From a virus, in the IMG/VR virus record IMGVR_UViG_3300050014_000489, positions 1-39,257 of that record: DNA of 39,257 nucleotides. One strand, written 5' to 3'. The position numbers and the translations under genes are program-made. The stretch's first letter is position 1; each line of letters starts with the position of its first letter. The notes beneath the pieces are model-generated. The model had not been told where the DNA came from. It ran no database searches and saw nothing but the letters and a program-made list of their open reading frames with translations. Positions 1-39,257 of the stretch are shown here, one piece after another.

Positions 1-272
1 CTGTCATCCTTGCCACCTTCCTCAAGCGGGATGATGTGATCACGCTGTGTGGCCAGCGTGACACGTCCGAGGCGCTGGCATTCAGCACACAAGGGGTTAC
101 GGGTGAACAGCGCATTACGCATCGCCTGCAGTCGCCTGCCAGTCACACGCTTAGTGGCGTTGGCTGCTTTGGCCCATACAGGGGCAGGATGCATAGGGCA
201 GCGTGAGGTGCCATCGCGTACCAGCACGCCGCATCCAGGGTGATTGCAAGGCTTAGGTGCTGCTTTAGGCAT
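1..272 (-). CDS. HNH endonuclease, 3' end cut by window edge
   Basis: The first 90 residues of a small HNH nuclease are visible, read from ATG at 272 leftwards off the window. Near the N-terminus is a Cys/His cluster (CNHPGCG...CPMH), then CAEC, then RDHIIPLEEGG, which is the DH of the beta-beta-alpha metal motif. The C-terminal half (usually N-x-Q-x-L-C-x-x-C-H) is missing because the window ends. HNH proteins of this type usually sit immediately upstream of terminase genes in HK97-like phages and act with terminase in genome packaging. Here the gene lies downstream of a Q-like regulator and a terminator, in the orientation of the small terminase gene at the other window end. Confidence 0.85.
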   Translation of the reverse strand, partial: MPKAAPKPCNHPGCGVLVRDGTSRCPMHPAPVWAKAANATKRVTGRRLQAMRNALFTRNPLCAECQRLGRVTLATQRDHIIPLEEGGKDD

Positions 273-283
273 ATAGAAGTGGC

Positions 284-324
284 AAAGAAAAACCCCTGCC
301 GTGGGTTGCACGCATACAGGGGTT
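284..324 (-). terminator. Intrinsic terminator between Q-like gene and HNH gene
   Basis: Inverted repeat AACCCCTG (291-298) / CAGGGGTT (317-324). On the minus strand the stem is followed by TTTTTCTTT. Its position just after the antiterminator gene and before the late genes resembles the lambda tR' arrangement (inference). Confidence 0.75.
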
Positions 325-375
325 GGCTGCTGACTTCGGGGTGGTGACACAAATTCCACAGCTGCCAGAAATGTA

Positions 376-783
376 TCAGAAGTGTCTATGTAGACAAACT
401 ACTTTTTTTGACTCAACACGTTCACTGAACCATTCCAGCAACGCTTGATCTGCCAGCTCAAAGTGAAGATTAATGGTTGATCTAGAAACACCTCTGCGCC
501 TGGCGATCTCACTGACGCCCATTGGTGATTGAGTTTTGGTGCCGATATAAAACATCTGCAGCGTCATGTACAACTGGGGCCTGGCTGGCTGTAATGACTC
601 CACTGCCTGGTTAGTCAACTCGGCATCAGTGTCTTCAATCGTTCCCATCAACTCGCGATGCCCGTCAACCGGTTCATTCAATAAGACTGAGCAAGTGGCA
701 TAACCCAGGCCGCCGCTGCTTTCCCGAACCTTCCAAAGTTGCCAGTTATTTAAGCGGTATTTGATGTAGTCGATTCGCGCCAT
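376..783 (-). CDS. Q-like late antiterminator
   Basis: A 135-residue protein resembling phage antitermination Q (type 1) proteins, which load onto RNA polymerase at the late promoter and let it read through terminators. The N-terminus has YIKYRLNNWQLWKVRE. The C-terminal third has a helix-turn-helix of the sigma region 4 type (MGVSEIARRRGVSRSTINLHF). ATG at 783 is preferred over the in-frame TTG at 786 because it overlaps the upstream stop as TGATG and follows GGGGTG. Its place upstream of a terminator and the HNH-terminase genes fits the role. Family assignment is by motif and context; another small HTH regulator remains possible. Confidence 0.6.
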   Translation of the reverse strand: MARIDYIKYRLNNWQLWKVRESSGGLGYATCSVLLNEPVDGHRELMGTIEDTDAELTNQAVESLQPARPQLYMTLQMFYIGTKTQSPMGVSEIARRRGVSRSTINLHFELADQALLEWFSERVESKKVVCLHRHF

Positions 784-1076
784 CAAAACACCCCTTCATC
801 TGCGAAGAAAACAATATTGAAGTCGCCATGCTCACGCTGCCAACGCGCCAGCTCAGACATGACATCGCCGCGATCGAATGGCGTGCCGACGATGCGCCGC
901 CCTTCCAGCGCATAGAAGAAATCGGGATAACCCCGCAGGCCTTGCCGAACCCACGCATAAACATCATTGCCGAATGCCTGGGCCTTTTCCCGAATCGCTG
1001 CATAGGTCTCAGGCATGGACCGCTTGATCTCTTCGATCTGGGCTGAAACATCGTCATTTGCTGTCCTGGTGTCCAT
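783..1076 (-). CDS. Phage hypothetical protein upstream of Q
   Basis: A 97-residue soluble protein with no family I recognise. It is acidic at the N-terminus, has a central stretch rich in aromatic residues (AWVRQGLRGYPDFFYALEGRR), and ends in DFNIVFFADEGVF. ATG at 1076 is chosen because AAAGG lies about 9 bases upstream; an in-frame ATG at 1085 is possible but directly abuts that motif. The stop overlaps the start of the Q-like gene, so the two are probably translationally coupled. An A/T-rich TATATAAA at about 1088-1096 could be the -10 of a promoter but lacks a clear -35. Confidence 0.55.
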   Translation of the reverse strand: MDTRTANDDVSAQIEEIKRSMPETYAAIREKAQAFGNDVYAWVRQGLRGYPDFFYALEGRRIVGTPFDRGDVMSELARWQREHGDFNIVFFADEGVF

Positions 1077-1085
1077 GCTGTCCAT

Positions 1086-1445
1086 CCTTTTATATAGAGT
1101 GAATAAGTGAAGTGCGAATGCCCGCGAGCGCGAGCGTGGGTGTGTGCCTGCCTATGCCTGCCCGCCTTGAATTTAGGTAAAGGACAGCAGCTTGAAACAC
1201 AGTGGCAATGCAGCAGCTTCAACCCCAGTTAACTGGGAATTGGGGTTACTGGTGGTCTCTATAGAAACCACTGGCCACCGTGGACACTTGGACACTTTCA
1301 GGTCATGGGACTGTGCGATGACTTCCCCGCAACCGCGCCACAATGAGGGCGCAGCGCGCCTCCCCGCCCTTCGGGCACACTACTGCCAATCTTGCGTCTG
1401 GTAGTGCTTGCAGCACGGCGCGTTTGTTGCGCCGTGACCAATCGG
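1086..1445. other. Gene-poor stretch with palindromes
   Basis: No convincing gene. It holds a perfect 14-bp palindrome CCCAGTTAACTGGG (1224-1237) inside a wider inverted pair AACCCC (1221-1226)/GGGGTT (1242-1247). There is a perfect 8-bp stem CACGGCGC/GCGCCGTG (1414-1436, loop 7) just after the primase stop but with no U-tract, and a short direct repeat GGACACTT near 1280-1298. Possible roles are an antiterminator utilisation site, an origin element or an RNA structure ending the early transcript; none can be decided from sequence. Confidence 0.4.
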
Positions 1446-4079
1446 TCAAAACGGTGCATCGTCACCTTCCCGTGCAATCGGCCCACTCACCTTCGGAGGT
1501 GGTGGCGCCGTCATATCATCTTCCTCATCAACTGGCGGCCATTTGGCGGGCCTGACATAGCCATTGGCCCGCACCCCATTGACCTGCTTCTTAACCCTCT
1601 GCCAGCCCTCGTGATCCAGCCAGCCGCGAATCTGCGCATCCAGCGCGGGCGTGCTCTTGGCCACATCCACATCCAGCGCCTTCGTCAACTGCGCCGTCGT
1701 CACAAAATCGGCCAGGTTATTGATAATCTGACCCATCAATGTAGGCGTCGGGTCTCGCGTCAGCAGGTGCAGCAGCTCAGATTGCACGGGCGACTCGACC
1801 AGGCGGGATTCCTGCATGGGCGCAAACAGCCGCTTCTCCTGATCCGATGTCGGCGTGTACGCCACGCCCTGCCCATACAGCTCGAAGGCCTCTGCCAGCA
1901 GCAAATCCCGGTACTTGATCAGCCACTCGGTGTTGATCACATGCTTGACCGGCACCGGCCAGAAGCGCCGATTGCCCGTGCGGTCACGCAAATAAGTGTT
2001 TTCGTTGGTGGTGCCGACCAAGATGCATTGACGCGCAAAGCTGCCAACCGTCGAACCATAGGCCACCCGGTACCGGTCTACCTTGCTTGAGATAAAGGCC
2101 TTGATCGCGCCCACTTCGGATTTGCTGAAGTGCGTCATTTCCGCTATCTCGTAGACCCACAGGCCCTGCACCTGCTCTTGGGCTTCTTTGCCCCGGCCCA
2201 CTTCAAACGGCGTGTCAGAGTAATACTGCGTGCCGCCCAAAATTTCCACCATGGTGGACTTGCGCAGGCCGCCCACACCTTCTAGCACCGGGCAATAGTC
2301 AAACTTGCAGCCCGGCTGCATAACGCGATTGACCATGCCCAGCAGCCAGCACCGGCCCACGATCTTCAGGTACTCAAACATGGCCGGTCTCAGCGACTCG
2401 GGCGACTCACCCAGCGCATAGATCAGCCAGGTATCGATGCGGCTTTTCTTGTCCCACTTTAGCGCCTGCAAATATTCGCGGACCGGGTGAAATCGTTTGG
2501 TATGCGCCACCGTCTGTATGGCCTCCATCAACGCCGCACGGGCGATGCTGGGCAGGCCGTAGGTGTCGGTCAGGTACTTGCCCAGCATAAGGTCCACCGC
2601 ATCGGTCACATCGCCGATCTGCGCGTGCGGCCAGGGCCACAGCTTGCGGCTTTGCACGTTGTTGCTCAACTCGTTATAGGCCAGCACCGGCTCCAGCACC
2701 GGGTCGCGCTCAAGGATCAGGATGACCATCTTGCGTGAGGCCATCCAGCACTTTTTCTCTTTGTTGTAATACGGCGCAAGCCAGTCGGGGATCTGGCGAC
2801 CGCCGATGAAGACAAAGCCGCAGTCATCCGCGCCTTCAGTGTCAACGAGGCCATCGATTTTTTTGGCCGTGCTTTTGTCCGCCGCTGCTTTCGGTGCATC
2901 GGTGCCGTCGCCCAGCGGCAAGGCATGCGCCTGCCCAAAGAACGCCAGCACGCGCTCACCAGTCCAGCCGTTGGTAGTGATGGCGTCGGCGCAGTCCCAG
3001 CCCGCCGGCACCGTCAGCGGGCTGGGGATGGGCAGCAGCTGCACCGTGCAGCCATGGTTGGCCCGTAACAGCGCGCCAATGCCCAGCATGGCGGCCATGC
3101 CCGGCTGTTTGGCTACCGGCAGCAGCGGCTTGGCTTCCTGCAGCACCGAGCGAGCCAAGTCATCCTGGCACCCATCGCGCTCCACCTTACTCAGCTTCTC
3201 GCGGTGGGCGTCACAGTCCGGCCACAGCAGCACGGTGCAGCCAGCCAGCCACGACCAGTCCGCCTTCTTCCAGCCGTTGCAGCCACCCGACCAGCTCGCC
3301 ACCAGGTAGACGCCCGGTGCGTGCGCCGTCAACAGCGCCTGCAGGATATCGGCCTTCTTTTCGCCCTCAACCAAAATGACCGTGGGCAAACCGGCAAACG
3401 CCTTGGGCGACACCTTGCCAGGGAAATACAAAGGCCGCGGTGCATCCCACTGTTTCCAGTGCCAGCGGCTTGCACCATCGCGGGCACTGGTACACCAGGT
3501 ATAAGGCAGCGGGTCTTTACCGCCATCGCTGGTGCGAAAGCGCACCACGTAACCCATCAAGGCGCCGTCAATCTCGTAAGCGGCCGTGTGTTCGATTTCT
3601 TCCAGCGTGCGGTACTGGTGCTTGAAAGTGGCGGCGGGCGCTATGGCGGGCACCGGCACCACCGTGCACCAGCCTTCGTCTGTCTTGCGGGCCACTGGCA
3701 CAGCCACTGGCACATCGCGCACCGGCCGTACCACCGGGGCCGCATCGCCGCGGGCATGCTGCACGCCGGCTATGTCTTCCAGCCCTTCCTCACGCGCCAC
3801 CAGCAGCGCCGCCTTGCCCATACTCAAACCATTAATAGCCGCATACAGGCTGACCAGATCCGCGCCACCCTCACCCGTGGCGAAATCGCCCCACTTTCCG
3901 CTGGTTAAATTGACCGAACAGCTGGCACCCTCACCGCCTGACAGCGAGCTGCAAACATATTCATGCCCCTTGACCACGCCACCCGGCAGCCACATCGGAA
4001 CCAGCTGGCCAGCGCGAGGCAGCAGCGCATCAGCCAACGCCGTGAAATTGATTGGAGGCAGTGGCGCCCGATCTGTCAT
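1446..4079 (-). CDS. Primase-helicase, VapE-type
   Basis: An 877-residue replication protein. Residues about 20-90 hold a phage primase-like N-terminal region with G-K-W-G-D-F-A-T-G-E. A Toprim-like segment follows (ILVEGEKKAD, then LLWPDCDAH). The C-terminal half is a VapE-family AAA-like helicase with P-loop GVGGLRKST, an acidic Walker B-like LWVYEIAEMTHF, and VGTTNENTYLRDRTGNRRFWPV, which is a VapE-family hallmark. The P-loop has Arg where most families have Gly before KS. Start at 4079 is supported by GGGGGTG about 6 bases upstream. It likely primes and unwinds phage DNA, and it lies at the end of the leftward early operon driven from the immunity region. Confidence 0.9.
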   Translation of the reverse strand: MTDRAPLPPINFTALADALLPRAGQLVPMWLPGGVVKGHEYVCSSLSGGEGASCSVNLTSGKWGDFATGEGGADLVSLYAAINGLSMGKAALLVAREEGLEDIAGVQHARGDAAPVVRPVRDVPVAVPVARKTDEGWCTVVPVPAIAPAATFKHQYRTLEEIEHTAAYEIDGALMGYVVRFRTSDGGKDPLPYTWCTSARDGASRWHWKQWDAPRPLYFPGKVSPKAFAGLPTVILVEGEKKADILQALLTAHAPGVYLVASWSGGCNGWKKADWSWLAGCTVLLWPDCDAHREKLSKVERDGCQDDLARSVLQEAKPLLPVAKQPGMAAMLGIGALLRANHGCTVQLLPIPSPLTVPAGWDCADAITTNGWTGERVLAFFGQAHALPLGDGTDAPKAAADKSTAKKIDGLVDTEGADDCGFVFIGGRQIPDWLAPYYNKEKKCWMASRKMVILILERDPVLEPVLAYNELSNNVQSRKLWPWPHAQIGDVTDAVDLMLGKYLTDTYGLPSIARAALMEAIQTVAHTKRFHPVREYLQALKWDKKSRIDTWLIYALGESPESLRPAMFEYLKIVGRCWLLGMVNRVMQPGCKFDYCPVLEGVGGLRKSTMVEILGGTQYYSDTPFEVGRGKEAQEQVQGLWVYEIAEMTHFSKSEVGAIKAFISSKVDRYRVAYGSTVGSFARQCILVGTTNENTYLRDRTGNRRFWPVPVKHVINTEWLIKYRDLLLAEAFELYGQGVAYTPTSDQEKRLFAPMQESRLVESPVQSELLHLLTRDPTPTLMGQIINNLADFVTTAQLTKALDVDVAKSTPALDAQIRGWLDHEGWQRVKKQVNGVRANGYVRPAKWPPVDEEDDMTAPPPPKVSGPIAREGDDAPF

Positions 4080-4163
4080 GCCGCACCCCCAAAAGAAACA
4101 CAGAGGGTGTTAATCCAAACCGGCAGCACCACCACCGGGGTTTGATCAATCGACATGAGCTTG

Positions 4164-4466
4164 TTACCTCGTCCAGCCGGTCATGCAGCGGCCCAGAGGT
4201 GCCCAGCCTTGCTCCATGCTGGTGGTTTCAGTTGGTGCGTACTCAGCAGCCGGGCGACCACGACTTGGCACCTGCCGCGCACCGGTTACTGTCAGATGCC
4301 CACGACGCTTGAGACTGGGCACCAACATGCGGGCCACCTTGTAGCCAACACAAGCCCGCGCTGCCAGCTCAGCCAAGGTTGCACCCTGACCAGATGCAGC
4401 CCGTTCCGCCTTGATCTTATGAGCCGCCTGAATCAGCGCCAGGTGCGCTTCGCCAGCGGGGCGCAT
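4164..4466 (-). CDS. Small winged-helix-like DNA-binding protein
   Basis: A 100-residue protein with an N-terminal helix, then a predicted helix-turn-helix (ATLAELAARACVGYKVARML) followed by a strand-turn-strand typical of a winged helix (LKRRGHLTVTGARQVPSRGR). Its ATG overlaps the stop of the CII-like gene (TGATG), so it is translationally coupled to it. It lies directly upstream of the primase and could be a replication or regulatory accessory protein. No specific family is claimed. Confidence 0.6.
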   Translation of the reverse strand: MRPAGEAHLALIQAAHKIKAERAASGQGATLAELAARACVGYKVARMLVPSLKRRGHLTVTGARQVPSRGRPAAEYAPTETTSMEQGWAPLGRCMTGWTR

Positions 4467-4936
4467 CAGGCCACCCGCTTCAAATGGGCAGCCCGGGCCG
4501 CCTGGTTACGTGCGGCCAACGACTCGCGCAAAGCATGCACATCGGCAATCAACAGGCCGCACTCTTTGTCGACGCGGTCCATCATGTTGTCGGTAATTTC
4601 ACCGGACGCCAGATCGACCGCCACCTCACGGCACAACTCCCCGAACTCTTTGGCGGCCTCTGCCAGGCGCAGCATGCAATCATCCTGTGGCAACTCACCT
4701 GCATGCGGCAACGGCACCAGCATCTGGCCACAGTTGCCGGCAAAGGTGGACAAGATGCGCAGATCACCAGTCCGTTGTGTGATCTTTTCTGCCGTCAATA
4801 ACGCAAGTTTGGCCGTGCCGGTCCCAGAGACCTCATGGCTCAGCGTCGTCGGGTTTTTGTCAACGCGCGGCGCCAAAGAATCAGCACCACCCGGATAGTC
4901 GTGCACCACGTTATAGGCAGCATCAAGCAAATTCAT
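4466..4936 (-). CDS. CII-like phage regulatory protein (CP76 family)
   Basis: A 156-residue protein matching the phage regulatory protein CII/CP76 family of P2-like and related phages. Visible family traits are the N-terminal AAYNVVHDYPGG and LAPRVDKNPTTLSHEVSGTG segments, then LTAEKITQRTGDLRIL, and a long helical C-terminus. These proteins usually act in the lysis-lysogeny decision. ATG at 4936 is chosen over GTG at 4939 because AGGAG lies 7 bases upstream. It is the second or third gene of the leftward early operon after the Cro-like gene. Confidence 0.8.
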   Translation of the reverse strand: MNLLDAAYNVVHDYPGGADSLAPRVDKNPTTLSHEVSGTGTAKLALLTAEKITQRTGDLRILSTFAGNCGQMLVPLPHAGELPQDDCMLRLAEAAKEFGELCREVAVDLASGEITDNMMDRVDKECGLLIADVHALRESLAARNQAARAAHLKRVA

Positions 4937-5133
4937 CACAAAGCTCCTGATTTGTTGTTACAGACAGATACACCATGGCCGCTGACACTGCGGCCATGAC
5001 AATAAAAGCCACCCACCACCCCGACGCATCCAGGGCCATGCACCTGCCCGCGCACGGCACTGTGGAGACAACTGGAGATATTGAGCAGACGCGCCGTTTT
5101 GATTGGGCGGCGGGTGGAAATCGCGGACTCCAT
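4936..5133 (-). CDS. Doubtful small ORF between Cro-like and CII-like genes
   Basis: A 65-codon ORF fills the 200-base gap between the Cro-like and CII-like genes, and its stop overlaps the CII start (TGATG), which is the kind of junction seen elsewhere in the operon. Against it: no Shine-Dalgarno sequence before ATG 5133, an odd Cys/Gly/His-rich composition (CVGVVGGFYCHGRSVSG), and no family resemblance. It may be real or may simply be the leader of the CII-like gene. Confidence 0.25.
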   Translation of the reverse strand: MESAISTRRPIKTARLLNISSCLHSAVRGQVHGPGCVGVVGGFYCHGRSVSGHGVSVCNNKSGAL

Positions 5134-5136
5134 AAG

Positions 5137-5406
5137 TCAGGCTGGAGCTACAGTTTTAATAGCTGCTTGCGCAGGGATGACGGGCGTAGAGCCGCGAAGG
5201 TATGCCCAATCAACATCGGGTCGAATCGCTTCGCAAGTAATAGCTCGGGAGCTTTCTCGCTCCAAGGCGATACACAGCGATTCACCCAACTTCTGGCCAG
5301 CCGAAACTGCCTTGCGCAAGTACCCCACACTAGTGCCGCAACGGCTTGCAAAGTTGGTTTGCTCCACAAGGGGCAAGCTATTCAGATACGCGAGTAATTT
5401 ATCCAT
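5137..5406 (-). CDS. Cro/YdaS-like regulator
   Basis: An 89-residue protein with the pattern of YdaS/Cro-type regulators: MDKLLAYLNSLP, then a helix-turn-helix VEQTNFASRCGTSVGYLRKAV, then GESLCIALERES and EAIRPDVDWAYLRG. It is divergent from the repressor gene and is the first gene of the leftward early operon, which is the classical cro position. A promoter with 17-bp spacing overlaps the repressor operator immediately upstream. The start codon lies only 7-8 bases after the predicted -10, so the mRNA may have almost no leader. Confidence 0.8.
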   Translation of the reverse strand: MDKLLAYLNSLPLVEQTNFASRCGTSVGYLRKAVSAGQKLGESLCIALERESSRAITCEAIRPDVDWAYLRGSTPVIPAQAAIKTVAPA

Positions 5407-5413
5407 GGCCCAG

Positions 5414-5442
5414 AATATACCTCAAGGTATACGAATAAACAA
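5414..5442 (-). promoter_or_regulatory. Leftward early promoter (P-cro)
   Basis: On the minus strand: -35 TTGTTT (5442-5437), 17-bp spacer, -10 TATATT (5419-5414). The spacer and -10 contain the palindromic operator at 5417-5430, so repressor binding would exclude polymerase. The same geometry recurs at the rightward early promoter. Confidence 0.75.
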
Positions 5443-5470
5443 TACCCGAGGGGCGTTTACCTTTGGGTAT
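5417..5470. promoter_or_regulatory. Left operator cluster (three sites)
   Basis: Perfect 14-bp palindrome ATACCTCAAGGTAT at 5417-5430, a degenerate site ATACCCGAGGGGCG at 5442-5455, and TTACCTTTGGGTAT at 5457-5470. The sites are spaced 25 and 15 bp start to start between the divergent cro-like and repressor genes. The reverse complement of the perfect site recurs exactly at 6574-6587. Confidence 0.8.
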
Positions 5471-5491
5471 TTGGATATAAAAATCGCAACG

Positions 5492-5956
5492 ATGAATAAA
5501 TTCACCCAGCCCCAACTGCTGCTCATGCGCCTGCGTGACGAGCGTTGTCATGGGAATGCTGCCGAATTGGCTAGACAAATTGGAAAAGACGCCACTTATG
5601 TCAGTCGCCTTTTCTATCCACCCGGGAAAAAGGGTGGCAAAGGTGTCGGGCTAGAAATCATGCAAGCTTGCACCAAAGCCTTTGAACTCCAACCCGGATT
5701 TTGGGAAGGTGCGTCTGGAATTCCCGCGTCTTATGAGATAGACCGAGACAACCATCCAACCGTAAATTCACCAGCCAATGAAAATTCTGTCACTCCACTT
5801 CCAAAAAGAAAAGCTGACAAATGGACAATTGAGGCTACACAAATTTTGTCCCGACTAACCGAGGACCAACGGGCTGCCTGCGTCGTTCAGCTTAGAGCCT
5901 ATGAGGCTGCCGTCGGCCCACCCCGCGACGGCCAAACTCTATCTGTGGCCGGATAA
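5492..5956 (+). CDS. CI-like phage repressor
   Basis: A 154-residue protein with an N-terminal DNA-binding domain: LLLMRLRDERCHGNAAELARQIG then DATYVSRLF, a recognisable helix-turn-helix. A linker and a short helical C-terminus follow (LSRLTEDQRAACVVQLRAYE). There is no LexA/S24-type Ser-Lys protease domain, so RecA-stimulated self-cleavage is not evident. ATG at 5492 is chosen because the HTH follows at the usual distance; the frame is open farther upstream through the operators. A weak promoter (-10 TATAAA at 5476-5481) lies next to the third operator. It is divergent from the Cro-like gene and most likely maintains lysogeny by binding the repeated 14-bp operators. Confidence 0.75.
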   Translation: MNKFTQPQLLLMRLRDERCHGNAAELARQIGKDATYVSRLFYPPGKKGGKGVGLEIMQACTKAFELQPGFWEGASGIPASYEIDRDNHPTVNSPANENSVTPLPKRKADKWTIEATQILSRLTEDQRAACVVQLRAYEAAVGPPRDGQTLSVAG

Positions 5957-6081
5957 AAAGAGGGAGCCGCGTGAGTCACAAAAACACCATAATCACACGC
6001 GACAACAACTTGACTTCGTTGAGGATCATCTGTAATAGCTGGTGGCTATAGCCGTCACCTTAATTTTTTTGAAAGAAAACC

Positions 6082-6468
6082 ATGGCTTTAATGAAGTGTC
6101 ACGAGTGCGGGTCCGAGGTCAGCAGCGAGGCAAAAACCTGCCCAAAATGCGGCGCAAAACCCAAAACAACCAGCAACAAAATATCAGCCATTTTTGGCTT
6201 AATCGTCATCCTGGCTGTGGTGTTATTTTTCTTTGGTGGTGGTATTGAGCACCAGGCCAGCAAAGAAATGGAAAAAATTGAGCAACAGGTGGCGACCGAT
6301 GTGACACAACAATACGAAATTGCCAAACGCAATGGCAACCCTATTGAAGTGTGCGTACACGCGGGCATGGTATCCGCCGCGTTTTTGCAAGCTAAAGATG
6401 AAGCCAACTACAAGGTATGGCAGAAAATTCAAGTAGCAGACTGCAAAAAAGCCGGTATGCCCATGTAG
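6082..6468 (+). CDS. Zinc-ribbon membrane protein, candidate lysogeny-expressed gene
   Basis: A 128-residue protein. Residues 5-24 form a zinc ribbon (CHECGSEVSSEAKTCPKCG), residues about 37-54 a transmembrane helix (ISAIFGLIVILAVVLFFFGG), followed by a coiled acidic stretch and a C-terminal domain with two Cys. It has its own terminator and lies between the repressor and the rightward early promoter, so it would be transcribed in the lysogen. Such position and membrane anchoring suit a moron, for example a superinfection-exclusion or conversion protein, but this is inference. A poor promoter candidate (TTGACT at 6010, TGTAAT at 6031, spacer 15) lies upstream. Confidence 0.75.
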   Translation: MALMKCHECGSEVSSEAKTCPKCGAKPKTTSNKISAIFGLIVILAVVLFFFGGGIEHQASKEMEKIEQQVATDVTQQYEIAKRNGNPIEVCVHAGMVSAAFLQAKDEANYKVWQKIQVADCKKAGMPM

Positions 6469-6487
6469 CACTCTCATTAGCGCTACT

Positions 6488-6515
6488 AAAACCGGCCCTT
6501 GAGCCGGTTTTTTTT
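6488..6515 (+). terminator. Intrinsic terminator after zinc-ribbon gene
   Basis: Stem AAACCGGC/GCCGGTTT with a short loop, followed by eight T on the plus strand. It would isolate the repressor-zinc-ribbon transcript from the early operon that starts about 80 bases later. Confidence 0.9.
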
Positions 6516-6548
6516 CGTCTGCTACTTCCGCCTCCCTCTGAAAACAAG

Positions 6549-6602
6549 TTACCCCAAGGTATTGCATAAATAAATACCTTGAGGTATATTACCCCGAACC
6601 CG
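6549..6602. promoter_or_regulatory. Right operator cluster
   Basis: TTACCCCAAGGTAT at 6549-6562, perfect ATACCTTGAGGTAT at 6574-6587 (reverse complement of the left perfect operator), and a partial TTACCCCGAACCCG from 6589. The first two are spaced 25 bp, the same as between the first two left sites. Confidence 0.8.
6562..6590 (+). promoter_or_regulatory. Rightward early promoter
   Basis: -35 TTGCAT (6562-6567), 17-bp spacer, -10 TATATT (6585-6590). The perfect operator at 6574-6587 covers the spacer and the first -10 bases, exactly as at the leftward promoter. It would drive the plus-strand operon containing DGR-A. Confidence 0.75.
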
Positions 6603-6629
6603 CCAATTCCCGGCGGTAAGGAGTGAAAA

Positions 6630-6962
6630 GTGCAGACAACCACCACCAAGCGGCAACCCACCCGCCGCACTCCGGCAGCTGTTGCCAAGCTGCCGTACCC
6701 GAAAATGACGGGGACAGAAGATCGCCTTTTCTGGCTATCTGTTTTTTTCCGAAATCTGACCGAGCTACAAGCCATCGATCAGCTCGTCACAGAATTGCAC
6801 CGACGTGGACGTCCTGACGTGGTTCTCCACGCGCTGTACGGCGCCATGAGCGTCATGAGGGTGGACTTAAAGAAGTCGCAGGACTACGTCCTCAAAGAAG
6901 GGCTGCTCCCTTTCGCTTTCACTGGCACCACCGTCTTCGCCACCGAGCAGGTGGTCGCATGA
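6630..6962 (+). CDS. First gene of rightward early operon, unknown function
   Basis: A 110-residue protein starting at GTG 6630 with AAGGAG 6 bases upstream. The N-terminus is basic and Thr/Pro-rich (about 25 residues), followed by a helical domain (FWLSVFFRNLTELQAIDQLVTELHRRG) and a hydrophobic C-terminal segment. I do not recognise a family. It is the first gene after the repressor-controlled promoter and its stop overlaps the next start. Confidence 0.65.
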   Translation: MQTTTTKRQPTRRTPAAVAKLPYPKMTGTEDRLFWLSVFFRNLTELQAIDQLVTELHRRGRPDVVLHALYGAMSVMRVDLKKSQDYVLKEGLLPFAFTGTTVFATEQVVA

Positions 6963-7174
6963 ACGCCCGCCTCACCAACTGGCTGGCCGCCGCCATCATG
7001 GCCCTGGTGCTGTCCGCCGCCTGCATCTGGGACGAGCCCGCCGAACTCGACGCCGCCCAAGCCGTGGCCGCAGACCTGCAGGACGCTATCAATAACGTAG
7101 CTATCAGCGCACGTATCGAAAGGGCTGAGCGCCAACTGCAGCAGCAATCCATCGTCGCGGCGGTGCAACCGTGA
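6959..7174 (+). CDS. Small membrane or secreted protein
   Basis: 71 residues. The first 24 (MNARLTNWLAAAIMALVLSA) look like an uncleaved signal-anchor or a signal peptide. The remainder is an acidic amphipathic helix ending in Gln-rich ERQLQQQSI. It is coupled to both neighbours by 4-base overlaps (ATGA at 6959, GTGA at 7171). Function unknown. Confidence 0.6.
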   Translation: MNARLTNWLAAAIMALVLSAACIWDEPAELDAAQAVAADLQDAINNVAISARIERAERQLQQQSIVAAVQP

Positions 7175-7566
7175 ACTGCTGCGATGACTACGGTAAATGC
7201 ACGCAAGGCCCCGACTGCCCAGCGCGGTCCACCTTGGCCGGGAATATCCCCGTGCAGACGCCTGCACCTACCACGCAAGCTGAGTTCACCGGCGTGCTGC
7301 TGCACCGCGCTGAGGCCCGCACCACAGTGCTCAACACCACCGGCCACACCGTGCCCGTGCTGTGCCTGGACATCGAGCTTGATAGCTCACTGCACACCCA
7401 TATCCACGTCGAACAACCCTTTGCACTGGGCCAACACAGCCAGGCCGAGGCAGCGGCGCGCAAGTTGACCAAAGGCATGCGCGTCACCGTGCTGGCCCCG
7501 CTGCTGGGCCTGCGCCTGGTAGCAGCCAACACCACCCATATTCACGCCCATCACGAGAGCCAGTAA
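7171..7566 (+). CDS. Phage protein, possible OB-fold single-strand-binding-like
   Basis: 131 residues from GTG 7171. After a Cys-rich N-terminus (CCDDYGKCTQGPDC) comes a beta-rich domain with the order FTGVLLHRAEARTTVL, PVLCLDIEL, a mid-section with Ala/Arg, then KGMRVTVLAPLLGLRLV and a His-rich end (THIHAHHE). The strand order (variable strand, P-V-L-C-L-D-I-E, K-G-x-R-V-T-V) is like phage OB-fold single-strand-binding proteins. I infer this from pattern only. Coupled to the preceding gene by overlap. Confidence 0.5.
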   Translation: MNCCDDYGKCTQGPDCPARSTLAGNIPVQTPAPTTQAEFTGVLLHRAEARTTVLNTTGHTVPVLCLDIELDSSLHTHIHVEQPFALGQHSQAEAAARKLTKGMRVTVLAPLLGLRLVAANTTHIHAHHESQ

Positions 7567-7568
7567 CC

Positions 7569-7775
7569 ATGCCATCCATCACCATCATCCTCACCGATAC
7601 GCCAGATGGCTCCGTAGCCATCCAAAGTAGCTTCAAGCCTGCCATTGGCCACCCCTGCAGCCCAGCCCAATCGCAAGCGCTGGACATCATCGCCCGCACG
7701 CACAAGCTGTGGGGCGTGCATCCTGCATGCGCTACCAAAGCCGAAACTGAAGCCGAAGGGCTGAGCCAGCCATGA
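7569..7775 (+). CDS. Small conserved-type phage protein
   Basis: 68 residues, starting 2 bases after the preceding stop. It begins with a beta-strand-like MPSITIILTDTPDGSVAIQSSF, followed by a helical half (SPAQSQALDIIARTHKL). The pattern resembles short early proteins of many betaproteobacterial phages, but no function is known to me. Its stop overlaps the next start (ATGA). Confidence 0.55.
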   Translation: MPSITIILTDTPDGSVAIQSSFKPAIGHPCSPAQSQALDIIARTHKLWGVHPACATKAETEAEGLSQP

Positions 7776-8101
7776 CCGCCGCCATCAAAGTCACCCGCGC
7801 CAAGCCACTCAAAGCGGCGCGGCGTGCCCCGGCGCCGATCGCCAGGCAGACCGGCTTCAACACCCAAAGCCGTGGTAAGCACTACCGCCAAACCATTCCC
7901 ACCGGCACCTCCATCGCCGGACCGGTGCGCATCTGCAACGCATCTACTGCCGGCAGCTACAGCTACAACAGCAGCATTCAGGCCCCGCGCCCCGGCGCTG
8001 ATAACTGCCTGGTCAAGCCTAGTCGCGTCGGCGATCGGCTTGTTCACCGCGACGGTCGCGTGACAGACCTCAACGGTAACCCCATCACTTCTAAAACCTA
8101 A
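7772..8101 (+). CDS. Basic phage protein of unknown function
   Basis: 109 residues with a strongly basic N-terminus (KVTRAKPLKAARRAPAPIAR) and a Ser/Tyr/Asn-rich middle (STAGSYSYNSSIQ). The C-terminus has a beta-hairpin-like RVGDRLVHRDGRVTDLNGNP. It lies immediately before the first DGR-A target, coupled by overlap to the preceding gene. No family recognised. Confidence 0.5.
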   Translation: MTAAIKVTRAKPLKAARRAPAPIARQTGFNTQSRGKHYRQTIPTGTSIAGPVRICNASTAGSYSYNSSIQAPRPGADNCLVKPSRVGDRLVHRDGRVTDLNGNPITSKT

Positions 8102-8113
8102 CGGCTTAACACC

Positions 8114-8509
8114 ATGACTCAAAAAACCCCAACTCCATCCATCAACCTTGCATCACTCCCTCCCGTGGGCGCTGATCTGGACGGCGGAGCCTTCTCTGGC
8201 ATCACCACACGAAAAAACGGTACCCACTGCGCAGTGGTCTTACTGCCAGAGCAAGGCGAAAAGCTCACCCACAAGAAGGCTATGAACTGGGCCAAAAAAC
8301 TGGGTGCGGAACTGCCTAGCCGCCCTGTTGCTGCTCTGCTCTTCGCCAATTTGAAAACCAAGCTTCGCCCGAACTGGCACTGGACCAGCGATGAAGACGA
8401 CGCTTCCTTCGCTTGGAGTTGCTACTTCACCCTCGGCAATCAGCACAGCTTCCGCAAGAGCTCCGAAGGCTCGGCTGTTGCCGTCCGCTTGATTCCCCTC
8501 ACCGCTTAA
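8114..8509 (+). CDS. DGR-A target protein 1, DUF1566-like C-type lectin
   Basis: 131 residues. The C-terminal half has the DUF1566/C-type-lectin pattern common in DGR targets: MNWAKKLGAELPSRPVAALLF, W-H-W-T-S, then the variable segment D-A-S-F-A-W-S-C-Y-F-T-L-G-N-Q-H-S-F-R, and the fixed tail KSSEGSAVAVR. The variable repeat occupies 8400-8488 and matches TR-A except at template adenines. No signal peptide or membrane segment is seen. It is homologous to target 2 over about 100 residues, indicating duplication. The function of the displayed surface is unknown. Confidence 0.9.
   Translation: MTQKTPTPSINLASLPPVGADLDGGAFSGITTRKNGTHCAVVLLPEQGEKLTHKKAMNWAKKLGAELPSRPVAALLFANLKTKLRPNWHWTSDEDDASFAWSCYFTLGNQHSFRKSSEGSAVAVRLIPLTA
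8400..8488 (+). repeat. DGR-A variable repeat VR1
   Basis: 89 bp aligned without gaps to TR-A (9715-9803). I count 11 mismatches, all where TR-A has A: Tyr TAC to TTC, AAT to AGT, AAC to TAC, AAC to ACC, AAC to CTC, AAC to CAC, AAC to AGC, AAC to TTC, CAC to CGC. The last 33 bp (AAGAGCTCCGAAGG onward to GTCCGC) are invariant and would contain the initiation-of-mutagenic-homing site. Confidence 0.95.
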
Positions 8510-8524
8510 TTCTTTAATCCTTTT
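8506..8524 (+). repeat. Downstream spacer repeat, copy 1
   Basis: TTAATTCTTTAATCCTTTT directly after VR1; recurs at 9002-9020 after VR2 with one mismatch. It marks the extent of the target-gene duplication or is a conserved post-VR element. Confidence 0.6.
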
Positions 8525-8540
8525 TTTTCAGGAGCCAACC

Positions 8541-8996
8541 ATGCCCGCCATCACCCTAGAGTCCATCCAGACTAAACAAACCGAGCTAGCTGCATTGATC
8601 CAGCAATTGCTTCAGACAGCGCAGGTCACCCAGATCGAAATAGACGGCTGCACTATCGAACTACAACCCGGCGAACGCTATTCCGGCGCTGTGTTGGATG
8701 AGTTCGGCCAGCACATGCACCACCTGGTGCTAATGGCCCAGCGGCCAAAAATCAAGCTAACTTGGCAGCCCGCTATGGATTGGGCCGAAGAAGTGGGCGG
8801 CACCCTGCCTACTCGTCAGGAGCAAGCCCTGCTCTATGCCAATTGCAAACCCCACATCAAGCCCGAATGGCACTGGTCCTGCGAGACGCACAAGGATGAC
8901 GCTTCCTACGCTTGGGGTTGCCACTTCGACGTCGGCCATCAGGACTACTACCTCAAGAGCTCCGAAGGCTCGGCTGTTGCCGTCCGCAGAGTCTGA
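8541..8996 (+). CDS. DGR-A target protein 2, DUF1566-like C-type lectin
   Basis: 151 residues with a strong AGGAG 7 bases before ATG 8541. Residues 1-45 form a helix with Gln-rich ends and a short strand pair not present in target 1. From about residue 50 it parallels target 1: MDWAEEVGGTLPTRQEQALLY, EWHWSCE, then variable D-A-S-Y-A-W-G-C-H-F-D-V-G-H-Q-D-Y-Y-L and KSSEGSAVAVR close to the C-terminus. No export signal is visible. The variable repeat is at 8899-8990. Two targets served by one template in tandem are known but uncommon in DGRs. Confidence 0.9.
   Translation: MPAITLESIQTKQTELAALIQQLLQTAQVTQIEIDGCTIELQPGERYSGAVLDEFGQHMHHLVLMAQRPKIKLTWQPAMDWAEEVGGTLPTRQEQALLYANCKPHIKPEWHWSCETHKDDASYAWGCHFDVGHQDYYLKSSEGSAVAVRRV
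8899..8990 (+). repeat. DGR-A variable repeat VR2
   Basis: 92 bp, ungapped match to TR-A 9715-9806. Eleven mismatches, all at template adenines: AAT to GGT, AAC to CAC, AAC to GAC, AAC to GTC, AAT to CAT, AAC to GAC, AAC to TAC twice, CAC to CTC. It shares the invariant 3' tail and three more bases (AGA) with TR-A than VR1 does. Confidence 0.95.
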
Positions 8997-9001
8997 TTCC
9001 T

Positions 9002-9020
9002 TTAATTCTTCAATCCTTTT
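9002..9020 (+). repeat. Downstream spacer repeat, copy 2
   Basis: TTAATTCTTCAATCCTTTT after VR2, 18 of 19 identical to 8506-8524. Confidence 0.6.
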
Positions 9021-9031
9021 CATCACGCGAC

Positions 9032-9160
9032 ATGAAAAAACTATCACTCATTGATCGGGTACTGACCAAAGTTCCCGGATCTGCGACCTTTTGGGCTCGC
9101 ACCACATGGATTCTGATCGGCGCAGTGATCGTCATCAGCGTTCTTTCAATCCTCCATTAA
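9032..9160 (+). CDS. 42-residue single-pass membrane peptide in DGR-A
   Basis: A short ORF from ATG 9032 encodes a basic N-terminus (MKKLSLIDRVLTKVPG) followed by one transmembrane helix at residues about 24-40 (TTWILIGAVIVISVLSIL). It lies between target 2 and the Avd-like gene, in a 180-base space otherwise empty. No clear Shine-Dalgarno is seen, so translation is uncertain. A role in anchoring or export of target proteins is conceivable but unsupported. Confidence 0.45.
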   Translation: MKKLSLIDRVLTKVPGSATFWARTTWILIGAVIVISVLSILH

Positions 9161-9178
9161 TTGAACTGATCCGCCACC

Positions 9179-9541
9179 ATGGCACTGCACACCGATCTAC
9201 CGATCTACCGCACTGGCGTGCGCCTGCTTGACCTCGCGGTCAGAGCCCAGGTACAAATGCCGCGCACCGTCAAACGTGCGTTGGGCGAAAAGATCACCCA
9301 GCACTGCGTTGAAATGCTGGACCTGATGGCCCTGGCCAACGCCACACAGCGTGATACCCGCGCAGGACATATCAACCAGCTACTGACCCGCCAGCGGGCG
9401 ATCACGGTCCTGCTACGCGTCAGCCACGATGCCCGGTATATCTCACCCAAGCTGTGGGCAGACTCTATCGAGCTACTGGGCAGTGTCGGTAAGCAGGCTG
9501 GTGGTTGGCTCAAAACAGTGAACAGGGCGCCTGCTGTATGA
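9179..9541 (+). CDS. avd: DGR-A accessory variability determinant (Avd-like)
   Basis: A 120-residue, almost all-helical protein with four predicted helices (LLDLAVRAQVQ; RALGEKITQHCVEMLDLMALAN; INQLLTRQRAITVLLRVSHD; LWADSIELLGSVGKQAGGWLK), as in the four-helix-bundle Avd/23S-IVP-like family. The basic residues suit nucleic-acid and RT binding. Avd partners with the DGR RT to copy the template RNA mutagenically. Its stop overlaps an ATG in the RT frame (ATGA at 9538), directly upstream of TR-A. The position between targets and TR is typical. Confidence 0.8.
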   Translation: MALHTDLPIYRTGVRLLDLAVRAQVQMPRTVKRALGEKITQHCVEMLDLMALANATQRDTRAGHINQLLTRQRAITVLLRVSHDARYISPKLWADSIELLGSVGKQAGGWLKTVNRAPAV

Positions 9542-10899
9542 CGGTCAAGGCCCTCATACCCGTGCGCATGGTGAATCTGGTCGCGCCGCTGACCCATAAG
9601 GTCACCGACATGCATACCACGGAGACCGCTGCCACCGTGCAGGCCCGGTCCGGTGCAGCCTCCTGTCTGATCGGCTCCGGCCTTCGGACAGATGGCCTAC
9701 ATAGCGCGATGGGTACGCTTCCTACGCTTGGAATTGCAACTTCAACAACGGCAATCAGAACAACAACCACAAGAGCTCCGAAGGCTCGGCTGTTGCCGTC
9801 CGCAGATCCATACCTGTTCCACCAACTGGTGCAGGCCTACCTTGATTGCCGCCGCACCAAGCGCAATAGCGCCAGTGCGATGACTTTCGAGGACCAGGCC
9901 GAGCACAACCTCTACCAACTCTATGAAGAACTCGCCTCTGGCACCTACCAGCCGGGGCGATCCGTCTGCTTTGTCATCACCCACCCCAGGCCACGCGAGG
10001 TGTGGGCTGCACGCTTTCGCGACCGCATCGTGCACCATCTTCTGTACAACCACATTGCGCCGCGTTTTCACGCCCGCTTTGTGGCCGACAGTTGCGCCTG
10101 CATTCCCGGCCGGGGAACGCTCTATGCCGCCAAGCGGCTGGAGCACCAGGTACGCAGCCACACCCACAACTGGAGCCGACCGGCGCACTACCTCAAGTGC
10201 GACCTGGCCAACTTCTTCGTCAGCATCGACAAGACGGTAGTGCTGGAGCAGCTGCAGCGCCAGGTAACCGAGCCGTGGTGGATGTCGCTGGCCGAGGTCA
10301 TCCTGATGCACGACCCACGAAACGACGTGGAGGTGCGTGGCACCCGCGCTGAGCTGGCCCTGGTGCCACCCCACAAGCGCCTATTCAACGCCCCGCACGG
10401 CTACGGCCTGCCCATTGGCAACCTTAGCAGCCAGTTCTTTGCCAACGTGCTGCTGGACGACCTGGACCAGTTCGCCAAGCACCGCCTGCCTGCGCCCCAC
10501 TACGTGCGCTATGTGGATGACTTTGTGCTGTTGCACGACAGTACCCAGTGGCTCAACCAGGCGCGTGAACGCATCGAGGCCAAGCTGGCCGACCTACACC
10601 TGCAGCTCAACCCGCGCAAGACCGTGCTGCAGCCCATTGCGCGCGGTATCGACTTTGTGGGCCACCTGGTCAAGCCCTGGCGGCGCATCACCCGGCGCAG
10701 GACGGTGAACGTCGCACTAGACCGCCTGCAGGACATACCTGCTGCCGATCTGCACCAGAGCGCCAACAGCTATTTCGGCCTGCTACGGCAAGCCAGCCAC
10801 AGCCACCACGACCGCACCCGTATTGCCAGCCTGCTGTTGCAGCGTGGGCATGTCGTCAAGGGTGATTTCACTAAAACTTATCGGAGAACGAAGTCATGA
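9538..10899 (+). CDS. DGR-A reverse transcriptase
   Basis: The RT frame is open from ATG 9538 (overlapping the Avd stop) to 10899, 453 residues. RT motifs begin after about residue 95: VWAARFRDRIVHHLL, ADSCACIPGRGTLYAA, YLKCDLANFFVSID (motif A), the DGR-typical LPIGNLSSQFFAN, the catalytic YVRYVDDF (YVDD at 10510-10521), and GIDFVGHLV. TR-A lies inside this frame, in a phase other than the VR phase, at residues about 60-90. True translation may start at 9538, at ATG 9709 or farther down; no site has a good Shine-Dalgarno. The next gene overlaps its stop (ATGA). It is distinct in sequence from the DGR-B RT. Confidence 0.9.
   Translation: MTVKALIPVRMVNLVAPLTHKVTDMHTTETAATVQARSGAASCLIGSGLRTDGLHSAMGTLPTLGIATSTTAIRTTTTRAPKARLLPSADPYLFHQLVQAYLDCRRTKRNSASAMTFEDQAEHNLYQLYEELASGTYQPGRSVCFVITHPRPREVWAARFRDRIVHHLLYNHIAPRFHARFVADSCACIPGRGTLYAAKRLEHQVRSHTHNWSRPAHYLKCDLANFFVSIDKTVVLEQLQRQVTEPWWMSLAEVILMHDPRNDVEVRGTRAELALVPPHKRLFNAPHGYGLPIGNLSSQFFANVLLDDLDQFAKHRLPAPHYVRYVDDFVLLHDSTQWLNQARERIEAKLADLHLQLNPRKTVLQPIARGIDFVGHLVKPWRRITRRRTVNVALDRLQDIPAADLHQSANSYFGLLRQASHSHHDRTRIASLLLQRGHVVKGDFTKTYRRTKS
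9715..9806 (+). repeat. DGR-A template repeat TR-A
   Basis: 92 bp rich in AAC/AAT codons (when read in the VR phase: W-N-C-N-F-N-N-G-N-Q-N-N-N-H-K). It contains 27 adenines, and all 22 mismatches with VR1 and VR2 fall on them. The fixed 3' part has a CCGA-AGGC-TCGG mini-hairpin. It is located between the Avd-like gene and the conserved RT motifs. Confidence 0.95.
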
Positions 10900-13031
10900 A
10901 AGAATACTCAACTACATCGGGCGCGGCCCTGCCCGAGTCCGCGCACGAGATCATCGACTTCTCCCTTGACCTGATCATTGCAAGTCGCACCAACCCGCGC
11001 ACCACATTCGACCCGGCCTATTTGAATGAACTGGCTGTAACCATCAAGCCAGCGGGGCGCGTGCTGCAGCCTATTTTGCTGCGCCCACTGCCATCCAGCA
11101 GGCTTGAAGAAACCGCACATATGCGACCCCGCCCAACACATGAAATTGTGTTTGGCGAATGCCGGTACCGGAGCAGCAAGATCGCCGAAATGAAGACCAT
11201 CCGGGCGACCGTGGAACACCTGACGGACGCCGAAGTTTTAGTCATCCAACTGATTGAAAACCTCAAGCGCAAAGACCTCAGTGAGTTGGAGGAGGCTAAA
11301 GGCTACAGCCGCATGATGGATGAAGCAGACATGTCTGTCGACAGCATTGCTAAGGAAATCGACAAGAGCCGAAGCTACGTCTTTGGTCGAATGAAGCTGC
11401 TCGACTTGTGCAGTGAGGCCCGTGCCAGCCTGAGCGACGGCACCATTGACGCCAGCCGCGCCCTGGTAGTGGCCCGCATCCCCGACCACAAGCTGCAGAT
11501 CAAGGCGATGAAAGAGATCGTCGCAGGGCATGGCTACTACGGCAACGGGGCCAAAGACCCCATGAGCTACCGTGAGGCACTGCTGCACATCCAGAACAAC
11601 TACATGCTCAAGCTGAGCGATGCCAAGTTCAAAATCACCAGCATCGAACTGGTACCCGCTGCCGGCAGTTGCAAAACCTGTACCAAGCGCACCGGCCACG
11701 ACCCTGACCTGTTCAGCGACGTAAAGGGTGCAGACGTCTGTACTGACCCACCGTGCTTCCACAAGAAGGAAGAAGCCCATGCCGCCACCCTGGTTAAAGA
11801 AGCGAAGGACAAGGGCCAGACTGTCATTGCGGGCAAGGAAGCCCAGGAGCTGATGACGACTGGCTATAACGCCAAGTTCAAGGGCTACAGGCGCTTGGAC
11901 ATGGCCGAAGACAGCCCGACCGATCAGCCGCTGCGCAAGATCATCGGCAAGCAAATGCAGACCGAGGGCATCAGTCCAGTGATGATCGAGCACCCGCAAA
12001 AGAAGGGTGAACTAATTGCAACGCTCCCTAATGAAGTGGTCTTGCGCCTCCTCAAGACCGTAGAAGGTCAGGCCCAAGCCACCAAGACGGTAGCAAAAGA
12101 GGTACGCGAGTTCGCCGACGAGAAAAAATCCAAGGCCGATGCCAAAGCAAAAGAGCGGTACGAACAAGACTGGCGCGACCAGCTCGTGTCCCGCACATTT
12201 GAAGTCATGCAACGATCTGACGACATCGTGATGGCGTTCAACACCGAAGTGCACCGCTATGTTGCACTCAAAACTGCCAGCAATCTCAGTACAGAGCAAT
12301 CTGCCAAGCTGGCCCAGCTGCTTGGCCTCGGCAAGGTAGGAACGCACAGCGCAGTGCTTGATCACATCAAGACCAGCGAGCAGCCCGACATGATCCACAT
12401 GTTAATGATCATGGTTCGAGACAGCAGTGCGAACGACTTTTCATACAGCGATCGCATTGCTAACGAAGGAATGCACCTGGTGGCAGGAATTGTGTTCGGT
12501 AGTGAGCTGAAAGCCACAACCAAAGATATTCAAGCCCACTCCCTGGCTAAGTTTTTCCCTAAGGTTAAGGAAGAAAAAGCAGTTACCACTAACGCCCCTG
12601 CTGCGCTGGCTATCGCTAGCGCGGGGGAGGTTTCCAAGGGTCAGGGGGTCAAAGGCCCCGCTGCGCCGGCGAGCGTTGCCCCGCTGCGCAAACGCAAACT
12701 CTCGGCGGGTGAAGCCCAGGCCGCTATCGCGGCCGCGATGCAGGATCAGGATACCGAACCAGGTGCCGCTGATGCGTCACAGGGCGACGAAGCGAGTCCT
12801 GTGCCGGTCAGTGGCTTCGCCCTGCCCGTGGGCGCGCGTGTGCAGATACAGGCTGAATATGCGGGCCTTAGCCTGACCCTGCAAAAGTGGGCCGAAAAGA
12901 AAGGTGTCATCACCGCTAAAGACATCCCCACTGATGGATCGCTGTTCGCAAAATTTGACGTGACATTCAGAGGCCGCAACGGCGGCGTGGCCACGTTCTA
13001 CGCGCATCAATTCAAGGTGCTTCCATCATGA
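10896..13031 (+). CDS. ParB/RepB-like nuclease-fold DNA-binding protein
   Basis: 711 residues. The N-terminal ParB domain shows IASRTNPRTTFD, VLQPILLRP, then HEIVFGECRYRSSKIAE (ParB box) and VIQLIENLKRKDLSELEEAKGY. A helix-turn-helix follows (SVDSIAKEIDKSRSYVFGRMKLL). A Cys cluster (C-K-T-C ... C-T-D-P-P-C-F-H) suggests a zinc site near residues 255-290. A charged coiled region follows, and the C-terminal about 60 residues (VGARVQIQ... FDVTFRGRNGG) look like a small beta domain. No ParA gene is present, so a plasmid-partition role is not indicated; phage ParB-like proteins may act in transcription or host takeover. The start overlaps the RT stop. Confidence 0.8.
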   Translation: MKEYSTTSGAALPESAHEIIDFSLDLIIASRTNPRTTFDPAYLNELAVTIKPAGRVLQPILLRPLPSSRLEETAHMRPRPTHEIVFGECRYRSSKIAEMKTIRATVEHLTDAEVLVIQLIENLKRKDLSELEEAKGYSRMMDEADMSVDSIAKEIDKSRSYVFGRMKLLDLCSEARASLSDGTIDASRALVVARIPDHKLQIKAMKEIVAGHGYYGNGAKDPMSYREALLHIQNNYMLKLSDAKFKITSIELVPAAGSCKTCTKRTGHDPDLFSDVKGADVCTDPPCFHKKEEAHAATLVKEAKDKGQTVIAGKEAQELMTTGYNAKFKGYRRLDMAEDSPTDQPLRKIIGKQMQTEGISPVMIEHPQKKGELIATLPNEVVLRLLKTVEGQAQATKTVAKEVREFADEKKSKADAKAKERYEQDWRDQLVSRTFEVMQRSDDIVMAFNTEVHRYVALKTASNLSTEQSAKLAQLLGLGKVGTHSAVLDHIKTSEQPDMIHMLMIMVRDSSANDFSYSDRIANEGMHLVAGIVFGSELKATTKDIQAHSLAKFFPKVKEEKAVTTNAPAALAIASAGEVSKGQGVKGPAAPASVAPLRKRKLSAGEAQAAIAAAMQDQDTEPGAADASQGDEASPVPVSGFALPVGARVQIQAEYAGLSLTLQKWAEKKGVITAKDIPTDGSLFAKFDVTFRGRNGGVATFYAHQFKVLPS

Positions 13032-13528
13032 GCGGCCATAAACCCCGCCGCCCACGCTGGCTACCAACCGGCCACACCATGGCGATCGCCCTGAACCTGG
13101 CTGCCAAGCCCGACCCTGCCGACATCGAGCAGATCCTCCAGGCCATCACCGACGCTGTACGGGCGTTGCGTGAAGGCGTGGCCAGCGAGCATCAGTGGTC
13201 CATCGTCGCAGGATCCGTCGACGTGGCTCGCGCCATCGAGCGCCAGGGCGTGGTGCGCGGCCTGCACGAGCACCTGGACAGCGCCGACAGCGCCCTGAAG
13301 TCCATCCGCACCCGCGCCCTGTCAACCGGGCGCTGGGCGCCTACCCTCCTGCACTATTTCGAGATCGATGCTATGCAAGCATTCATTGGTCTGCACACTT
13401 TTCAGACCCGCCAGCTCAGCCGTGCCGAATACCGGCGCGCCATTGACAGCGCGACCGGCGAGATCCGGGGCACCGGCAGCCATGTGACGCGGATCGAGAT
13501 TCAGGATTTTGTGGGATTGCCAGCATGA
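13028..13528 (+). CDS. Conserved-type phage early protein
   Basis: 166 residues, coupled by overlap on both sides. A basic N-terminus (GHKPRRPRWLPTGH) is followed by a mainly helical protein (DIEQILQAITDAVRALREG; VARAIERQGVVRGLHEHL; HYFEIDAMQAFIGLHTFQTRQLSRAEYRRAI). It resembles hypothetical early proteins of betaproteobacterial temperate phages; no function is known to me. Confidence 0.6.
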   Translation: MSGHKPRRPRWLPTGHTMAIALNLAAKPDPADIEQILQAITDAVRALREGVASEHQWSIVAGSVDVARAIERQGVVRGLHEHLDSADSALKSIRTRALSTGRWAPTLLHYFEIDAMQAFIGLHTFQTRQLSRAEYRRAIDSATGEIRGTGSHVTRIEIQDFVGLPA

Positions 13529-13836
13529 CTCAAACGAGTACTCGCCACCGCATCTACGTCGCCGGACCCATGACCGGCCTGCACCAACTCAACTTTCCAG
13601 CCTTTCACGCTGAGTCTGCCCGCCTGCGTGCTCTGGGCCATGAGGTAATCAACCCGGCTGAGCTCAACCCTGATCCATGCATGACCTGGCATGACTGCAT
13701 GCGCCGCGACATCGCTGCTCTGGTGACCTGCAGCGCCATCCGTTTGCTGCCCGGCTGGCAGGACAGCAAGGGCGCGACGCTGGAGCATCACATCGCCGAT
13801 CGGCTGGGTTTGCTGATTCTTGGGGTGGCTTCATGA
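13525..13836 (+). CDS. DUF4406-like protein (nucleoside deoxyribosyltransferase fold)
   Basis: 103 residues with the family pattern RIYVAGPMTGLHQLNFPAF, then LRALGHEVINPAEL, CMRRDIAALVTCSAIRLLPGWQDSKGATLEHHIAD. GWxxSxGAxxE is the characteristic loop. The fold is related to nucleoside 2-deoxyribosyltransferases, so a nucleotide-related role is plausible; the substrate is unknown. ATGA overlaps at both ends. Confidence 0.8.
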   Translation: MTQTSTRHRIYVAGPMTGLHQLNFPAFHAESARLRALGHEVINPAELNPDPCMTWHDCMRRDIAALVTCSAIRLLPGWQDSKGATLEHHIADRLGLLILGVAS

Positions 13837-14108
13837 AAGATATCCTCACCGAAGAAGAGGTCGCCGACATCCTGGGCTGCGAGGTCCAGACCATTCAGGA
13901 AAAAGCGCGAACGGGCGAACTACCCGGCGTCAAGTATGGGCGACCCTGGCGCTTTCCGCGTACAGCGCTGCTGGAATGCCTACATGAGAAAGCCATGGCC
14001 AACAAACCCAAAGTCGTCGCTACGCCGACAGCGGTGGCCGTGACATTGGCGACGGCCAAGCCACACAGCCAGGCCTCGCGTAGGCCGCCAGCGCTGCCCC
14101 CGCACTAG
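13833..14108 (+). CDS. xis: Excisionase-like HTH protein
   Basis: 91 residues with an N-terminal MerR/HTH_17-type domain: ILTEEEVADILGCEVQTIQEKARTGELPGVKYGRPWRFPRTALLECL. This is the helix-wing pattern of AlpA/excisionase proteins, followed by a Thr/Ala/Pro-rich tail. It is the last gene of the rightward early operon and faces the integrase with a 4-base 3' overlap, the usual site for a recombination directionality factor. Function is inferred from family and context. Confidence 0.7.
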   Translation: MKDILTEEEVADILGCEVQTIQEKARTGELPGVKYGRPWRFPRTALLECLHEKAMANKPKVVATPTAVAVTLATAKPHSQASRRPPALPPH

Positions 14109-15247
14109 CCGAAGCGTGCGCTCAGATCCTCGCCGCGCAGGCTGGCATACCGCAGCACCATCTTGGTGTCTGACCAACCCATAATCCTGCAAATCTCCAG
14201 CTCGCTGAACATCCAGCCACGCTCGTTGCGCAGCTCGAACCACCTGCAGGTGGCCTCGTGCCGGAGGTCGTGCTCGGTGAAATTCGGCACCGTGGCAAAT
14301 TCAAACAGCGTCTTGAACCGTGCCGACAGCTTGGATGTAGTCTTGGGCCGCTGCTCTTTGGAGCCATCCCAGAATGGAAAGATCAAACCCACTCGACCGG
14401 CGCACCATGCGCGCAAGGGCTCTCGCAGTGACGGCTTGATAGGCACCACACGCGGCTTACTGGCGCCCCTGTGGCCTTTGGACCCTTCAACATTGATGAT
14501 GTTGCGCTGCAGGTCAATCATGTCAGCGCGCAACCGGAACGCCTCGAACAAGCGCAGGCCGGTGTCCACAATCACCGAGTACAGTAAAGTGAATGCGGGG
14601 TCTTCGAGCAGCGCGCGCTCGCGCCCTTCGCGCTTGATGCCAGCCAAGGCTGCGCGGATCCGCAGGTCATCACTGGCGGACAGGCGCTGATCGCGCGCCA
14701 CATCCCGTTTGGCTTCGACCAGCTCGCTGTCGGTCTTGCTGTAGCTACTGTACCCACGCGGCAACAGACGCAAGGGGTTGGCCAGCGGCGTAGCGCCATC
14801 CAGCGTGGTACTGTTGATGTGCCAGTCCAGCACCCGCCCCAGCACGCCGATGCGCTTGCGGATGGTAGAGGGCACCAGGTGCATCTCGGGTGACTTGAGC
14901 CACTTGACGTAGCCCTCGACCCAGCGAAACGTCAGCATCGAGAGACGCAGGCCGACCACCGGCTGGTCTTGGAGCACCACATCGAGCAGCGCATCGTCCG
15001 AGTCGGTCAGCACCGCCGACTGCTGTGTATACGCGCGCACTACCTCCAGCAGCAGAAAATCACCTGGTGTTTGTGTCGGGGTTAGCAACTCTTGCGGCAC
15101 GATGCCACGGGCCAGTAAGGCTTCAAGCTGGGCGCCATAACTACGCGCCTCGATCTCAGTGGGGAATGTGAAGAAAAATGGCTTGGGCAGCAGTGTGTGC
15201 TTGACCCGGAGCTGAAACTTGTCACCGCGCGGTTGGATGCTGGCCAT
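14105..15247 (-). CDS. int: Tyrosine-family site-specific integrase
   Basis: 380 residues. The N-terminal arm-binding domain is short (IQPRGDKFQLRVKH). A core-binding region follows, and the catalytic domain has the Arg I context (VDTGLRLFEAFRLR), Lys in EGSKGHRGASKPRVVP, H-x-x-R (FTEHDLRHEATCRW), and the final IMGWSDTKMVLRYASL with the nucleophile Tyr. ATG 15247 is preferred over the longer ORF because GGGAG lies 8 bases upstream and the domain starts there. It is convergent with the excisionase-like gene and adjacent to a half tRNA-Cys, which identifies the target. It catalyses integration into the host tRNA-Cys gene. Confidence 0.92.
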   Translation of the reverse strand: MASIQPRGDKFQLRVKHTLLPKPFFFTFPTEIEARSYGAQLEALLARGIVPQELLTPTQTPGDFLLLEVVRAYTQQSAVLTDSDDALLDVVLQDQPVVGLRLSMLTFRWVEGYVKWLKSPEMHLVPSTIRKRIGVLGRVLDWHINSTTLDGATPLANPLRLLPRGYSSYSKTDSELVEAKRDVARDQRLSASDDLRIRAALAGIKREGRERALLEDPAFTLLYSVIVDTGLRLFEAFRLRADMIDLQRNIINVEGSKGHRGASKPRVVPIKPSLREPLRAWCAGRVGLIFPFWDGSKEQRPKTTSKLSARFKTLFEFATVPNFTEHDLRHEATCRWFELRNERGWMFSELEICRIMGWSDTKMVLRYASLRGEDLSARFG

Positions 15248-15374
15248 GATGGTCTCCCAAAACAGCGCGCATCTTACTCGACTCGACGGACAAATCGATC
15301 CGTAGGCCGGTAGCATTGCTACCTTTTTGAGGTAGCAGCGAACCGTTTTGAGCCTTTTTGAACCCGTAAACGAA

Positions 15375-15405
15375 AAAGCCCGCTATCTTTTCAGTAGCGG
15401 GCTTT
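15375..15405. terminator. Bidirectional intrinsic terminator
   Basis: Perfect 11-bp stem AAAGCCCGCTA/TAGCGGGCTTT with a 9-base loop. It has A/T runs on both sides, stronger on the minus strand (five T). It separates integrase from the late operon. Confidence 0.85.
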
Positions 15406-15427
15406 GCTTATGCCGTAAGGCTTTGAC

Positions 15428-15473
15428 TGGAGGCGCGACCCAGAGTCGAACTGGGCTAGACGGATTTGCAATC
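15428..15473 (-). other. attP: attP core: 3' half of tRNA-Cys(GCA)
   Basis: The minus strand reads from the anticodon loop (GATTGCAAATCCG) through the T-arm (GTTCGACTC) to the 3' CCA, matching the 3' half of a bacterial tRNA-Cys over 46 bases. The sequence upstream of the anticodon stem does not match any tRNA 5' half, and the anticodon stem cannot form, so it is not a tRNA gene. The segment would restore the 3' end of the host gene after integration. Confidence 0.85.
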
Positions 15474-15581
15474 TATATGCAGCCTTATAAATCAATGACT
15501 TACGAAACTGCTACCGTTTTCGCTACCTACGTAATAGATTTACTCTAATCCGTTGCGTAATTCTAGCATTTGGCACAACGC

Positions 15582-15623
15582 AAAAAAAGCCCGCCAAACC
15601 GCGCAATGCGGCCCGGCGGGCTT
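15582..15623 (-). terminator. Late-operon terminator
   Basis: Stem AAGCCCGCC (15587-15595)/GGCGGGCTT (15615-15623) with an inner stem CCGC/GCGG. On the minus strand it is followed by seven T. It lies just after the last lysis gene. Confidence 0.85.
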
Positions 15624-15689
15624 GATTCTTTACACCTGGTGCAAAGCTGGAAACTTGCGGAAATTGTCGATTTGCATAATTTCGCAAAC

Positions 15690-16208
15690 TTAGGGCGATT
15701 GCCGAACATCCTCAATGTCCAGAATCTGATTCACCTGGCTGCTCACTTCGGCATAGCGAGCCCGGCAGACGGCAATGGCACCGGCAACGTCGCGCTCGGT
15801 TGCAAACCGGAGGCCTCTACCAGCGGTAACGGTTGCGGCCGGACCCTCAGATTCGCCGGCAGCGGCTGGCACTGGCTGGTCACTGATGTTGTTGAGCATG
15901 CTGACAGTCCCAGCGCCAAGGCACTCACGGCCAGAAAGTTTTGCAATGTATGCACGGGAATCTCCTAATTTTTGATTGATCACGGCTAAAGCGGCCGCAT
16001 GGGCGGTGGCGGCTTGGTCGCCGGCCAGTCGTTGTCGTTCGGCGTCGATGTCTCGCGCCTTGATTTCAGCCAGTTTGGCGGCATCCCAACTGGCTTGCAC
16101 CTCTATCATCCCGCTGGTGTAGCCGTCATGGTGGATCCACCAGATGCCGCCAGACAGCGCGCAGGCCAGTGCCAACCCAACCCACACGCGCCAGCTCAGC
16201 AGGTCCAT
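15690..16208 (-). CDS. Rz-like inner-membrane spanin
   Basis: 172 residues: an N-terminal signal-anchor (WRVWVGLALACALSGGIWWIH, residues about 6-26), then a long periplasmic helical stretch (WDAAKLAEIKARDIDAERQRLAGDQAATAHAAAL), and a C-terminus ending DIEDVRQSP. This is the i-spanin architecture: with an outer-membrane lipoprotein it fuses the membranes at lysis. The o-spanin is encoded inside this gene in another frame. ATG 16208 overlaps the endolysin stop (TGATG). Confidence 0.85.
   Translation of the reverse strand: MDLLSWRVWVGLALACALSGGIWWIHHDGYTSGMIEVQASWDAAKLAEIKARDIDAERQRLAGDQAATAHAAALAVINQKLGDSRAYIAKLSGRECLGAGTVSMLNNISDQPVPAAAGESEGPAATVTAGRGLRFATERDVAGAIAVCRARYAEVSSQVNQILDIEDVRQSP
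15743..15955 (-). CDS. Rz1-like o-spanin lipoprotein nested in Rz
   Basis: 70 residues in a different frame, wholly inside the Rz gene. It starts at GTG 15955 with AGGAG 7 bases upstream. The signal peptide (LQNFLAVSALALGLSAC) ends in a lipobox L-S-A-C with the lipidated Cys at about residue 20. The mature part is short and Pro-rich (QPLPANLRVRPQPLPLVEAS), as expected of Rz1. Complete nesting as in lambda Rz/Rz1. Confidence 0.85.
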   Translation of the reverse strand: MHTLQNFLAVSALALGLSACSTTSVTSQCQPLPANLRVRPQPLPLVEASGLQPSATLPVPLPSAGLAMPK

Positions 16209-16735
16209 CACGCCAACACCTCTTGCGCTGCCGTATACAACGCGAGCCGGTCAGCCATGCCATTGGTGCCGCCGTTGATGCGCAGAGTAATCCTCGTAAA
16301 GTCACCGGTGTCTGCCATCTCATTCAGGCCGTGAGCCCGCCAGAACCAGGCGGCAGAGCGGGTGGCCAGCTCAGGCTCAGCCAGGCGTAAGGGCTCGGCA
16401 ATCAGATCTACGCCCAGCGCCGCGCCGGTGGCTGCGTAGTTGGCCCGGCCGGTCGTTTGGATCAGACCCCGGCCCTTGAATTTGTAGCCGTCGCCCGCCT
16501 GCGTGTTGCCCAGATCCGCGCGGCCCTCGTAATGCGACTGGGCAATCGTGGGGCCCCAAATCTCGGTGCACCAGTGCAGGCCACCGGATTCGTGGCCGAT
16601 TTGCGCTAAGAACGCAGCCTGGCGTGCCGGCGTATTGATTTCGAACTCATCCATCGCCGCTTCGACGAAGGGAAAAAACTCAGTCGCCCGGTCAATCCGG
16701 GCGCCGGTGGCGCGGGAAAGGTCTTGTGGTGTCAT
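16208..16735 (-). CDS. Endolysin, glycoside hydrolase 19 type
   Basis: 175 residues from ATG 16735 (AAGGA 7 bases upstream; a longer frame to 16762 is unsupported). The chitinase-class-I-like fold is shown by FLAQIGHESGGLHWCTEIWG with the catalytic-type Glu in H-E-S, then GRADLGNTQAGDGYKFKGRGLIQTTGRANY and INGGTNGMADR. These enzymes cleave peptidoglycan glycan strands. No signal peptide, so it depends on the upstream holin(s). It is coupled to Rz. Confidence 0.9.
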   Translation of the reverse strand: MTPQDLSRATGARIDRATEFFPFVEAAMDEFEINTPARQAAFLAQIGHESGGLHWCTEIWGPTIAQSHYEGRADLGNTQAGDGYKFKGRGLIQTTGRANYAATGAALGVDLIAEPLRLAEPELATRSAAWFWRAHGLNEMADTGDFTRITLRINGGTNGMADRLALYTAAQEVLA

Positions 16736-16763
16736 GGTAAATCCTTGGTAAACGATGGGCAAT

Positions 16764-16787
16764 AAAAAACCCGCTCAGAGGCGGGTT
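16764..16787 (-). terminator. Intrinsic terminator between holin and endolysin genes
   Basis: Stem AACCCGC/GCGGGTT with six T following on the minus strand. Internal to the late operon. Confidence 0.8.
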
Positions 16788-16814
16788 GCTGGTAAATACT
16801 TGGAACATGGGCCA

Positions 16815-17177
16815 TTACGGGTTGTCCCCTGCCCTGCGGTTTTTGTACATAGAACATCCTTCTTTCAGTCGGGTCCGGACAATCAGGATGGCAAAGCCCG
16901 CCAGCACCGCGATCTCGGCCAGCGTGGGGCGCTCCAGGCGCATCAATATGGTTGGGATGCTGTGCACACCCAAAGCCAGCAGCACTGGTGTGGCTACAGC
17001 ACCGCCGCCACCCAGGGCCAGCAGCGACCAACCCAGCGCCTTGACTGACTGCACTAGGCGCTCGCAGGCAGTGAGCCCGGCCGCCAGTGGACCGGTGCGC
17101 TCCAATTTATTGAGCGCTTCGGCCAGCACAATCAGGCCGGCGACCCAGTGCAAGGTTTGAATCAGCGCGGCGCTCAT
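16815..17177 (-). CDS. Holin-like membrane protein
   Basis: 120 residues with three hydrophobic segments: residues about 8-23 (LHWVAGLIVLAEAL), 48-75 (LGWSLLALGGGGAVATPVLLALGV), and 88-104 (IAVLAGFAILIV), and a basic C-terminus (RTRLKEG...KNRRAGDN). It lies between another membrane protein and the endolysin, the holin/antiholin position. Its start overlaps the previous stop. Whether it is the holin or the accessory partner cannot be told. Confidence 0.7.
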   Translation of the reverse strand: MSAALIQTLHWVAGLIVLAEALNKLERTGPLAAGLTACERLVQSVKALGWSLLALGGGGAVATPVLLALGVHSIPTILMRLERPTLAEIAVLAGFAILIVRTRLKEGCSMYKNRRAGDNP

Positions 17178-17578
17178 GTCGGCGCTCCCGGCTGCGGTTG
17201 TGGGCCCCGAATCCGAAGGATGGCCGACATGAGCACTTGCTGAGCACCACCGCCCACAGCAAAAGCCACGCCGATTACCAGCGGCTCCGGCAGATTGGCC
17301 ATCAGTAAAACTAGCGGCGTGAGGTAGCCCGCTGTCAAGCTGGATGCCACAGCGACAAACATGCGGCGTAGCGTCGTCCGGATCAGCTCGCGCCAGGTGT
17401 CCCCGGTGGATGGCACGCTGTTAAGCAGGATGATCGCAACGAGTGATCCGAAGAAGCCAGCAATCAGCAGATCAACGCGTAAGCCCAGCGGGATGCCGAG
17501 GACGGTGAGTACCGGAAGAGATACGCTGGTCGCTACAAAAGTAGCGGCGGCCAGCGCAGTGGAGGTAGGCTCAGCCAT
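17174..17578 (-). CDS. Phage holin
   Basis: 134 residues with several membrane segments: VATSVSLPVLTVLGIPL, LLIAGFFGSLVAIILL, MFVAVASSLTAGYLTPLVLLMA, and EPLVIGVAFAVGGGAQQVL. An RELIRTTLRRM loop lies between them, and the Pro-rich C-terminus is cytoplasmic. The layout matches phage holins of the lambda-holin-superfamily type seen in betaproteobacterial prophages. It is first of the lysis cassette, directly downstream of the DGR-B RT. Confidence 0.75.
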   Translation of the reverse strand: MAEPTSTALAAATFVATSVSLPVLTVLGIPLGLRVDLLIAGFFGSLVAIILLNSVPSTGDTWRELIRTTLRRMFVAVASSLTAGYLTPLVLLMANLPEPLVIGVAFAVGGGAQQVLMSAILRIRGPQPQPGAPT

Positions 17579-17617
17579 GACGATGCCCCTCGCCAGCTTG
17601 AATGTGTTTGAGTGCAG

Positions 17618-18649
17618 TCAATTTAAATCTCCGTTGGTGGTTTTGAAAACTTGGTACAGCTCGTTACGCAGCCGCCAGGTGTCAGCGTGCTTTGCATGAG
17701 CGGTGAATGACTTGACCCGGGATGTGACGTCCGTCAAAGTTGCCTCGCCCGCATCAATCTTTTTGCGCAGGTGTCGAATGTCACGCCGGAACATCACAAT
17801 GGCCCGGCGTCTCAGCAGCTTGTGCGTGGGCCAGATCCGGTAGCCCAGCATGTTGATGCCCTGGCTGGCGCGGTGCACGCTCCATTTTGAAAACCACAGG
17901 CCATGCTGTGCAGCGCGGGCCTCGAGCTGGTCGACAAACCATTGCGCCTCCGACTGGCTGGAAAAGATGGCCACGCAGTCATCCATGTAGCGCAGGTAGC
18001 GCTTTACCTTCAACTCACGTTTGATCCATTGGTCCAGCTCATTGCCAAGCAAGTTGGCCAGCCACTGACTTGTGAGGTTTCCGACCGGGATGCCAACGTC
18101 GCCCGGGGTGCTGTCAATGATGGTGTCAAGCACCTGCAGCGTGAGCGGGCAGGCGATCTTGCGCCGGTAGATGCGCTTGAGGTCGGCATGGAGGATGTTT
18201 TTGAAGTAACCTGAAAAATCAGTTTTACCGATCCACATCTCTTCCAGCGGCTGATTCTTGGACATATTGCGAACCCAGCGCTGCAGGCGCGCAACGCCCG
18301 TGTGCACACCCCGGCCCGGCCTGCAGGCGAAAGTGTCTTCGATCATGCAAGCATCCCAAATGGGCTCCAGGATGTTGAGCACGGCGTGCTGCACCACCCG
18401 GTCGCCAAAGGGCGCTGCCAATATCTGCCGGCGCTTGGGTTCAAACACCACAAAGCTGCGGTAGGTGCCCATTTGGTAGCTGCCAGCCAGCAGATGGTGC
18501 TGAATGTTGCCCAGGTGCAGCCACAGGTCACCGGCAAAGGCTTGCACCTCGGCGCGATCGCGCTTGCCGGCCCGGGCGCGCTGGTGCGCCAGCAGCAGAT
18601 TGTCCCAATCTGCAATTTGTTCAATTAAGTTATCGTGTTTTTTTGCCAT
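17618..18649 (-). CDS. brt: DGR-B reverse transcriptase (BPP-1 Brt type)
   Basis: 343 residues from ATG 18649 (MAKKHDNLIEQIADWDNLL), the N-terminus typical of Brt-like RTs. RT motifs: RQILAAPFGDRVVQHAVLN, FACRPGRGVHTG, GKTDFSGYFKNI (motif A), GIPVGNLTSQWLAN (DGR-specific G-N-x-x-S-Q), RYLRYMDDCVAIF (YMDD at 17978-17989), and GINMLGYRIWPTHKLLRR, a segment I recognise from BPP-1 Brt. The frame is open upstream through TR-B to GTG 18937, but that part encodes the TR and a spacer and is probably not translated. The RT copies TR RNA with adenine errors together with Avd. Confidence 0.92.
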   Translation of the reverse strand: MAKKHDNLIEQIADWDNLLLAHQRARAGKRDRAEVQAFAGDLWLHLGNIQHHLLAGSYQMGTYRSFVVFEPKRRQILAAPFGDRVVQHAVLNILEPIWDACMIEDTFACRPGRGVHTGVARLQRWVRNMSKNQPLEEMWIGKTDFSGYFKNILHADLKRIYRRKIACPLTLQVLDTIIDSTPGDVGIPVGNLTSQWLANLLGNELDQWIKRELKVKRYLRYMDDCVAIFSSQSEAQWFVDQLEARAAQHGLWFSKWSVHRASQGINMLGYRIWPTHKLLRRRAIVMFRRDIRHLRKKIDAGEATLTDVTSRVKSFTAHAKHADTWRLRNELYQVFKTTNGDLN

Positions 18650-18799
18650 AAGAGGTGGCGGTGTGCGGCTTGGTATCGCGACACGCCGCCATTTTTTGAT
18701 ATTCGACCTTGCGGCCGGGATAGAGCGGCTGATCCATTGGGATGCAAGGCGCCAGGGACTGCGCCCCGGCGTCACTTTCAAAATTTGCACCATAGTTGC

Positions 18800-18947
18800 A
18801 TCACTGACACCGCGAGTCGTCACATTGCCATTCGCATTCCAAGCATTGGCATTCGTATTCAGAGTGCGAGAGCCCGCGTGGACCCCCTCATTCCAATTGC
18901 CACCGGCGATGGCGTAATGCCAGGCAACGTGGTTCACCTGGCCTCGA
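18800..18947 (-). repeat. DGR-B template repeat TR-B
   Basis: 148 bp aligned without gaps to VR-B at constant offset 607. It encodes (in VR phase) N-H-V-A-W-H-Y-A-I-A-G-G-N-W-N-E-G and later N-T-N-A-N-A-W-N-A-N-G-N, with Asn codons AAC/AAT at the variable positions. About 150 bp of noncoding spacer separate it from the RT start. Confidence 0.95.
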
Positions 18948-18978
18948 AGTCGAAACCCGCCCCAACCTATCGCGGCAA

Positions 18979-19401
18979 TTACTTGCCGGAATCTTTCATG
19001 CTCTTGCGCCAGTGGTGGGCCATGGCGCCGATCTGACGCAAGGTCCCGCCACGGGGAAAGGCTTCACCCGGTGCGCACATGATGTGCCCAACAAAGCGGG
19101 GCGCGATGAGCTTGCGCTCGGCCCCGATTCGCAGCAACGCATTAAGCACCTCAAGGTGATCCACAAAGGCAAAAACCTTTGTTTTAGTGCCTGAGTTGGC
19201 CGCCTGCACTACCAACTCGGGCAACGCAAACAGCGCGCCCTCCAGTCGCGCGCCATAGCGATACCGGTGGCAGCGTGGGATCTTGTCAAGCACCGGCATG
19301 GCAGAAACGATGAGCTGCTCAGCCAACTCCAATAGTCGCAACCGTGGCACACCGTCTGCCCAGCCACTGCCGTGGCTAGGTTGAGAAGCTTCAAGGCTCA
19401 T
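18979..19401 (-). CDS. avd: DGR-B accessory variability determinant (Avd)
   Basis: 140 residues. After a short flexible N-terminus it is a helical bundle: RLLELAEQLIVSAMPVLDKI, GARLEGALFALPELVVQAAN, VFAFVDHLEVLNALLRIGAE, and LRQIGAMAHHWRKSMKDSGK, with the segment KIPRCHRYRYG found in Avd/bAvd relatives. Avd binds the RT and template RNA and is required for mutagenic cDNA synthesis in BPP-1. Its ATG overlaps the stop of the target gene (ATGA at 19398-19401). TR-B starts 31 bases after its stop. Confidence 0.88.
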   Translation of the reverse strand: MSLEASQPSHGSGWADGVPRLRLLELAEQLIVSAMPVLDKIPRCHRYRYGARLEGALFALPELVVQAANSGTKTKVFAFVDHLEVLNALLRIGAERKLIAPRFVGHIMCAPGEAFPRGGTLRQIGAMAHHWRKSMKDSGK

Positions 19402-20453
19402 AGGGAATCACTGACACCGCGAGTCGTCACACTGCCAGTCGCACCCCAAGCAGTGGCAGCCGTATACAGAGTGCGAGAGCCCGCGTGGACCCCCTCACCC
19501 CAATTGCCACCGGCGAGGGCGTAATGCCAGGCAACGTGGTACACCTGGCCTCGATTCTGGGCGGCATCCTGGCCGGTATTGACGACTGTGGCGTCCCAGG
19601 CGTAGGAATTGGTGCTGTTGCCGATGTCAAAGTGGCCAGCAATACGCTCATACAAATTGCCCACAGTGTCCACAAAGTTGGCGCACGATACCGACTTGGC
19701 CACCGCGCCCGTGTTGCACGGCCCGGTGTTGGTGGTCATGGTCCAGGCGGTGTCGTTTGTGGTGTCAACCCCTTGGGGCGCGCCGTAGGCCATCATCAGC
19801 CACTCTTCGAAGGTCGGTTCGCGCATTCCGGCAGCGTGGATACCGCGGTGTGTGTCCAATTCGTTGTAGCCACCAGTGGAGCGCACCGGTGACACGTTGT
19901 AGCGGCTGCCAAACACCACGCTGGGCCAGGTGCCGGATATGACACTGGGGTGGTAAATCATCCCCCACAGTCCCCGCTTGATTTCAGCCATGCCTTCAGG
20001 GCTGGCAAATGGCCGGTGGCCAAGGTCCCACACACTATTTGGCACGATACCGACCGTCGGCGCATAGGCGACCACAAAGGCCTGAGCGATGGGGCGCGTG
20101 CGGCCGACGTGAAAGCCACTGATTTTTCGGCTGTTGGAAGATGTGTAGCCAGTGGGCGCAGTCGCGTTTTTGCTGCATACGATCTTGGCATAACCAGTTG
20201 ACTGTTGCACGGCGTACAGGTAGATGTCGTCGCCGAGAGTGATGACAGAAAAACTGGCATCGTTGTTGCCAGCGAGGTACGGGTTGAACCCCAATACCGC
20301 CGCCAGCAGGTAGCCCTTGCTGTTGCCGCCGATGTTGACCATGCCGGCGGGGATGTCAATCAGATCGCCGCCGCTGTTTTTAACAAAATCGCCCTGGAAG
20401 CTGAAGAAGCCAGCCGCTTGGGCTGGCACTATTAGGATGTCGCCTGATGCCAT
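19398..20453 (-). CDS. mtd: Major-tropism-determinant-like receptor-binding protein (DGR-B target)
   Basis: 351 residues. The N-terminal about 110 residues are beta-rich (ILIVPAQAAGFFSFQ; LIDIPAGMVNI). The rest is a C-type-lectin domain of the Mtd/FGE kind: DLGHRPFASPEGM, GIHAAGMREPTFEEWLMMAYG, FVDTVGNLYERI, then the variable C-terminus GGNWGEGVHAGSRTLY...TTRGVSDSL. Length and layout resemble BPP-1 Mtd (381 residues). In the virion it would sit at the tail-fibre tip and bind the host receptor. It starts by overlap with the preceding fibre-associated gene and is followed by Avd, TR and RT. Confidence 0.88.
   Translation of the reverse strand: MASGDILIVPAQAAGFFSFQGDFVKNSGGDLIDIPAGMVNIGGNSKGYLLAAVLGFNPYLAGNNDASFSVITLGDDIYLYAVQQSTGYAKIVCSKNATAPTGYTSSNSRKISGFHVGRTRPIAQAFVVAYAPTVGIVPNSVWDLGHRPFASPEGMAEIKRGLWGMIYHPSVISGTWPSVVFGSRYNVSPVRSTGGYNELDTHRGIHAAGMREPTFEEWLMMAYGAPQGVDTTNDTAWTMTTNTGPCNTGAVAKSVSCANFVDTVGNLYERIAGHFDIGNSTNSYAWDATVVNTGQDAAQNRGQVYHVAWHYALAGGNWGEGVHAGSRTLYTAATAWGATGSVTTRGVSDSL
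19407..19554 (-). repeat. DGR-B variable repeat VR-B
   Basis: 148 bp, 12 mismatches to TR-B, every one at a template adenine. Changed codons give N to Y, I to L, N to G, N to Y, N to A, N to T, N to G, N to T, N to S. The 3' 24 bp (GACGACTCGCGGTGTCAGTGA region) are identical in TR and VR and end just before the target stop. Confidence 0.95.
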
Positions 20454-20782
20454 TATTGGGCTCCCAGTTCGGTAACGATAGATTGCACTTCGGCCAGGGT
20501 GTAGCCCAGGTCAAAGAGGCGGGCTTGCGGGTCAACAGCCAGCCGCAGTTGCTGGCGTGTTGGGTTTTGCTCTGTGGCCTCAACCACGCAATACGCAGGC
20601 ATAGGGCCGCTGGGTTGCTCGGCTGCGGCCAGTGTTTTGTCGAAGATGTAGTGCTGGGCAGATTCGGCCAGGCCGGCAAAGTGGTTTGCAACAGTTTGGG
20701 CCGAGGCTTCGCCGGCGCGGGCTAGGGCGAGCGCGGAGTCAAAGTCTTCGCGGGTTTGGAGGATTTTGGGGATGCCTTGCAT
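20453..20782 (-). CDS. Tail-fibre-associated protein
   Basis: 109 residues from ATG 20782, with AAGGA 6 bases upstream (a longer frame to 20854 lacks support). It is mostly helical with an acidic surface (IPKILQTREDFDSALALARAG; LFDLGYTLAEVQSIVTELG). It lies between the short fibre base protein and the Mtd-like gene, so a fibre assembly or attachment role is likely. No family is recognised with confidence. Its stop overlaps the Mtd-like start. Confidence 0.6.
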   Translation of the reverse strand: MQGIPKILQTREDFDSALALARAGEASAQTVANHFAGLAESAQHYIFDKTLAAAEQPSGPMPAYCVVEATEQNPTRQQLRLAVDPQARLFDLGYTLAEVQSIVTELGAQ

Positions 20783-20792
20783 GGTGGGTCCT

Positions 20793-21092
20793 TTAGATTT
20801 CAATGAGGCAGGCGCAACCGGAAGTGGCTGCGCCTCTGTAGCGAGTAGTCGCATCAGTCGCTTGTGTAGAGATGGCTTTAGCCAGCTGAGTCAGATTCGT
20901 CTGATCGGGTGTTAGTCCGTTTTCAACAATAGCCGTCCGCATCTCTTCGGTCATCATGTGATACCACCACGGTCCCGGTTTAGTGGCTGGTGTTCCGGTG
21001 CCGGGATTACCCGGGGTTGTGTACCCAATCGACGGGGCGACGGGCGCGGTAGGTGGTGTACCCGACGCGCCGGATGAAAATGCACGATCCAT
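20793..21092 (-). CDS. Short tail-fibre base protein
   Basis: 99 residues from ATG 21092, AGGAG 8 bases upstream. The N-terminus MDRAFSSGASG followed by a Pro/Thr-rich segment (PPTAPVAPSIGYTTPGNPGT) and KPGPWWYHMMTEEMRTAI is a common N-terminal pattern of tail-fibre proteins in betaproteobacterial Mu-like tails. Here only this base domain is present, the receptor-binding domain being a separate gene. It probably joins fibre to baseplate (inference). Confidence 0.7.
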   Translation of the reverse strand: MDRAFSSGASGTPPTAPVAPSIGYTTPGNPGTGTPATKPGPWWYHMMTEEMRTAIVENGLTPDQTNLTQLAKAISTQATDATTRYRGAATSGCACLIEI

Positions 21093-21103
21093 ATCTATCT
21101 CTC

Positions 21104-21694
21104 CTAGGTGTAAGCAAACAAAACAGTGGTGTGAGCGGGTGTCAGGCGGTTGATGACGCACTCCAACAGGGAGTTGCCCCAGGCGCCCAGTGGCTCGTCT
21201 ACCGTGCTCTCCACTGTCAACTCAGTGATGGTGTTGAGCGCAGCATTGACTTGCCAGGCAAAGTTCCAGGCGACGCTGTAGAGCGGGTGATTGACGTCAT
21301 CGTTCACGCAATGCTCTGTAAATTCGGTGATGGTGATGGCGTAGCCCAATGCGGCCGCCAATCCGATGAAGTAAGCCGCTGACTGCCCGCCCAGTGTGGT
21401 GAGCCGCCCCACCAGGGCCGCGCGACGTTGGGCTACGGTCTGGTCGCCGCCAAAGGCAGCGGCACAGATATCAGGCAGGCCAGCTACGCGCTCCCAGTCA
21501 GAAAACAACTCAGCCACAGTGCGGGGGTCCGCCTCCTCCAGCAGCTGCAGGGCGCGGCCATCAACCCGGGCCAGCTCCATCGATAAGGAAGATAGCAAGC
21601 GTGTGAGGGCGGCGGCATCATCCTGCGGCCATGCTGGGCCGGGAGGTAGCAGCGCCTGCAACTGCTGCAGATAGTCTGCTGATGTCAGAGCCAT
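21104..21694 (-). CDS. YmfQ/DUF2313 tail protein (Mu gp48-like)
   Basis: 196 residues. Family traits: YLQQLQALLPPGPAWP near the N-terminus, LARVDGRALQLLEEADPRTVAELFSDWERVAGLPD, and C-terminal ELTVESTVDEPLGAWGNSLLECVINRLTPAHTTVLFAY. Mu gp48 is a baseplate or fibre-connecting protein placed after gp47, which is the order here. It overlaps gp47 by 10 bases. Confidence 0.88.
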   Translation of the reverse strand: MALTSADYLQQLQALLPPGPAWPQDDAAALTRLLSSLSMELARVDGRALQLLEEADPRTVAELFSDWERVAGLPDICAAAFGGDQTVAQRRAALVGRLTTLGGQSAAYFIGLAAALGYAITITEFTEHCVNDDVNHPLYSVAWNFAWQVNAALNTITELTVESTVDEPLGAWGNSLLECVINRLTPAHTTVLFAYT

Positions 21695-22737
21695 GTGATG
21701 CCCCCCATGGTGCTCATATTGCCGGTGGTGCTGATAACGTTAGCGGCGGGGGCCACCAGCACATAGTCGGTCTCACCCGCTGAGGCCGAGATCGCGGCGC
21801 GAAGGTGTGACAGCAGCATGGTGCCGCCAGGTGTGGCCTCTCGCAGCAACAAGTCTTGCAACTCGGCTAGCACGGCGGCTTGTACCGTAGTGGTAGCGGG
21901 CACAAGACCCTGAATCTGGAAGTTGAGCGGGACAGAAATTGGGGCCGCAGCAAGAAAGCTCTTCATGCCAACTGGACGGCGGGCATCGATATAAGCTTGT
22001 ACGGTAGCAACCTCGCCGGCGTCTGGGATTAGAGTCGCATCGTTGTCGCGCACAAAGCGCACAGTCACCGTGCCATCACCTAGTTCTTTGGGATAAACCC
22101 AGGCGCGGGTAACGCCAGGCACCTCCAGCGCCCAGGTGATGTAGTCACCGGCTGCCCCACCCTGCGGCGGCTGCTGGATGCGGGCCAGCAGCCGAGCACG
22201 CAGCGCATCATCAAGCTCTACATCTGCACCGCCCACCAGGTCGCCGGCTATAGCGGTAGGCTGCACACCCCCACCTGGTACGGGGGAGACCAGGCTCAGG
22301 CTTTGCCCGGCAGTACGGTTGCCGGCTGCTGCTGGTACTACAGCTTCGACTGGCGCTGTTGCGGTGGTGGCCACCACCGTAGCGTCGGCTGAAGTTTGAT
22401 ACTGCACGCCATCCAGCGCCTGCAACAGCGTCCCCGATGGGATAACGGACCCGGCTTGCACGGTAAAAGTGACGCTGCCCGTAGCAACTGCAGCAATCTT
22501 CCGGGGTACCTTCCAAATGGAACACCAGCGCTCCAGGTACTCCACCTCGGCGGTGTCATAGATCAACTGATTGGATAGGTAATCGATGTACCCGTACAGG
22601 CCATGCGCCACGCCACCCATGACGCGGGCATAAACCTCGGCATCAGCGCGCCTCAGCACGTCGTCAGTGGATAGGCGTGAGAGCACATCGGTGCGAACCC
22701 GTTGAACAATGTCGCCAAGCGACGGACGGTTATACAT
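21685..22737 (-). CDS. Baseplate J-like protein (Mu gp47)
   Basis: 350 residues with the baseplate J pattern: N-terminal MYNRPSLGDIVQRVRTDVLSRL, a central SVTFTVQAGSVIPSGTLLQALDGVQYQT and DVELDDALRARLLARIQQPPQGGAAGDYITWALEVPGVTRAWVYP, and a C-terminal region conserved in gp6/J wedge proteins. It forms the wedge of the contractile-tail baseplate. Overlaps gp46 by 8 bases. Confidence 0.92.
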   Translation of the reverse strand: MYNRPSLGDIVQRVRTDVLSRLSTDDVLRRADAEVYARVMGGVAHGLYGYIDYLSNQLIYDTAEVEYLERWCSIWKVPRKIAAVATGSVTFTVQAGSVIPSGTLLQALDGVQYQTSADATVVATTATAPVEAVVPAAAGNRTAGQSLSLVSPVPGGGVQPTAIAGDLVGGADVELDDALRARLLARIQQPPQGGAAGDYITWALEVPGVTRAWVYPKELGDGTVTVRFVRDNDATLIPDAGEVATVQAYIDARRPVGMKSFLAAAPISVPLNFQIQGLVPATTTVQAAVLAELQDLLLREATPGGTMLLSHLRAAISASAGETDYVLVAPAANVISTTGNMSTMGGITWL

Positions 22738-23173
22738 TCAAGAACCCCCAGACATCGGTAAATCGAATGTCGAGCGGCACCGTGCCGTCCGACTTGTAAA
22801 TGCGGCATCCAATGGCCAGCGTCTGCACACCCTGGCGCTCGACCTGCACTTCGACGCGGGCCGCCACGCCGTCTTCCACCAGCCAGCGCAAAGCCTCTTC
22901 GGCATACTCTTTGGCCAGTGCTACGGTCTCAGGCAAGAGCTTGGCGCGTGAAAGCAGCCACAAGCGCGAGCCAATACGGTCGTTCGGTACGCTGGGAAAG
23001 TTATCGCCCCACCAGCCCATGCGCAGGTCACCCGGCAAAGGGTCGTCGGGGTTGGCGCGGCGCCAGGTGAACAGGCTCACCAGCACGGCACGCACCAGCG
23101 GCTCGCTTGAGGCCAGGCCGAGTTTTATCGTCTGGCCGTCGACAACGAGGGTCAGGGGTTGGTCGTTGATCAT
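22730..23173 (-). CDS. Baseplate protein GP46 family
   Basis: 147 residues with the GP46/GPW-like pattern LVRAVLVSLFTWRRANPDD, MGWWGDNFPS and IGSRLWLLSRAKLLPETV, then YAEEALRWLVEDGVAARVEV. In Mu-like tails gp46 is a baseplate wedge component between the spike (gp45) and gp47, matching the order here. Confidence 0.9.
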   Translation of the reverse strand: MINDQPLTLVVDGQTIKLGLASSEPLVRAVLVSLFTWRRANPDDPLPGDLRMGWWGDNFPSVPNDRIGSRLWLLSRAKLLPETVALAKEYAEEALRWLVEDGVAARVEVQVERQGVQTLAIGCRIYKSDGTVPLDIRFTDVWGFLNV

Positions 23174-23175
23174 GG

Positions 23176-23733
23176 TTACATTGTTTGATTCGGTGCCGGA
23201 ACCACGCCGCCTTGTGGGTCGGTATGGGTGTGGCCGTTGTAGGTGCTGCGCATGCCGGCCATGGTCTTGCTACCGTGGTCGGTGATATCGCCTTGCGCGA
23301 CGATATTTCCCGCCACATGCAGGTCTCCGCTGGCGGTAATCAGCGGGCTGGTGATCTGCACCTGAAGTGTGGCCACCACATCCAGCGTTCCATCTTTTTT
23401 GAAATGTGCGTGATTTCCATAAGCATCATGAAATGCGGCTTCGCCTTCCTGCAGGCCGGTGAGTCGGTAGCGCCGGTCAGCCACCACCAGGGTGATGCCG
23501 TGCGAGCGGTCACCATCAAAGAAGATGCTCACATGCTCAGCACCAGGCAATGGGCGCGAGGTGAAGCCAAAGGGCTCGAAGTGCTCGACGTTGTCCTTTT
23601 GCTCTCCCGCTAGCAGGCGTAACTGCAGCGTCTGCATCTTGCTGCCAGCATTGCTTGCACTCACGATGCCGCGAGAAAACATATTGCCGATACGCTGGGC
23701 TATGGGTCTAATCAGTTTTCCAAAGTCATTCAT
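23176..23733 (-). CDS. Baseplate spike / assembly protein V (Mu gp45)
   Basis: 185 residues from ATG 23733, which overlaps the stop of the preceding gene (ATGA); a longer frame to 23748 is less likely. Pattern: IAQRIGNMFSRGIVS, then LQLRLLAGEQKDNVEHFEPFGFTSRP, an OB-like region with HISIFFDGDRSHGITLV-type strands (here HVSIFFDGDRSHGITLV), and a C-terminal beta-helix-like stretch ending HTHTDPQGGVVPAP, typical of trimeric puncturing spikes. Confidence 0.9.
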   Translation of the reverse strand: MNDFGKLIRPIAQRIGNMFSRGIVSASNAGSKMQTLQLRLLAGEQKDNVEHFEPFGFTSRPLPGAEHVSIFFDGDRSHGITLVVADRRYRLTGLQEGEAAFHDAYGNHAHFKKDGTLDVVATLQVQITSPLITASGDLHVAGNIVAQGDITDHGSKTMAGMRSTYNGHTHTDPQGGVVPAPNQTM

Positions 23734-24971
23734 TTCACATCGCTCCATTCAGCTCCGCCGCCTTTTTGCGACTTGGATTTTTTCAGTTTTCCGGCTTTGG
23801 TGACGTAGCCATCCGGCGGGCCGACCTTGATCTCGGTGCGCAGGCCGCTGCTGTCCATGATGTAAGCCAGCTCGGCAATCACCATCTCGGTGTCAAAGCC
23901 AATCAGGCTATCGCGCACACGAACCAGCATATTGGGCAGCCACAGCGTGCCATCCTCTTGCCGCCAGCCCACCAGGGTGTAGCTGGTTTGCAGGGCTTTG
24001 GCGGCACGGTGGGCGCGCTCGTAGTCCGCACGGTCTTTGCAAGTGCCTTCATCCGCCTGGCCGGACTGTTTGAGCACCAGCACCCGGCGGCGTTTGGCCC
24101 GGGCATCAGTAGCTGTAGCAGTCTCACCGGTCACGGTCGTGTTGGCGCTGTCGTCAGATGAATCGCCCTCTTCTTCCGTTACATCGGCGCCAGACTGGGC
24201 ATCATTGCCAGCACGCTGGCCTTTGACGATGTACTCGCTAAACACGCCCTTGTAGTCCAGCTCAGTGCTGGCGGCCAGCACGTTGACGCCTGTTTCAATG
24301 GCTGTCGTGGCACGGCCTGCGCTGCCGACGTCGATAAACACCAGGTCACCACGCTCGTTGTCGGTGGACAACACGTGGCGCAGACGCATCATGCGGTCGA
24401 TGCTTTCGAATACCGTCTCACCCACTTGCACCTGGTGCTCGGGGATGACCTTCCCGGTATCCACCTCGGTGATGACGCGCACGCCATACGGTGCAGCCAG
24501 GGCAGCGGCGATCAGTTCCATTTTTTGATTGCGCCACTGGGCGGCTGATTTTGAAGGTGGGGCAATCACATTGGGCTTTTTTCCATCCGGCCCGATCACA
24601 TCACCCCATGTGCTGGCGCGGGCGCCGATAGCCTGCCCGGTGGGGATGGGGCAGCAGTCCACCAGGTCGGCCGTCTTGCTGCGGCCTTTGACGCTCACAC
24701 TCACACTCCTTCCATCGTATTTGATGGGGGTGGCGTCCACAAACCCAGTCAATACCAGATCGGGGCCGATGAACAACTGGCACGGATCGCCGGGCTGGAT
24801 TCGGCGCGGGATCTCGGTCTGCCCCGGCCAGCGGTCAGTTACATCTAGATCAAAATCACGCGCCTGGCGCTCAATGCCGGGGGAGATACGCACCGACTTC
24901 CAGCCACCGTATTCCGCGCTGCCCACCACCAGGCGCACCAGGTTGCTGGTGTCTTGTTCGGGGGCGCTCAT
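23730..24971 (-). CDS. Baseplate hub protein (Mu gp44, P-like)
   Basis: 413 residues. The N-terminus (LVRLVVGSAEYGGWKSVRISPGIE) and RIQPGDPCQLFIG...VLTGFVDATPIKY match the gp44/gp27-like hub. A low-complexity acidic loop (EEEGDSSDDSANTTVTGETATAT) interrupts the middle. The C-terminus (LPNMLVRVRDSLIGFDTEMVIAEL) is conserved in the family, followed by a Lys/Ser-rich tail. It forms the trimeric hub on which the spike sits. It overlaps the neighbours at both ends. Confidence 0.9.
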   Translation of the reverse strand: MSAPEQDTSNLVRLVVGSAEYGGWKSVRISPGIERQARDFDLDVTDRWPGQTEIPRRIQPGDPCQLFIGPDLVLTGFVDATPIKYDGRSVSVSVKGRSKTADLVDCCPIPTGQAIGARASTWGDVIGPDGKKPNVIAPPSKSAAQWRNQKMELIAAALAAPYGVRVITEVDTGKVIPEHQVQVGETVFESIDRMMRLRHVLSTDNERGDLVFIDVGSAGRATTAIETGVNVLAASTELDYKGVFSEYIVKGQRAGNDAQSGADVTEEEGDSSDDSANTTVTGETATATDARAKRRRVLVLKQSGQADEGTCKDRADYERAHRAAKALQTSYTLVGWRQEDGTLWLPNMLVRVRDSLIGFDTEMVIAELAYIMDSSGLRTEIKVGPPDGYVTKAGKLKKSKSQKGGGAEWSDVK

Positions 24972-26347
24972 CGCGTCAGCACCTTGAGTGGGATCGGCGG
25001 CACAAAGCCGGGGTGCCGGATACCGTTGCGCGCCACAATATCCGAGGCGCGGGTGGCGTCCTCATAGTAGTCATAGGCCAGCACCAGGGCGGGCATGGTC
25101 TCAGGGGGAGTGAGTGTGGTCAGGCGAGCGTTGTCGCGGGCACGGGTGGTGAGGTCGTTCCAGACGGCGCCACGGGCCTCCATCAACGCCACATAAACCT
25201 CGTCGGTAGCAGTGAGCGCTTCCTGGTCGATGGCGGCAATCAACTCATCGCGCACGGCCATCATGTCGGTATGGCTGATGCGGGGTGTACTGTCAGGCGC
25301 AGTGCCTGCCTGGATGGATGACCCAACAGCCTGCGTGCTGCTACTGCTGCCGGATGACCCGCTAGTCTGCGTACTGCTACCGCCGCCACCCGAGGATCCT
25401 GTTGACCCGGAACTGCTGGCTGCAGCTCCCGCCAGGCTGAGTGTGCCTGTAGCCTGTTTTTTATCAGCCGCAGTGCCCACCAGACTGGATGCACCGACAG
25501 CCTGCGCAATCAGCGCCTGGCGTACCAAGGCGCTCGCTGCCACGGCATTGGTATAGGCCTGCTGCCGCGAGCGGGTGTAAACCATCGGCACAGGCGGCGC
25601 GGCCAGTGAATCACTCTTACCAAGGCGAGACAGCGCACGGACGATATTTGACCAGGCTGCTACCGTGGTAGCCACTCCAGACAGGCCCAGTGCGCCGAGA
25701 ATCATCCAACCCAGAGAGGCTGGATTACGGATAAAGGTGATCACCGTCGATATGGTTTTAGCCAGACTGTTGGCATAGCCCAATATGGCGCCAAGCTGTC
25801 CCCCAGAGACAATGCCCAGCAGGTTGCCCAGGTTGCCGCTGGCAGCGGCGGCTACAAAGTCCTGAAACCCCTGGATGTTGAATTTGCTGGCAAACGAGGC
25901 TACTGAAGCGGCTTCAAGTTTGCCCGCAGCAATGCGGCTTTGCGCCTGCGTCGAAGTCTTGGCAGTGGGGAATTCCAGTTCACCCGATTCAATCAAGCTG
26001 ATGGATACCCGTGCCTGCCCCAGCGCAGCGTTGAACGACACACGGGCCGTGTCTTTCAGGCTGACCGTAAGCGTGCCAAGCCAGGGATGAATCAGCGTGC
26101 CGGGGCCCGGCTTTTCCAGCGCGGCGAGCAGCTTGTTGACTTGGTCCACGTAGTCGGCGCCGACCACAAAGCCGTCAAATGACAGCTCGCGCGTGGCGCG
26201 GCCCAAGTCTTCGACATAGGGCTTGTCGCGCTGCGGGTATTCATGCAGCTGCGTGCGGCGCCCAACGCCCATGTCGGTGCAGTCCACCTGGAACGGAACG
26301 CCACGGAAGCTGGCAGGGCGCAGGCTATCAGAAAGTTTTTTAGCCAT
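24968..26347 (-). CDS. DNA circularization protein N-like (Mu gp43)
   Basis: 459 residues. The N-terminal DNA_circ_N pattern is clear: LRPASFRGVPFQVDCTDMG, RRTQLHEYPQRDKPYVEDLGR, FVVGADYVDQVNKLLAALEKPGPGTLIHPWLGT. A Ser/Gly-rich linker of about 50 residues with no predictable structure (SSSGSTGSSGGGGSS region) precedes the C-terminal domain. In Mu-like phages this gene is a tail/baseplate component between tape measure and hub. Confidence 0.88.
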   Translation of the reverse strand: MAKKLSDSLRPASFRGVPFQVDCTDMGVGRRTQLHEYPQRDKPYVEDLGRATRELSFDGFVVGADYVDQVNKLLAALEKPGPGTLIHPWLGTLTVSLKDTARVSFNAALGQARVSISLIESGELEFPTAKTSTQAQSRIAAGKLEAASVASFASKFNIQGFQDFVAAAASGNLGNLLGIVSGGQLGAILGYANSLAKTISTVITFIRNPASLGWMILGALGLSGVATTVAAWSNIVRALSRLGKSDSLAAPPVPMVYTRSRQQAYTNAVAASALVRQALIAQAVGASSLVGTAADKKQATGTLSLAGAAASSSGSTGSSGGGGSSTQTSGSSGSSSSTQAVGSSIQAGTAPDSTPRISHTDMMAVRDELIAAIDQEALTATDEVYVALMEARGAVWNDLTTRARDNARLTTLTPPETMPALVLAYDYYEDATRASDIVARNGIRHPGFVPPIPLKVLTR

Positions 26348-28221
26348 TACGGCATGCCCAATGCATAAGAGCGGTAGCCCACATTGACGTTGACGGGTAC
26401 ATCACCTTGACCCTTGACTGGCTCTACCCGCATGCCGGGTGGCGCATCCTTGAAGCTCACCTCGATCTGTCCACTGACCTTGGCTTGTGAAGCGGTTCCG
26501 ACCAGTGGAGGCCGGGGATTGTTGACAGCAGCCCACGCGGGAGGTGGTAATTGATTGTTAAAGGCTGCTGGAGCGCCTGCAGGTTGTGGTGCAGTGGCCA
26601 ACGCGGCGGCAGCGGTGGCTGGGGTCACGGGCACGGATCTGCCGGCTGGTGGTGCAGTGGCCAACGCGGCGGCGGCGGTGGCTGGGGTCACGGGAACGGA
26701 TCTGCCGGCTGGTGGTGCAGTAGCCAACGCGGCGGCGGCGGTGGCTGGGGTCACTGGGCTTGGTTGATCACCCGAGCCAAGGCCTAAAAATGAACCGGCA
26801 GTTTTTGCCAAATCAACAGCCCAGCCGATCAATGCCTTGAACTTGTCACCAATCCAGTTAAAGAAGCTGGAAAACCACTCTTTCAGAGTGCCCCAGTTTT
26901 GATAAATCAGGAAGGCGGCCGTAGCCAGGCCGAGGATGATGCCCAGTGGATTGGCCATTAAGGCAACACCTATACCGCGGATAGCCATGCTAACCACGCC
27001 CATGGCCCCGCTGATGATGGCGCCTGCACCAGCCGCAATACCTGCAACCCAGGCAAAAGCCGCTCCGATGGCGCCAATAGGGCCGGCAGTAGCGATGGCC
27101 ACTACAGCAATGCGGGCCATCGACAGCAGGGATGCGTTGCTGGCGATATAGGCCTTCGCCGCCATACCCAGAAAAGCCAATCCTGCACGGGCCAGGGACG
27201 CGACAAGGCCGCCCACCGCCATGAGGGTCTCAATATTCATGAATAGCACCAGCCCAATCAAGGCATTTTTGGCGCCGCCAACAAAATGAATGAACTTTCC
27301 GAACCCGGAAAAAGTAGATTGCACATCGCTGGCCAGTTGTTTGAAGTCAATCGTCTTGATGTACGTAGCAAGGTCCTTCGCCATCTTGGTAACCTCGCTC
27401 GATACCAATTTTTTATTAGCACTCCACCAGCCAATAAGATCATCGATGAGCGGCCTCAAGACCGGCGCCAGATTTTTGGCGATGGTCATTGAAAAACCCT
27501 TCATGACCATATCTACATCTTTGAGGCTCTTGCCGAACTCCCGTGCGCCGTTAATGTCATCTTTACCCATCACGCCTTTGAGGCGCTTCATGCGCTCCAT
27601 GCTTTCGGTGATGCCTTGTGAGCCCTCCATCAGCAGTGGCACGACCTCTTGCCAGCTTTTTCCGAACAGCGCCATACCCATGCGGGCTTGCACTACCGGG
27701 TTTTGATTACGCACAAAGGCGTCGGCGAGACCGGGAAGAATGTCTATGCCGCTTTTCAACTGGCCGTTGGCATCACGCGTTGACACGCCAAGTTTGGTGA
27801 AAAGTGACGACAGGTCTTTGCTCTTGCCCGCAGCGGCCATACCAATATTGCGGTTGAGCTTACCCATGCTGCCCTCCATCGTTTCGACTGAAACGCCGGC
27901 TTGGTCGGCCACGTATTTCATACGCTGCCACTGCTCCACTGACATGCCCGCACGCAAGCTGCCTTTGTAGACTGCCTCACCCATCGCTGCAAAGCCGGTG
28001 ACGGCACCCTTGACCGCCATCAGAGAAAAGCCGCCCAGAATGCCGGAGATGGCCGCAAACGGCAAACCAATCTTGCCGCTCAAGTTACCCGCTGAACTAC
28101 CTACGTCAGACAGGTATTTGCGCGTGCTTTTAGCCATGGTGTTGACGCTTTTCAACGCACTGACCATGCTGGAAGAATTGGCAGACAGCACAGCTTTTAA
28201 TTGCCAGTTTTCAGCCATCAT
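26347..28221 (-). CDS. Tail tape measure protein
   Basis: 624 residues, with helical N-terminal half (LKAVLSANSSSMVSALKSVN), a tape-measure motif region (GIDILPGLADAFVRNQNPVVQARMGMALFGKSWQEVVPLL), long hydrophobic segments in the middle (about residues 330-440), LKEWFSSFFNWIGDKFKALIGW, and three near-identical 21-residue repeats before the C-terminus. It is short for a tape measure, so the tail is expected to be short. It follows the frameshifting chaperone pair, the universal position. Confidence 0.92.
   Translation of the reverse strand: MMAENWQLKAVLSANSSSMVSALKSVNTMAKSTRKYLSDVGSSAGNLSGKIGLPFAAISGILGGFSLMAVKGAVTGFAAMGEAVYKGSLRAGMSVEQWQRMKYVADQAGVSVETMEGSMGKLNRNIGMAAAGKSKDLSSLFTKLGVSTRDANGQLKSGIDILPGLADAFVRNQNPVVQARMGMALFGKSWQEVVPLLMEGSQGITESMERMKRLKGVMGKDDINGAREFGKSLKDVDMVMKGFSMTIAKNLAPVLRPLIDDLIGWWSANKKLVSSEVTKMAKDLATYIKTIDFKQLASDVQSTFSGFGKFIHFVGGAKNALIGLVLFMNIETLMAVGGLVASLARAGLAFLGMAAKAYIASNASLLSMARIAVVAIATAGPIGAIGAAFAWVAGIAAGAGAIISGAMGVVSMAIRGIGVALMANPLGIILGLATAAFLIYQNWGTLKEWFSSFFNWIGDKFKALIGWAVDLAKTAGSFLGLGSGDQPSPVTPATAAAALATAPPAGRSVPVTPATAAAALATAPPAGRSVPVTPATAAAALATAPQPAGAPAAFNNQLPPPAWAAVNNPRPPLVGTASQAKVSGQIEVSFKDAPPGMRVEPVKGQGDVPVNVNVGYRSYALGMP
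26588..26757 (-). repeat. 63-bp tandem repeat in tape measure gene
   Basis: About 2.7 copies of a 63-bp unit (first copies start at 26591, 26654, 26717) encoding TPATAAAALATAPPAGRSV. The copies differ by only a few bases, so the expansion is recent. Confidence 0.9.
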
Positions 28222-28407
28222 TTACTCCGATTGTTGGGATGCCTGCAGCTGCTCTGCCAGACGTTCGGCTTGCCGCTCGTACAAACTGAATGTGTCGAGC
28301 GGTAGGGCCAGGATGACGGCGGGGTCTACCCGCCAAAAATAAGCGACCTCAAAGAGACGGTCGGTGAACTGCTCTACGCTTCGCCACCGCCATTGCCGAA
28401 AAAACCC
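28222..28407 (-). CDS. Frameshift extension of tail assembly chaperone (E' / GT-like)
   Basis: A frame with no good independent start, encoding FRQWRWRSVEQFTDRLFEVAY then WRVDPAVILALPLDTFSLYERQAERLAEQLQ. Expression is predicted by a -1 slip from the E-like gene at the GGGTTTT heptamer. In Mu (genes 41/42) and P2 (E/E') the equivalent product is made this way. A separate ATG at 28425 overlaps the end of the first frame but has no ribosome site. Confidence 0.75.
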   Translation of the reverse strand, partial: GFFRQWRWRSVEQFTDRLFEVAYFWRVDPAVILALPLDTFSLYERQAERLAEQLQASQQSE

Positions 28408-28676
28408 ATTACTGCCCCCTGGCATTGCATGAAGTCGGAAATTGACAGCGCTTTGACGCTGCTCATAGGGATGCTGCCCAGGCGGCTGATGTACTGCCCA
28501 ACCAGCTTGGCGCGGATCTCGATACCCACGGTCTCACCATCCGAGGAAGGAATCAGCAGCGTGGGCGTGCCGATTTGCATGATGTCTTCGGGTACTGGAT
28601 CGCGGAATGTCAGCTCGCTCACATCTTCGCCGTGAGCAGCAACAGGCTTGGACAGCTTGATCGTTACGGCGCTCAT
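28374..28676 (-). CDS. Tail assembly chaperone, E-like (Mu gp41)
   Basis: About 100 residues from ATG 28676 (AAGGGG about 8 bases upstream; an ATG at 28682 is also in frame). Pattern: VTIKLSKPVAAHGEDVSELTFRDPVPEDIMQIG and GQYISRLGSIPMSSVKALSISDFMQCQGAVMGFF, as in the phage tail assembly (TAC_7/Mu gp41) family. It folds tape measure protein during tail assembly and lies between tube and tape measure. The last codons contain the slippery site. Confidence 0.85.
   Translation of the reverse strand: MSAVTIKLSKPVAAHGEDVSELTFRDPVPEDIMQIGTPTLLIPSSDGETVGIEIRAKLVGQYISRLGSIPMSSVKALSISDFMQCQGAVMGFFGNGGGEA
28399..28407 (-). other. Programmed -1 frameshift site
   Basis: Minus strand reads ATG GGT TTT TTC in the zero frame; the heptamer G GGT TTT fits X-XXY-YYZ. 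Slipping -1 leads into the 28222-28407 frame, which is open and continuous. Confidence 0.8.
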
Positions 28677-29032
28677 TGCCATTGCCCCTTGAGTCCGCCG
28701 AATTCCAACTCTACCGTGCCGTCTTCGCCTTTGGCGCTGGGTTCGCCTTTCATAAAGGCGCCCGACAGGGTGTAAACCTTGCCGTTGGACAGCTCTGCGG
28801 TGATCGTCATTTCGGTGTTGGTCTGCAGTGTGTCCAACGGGAAGTCAGGCATGAAGATGGCTGAGAGCTTGATGAAGGGCTCCCGCGCAGTTTCTTTCAT
28901 GCCAGCGGGGCCAGCGAGGGCCATGACGACCTCGCGTTTTAGGTCAGAGATGGGTATTTCGATGCCGCCCGAGACTTCGAGCTGCTCGCTGTTGACCTTG
29001 ACGTAGCAGATACCAGCTACACGTTTTGCCAT
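28673..29032 (-). CDS. Tail tube protein (Mu gpM family)
   Basis: 119 residues with the Mu tube pattern: VAGICYVKVNSEQLEVSGGI, REVVMALAGPAGMKE, PFIKLSAIFMPDFPLDTLQTNTEMTITAELSNGKVYTLSGAF and a C-terminal VELEFGGLKGQWQ. It forms the inner tube of the contractile tail. A short spacer with a GC hairpin separates it from the sheath gene. Confidence 0.92.
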   Translation of the reverse strand: MAKRVAGICYVKVNSEQLEVSGGIEIPISDLKREVVMALAGPAGMKETAREPFIKLSAIFMPDFPLDTLQTNTEMTITAELSNGKVYTLSGAFMKGEPSAKGEDGTVELEFGGLKGQWQ

Positions 29033-29046
29033 GATGGTTGTCTTTC

Positions 29047-29072
29047 AAATTGGGGGTGGCAAAGCCGCCCCC
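29047..29072 (-). terminator. Hairpin between sheath and tube genes
   Basis: GGGGGTGGC/GCCGCCCCC stem (29052-29072) with an AAA loop and one mismatch. The U-tract is weak (AATTT), so it may attenuate rather than terminate. Confidence 0.45.
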
Positions 29073-29095
29073 GTGGGTTGGTGAGGCGGGTTGGG

Positions 29096-30721
29096 TTACG
29101 CGTTGGCGCCGTACTGCAGGCGGAACTGGTTCAGCAGCGCAAAGATGCGCAGCTGGTTGACTAGATCCGGCGGCAGCAGCACGTTCATGCGGTTCGGGTT
29201 GGTGGTATCGCGCTCGACGATCAGGTACTTGGCAAACAGCTTGGCGTTCTCCACCAGGCCCACGGTCTCCATATCTGAATACTCGGCAATGATTTCGCCC
29301 CGAATCACGCTGGGGGTGACCACGGCCTGGCCAGCACCGAAGCGGGTGCCGTCGTCGGCCAGTTTGTGGCGCGGGTACTTGCTGGTGATTCGGTTGCGCA
29401 GGCGCCGGGTGATCTCGGTTAACTGGTGCAGGATTTCGCTGTCCAGGTAGCTGGGGTCCGACTGGCCAAAAGCATTTTTTTGATAAGTCGTAATGGCTCG
29501 CTCTACCCGCAGCTGGCCGCCAGACACGTAGCTGGTAGCGATGCCGTAGTTCAGCAGGCTTTGGCGCTCAGTCAGCAAAAAGCGCTTGCCGGCACGCGGA
29601 GACAGGATTCCGTTGAGCGGCAGGGACTGGGTGGGGCGCGCGGGATCGACGTTGAGGCCCAGGGCATTGGCACCACCGTAGGCGGCGACATATTCCCAGG
29701 CGGGGTTGGGGCAATCCACATCGATACCGGCAACAGTGTGGTGCGGGTCATTGCGCAGGGCGCCGGCAGTGGTCAAGGCGCTGAGGGTGCCACGCAGGGA
29801 TGCGTACACATGGCCGTAAACCTGCCGGCTCCAGGCCCAGCGGCCTACCGAGTCGTTGTATTCAGACTGGAAGGCATCCAGGCTGGCGGAATCGGTATAG
29901 GGGTGGATGACGTAGTCGTATTCGTCATCGCCCATCGCGGTGATGACGGTGCCCGTCAACGTGGGGTTGGTGGCACCTGCTGCCATGGGCGCATAGGTTA
30001 GTGCGACGCCGTTGGGCAAACTCTCGCCGCCGCTGAAGCCGCGGAAGCTGTCTAGCACCATGATGTCGTTGCCGGTAGGCCCTTTCCATCGGCAAACGAG
30101 TGTGACGACACCCGCAACAACGGTGCTGGTTACGGGCAAGTCAACTGCGGCGTTGATGGCGGCGCTGATGCTGGCGGCAATGGCGGTGGCGGTGTCGCTC
30201 AACCCTACGGCTACCGATACTTTTTGCCCACCGATGTAGAGGGCAATAGCGCCCGCTGCAAGGGCTGGGCTGGTCACGGTGATGGTACCGGTGGCTGCTA
30301 CCCCGGCTGCGGCGTCGGCGACGGCAATGCACCACACCTCACCAAAGCTGTCTTGCTGACGGTACAGCTGGTGCATGCGGGCCAGCATGGAGCCGGGGCC
30401 GAACAGAATTTTTGCCTGGTCGGTGGTGCTCACCAGCATCGGGGTATTCACCGCAGCCGAACCAGCAGCCAGCTTTTGCCCAATAAGCAGGGATCGCTTG
30501 TTCTGGGCAAAGTAACCCGCTTGGGTATTGTCCATTTCCGCATAAAACAGCGGTACCCGCACATTGGTGGGGATGTAGTTGAACGAGACGGCCCCAGCGC
30601 CCAACAGGGCCAGACCGATAACGGGGTCATGGGATGCGCCGATCGCGGCGCACGCAAGCGCAACGGCGGCGAAGAGAATCTGCCATTTATGGCGGATCAG
30701 GTAGGCGGGGAAAGTTCGCAT
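29096..30721 (-). CDS. Tail sheath protein (Mu gpL family) with N-terminal extension
   Basis: 541 residues. From about residue 45 it follows the Mu gpL pattern: VSFNYIPTNVRVPLFYAEMDNTQAG, PMLVSTTDQAKILFGPGSMLA, and a C-terminus RMNVLLPPDLVNQLRIFALLNQFRL. The first 44 residues are unusual for a sheath: basic start then a hydrophobic helix (ILFAAVALACAAIGA) and a second hydrophobic stretch. No ATG or GTG lies near the usual start, only CTG/TTG. Sheath subunits contract around the tube on infection. Confidence 0.9.
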   Translation of the reverse strand: MRTFPAYLIRHKWQILFAAVALACAAIGASHDPVIGLALLGAGAVSFNYIPTNVRVPLFYAEMDNTQAGYFAQNKRSLLIGQKLAAGSAAVNTPMLVSTTDQAKILFGPGSMLARMHQLYRQQDSFGEVWCIAVADAAAGVAATGTITVTSPALAAGAIALYIGGQKVSVAVGLSDTATAIAASISAAINAAVDLPVTSTVVAGVVTLVCRWKGPTGNDIMVLDSFRGFSGGESLPNGVALTYAPMAAGATNPTLTGTVITAMGDDEYDYVIHPYTDSASLDAFQSEYNDSVGRWAWSRQVYGHVYASLRGTLSALTTAGALRNDPHHTVAGIDVDCPNPAWEYVAAYGGANALGLNVDPARPTQSLPLNGILSPRAGKRFLLTERQSLLNYGIATSYVSGGQLRVERAITTYQKNAFGQSDPSYLDSEILHQLTEITRRLRNRITSKYPRHKLADDGTRFGAGQAVVTPSVIRGEIIAEYSDMETVGLVENAKLFAKYLIVERDTTNPNRMNVLLPPDLVNQLRIFALLNQFRLQYGANA

Positions 30722-30724
30722 GGC

Positions 30725-30922
30725 TTAGGACTCCTTTTTGTTGCTGGGAATGAACACGGTGGGCAGAGCGGGCGGGCTGAGTGGTGCGGACTCGAGCACA
30801 TCGCCGTCATTGAGGCGGCGCTGCCAGTACTGCGTGGCTTGGACTTCGCGGCCTTCAACTGGCAAGGTGTCGCCGCGATCGGGGTCTGGCACGGTGATGC
30901 CGGGGGTAGGTTTGATGTACAT
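30725..30922 (-). CDS. DUF2635 protein (Mu gp38-like)
   Basis: 65 residues with YIKPTPGITVPDPDRGDTLPVEGREV and WQRRLNDGDV, the short DUF2635 pattern. In Mu-like phages this gene lies just upstream of the sheath gene, as here (3 bases apart). Role unknown; probably in tail assembly. Confidence 0.88.
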   Translation of the reverse strand: MYIKPTPGITVPDPDRGDTLPVEGREVQATQYWQRRLNDGDVLESAPLSPPALPTVFIPSNKKES

Positions 30923-30941
30923 AAAAACTCCTGGTGAAAAT

Positions 30942-30965
30942 AAAAAAACCCGCTCGAGGCGGGTT
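30942..30965 (-). terminator. Intrinsic terminator upstream of DUF2635 gene
   Basis: AACCCGC/GCGGGTT stem with a TCGAG loop and seven T on the minus strand. The stem arms are identical to those at 16768-16787. Confidence 0.8.
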
Positions 30966-30997
30966 GGTGGGCTGGTGGCGGTGCTGGGTGATTTGCG

Positions 30998-31585
30998 TCA
31001 GGCCAGGTTGCCGGTCTTGGGGAACACAGCCCCCAATTCAATACGGCCATCCGGTGCAGGCGTCTGCACAACATTGGGGTCGTGTGGGTCAATGGCGTCG
31101 ACGCGGATGGTGCCGCCGTCAAAGTGCGGCAGGGTAGCGAGGGCCTGCTCTTGCCAGCCGTCGCTAGGCTCCAGCTCCATCAAGGCGCCAAACTCAAACT
31201 GGTACCACATGCGGGCACGGTCCAGGCTGAGCAGTGAGCCGCCTTCATAGTTGATGCCGTCATAACGGTCGGCTGGTTGCCAGCCCAGTAGGGCGGCCCA
31301 CAACTCAGCGCGCAGGGCGTCGATGTTGTGGGCGCTGCCCTGCCCTTTTTCGTCAGGAACGTTGCTCACGGCCACGACGACGGCAAAGCTGTCGGTCAGC
31401 AACTGGCGCACGCTGTTTATCGCTATGGAGGGCTGCGGGCTGTCATCCATCGGGATGATGAAGGCGCAAGGCACAGCCAGCGCGGCATTTTCTGGCAGTA
31501 GTTTGAACTGCGCGGCGCCCGCTATGCGGCTTGTGAAGCTGGGGCAGCGGGTACGCAGGGCGGCGATGATGGGTTCGAGTTGCAT
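30998..31585 (-). CDS. Tail protein gp37-like (DUF1834)
   Basis: 195 residues with LEPIIAALRTRCPSFTSRIAGAAQF, ALAVPCAFIIPMDD, and LRAELWAALLGWQPADRYDGINYEGGSLLSLDRARMWYQFEF, the gp37/gp68 pattern of Mu-like tails. It occupies the tail-terminator position between head-tail joining genes and sheath. Followed by an intrinsic terminator. Confidence 0.82.
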   Translation of the reverse strand: MQLEPIIAALRTRCPSFTSRIAGAAQFKLLPENAALAVPCAFIIPMDDSPQPSIAINSVRQLLTDSFAVVVAVSNVPDEKGQGSAHNIDALRAELWAALLGWQPADRYDGINYEGGSLLSLDRARMWYQFEFGALMELEPSDGWQEQALATLPHFDGGTIRVDAIDPHDPNVVQTPAPDGRIELGAVFPKTGNLA

Positions 31586-31587
31586 GG

Positions 31588-32028
31588 TTACCTTGGCACC
31601 AGTGAATTGCGCAGAGCGTCACGGATTTGGCTGCGCACCGCATCGCGTTTGTTGGTGAGGGCTGCAGTCATGAAATTCCCGCGCTTGGCTAGCCCGGTCT
31701 TTGAGCTGCCGTAGAACAGGAAGGCGGGGTAAAACTCTTTCATCTCTTTGGACTTGCGCACGCCCACCTTGATCCAGCCACCTTTGCTACCTTTGGAAAT
31801 AATGCCGATGGCACGCCGGAGAGCACCGGTCTGCATACCCGGAAAATCACCCGCCATCGATACCGCCCGGCTTGACACAATGCGGCGCGCCTCTTTGCGC
31901 ACCTGGGCCGCGCCATCGCGCAAGGCCTTGCGCATGGCCTTGCGGTCATAGTCAATAATCTTGTGAAATTCGAGGCCGACCGAGAGGTCAAACCCACCCA
32001 AACTGCCCGTGCTGGTTTGCTTGTCCAT
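31588..32028 (-). CDS. HK97 gp10-like tail completion/head-tail protein
   Basis: 146 residues: DLSVGLEFHKIIDYDRKAMRKALRDGAAQVRKEARRIVSS then PGMQTGALRRAIGI, WIKVGVRKSKEMKEFYPAFLFYGSSK, and a helical C-terminus. The K-A-x-R-x-A-L-R-x-G-A-x-x-V-R-K-x-A-R and Y-P-x-F-x-x-Y-G pattern is that of HK97 gp10-like proteins, which act at the head-tail interface. Start overlaps the stop of the head-closure gene. Confidence 0.8.
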   Translation of the reverse strand: MDKQTSTGSLGGFDLSVGLEFHKIIDYDRKAMRKALRDGAAQVRKEARRIVSSRAVSMAGDFPGMQTGALRRAIGIISKGSKGGWIKVGVRKSKEMKEFYPAFLFYGSSKTGLAKRGNFMTAALTNKRDAVRSQIRDALRNSLVPR

Positions 32029-32381
32029 CAGATCGCTCCCAAGTCCTTGGCGCTGATGCGCGTGAAGCGATCAGCATCGGCTAAATTGATTGAATCCATC
32101 ACGCGGTAACGGCGATTGCGCCACTCGATCACGTGGCTGGCGGTGAAGTCGTCAGGCCGGGTGCCTGTTCCATACCGGACGTAAAACAGATGGGTCGGCA
32201 CCTCGCCGGTGTTCATGCCGGCGCGAATAGCCAGGCTGTACACCGGCTCTACCTTGGCTGAGCGGACCATGCCCGCATCAAAGGTTTGATCCAGGCCAAA
32301 TGCGACGTTAGGTACATCGCTCCATAGGCGGATGGTGATGCGGCGATTCAGGTCACCGGCATGAGGGGGCGTGTTGTCCAT
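32028..32381 (-). CDS. Head-tail joining / head closure protein
   Basis: 117 residues. Pattern AGDLNRRITIRLWSDVPN, then THLFYVRYGTGTRPDDFTASHVIEWRNRRYRVMDSINLADADRFTRISA, typical of SPP1 gp16/HK97-type head closure proteins. It lies between connector and gp10, with 1-base overlaps. Confidence 0.85.
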   Translation of the reverse strand: MDNTPPHAGDLNRRITIRLWSDVPNVAFGLDQTFDAGMVRSAKVEPVYSLAIRAGMNTGEVPTHLFYVRYGTGTRPDDFTASHVIEWRNRRYRVMDSINLADADRFTRISAKDLGAI

Positions 32382-33055
32382 TAGACATACCCTGCGATTC
32401 GGTAGGGGTCAAGCAAGCGGTCCACAAACGGCAACTCCAGCGCGACGATGCTTTTGCCGACAGAAATCTCCTCACGATTGGCATATAAGGCGGCGACACG
32501 CATCAAAATCCACGCTTTGAGGCCCGCTGGCACTGCTGCGGCAAGGCCATAGCCGGTTGTGAAGCTGATTTGCACGGCATTGACGCGGTTTTGTGTGTCC
32601 GGCCAGTAGGTATCTGGCGCGGGGGTAATGCAGCCGGGCTCGCTGATTGGGTCCACTACGTACAAGTTGGGTGCAAGCGTCTGCACGGTGCCGGCAATGT
32701 CGGTGTACTTGACCGTATCCACTGACTGCAGCGGCGGGAATGGCAGGTCAATCTTGCCGCCGCGAAAGCGCACGGCGTAATTGCGCATCGACATCCAGCC
32801 ACTGGGTAGCTGGTCGACCGGGACATAACCAGGCGCCACACCGTAGTAGGTGTACTTGGGGAAGCTGTCGAGGTACAAATCCCAAGCCTGCGTCACAAAG
32901 GCACGGCGGCATACGTTCTCAGCGCCCAAGCGAGCGGCGACGATCAGCATGCCGATCAATGCATCATCGTCGGCAATATCAACGCGCAAGTGCGCCTTGG
33001 CTTCTGCAACCGTGACCGGCTCGCCTGCCGGTGCTGTCGTGAGCTTGAGGGACAT
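32381..33055 (-). CDS. Head-tail connector (HK97 gp6-like)
   Basis: 224 residues with the adaptor pattern LTTAPAGEPVTVAEAKAHLRVD...DDALIGMLIVAARLGAENVCRRAFVTQAWDLYLDSFP and IQISFTTGYG-type (here AVQISFTTGYG), then AWILMRVAALYANREEI. It forms the ring below the portal. It overlaps the head-closure gene by one base. Confidence 0.9.
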   Translation of the reverse strand: MSLKLTTAPAGEPVTVAEAKAHLRVDIADDDALIGMLIVAARLGAENVCRRAFVTQAWDLYLDSFPKYTYYGVAPGYVPVDQLPSGWMSMRNYAVRFRGGKIDLPFPPLQSVDTVKYTDIAGTVQTLAPNLYVVDPISEPGCITPAPDTYWPDTQNRVNAVQISFTTGYGLAAAVPAGLKAWILMRVAALYANREEISVGKSIVALELPFVDRLLDPYRIAGYV

Positions 33056-33058
33056 GGA

Positions 33059-33391
33059 TCAGACGGCAGATTTGTTTTGGTCGAGGGTCAGCGCGTAGGC
33101 CACGGCATCCTTGTCGCTATCGACCAGGCCGGAGGCTTGGGCTGACTTGATGACGGAGGCGGTCAAGGTGACGACATCGTTGACACGGCCGTAGTCGCAG
33201 TCGGCGAGGACGCGTACTTTTTCTGGGCGTTTGCTGGTTTTTGGTTCGTCGGCGAGCTTGGCCAGGCCTTGGGAAATCAGTTGATCGGCTAGTTCGTCGG
33301 CTGCGTCGAAGGCGGTGCCAGCAGCCAGCTCGGGTTGGTCGGCGGAAAGCGTAGCCGCTGCAATGACGGTGAGTGCAATGAGGGATTTCAT
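33059..33391 (-). CDS. Small head-associated protein of unknown function
   Basis: 110 residues. The N-terminus MKSLIALTVIAAATLSADQPELAAGTAFDAADE could pass as a signal peptide, but phage-head proteins with strand-rich N-termini and pattern GTAFD...LADQLISQGLAKLADE are common here. A second small domain, VRVLADCDYGRVNDVVTL, is KOW-like. It lies between capsid and connector, where head fibre or decoration proteins often sit. Role unproven. Confidence 0.65.
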   Translation of the reverse strand: MKSLIALTVIAAATLSADQPELAAGTAFDAADELADQLISQGLAKLADEPKTSKRPEKVRVLADCDYGRVNDVVTLTASVIKSAQASGLVDSDKDAVAYALTLDQNKSAV

Positions 33392-33417
33392 AGTTTTGCT
33401 CCGTGGATAAAATAGAA

Positions 33418-33450
33418 AAAGAAAACGCCGGCGCGATGTTTGCGCCGGCG
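33418..33450 (-). terminator. Intrinsic terminator after capsid gene
   Basis: Perfect 9-bp stem CGCCGGCGC/GCGCCGGCG with a 7-base loop, then TTTTCTTTTTC on the minus strand. Located between capsid and the next gene. Confidence 0.85.
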
Positions 33451-33469
33451 GTGGCTGGGCCTATGGAGA

Positions 33470-34729
33470 TCAGGTCGCCGAGTTGACGTACAGCTTGACG
33501 GCGCCGCCGGCGTCAATCAGGTTGCCACCGGTGCGCAGGAAGGCGACGAAGCCGATCTGGCCGTTGAGGGTGAAGGCGCTGTCGGTCATGCGGAACATCG
33601 TCAGGTCCATCACATCACGGATGGTGTACTTGGAGAGTTGACCAAACAAGATCGACTTGGCATTGGCGGCCATGACGGGCATGTTCTGGTTGATGTAGAT
33701 CGGGCGGCCCATCAGACGGTCAGGGGCACCGCCGTCGATCATGGCATTGGCTTCATAGCCAGGCACGAAAATGGGGCGGCCTTGCGCATCCTTAATCTTG
33801 CGGATCGCCCGGACTGATGTGTCGTGCATCATGTAGCCGACGCCGGGCTGGCTGCGGTAGGCTGGGTCAACCGAGTGCTCCAGGTCAACCAGGTCGTCAT
33901 AAATGACGGTGATGGTCTGCCCGGTGGTGCCGGCCTTGCCGGTGGCGGCGGCAGTGACAATGCCATTGGGCTGTGTAGCTCCGTCACCAACTGTGAAGTG
34001 TCGGTTTTGAATACGGCCCAGGCGCATGGCCAGCAGGCCCTGAATATAGGCCTCGATGTCGATGAAGGCATCTTGTACCAGCTCGAACGGCAGCGCGATC
34101 TTTTTTGACGAATATTTGAAGACGTTGAGCGCGATGTTGCTGAAGACGGTGTCGCCGCCTGTCACTGCGCCATTTTGGCCAACAATTTCACCTTCTTCCG
34201 AGGTAGGGTCGGTGGCTGGGAAATTCATGGAGGCACCCGAAGCGGTGCGGATGGCATGGGACACGGTCCGCATGCCGCCAAAGGCCTTCATGGCGATTTC
34301 AAGTGATTTTTGGTACTCGGTGGCTACCGTGAAGCCGCCTTCGGTAGTGGTCGTGGTGGACATGGCGTTTCGGATGTCCGGCGTCTGGCGAGCCAGCATG
34401 CGAGCGCGGTCAACATCGGCCATGTTGGAGATGCCACCAGCCATGAAGGCGCGCAGGGCCTTGGATTCATCGCCTTGCTTGGCTGGATCGCGGGTTGCGG
34501 CGTTCATCAGTGCGGCGTGCTGGGCAGCAGGGTCTTCGGCGGCCAGCTGGGCGCGGCGGTTTTCGCGCGAAATGTCGGTATCGATGGCCTCGATTTCGGC
34601 CAGCACGGCGTCCATCTTGGTCGCATCTTCAGCGGGCATGCGCTGGTCGGCGGGGTACTTGTTGTTGATGTCGTTGGCTGTTTTGGCTTTGACGTTGCGA
34701 AGTTCGCGGAGTTGTGCAAGTTTGTTCAT
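33470..34729 (-). CDS. Major capsid protein (HK97 fold)
   Basis: 419 residues from ATG 34729 (MNKLAQLRELRNVKAK). The first about 115 residues are a helical scaffolding-like delta domain (AEDATKMDAVLAEIEAIDTDISRENRRAQ). The mature shell begins near RNAMSTTTTTEGGFTVATEYQKSL. HK97-fold traits: EEGEIVGQNGAV, KKIALPFELVQDAFIDIEAYIQGLLAMRLG, GPxxLGRPIYI-type (RLMGRPIYINQNMP), and LTMFRMTDSAFTLNGQIGFVAFLRTGG. The longer upstream frame is not protein-like. The ClpP-like protease upstream would remove the delta domain. Confidence 0.93.
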   Translation of the reverse strand: MNKLAQLRELRNVKAKTANDINNKYPADQRMPAEDATKMDAVLAEIEAIDTDISRENRRAQLAAEDPAAQHAALMNAATRDPAKQGDESKALRAFMAGGISNMADVDRARMLARQTPDIRNAMSTTTTTEGGFTVATEYQKSLEIAMKAFGGMRTVSHAIRTASGASMNFPATDPTSEEGEIVGQNGAVTGGDTVFSNIALNVFKYSSKKIALPFELVQDAFIDIEAYIQGLLAMRLGRIQNRHFTVGDGATQPNGIVTAAATGKAGTTGQTITVIYDDLVDLEHSVDPAYRSQPGVGYMMHDTSVRAIRKIKDAQGRPIFVPGYEANAMIDGGAPDRLMGRPIYINQNMPVMAANAKSILFGQLSKYTIRDVMDLTMFRMTDSAFTLNGQIGFVAFLRTGGNLIDAGGAVKLYVNSAT

Positions 34730-34777
34730 TTGGAGTCTTTCAGGGGGTTGTGACCGCTCGCGCAGGTCGTGGGGACG

Positions 34778-34801
34778 AAAAAAAACCGCCTGGATGGGCG
34801 G
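34778..34801 (-). terminator. Intrinsic terminator before capsid gene
   Basis: Short stem CCGCC/GGCGG followed by eight T on the minus strand, in the 96-base gap between protease and capsid genes. Confidence 0.65.
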
Positions 34802-34824
34802 CTGTCTCAGTTGCGCGAGGCGCG

Positions 34825-35568
34825 TTACTGATGGGTGCAGCGATTCGCCAGGCGCAGGCGTTGCTGCTGGCGTTCGCGGTGTTCGGTGGTGATGGTATTG
34901 ACCGGCTTCTCGGCGGGCGCTGGCGCTTGGGCAGGTGCCTTGCTGTAGGCGCTCAAGTCCCACAAAGCCTTCACCTTGGGAGCATCGGCTGCAATACTGT
35001 TGATGAAGCCGGCATCAACAGCTTCCTGAGCGGTAAACCAGGTCTCTGCCTGCATCAAGACCATCACTTCTTCGGGTGTTTTGCCACTGCGTTTGGCATA
35101 CTGGCCTGAAATCACGCCGTCGCATTTGCTCAAAAGATCAACTGTTTTTTGCATATCAAATTGATTGCCCATGGCGAATGTCCAGCCGCAATGGATCATG
35201 TAAAGACCGCCTTCGGCCATCACGATCTCGTCGGCGGCTGTGGCTATGACGGTGGCCGCGCTGGCGGCAAAGCCGTCCACATGCGCAATGACCTTGGCGC
35301 CTGTATCACGGATGGCTGCAACGATGGCTTGGGCGGCAAATACGTCGCCGCCTGGGCTATTGATGCGCAGGTGCAGCGTACCGCCCTGGATGGCGCGGAT
35401 CTGCGGCACCAGGGTCTGGGCAGACGCTCCACCGCACCATTCGGCGGTGATGTCATCGCTGACGATGGCGTCATAGATATAAATGGTTGATTCGTCGCCC
35501 TGCGTTTCAATCGCCCGGGGTTGCGCCTGCCGACGATTGCTCGCCAGCAGCTTGATGAGTTTGTTCAT
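34825..35568 (-). CDS. ClpP-like prohead protease
   Basis: 247 residues from ATG 35568 with AAGGA 5 bases upstream. ClpP/S14 traits: IYDAIVSD, LHLRINSPGGDVFAAQAI, DGFAASAATVIATAADEI (nucleophile Ser in the A-A-S-A-A context), MIHCGWTFAMGNQFD (catalytic His), and ETWFTAQEAVDAGFIN. The C-terminal about 45 residues are Ala/Pro/Gln-rich. It matures the capsid protein; portal-protease-capsid is the HK97 order. Confidence 0.92.
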   Translation of the reverse strand: MNKLIKLLASNRRQAQPRAIETQGDESTIYIYDAIVSDDITAEWCGGASAQTLVPQIRAIQGGTLHLRINSPGGDVFAAQAIVAAIRDTGAKVIAHVDGFAASAATVIATAADEIVMAEGGLYMIHCGWTFAMGNQFDMQKTVDLLSKCDGVISGQYAKRSGKTPEEVMVLMQAETWFTAQEAVDAGFINSIAADAPKVKALWDLSAYSKAPAQAPAPAEKPVNTITTEHRERQQQRLRLANRCTHQ

Positions 35569-35575
35569 GGTGTCC

Positions 35576-36919
35576 TTACGCGGTTTCGGGATCTGGTTGG
35601 GTGTCTGTTGTAGTGGATGGCGCAGTGGCATCGGGGGTGGTGCCTGAAGTAACACCGGTATTGCGCACATCGCCGCCTTCGATCGGGGGTAGCAACTTGA
35701 TGTGGCGCACCTCATTCACAGTCAGCCAGCCGGGTTCACCAGCGCGGCCCAGTGCGATGCGTAGGGCCTCGTTTTCACTCTTTAAATCACCGCGCTCGAT
35801 GCCGGAAACATCAAACTCAACGAAGTATTTTTCGCGGCTGGGCCAGAGTTTTCGGTTCAACTCCTGCTCAAACTTGCGCAGGTCACGCAGCAGCGTGTAT
35901 TTGACGAAGCCGCGGCCCATGTTCTCCTGGCCGCTGCCCCAGCTGGTTGATTTCTCGGTGCTGCCCACCATGAAGGGCGGCACGCCCAGTACGCGGCAGA
36001 TTTCTTCCAGGTTCCAGCTGGAAGTTTGCAGAATTTGCGAATCGACCGCCGACATGGTGAGCTGCTGTACCTCCAGCCCACCAGTGAGGATGGCTGGCAA
36101 GTGGGAATTTGCTACGCCGCTGTGGCGTTCGCCCCAGGTGGCGCGCAGCAACTTGGCTTGGTCTTCCGTCAGGTTTCCGGCCATCTTGAGCGCAAAGTCC
36201 GGCCGTGCGCCATTGCTGAAAAACCGGGCGCTGTATTCGCTGGCTGCCAGCGAGGTGCCGACTGATTGCCGCGCCGCATAGGTGATCGGGCTCGGGCTGC
36301 GAATGCCGTCATAACCCAGGCTCGGGATATGGATCATATCGGCCGGGTTGAGCACGTATTGCGCGCCCACCAACGGCTGCACCCGATAGAACAAATCACC
36401 GTTGCTATCACGAAACGCATTGACCCGCAGCGGGTGGTGCGCCTTGAAGCCGATCACTTTAGCGCTGCGAAACGAGGGACGGATAACCTCGGCAAAGCAA
36501 TCGCCGTAAAACAGGCGAGCACTGACCATGTATTCCCAAAAAACAGCCGAGGAAATATCGGGCTCGGGTTGTTCGTTGAGCATCCACCAGTAGGGATGCT
36601 CAATCCGGGCGCGTCCGGTGGTGGTCCGCTCGTAGATTGGAAGCGGCAGGGTTGAGATGGCGCCGGCGATCAGGGCTACGCACGCGTAAACCGCCGACAC
36701 TTTCATGGCGGTAGTCTCGTTAATCACCGGCCCGGCGTTGCTGATGGCGCCACCGCCAATGATGTTAGCCAGCTCTTGCACGGACAAGCTCTGGCGCGTC
36801 TCGTTCAAGTTGTTGATCTTGCCGGTTGCCTCGGGGCCATGCCCGGTGCGCCAGGCATTGAGCACGGCAGAGCCCGGCGTGCGGGCCTTTGCCTGCGCTG
36901 CTGCAAATGTCTGGTTCAT
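35576..36919 (-). CDS. Portal protein (HK97 family)
   Basis: 447 residues. Portal traits: VSAVYACVALIAGAISTLPLPIYERT, YWWMLNEQPEPDISSAVFWEYMV, FYRVQPLVGAQYVLNPADMIHIPSLGYDGI, and GRGFVKYTLLRDLRKFEQELNRKLWP with NEVRHIKLLPPIEGGDV near the C-terminus. It forms the dodecameric DNA channel. Start overlaps the terminase stop (ATGA). Confidence 0.93.
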   Translation of the reverse strand: MNQTFAAAQAKARTPGSAVLNAWRTGHGPEATGKINNLNETRQSLSVQELANIIGGGAISNAGPVINETTAMKVSAVYACVALIAGAISTLPLPIYERTTTGRARIEHPYWWMLNEQPEPDISSAVFWEYMVSARLFYGDCFAEVIRPSFRSAKVIGFKAHHPLRVNAFRDSNGDLFYRVQPLVGAQYVLNPADMIHIPSLGYDGIRSPSPITYAARQSVGTSLAASEYSARFFSNGARPDFALKMAGNLTEDQAKLLRATWGERHSGVANSHLPAILTGGLEVQQLTMSAVDSQILQTSSWNLEEICRVLGVPPFMVGSTEKSTSWGSGQENMGRGFVKYTLLRDLRKFEQELNRKLWPSREKYFVEFDVSGIERGDLKSENEALRIALGRAGEPGWLTVNEVRHIKLLPPIEGGDVRNTGVTSGTTPDATAPSTTTDTQPDPETA

Positions 36920-38586
36920 AGGATGTAAATTCCGGGTGTTGGTTCGGTTTTGATGGTGGCCACAGCCCGGCCCAGTGCCATCAGCATGGCCATGGGGCCG
37001 TCGATCTTGTTTTCGGCTCGCTCTTTGGTGGGTGAACGCAGTTCGTTGAACTTGCTGATCTTGACTACCAGGTTGCTCACCATCCAGGTCATGACGGGGT
37101 TACCGTCGAATTTCAGTTTTTTCTCAAGCACCAGGTTCTCTACCTGGATCAGTGGTGGCGTGAAGAACAGCGCCCGCTGCGCAATCTCTACCAGCGGCAG
37201 GCCTTCTTCAATCAACTTGCCGGCGAAATACATACTCAACGCAGGGTCAAACGCGATTTCCTGCATGTTAAATAGTTTGCAATCGCTGCGCATGTCTTCA
37301 GCCAACACATCAAAGTCGGTGATATCTCCGTCGGTGACCTGCACATAGCCAGACCGTGCCCATCCGCTCAGATGCGCATTGCCGCTTTCCTGCACTGCCA
37401 GCTCGTTTAAGTACAGACGTGTGAACACGTACCAGGTCCCGGCACGCTCAAAAACTTTGACGTAAGCGGCAAAGTCTTTCTTTTGCGCAAGGTCCAGACC
37501 CGCCCAGCACTTTTCTCCAGCAAAGTCGCTGATCTGCAGGCTGGTATCTGCGCAGCGCTCCCATGCCCGCATATCCATCCAAGGACTTTCGCCATTGACC
37601 CAGACGTTCAGGCGCTTGGTTAAAAAGTTGTTAAGGGCGCTAGGCATGGCAGCGGCCTTGCGGGCGGCGGCCTCCATGTCGTCCTGCAGTACCGAGATCT
37701 GCCAGTTCGGGTTCGCTTTTGACCAGGTGGACGCATCGTTGGGGTCATCGCTTTCGTCAATCGTGTAGATCACGCCGAACATCGTGGGGTCTTCGATTAC
37801 CCGGTCCAAAATCTTTGTGATGTGCGTGCGCCGCTCATAACAAATTCCGCTGCGATCGGTGCCGGCAGTGGTGATCAACCATAGGATTGACTGCTCACGA
37901 GCGCCCCGCGCGGTGTCGATCACGTCGTACAGATCGCGTTTTTTATGTGCATGCAGTTCATCAATCACCGCGCAATGGACATTCAATCCATCCTGTGTAC
38001 TGGCCTCGGCCGACAGCGGAGAAAACTTGCTCGACGTGTGCGCCACTGTGATGCTGTGCGTCAGGATGGCTACGCCCAGATAGGTACGCATGTCGGGCGT
38101 GCGCTCGGCCATGGCCTTGGCATCGTCAAACACGATACGCGCCTGGTCGCGCGTAGTAGCCGCGCTGTAGACCTCGGCACCATGCTCGCCGTCGGCTGAC
38201 AACATGTACAAGGCGATGCCACTGGACAGTGCGCTCTTGCCGTTCTTGCGCGGTACCTCGATGTAGACCTCGCGGAAGCGGCGCAGGCCAGTGTCTCGGT
38301 GAACCCAGCCGAATACGGTGGTCACAATGAAGCATTGCCACGCTTCCAGCTCGATCAGCCGGCGCTCACGGGCCCACTTGCCTTTGATATGCGGCAGCAG
38401 CTCAATAAATTCACAAGGGCGCCCGGCTTTGGTCTCGTCAAATACCCAGGGCCAAGCGGCACTGGGCTCTCGCTGAAGATCAGCCAGTTGACGATCAACA
38501 GTCAGGCGCGTCCATTTGCAGGCCGGGATCTCGCCCGCGGCCACCTGCTGCGCATAGGTCTGCGCAGCTAAAACATATTTGTTCAC
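36916..38586 (-). CDS. terL: Terminase large subunit
   Basis: 556 residues. ATPase: Walker A EVPRKNGKSALSSGIALY, Walker B CAVIDELHAH, and ILWLITTAGTD (motif III-like). Nuclease: CWAGLDLAQKKDFAAYV, VTDGDITDFDVLAEDM, EIAFDPA and DGPMAMLMALGRAV. It is a P27-partnered HK97-type terminase and drives DNA into the prohead. Followed by the portal gene by overlap. Confidence 0.95.
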   Translation of the reverse strand: MNKYVLAAQTYAQQVAAGEIPACKWTRLTVDRQLADLQREPSAAWPWVFDETKAGRPCEFIELLPHIKGKWARERRLIELEAWQCFIVTTVFGWVHRDTGLRRFREVYIEVPRKNGKSALSSGIALYMLSADGEHGAEVYSAATTRDQARIVFDDAKAMAERTPDMRTYLGVAILTHSITVAHTSSKFSPLSAEASTQDGLNVHCAVIDELHAHKKRDLYDVIDTARGAREQSILWLITTAGTDRSGICYERRTHITKILDRVIEDPTMFGVIYTIDESDDPNDASTWSKANPNWQISVLQDDMEAAARKAAAMPSALNNFLTKRLNVWVNGESPWMDMRAWERCADTSLQISDFAGEKCWAGLDLAQKKDFAAYVKVFERAGTWYVFTRLYLNELAVQESGNAHLSGWARSGYVQVTDGDITDFDVLAEDMRSDCKLFNMQEIAFDPALSMYFAGKLIEEGLPLVEIAQRALFFTPPLIQVENLVLEKKLKFDGNPVMTWMVSNLVVKISKFNELRSPTKERAENKIDGPMAMLMALGRAVATIKTEPTPGIYIL

Positions 38587-38594
38587 GGCTCTAA

Positions 38595-39161
38595 CTACGG
38601 CACCAGCGCGAAGCGGGCGAAGCCGCTGGGCGCATTGGGGGCCGCATCGATACCCGGCAGTGTGGGCTGCACATAGTTTGATGGCTGCACCCGGCCCCGC
38701 GCTGCTGGGCTCAGGCCAAAGTGCATCAGGTAACGGTTGACCTGCTCGCGGTGGGACTTGATCAACTGTACGATCACGCTTTGCTGCGCATAGCCGCTGG
38801 GTGTGACGCTGTAGCTGGCGGCATAAACAGCGTCTGGGTAAATCATTGGGGCGCTCGGGTTGTCGACCAACCTGTTCACGATGCCATTGAAAGCAGTCTC
38901 CAGCTCAGACAGCCGGCCCACAGCCTGGCAATACAGCGCCAGAGCAGCACGGTCCAGGCCACTGATAAGACCCAACTCTTCCAGCAGCGGCGTGATACGT
39001 TTCCATTCCTTGCGAGCCTCAAGGCCCAGGTGCTTTGGCGCACTGGGCGTCTCTACCCGGGGGTTGACGCCATCAGCAAGATTCAGCGAGCGTTTGCCTG
39101 GATTGCCTTCCAGTAATTTCAGCGCGGCCGGCTTCGGCAGCGGTCCGCGTGATCCCGACAT
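38595..39161 (-). CDS. terS: Terminase small subunit, P27 family
   Basis: 188 residues. N-terminal MSGSRGPLPKPAALKLLEGNPGKR is the P27 hallmark, then AEKEW-like EARKEWKRITPLLEELGLISGLDRAALALYCQAV, and QQSVIVQLIKSHREQVNRYLMHFGLSPAAR. AAGGAA lies 6 bases before ATG 39161. It recognises the packaging site and recruits the large subunit. Only 96 bases remain to the right edge; in them I see no complete gene, though one minus-strand frame is open. Confidence 0.93.
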   Translation of the reverse strand: MSGSRGPLPKPAALKLLEGNPGKRSLNLADGVNPRVETPSAPKHLGLEARKEWKRITPLLEELGLISGLDRAALALYCQAVGRLSELETAFNGIVNRLVDNPSAPMIYPDAVYAASYSVTPSGYAQQSVIVQLIKSHREQVNRYLMHFGLSPAARGRVQPSNYVQPTLPGIDAAPNAPSGFARFALVP

Positions 39162-39257
39162 GATGATTTCCTTACTCTGTTATTGATAGCTGCGTAGTCA
39201 AATGCACCGTGGGCTGGATACCCCTCCCCCCGAAACCTGCGCGTGTAAAAATTTGGT

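What the first reader, a model, noticed from the sequence alone, without database searches (positions are those of the whole stretch)
8114..20453. Two complete, unrelated DGRs in one phage genome
DGR-A (8114-10899, plus) and DGR-B (17618-20453, minus) each have target(s), VR, Avd-like gene, TR and an RT with a G-N-L-(S/T)-S-Q motif and YxDD active site. The TRs share no visible similarity and the RTs differ clearly (RT-B resembles BPP-1 Brt; RT-A does not). Phage DGRs described so far usually occur singly and diversify one receptor-binding protein. Two in a ~39-kb genome, in opposite transcription programmes (early versus late), look like an undescribed arrangement.
Basis: partly seen in the sequence, partly recalled or inferred. 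Interest (0 to 1): 0.95.

Follow-up and report, generated by a model that had tools for sequence, protein, structure and literature searches.

The report
Two opposite-type hypermutation systems, one phage
This bacterial virus carries two complete, separate protein-diversifying machines: a classic one that mutates its host-binding tail tip, and one of a different build that mutates two small lectin-like proteins in the non-structural part of the genome, and at least two other viruses arrived at the same kind of pairing independently.

Summary
DGR-A (8114-10899, +) and DGR-B (17618-20453, -) are both complete: target(s), VR, Avd, TR and RT. All 34 TR/VR mismatches fall on TR adenines. They are two classes, not copies. 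DGR-B is BPP-1-like: Mtd target, Brt-side RT, GRNA hairpin after the VR, about 190 nt between TR and RT. DGR-A has two small lectin-fold targets, a structured RNA (Rfam RT-15) lying 5' of the TR and ending at its start, almost no spacer 3' of the TR, and 8-nt tandem repeats instead of a GRNA hairpin after its VRs. RT-15 is in 34/34 RT-A records and 0/16 B-type records. The TR-to-RT gap separates the classes without overlap (median 23 versus 205 nt). About 80% of distinct A cassettes have two or more targets.

The pairing is rare but recurrent: of 140 other IMG/VR DGR records, two also hold a complete second DGR, each an RT-A cassette plus a late RT of a different lineage. No INPHARED record showed two. 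Shared gene blocks argue against a simple chimera, without read-level proof. 'Unrelated' is too strong (RTs 28% identical). I found no published phage with two DGRs, but two key papers were not held. What DGR-A targets do is unknown.

The parts
8114..8509 (+). DGR-A target 1 (131 aa, Lcl/DUF1566-like protein, no signal peptide apparent)
   Evidence: VR1 at its 3' end; homologues upstream of Avd/RT in relatives; phrog_4245
8400..8488 (+). VR1 of DGR-A
   Evidence: 11/11 mismatches to TR-A at TR adenines, p=1.2e-7
8505..8520 (+). two 8-nt repeats (CTTAATTC TTTAATCC) after VR1, candidate target-site element
   Evidence: 8-nt periodicity after DGR-A VRs in 59% of 396 versus 10% after TRs and 1.3% in shuffles
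8541..8996 (+). DGR-A target 2 (151 aa, C-type lectin fold with N-terminal helix)
   Evidence: PF07603 Lcl_C 1.2e-5, below curated cut-off; AlphaFold pLDDT 95; Z 14.1 to 8oks, 12.8 to 8q4e
8899..8990 (+). VR2 of DGR-A
   Evidence: 11/11 mismatches at TR adenines, p=2.4e-7
8993..9016 (+). three 8-nt repeats (CTGATTCC TTTAATTC TTCAATCC) after VR2
9179..9541 (+). Avd of DGR-A
   Evidence: PF22296 bAvd 6.5e-11; phrog_3206 7.4e-23
9525..9716 (+). RT-15 structured RNA (RF03018), 5' flank of TR-A
   Evidence: 167.3 bits, E=1.3e-40; 26 of 52 predicted pairs with compensatory changes in 23 loci; 34/34 RT-A records, 0/16 B-type records
9715..9806 (+). TR-A
   Evidence: begins where RT-15 ends
9811..10899 (+). 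RT-A, conserved core (true start codon undetermined; frame stays open from 9505, ATG at 9538)
   Evidence: PF00078 and phrog_1423 1e-109; codon-position signal in the core only
17618..18649 (-). RT-B
   Evidence: PF00078 4.4e-16; phrog_1423 1.6e-112; 39% to BPP-1 Brt
18800..18947 (-). TR-B
   Evidence: 12/12 mismatches at adenines, p=1.6e-9
18979..19401 (-). Avd of DGR-B
   Evidence: PF22296 3.6e-9, just below curated cut-off; phrog_3206 1.8e-9
19362..19377 (-). hairpin AGCCAC(GGCA)GTGGCT after VR-B
   Evidence: 6 bp, shorter than the 7-10 bp GRNA hairpins of phage DGRs (PMC3240598)
19398..20453 (-). DGR-B target, Mtd-like tail receptor-binding protein
   Evidence: PF21916 mtd_2nd 1.7e-18; phrog_11262 tail 1.4e-35; PDB Mtd 1yu1 6.7e-7
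19407..19554 (-). VR-B

Best explanation
The phage carries two intact DGRs of two architectural classes that should act independently. DGR-B is a BPP-1-type cassette at the end of the tail operon; mutagenised cDNA from TR-B should replace VR-B in an Mtd-like receptor-binding protein and change host binding. DGR-A belongs to a separate, widespread RT clade; mutagenised cDNA from one TR should overwrite two small lectin-fold genes among non-structural genes. In DGR-A the conserved RNA (RT-15) lies 5' of the TR and the RT follows almost directly, the reverse of BPP-1, where a 3' spacer recruits RT-Avd. Different TRs, RNAs, RTs, Avds and sequences after the VRs should keep the two from cross-targeting. 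Shown: both anatomies, adenine specificity, two RT clades, RT-15 position and covariation, predicted lectin fold of target 2, independent recurrence in two other phages. Inferred: current activity of both, lack of cross-talk, and that DGR-A targets are non-virion binding proteins working inside the infected cell.
For: Adenine-only VR changes, 34/34. Two supported RT clades, with RT-B nearest L083/YPCBV-1/BPP-1 and RT-A in a 21-row clade with Magia, QDWS and phPA-G (SH-aLRT only). RT-15 at 9525-9716 abutting TR-A, 34/34 versus 0/16, and RF03022 3' of the TR in BPP-1. TR-to-RT gap up to 66 nt (n=221) versus 149 or more (n=84). Multi-target: 160 of 201 distinct A cassettes versus 1 of 79 B-like. 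Lectin fold of T2. Non-structural neighbours in window, Magia, Haboob, Cruim01 and G016. A G041 target is one ORF with a DHH phosphoesterase domain and an Lcl_C domain. Near-identical A cassettes share a TR but no VR. Second complete DGRs in G016 and G041.
Against: No reads from the window's population, so current activity and assembly are untested. No expression data. The DHH fusion is one case in 472 targets. The hydrophobicity test for secretion was crude. The GRNA hairpin of DGR-B has only 6 bp, and RF03022 does not match DGR-B, so its 3' RNA is inferred from spacing. About 41% of DGR-A VRs do not pass the octamer threshold, and a third of DGR-A VRs have some other GC hairpin downstream. 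Free folding of the window's RT-15 alone is only z = -1.8.
Confidence: 0.72

Rival explanations
1. The contig is a chimera that joins two phages, each with one DGR.
For: IMG/VR classes the record as linear with no end repeats; the structural module resembles different relatives than the early module; no fetched relative spans the junction between gene 17174-17578 and DGR-B.
Against: G001 and G004 share both the early block holding DGR-A and the terminase region at the other end; G002 shares the early block and genes 16758-17588 at 91% DNA identity, ending 30 bases from RT-B. G016 and G041 show the same kind of pairing on other contigs. Mosaic module exchange is normal in such phages.
Confidence: 0.08
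2. DGR-A targets are also virion or adsorption proteins, so both DGRs tune host range.
For: Most described phage DGR targets are receptor-binding proteins (PMC10743442, PMC8144416); the lectin fold suits surface binding; Magia's authors suggest a possible host-range role (PMC7883833).
Against: Targets are mostly 120-215 aa with no tail-assembly domain recognised; neighbours are replication, recombination, repressor, methylase and integrase genes; 7 of 472 targets have a hydrophobic N-terminal segment; one is joined to a DHH phosphoesterase domain.
Confidence: 0.25
3. One of the two DGRs is a dead relic.
For: One-sided decay after acquiring a second system is plausible; the start codon of RT-A is unclear.
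Against: Both RTs have intact YxDD frames without internal stops; both have Avd and TR; VRs carry only adenine changes with no background drift.
Confidence: 0.1

Closest known systems
Bordetella phage BPP-1 DGR (mtd/avd/TR/brt)
   Same: DGR-B: same gene order, Mtd-related target, Avd just before TR, about 190-200 nt TR-to-RT gap, GRNA-loop hairpin after VR, adenine-only changes.
   Different: DGR-B has no gathering-level match to the BPP-1 DGR RNA (RF03022) and a 6-bp hairpin. DGR-A differs in RNA position (5'), absent spacer, number and location of targets, and downstream element.
Burkholderia phage Magia DGR (genes 44-47, 57; PMC7883833)
   Same: DGR-A: 58% identical RT, Avd, RT-15 RNA, small lectin-fold targets among recombination/regulatory genes; three A-only VRs found here.
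   Different: No second RT place found in Magia; the paper reports two target genes and gives no class or RNA.
Quimbyvirus DGR (PMC8008677)
   Same: A phage diversifying both a structural and a non-structural lectin-fold protein.
   Different: One DGR serves both targets there; here two separate DGRs divide the work.
Tentaclin phages nd4/nd12 (PMC10743442)
   Same: Two targets from one TR in a phage.
   Different: One DGR; one target has an N-terminal VR and Ig-like domains (virion adhesin type).
RT-15 RNA, Rfam RF03018
   Same: Covers 9525-9716 with 167 bits.
   Different: The Rfam row gives no DGR role; here it is the 5' flank of a DGR TR. I could not check whether its discovery paper says so.

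Membership tests
Diversity-generating retroelement (DGR-A) | TR/VR pair with changes restricted to TR adenines | tested here: met
   22/22 mismatches
Diversity-generating retroelement (DGR-A) | RT with DGR motif and YxDD; Avd partner | tested here: met
   IGNLSSQ, YVDD; PF22296 6.5e-11
Diversity-generating retroelement (DGR-A) | C-type lectin (or Ig) fold target | tested here: met
   T2 model pLDDT 95, Z 14.1 to 8oks; T1 by homology only, its VR region modelled with low confidence
Diversity-generating retroelement (DGR-A) | Mutagenic retrohoming activity | not testable with these tools
   indirect only: same TR, different VRs in near-identical relatives
BPP-1-type phage DGR (DGR-B) | Mtd-like target with C-terminal VR | tested here: met
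   PF21916 1.7e-18, 1yu1 6.7e-7
BPP-1-type phage DGR (DGR-B) | GRNA-loop hairpin shortly after VR | tested here: met
   AGCCAC(GGCA)GTGGCT, 29 nt after VR-B; stem 6 bp against 7-10 bp described (PMC3240598)
BPP-1-type phage DGR (DGR-B) | Structured RNA 3' of TR (RF03022) | tested here: inconclusive
   gap of 193 nt fits, but no Rfam match in window
BPP-1-type phage DGR (applied to DGR-A) | 3' spacer RNA between TR and RT | tested here: not met
   11 nt to the first aligned RT residue; structure is 5'
BPP-1-type phage DGR (applied to DGR-A) | GRNA hairpin after VR | tested here: not met
   absent after VR1 and VR2; 0.5% of 396 A-class VRs
Defence-associated RT / retron | RT best matched by DRT/retron models, no TR/VR | tested here: not met
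   best PADLOC match is a generic RT model and TR/VR pairs are present

The most novel reading that the evidence does not exclude
DGR-A represents a second mechanistic class of phage DGR: the RT-Avd complex is recruited by a structured RNA 5' of the TR instead of a 3' spacer, target sites are marked by 8-nt tandem repeats instead of a GRNA hairpin, and the system diversifies sets of small intracellular binding proteins (for example against host defences or competitors). Phages that also carry a tail DGR hypermutate their outside and inside recognition proteins independently.
Probability: 0.4. Interest if true: 0.88.

Novelty: new variant of a known kind. Interest (0 to 1): 0.72.

Why it matters
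It shows that a ~39-kb phage can hold two independent targeted-hypermutation systems, and that DGRs among non-structural phage genes form a large class with several targets and its own RNA. If RT-15 is the DGR RNA of this class, current models of how DGR cDNA synthesis is primed (from a 3' spacer, worked out in BPP-1) do not cover it. It also raises a testable question: what do phages gain by hypermutating small lectin-fold proteins that do not look like tail proteins?

Tried and rejected
- RT-A as a defence RT (DRT/retron): PADLOC hits are generic and TR/VR pairs settle it.
- TR-A as protein-coding part of RT-A: the frame is open through RT-15 and TR in most of the closer relatives and overlaps the Avd stop (ATGA), but substitutions show no third-position bias there (0.28/0.31/0.33, against 0.24/0.19/0.47 in the RT domain), so I treat it as RNA.
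- Further double records: G118's extra RT looks like a group II intron RT (read from its sequence and its far higher RVT_1 score); G103 has a 291-aa RT piece beside a complete DGR and no second TR/VR. Not counted.
- L004 'second TR': a repeated tRNA-like sequence, probably an attachment site.
- 80 GTDB loci with RT-A: no second DGR RT within 10 kb flanks; whole prophages were not searched.
- T2 sequence search of PDB found nothing useful; fold search did.
- Weinberg 2017 (RT-n RNAs) and Wu 2018 (DGR survey) are not held, so prior notice of RT-15 as a DGR RNA, or of short tandem repeats at VRs, cannot be excluded.
Full report
What is there. The window is a 39,257-base IMG/VR record with exactly two RVT_1 matches. 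DGR-A (+): targets T1 (8114-8509) and T2 (8541-8996), Avd (9179-9541), TR (9715-9806), RT (core 9811-10899). DGR-B (-): target (19398-20453), Avd (18979-19401), TR (18800-18947), RT (17618-18649). VR1, VR2 and VR-B differ from their TRs at 11, 11 and 12 positions, every one a TR adenine, with hypergeometric p of 1.2e-7, 2.4e-7 and 1.6e-9. My scan, which allows mismatches only at template adenines, recovers the annotated BPP-1 TR/VR pair as a positive control.

Genome context. The structural genes run leftward from terminase (38586) through capsid, tail sheath, tape measure and baseplate to the DGR-B target. Replication (1446-4079), ParB-like (10896-13031), a MazG/nucleotide-metabolism-like gene and integrase surround DGR-A. 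'Early' for DGR-A is inferred from these neighbours. The Mtd homology of the DGR-B target rests on Pfam mtd_2nd (1.7e-18) and a PDB sequence match to Mtd (6.7e-7).

Two classes. In a tree of 54 RTs (quick search, SH-aLRT only, several long branches), RT-A sits in a supported 21-row clade with Magia, QDWS, phPA-G and Burkholderiales/Pseudomonas prophages; RT-B sits with L083-L086, Chromohalobacter phage YPCBV-1 and, less firmly, BPP-1. Rfam RT-15 (RF03018) covers 9525-9716 with 167 bits. It ends at the TR start in the loci where I placed both: window, L003, L093, L095, L108, L377. It is present in all 34 RT-A records tested and in none of 16 B-type records. An alignment of 23 loci gives 52 predicted pairs, 26 with compensatory changes. 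In BPP-1 the conserved DGR RNA (RF03022) lies 3' of the TR. The gap from TR end to the homologous RT residue is at most 66 nt in class A (n=221, median 23) and at least 149 nt in B-like loci (n=84, median 205), with no overlap. Class A usually has several targets: among 201 distinct cassettes 120 have two VRs, 39 three, one four and 41 one, against 1 of 79 B-like with two. These loci were fetched by sequence similarity, so they are not a random sample of DGRs.

Target sites. After class-A VRs there is an 8-nt tandem repeat (TTCAATCC-like or TTCAGTAA-like): 58.8% of 396 pass the threshold, against 10.3% after TRs and 1.3% of shuffles. The GRNA hairpin described for phage DGRs (PMC3240598) occurs in 0.5% of class-A VRs and 41% of B-like ones, including VR-B of the window, where the stem is 6 bp. 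The threshold was chosen after seeing the repeats, so the percentages are descriptive. A function for the repeats is not shown.

Targets of DGR-A. T2 is predicted with pLDDT 95 and matches Bd2740 (Z 14.1, rmsd 2.0 over 99 residues) and Legionella Lcl (Z 12.8, rmsd 3.0 over 108) C-terminal domains. T1's VR region was modelled with low confidence. Of 472 class-A target ORFs only 7 have a hydrophobic N-terminal stretch (includes redundant loci and some truncated or misread ORFs). In G041 one target is a single ORF joining a DHH phosphoesterase domain to an Lcl_C domain. Neighbours in annotated phages include RecT or Bet, exonuclease, repressor, methyltransferase and integrase genes. These favour a non-virion role, without proof. 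Pairs such as L070/L075 share the TR and about 98% of the RT 5' region but have no identical VR, which suggests the class is active.

How common is the pairing? I tested 140 other IMG/VR records fetched through DGR RTs or targets, 93 of RT-A type. Two have a complete second DGR with its own adenine-only TR/VR and Avd: G016 and G041. Their RT-A cassettes belong to the same clade as the window's, but their second RTs group with Pseudomonas phage Bise and with L205, apart from RT-B. So class A was combined with tail-side DGRs at least three times. None of 159 and 109 INPHARED records matched by the two RTs has two places; the E-value limit means very divergent second RTs could be missed, and many IMG/VR records are fragments.

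Chimera. G001 and G004 share both the DGR-A block and the terminase end with the window; G002 shares the DGR-A block and 16758-17588 at 91% DNA identity, up to 30 bases from RT-B. The DGR-B cassette sits beside related baseplate genes in L085-L087. No relative spans every junction, so reads remain the decisive test.

Literature. Quimbyvirus has one DGR with a structural and a defence-island target (PMC8008677); Magia has one DGR (PMC7883833); nd4/nd12 have one DGR with two targets (PMC10743442); the 30,000-DGR survey text does not mention two DGRs per genome under the terms I searched (PMC8144416). Wu 2018 and Weinberg 2017 were not available. Novelty of the pairing and of the RT-15/DGR link is therefore provisional.

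Verdict. The better reading is a rare, recurrent pairing of a classic tail DGR with a distinct, widespread, multi-target DGR class whose RNA lies on the opposite side of its template.

Noticed in passing
9505-9811: The RT-A reading frame stays open through RT-15 and the TR and overlaps the Avd stop (ATGA) in many relatives, but shows no codon-position signal there; the real RT-A start is unknown.
   Followed up: partly
L095:6014-7594 (-): A DGR target in G041 is one ORF with a DHH phosphoesterase domain and a diversified Lcl_C domain.
   Followed up: partly
L365 (G103 66000-75113): A complete DGR is followed by a 291-aa piece of a second RT without its own TR/VR, perhaps a decayed second DGR.
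   Followed up: partly
B-like loci downstream of VRs (L083-L092, L205-L284): A 7-nt tandem repeat (CTGAAAT-like) often precedes the GRNA hairpin, 33% versus 1% in shuffles.
   Followed up: partly
L113:19486-19675: tRNA-like sequence repeated about 110 bases apart downstream of the integrase in G002, probably an attachment site.
   Followed up: no
L009:3089-3553; L108:762-1139: Third DGR-A targets lie several kilobases from the cassette, so DGR-A can probably act on remote VRs.
   Followed up: partly
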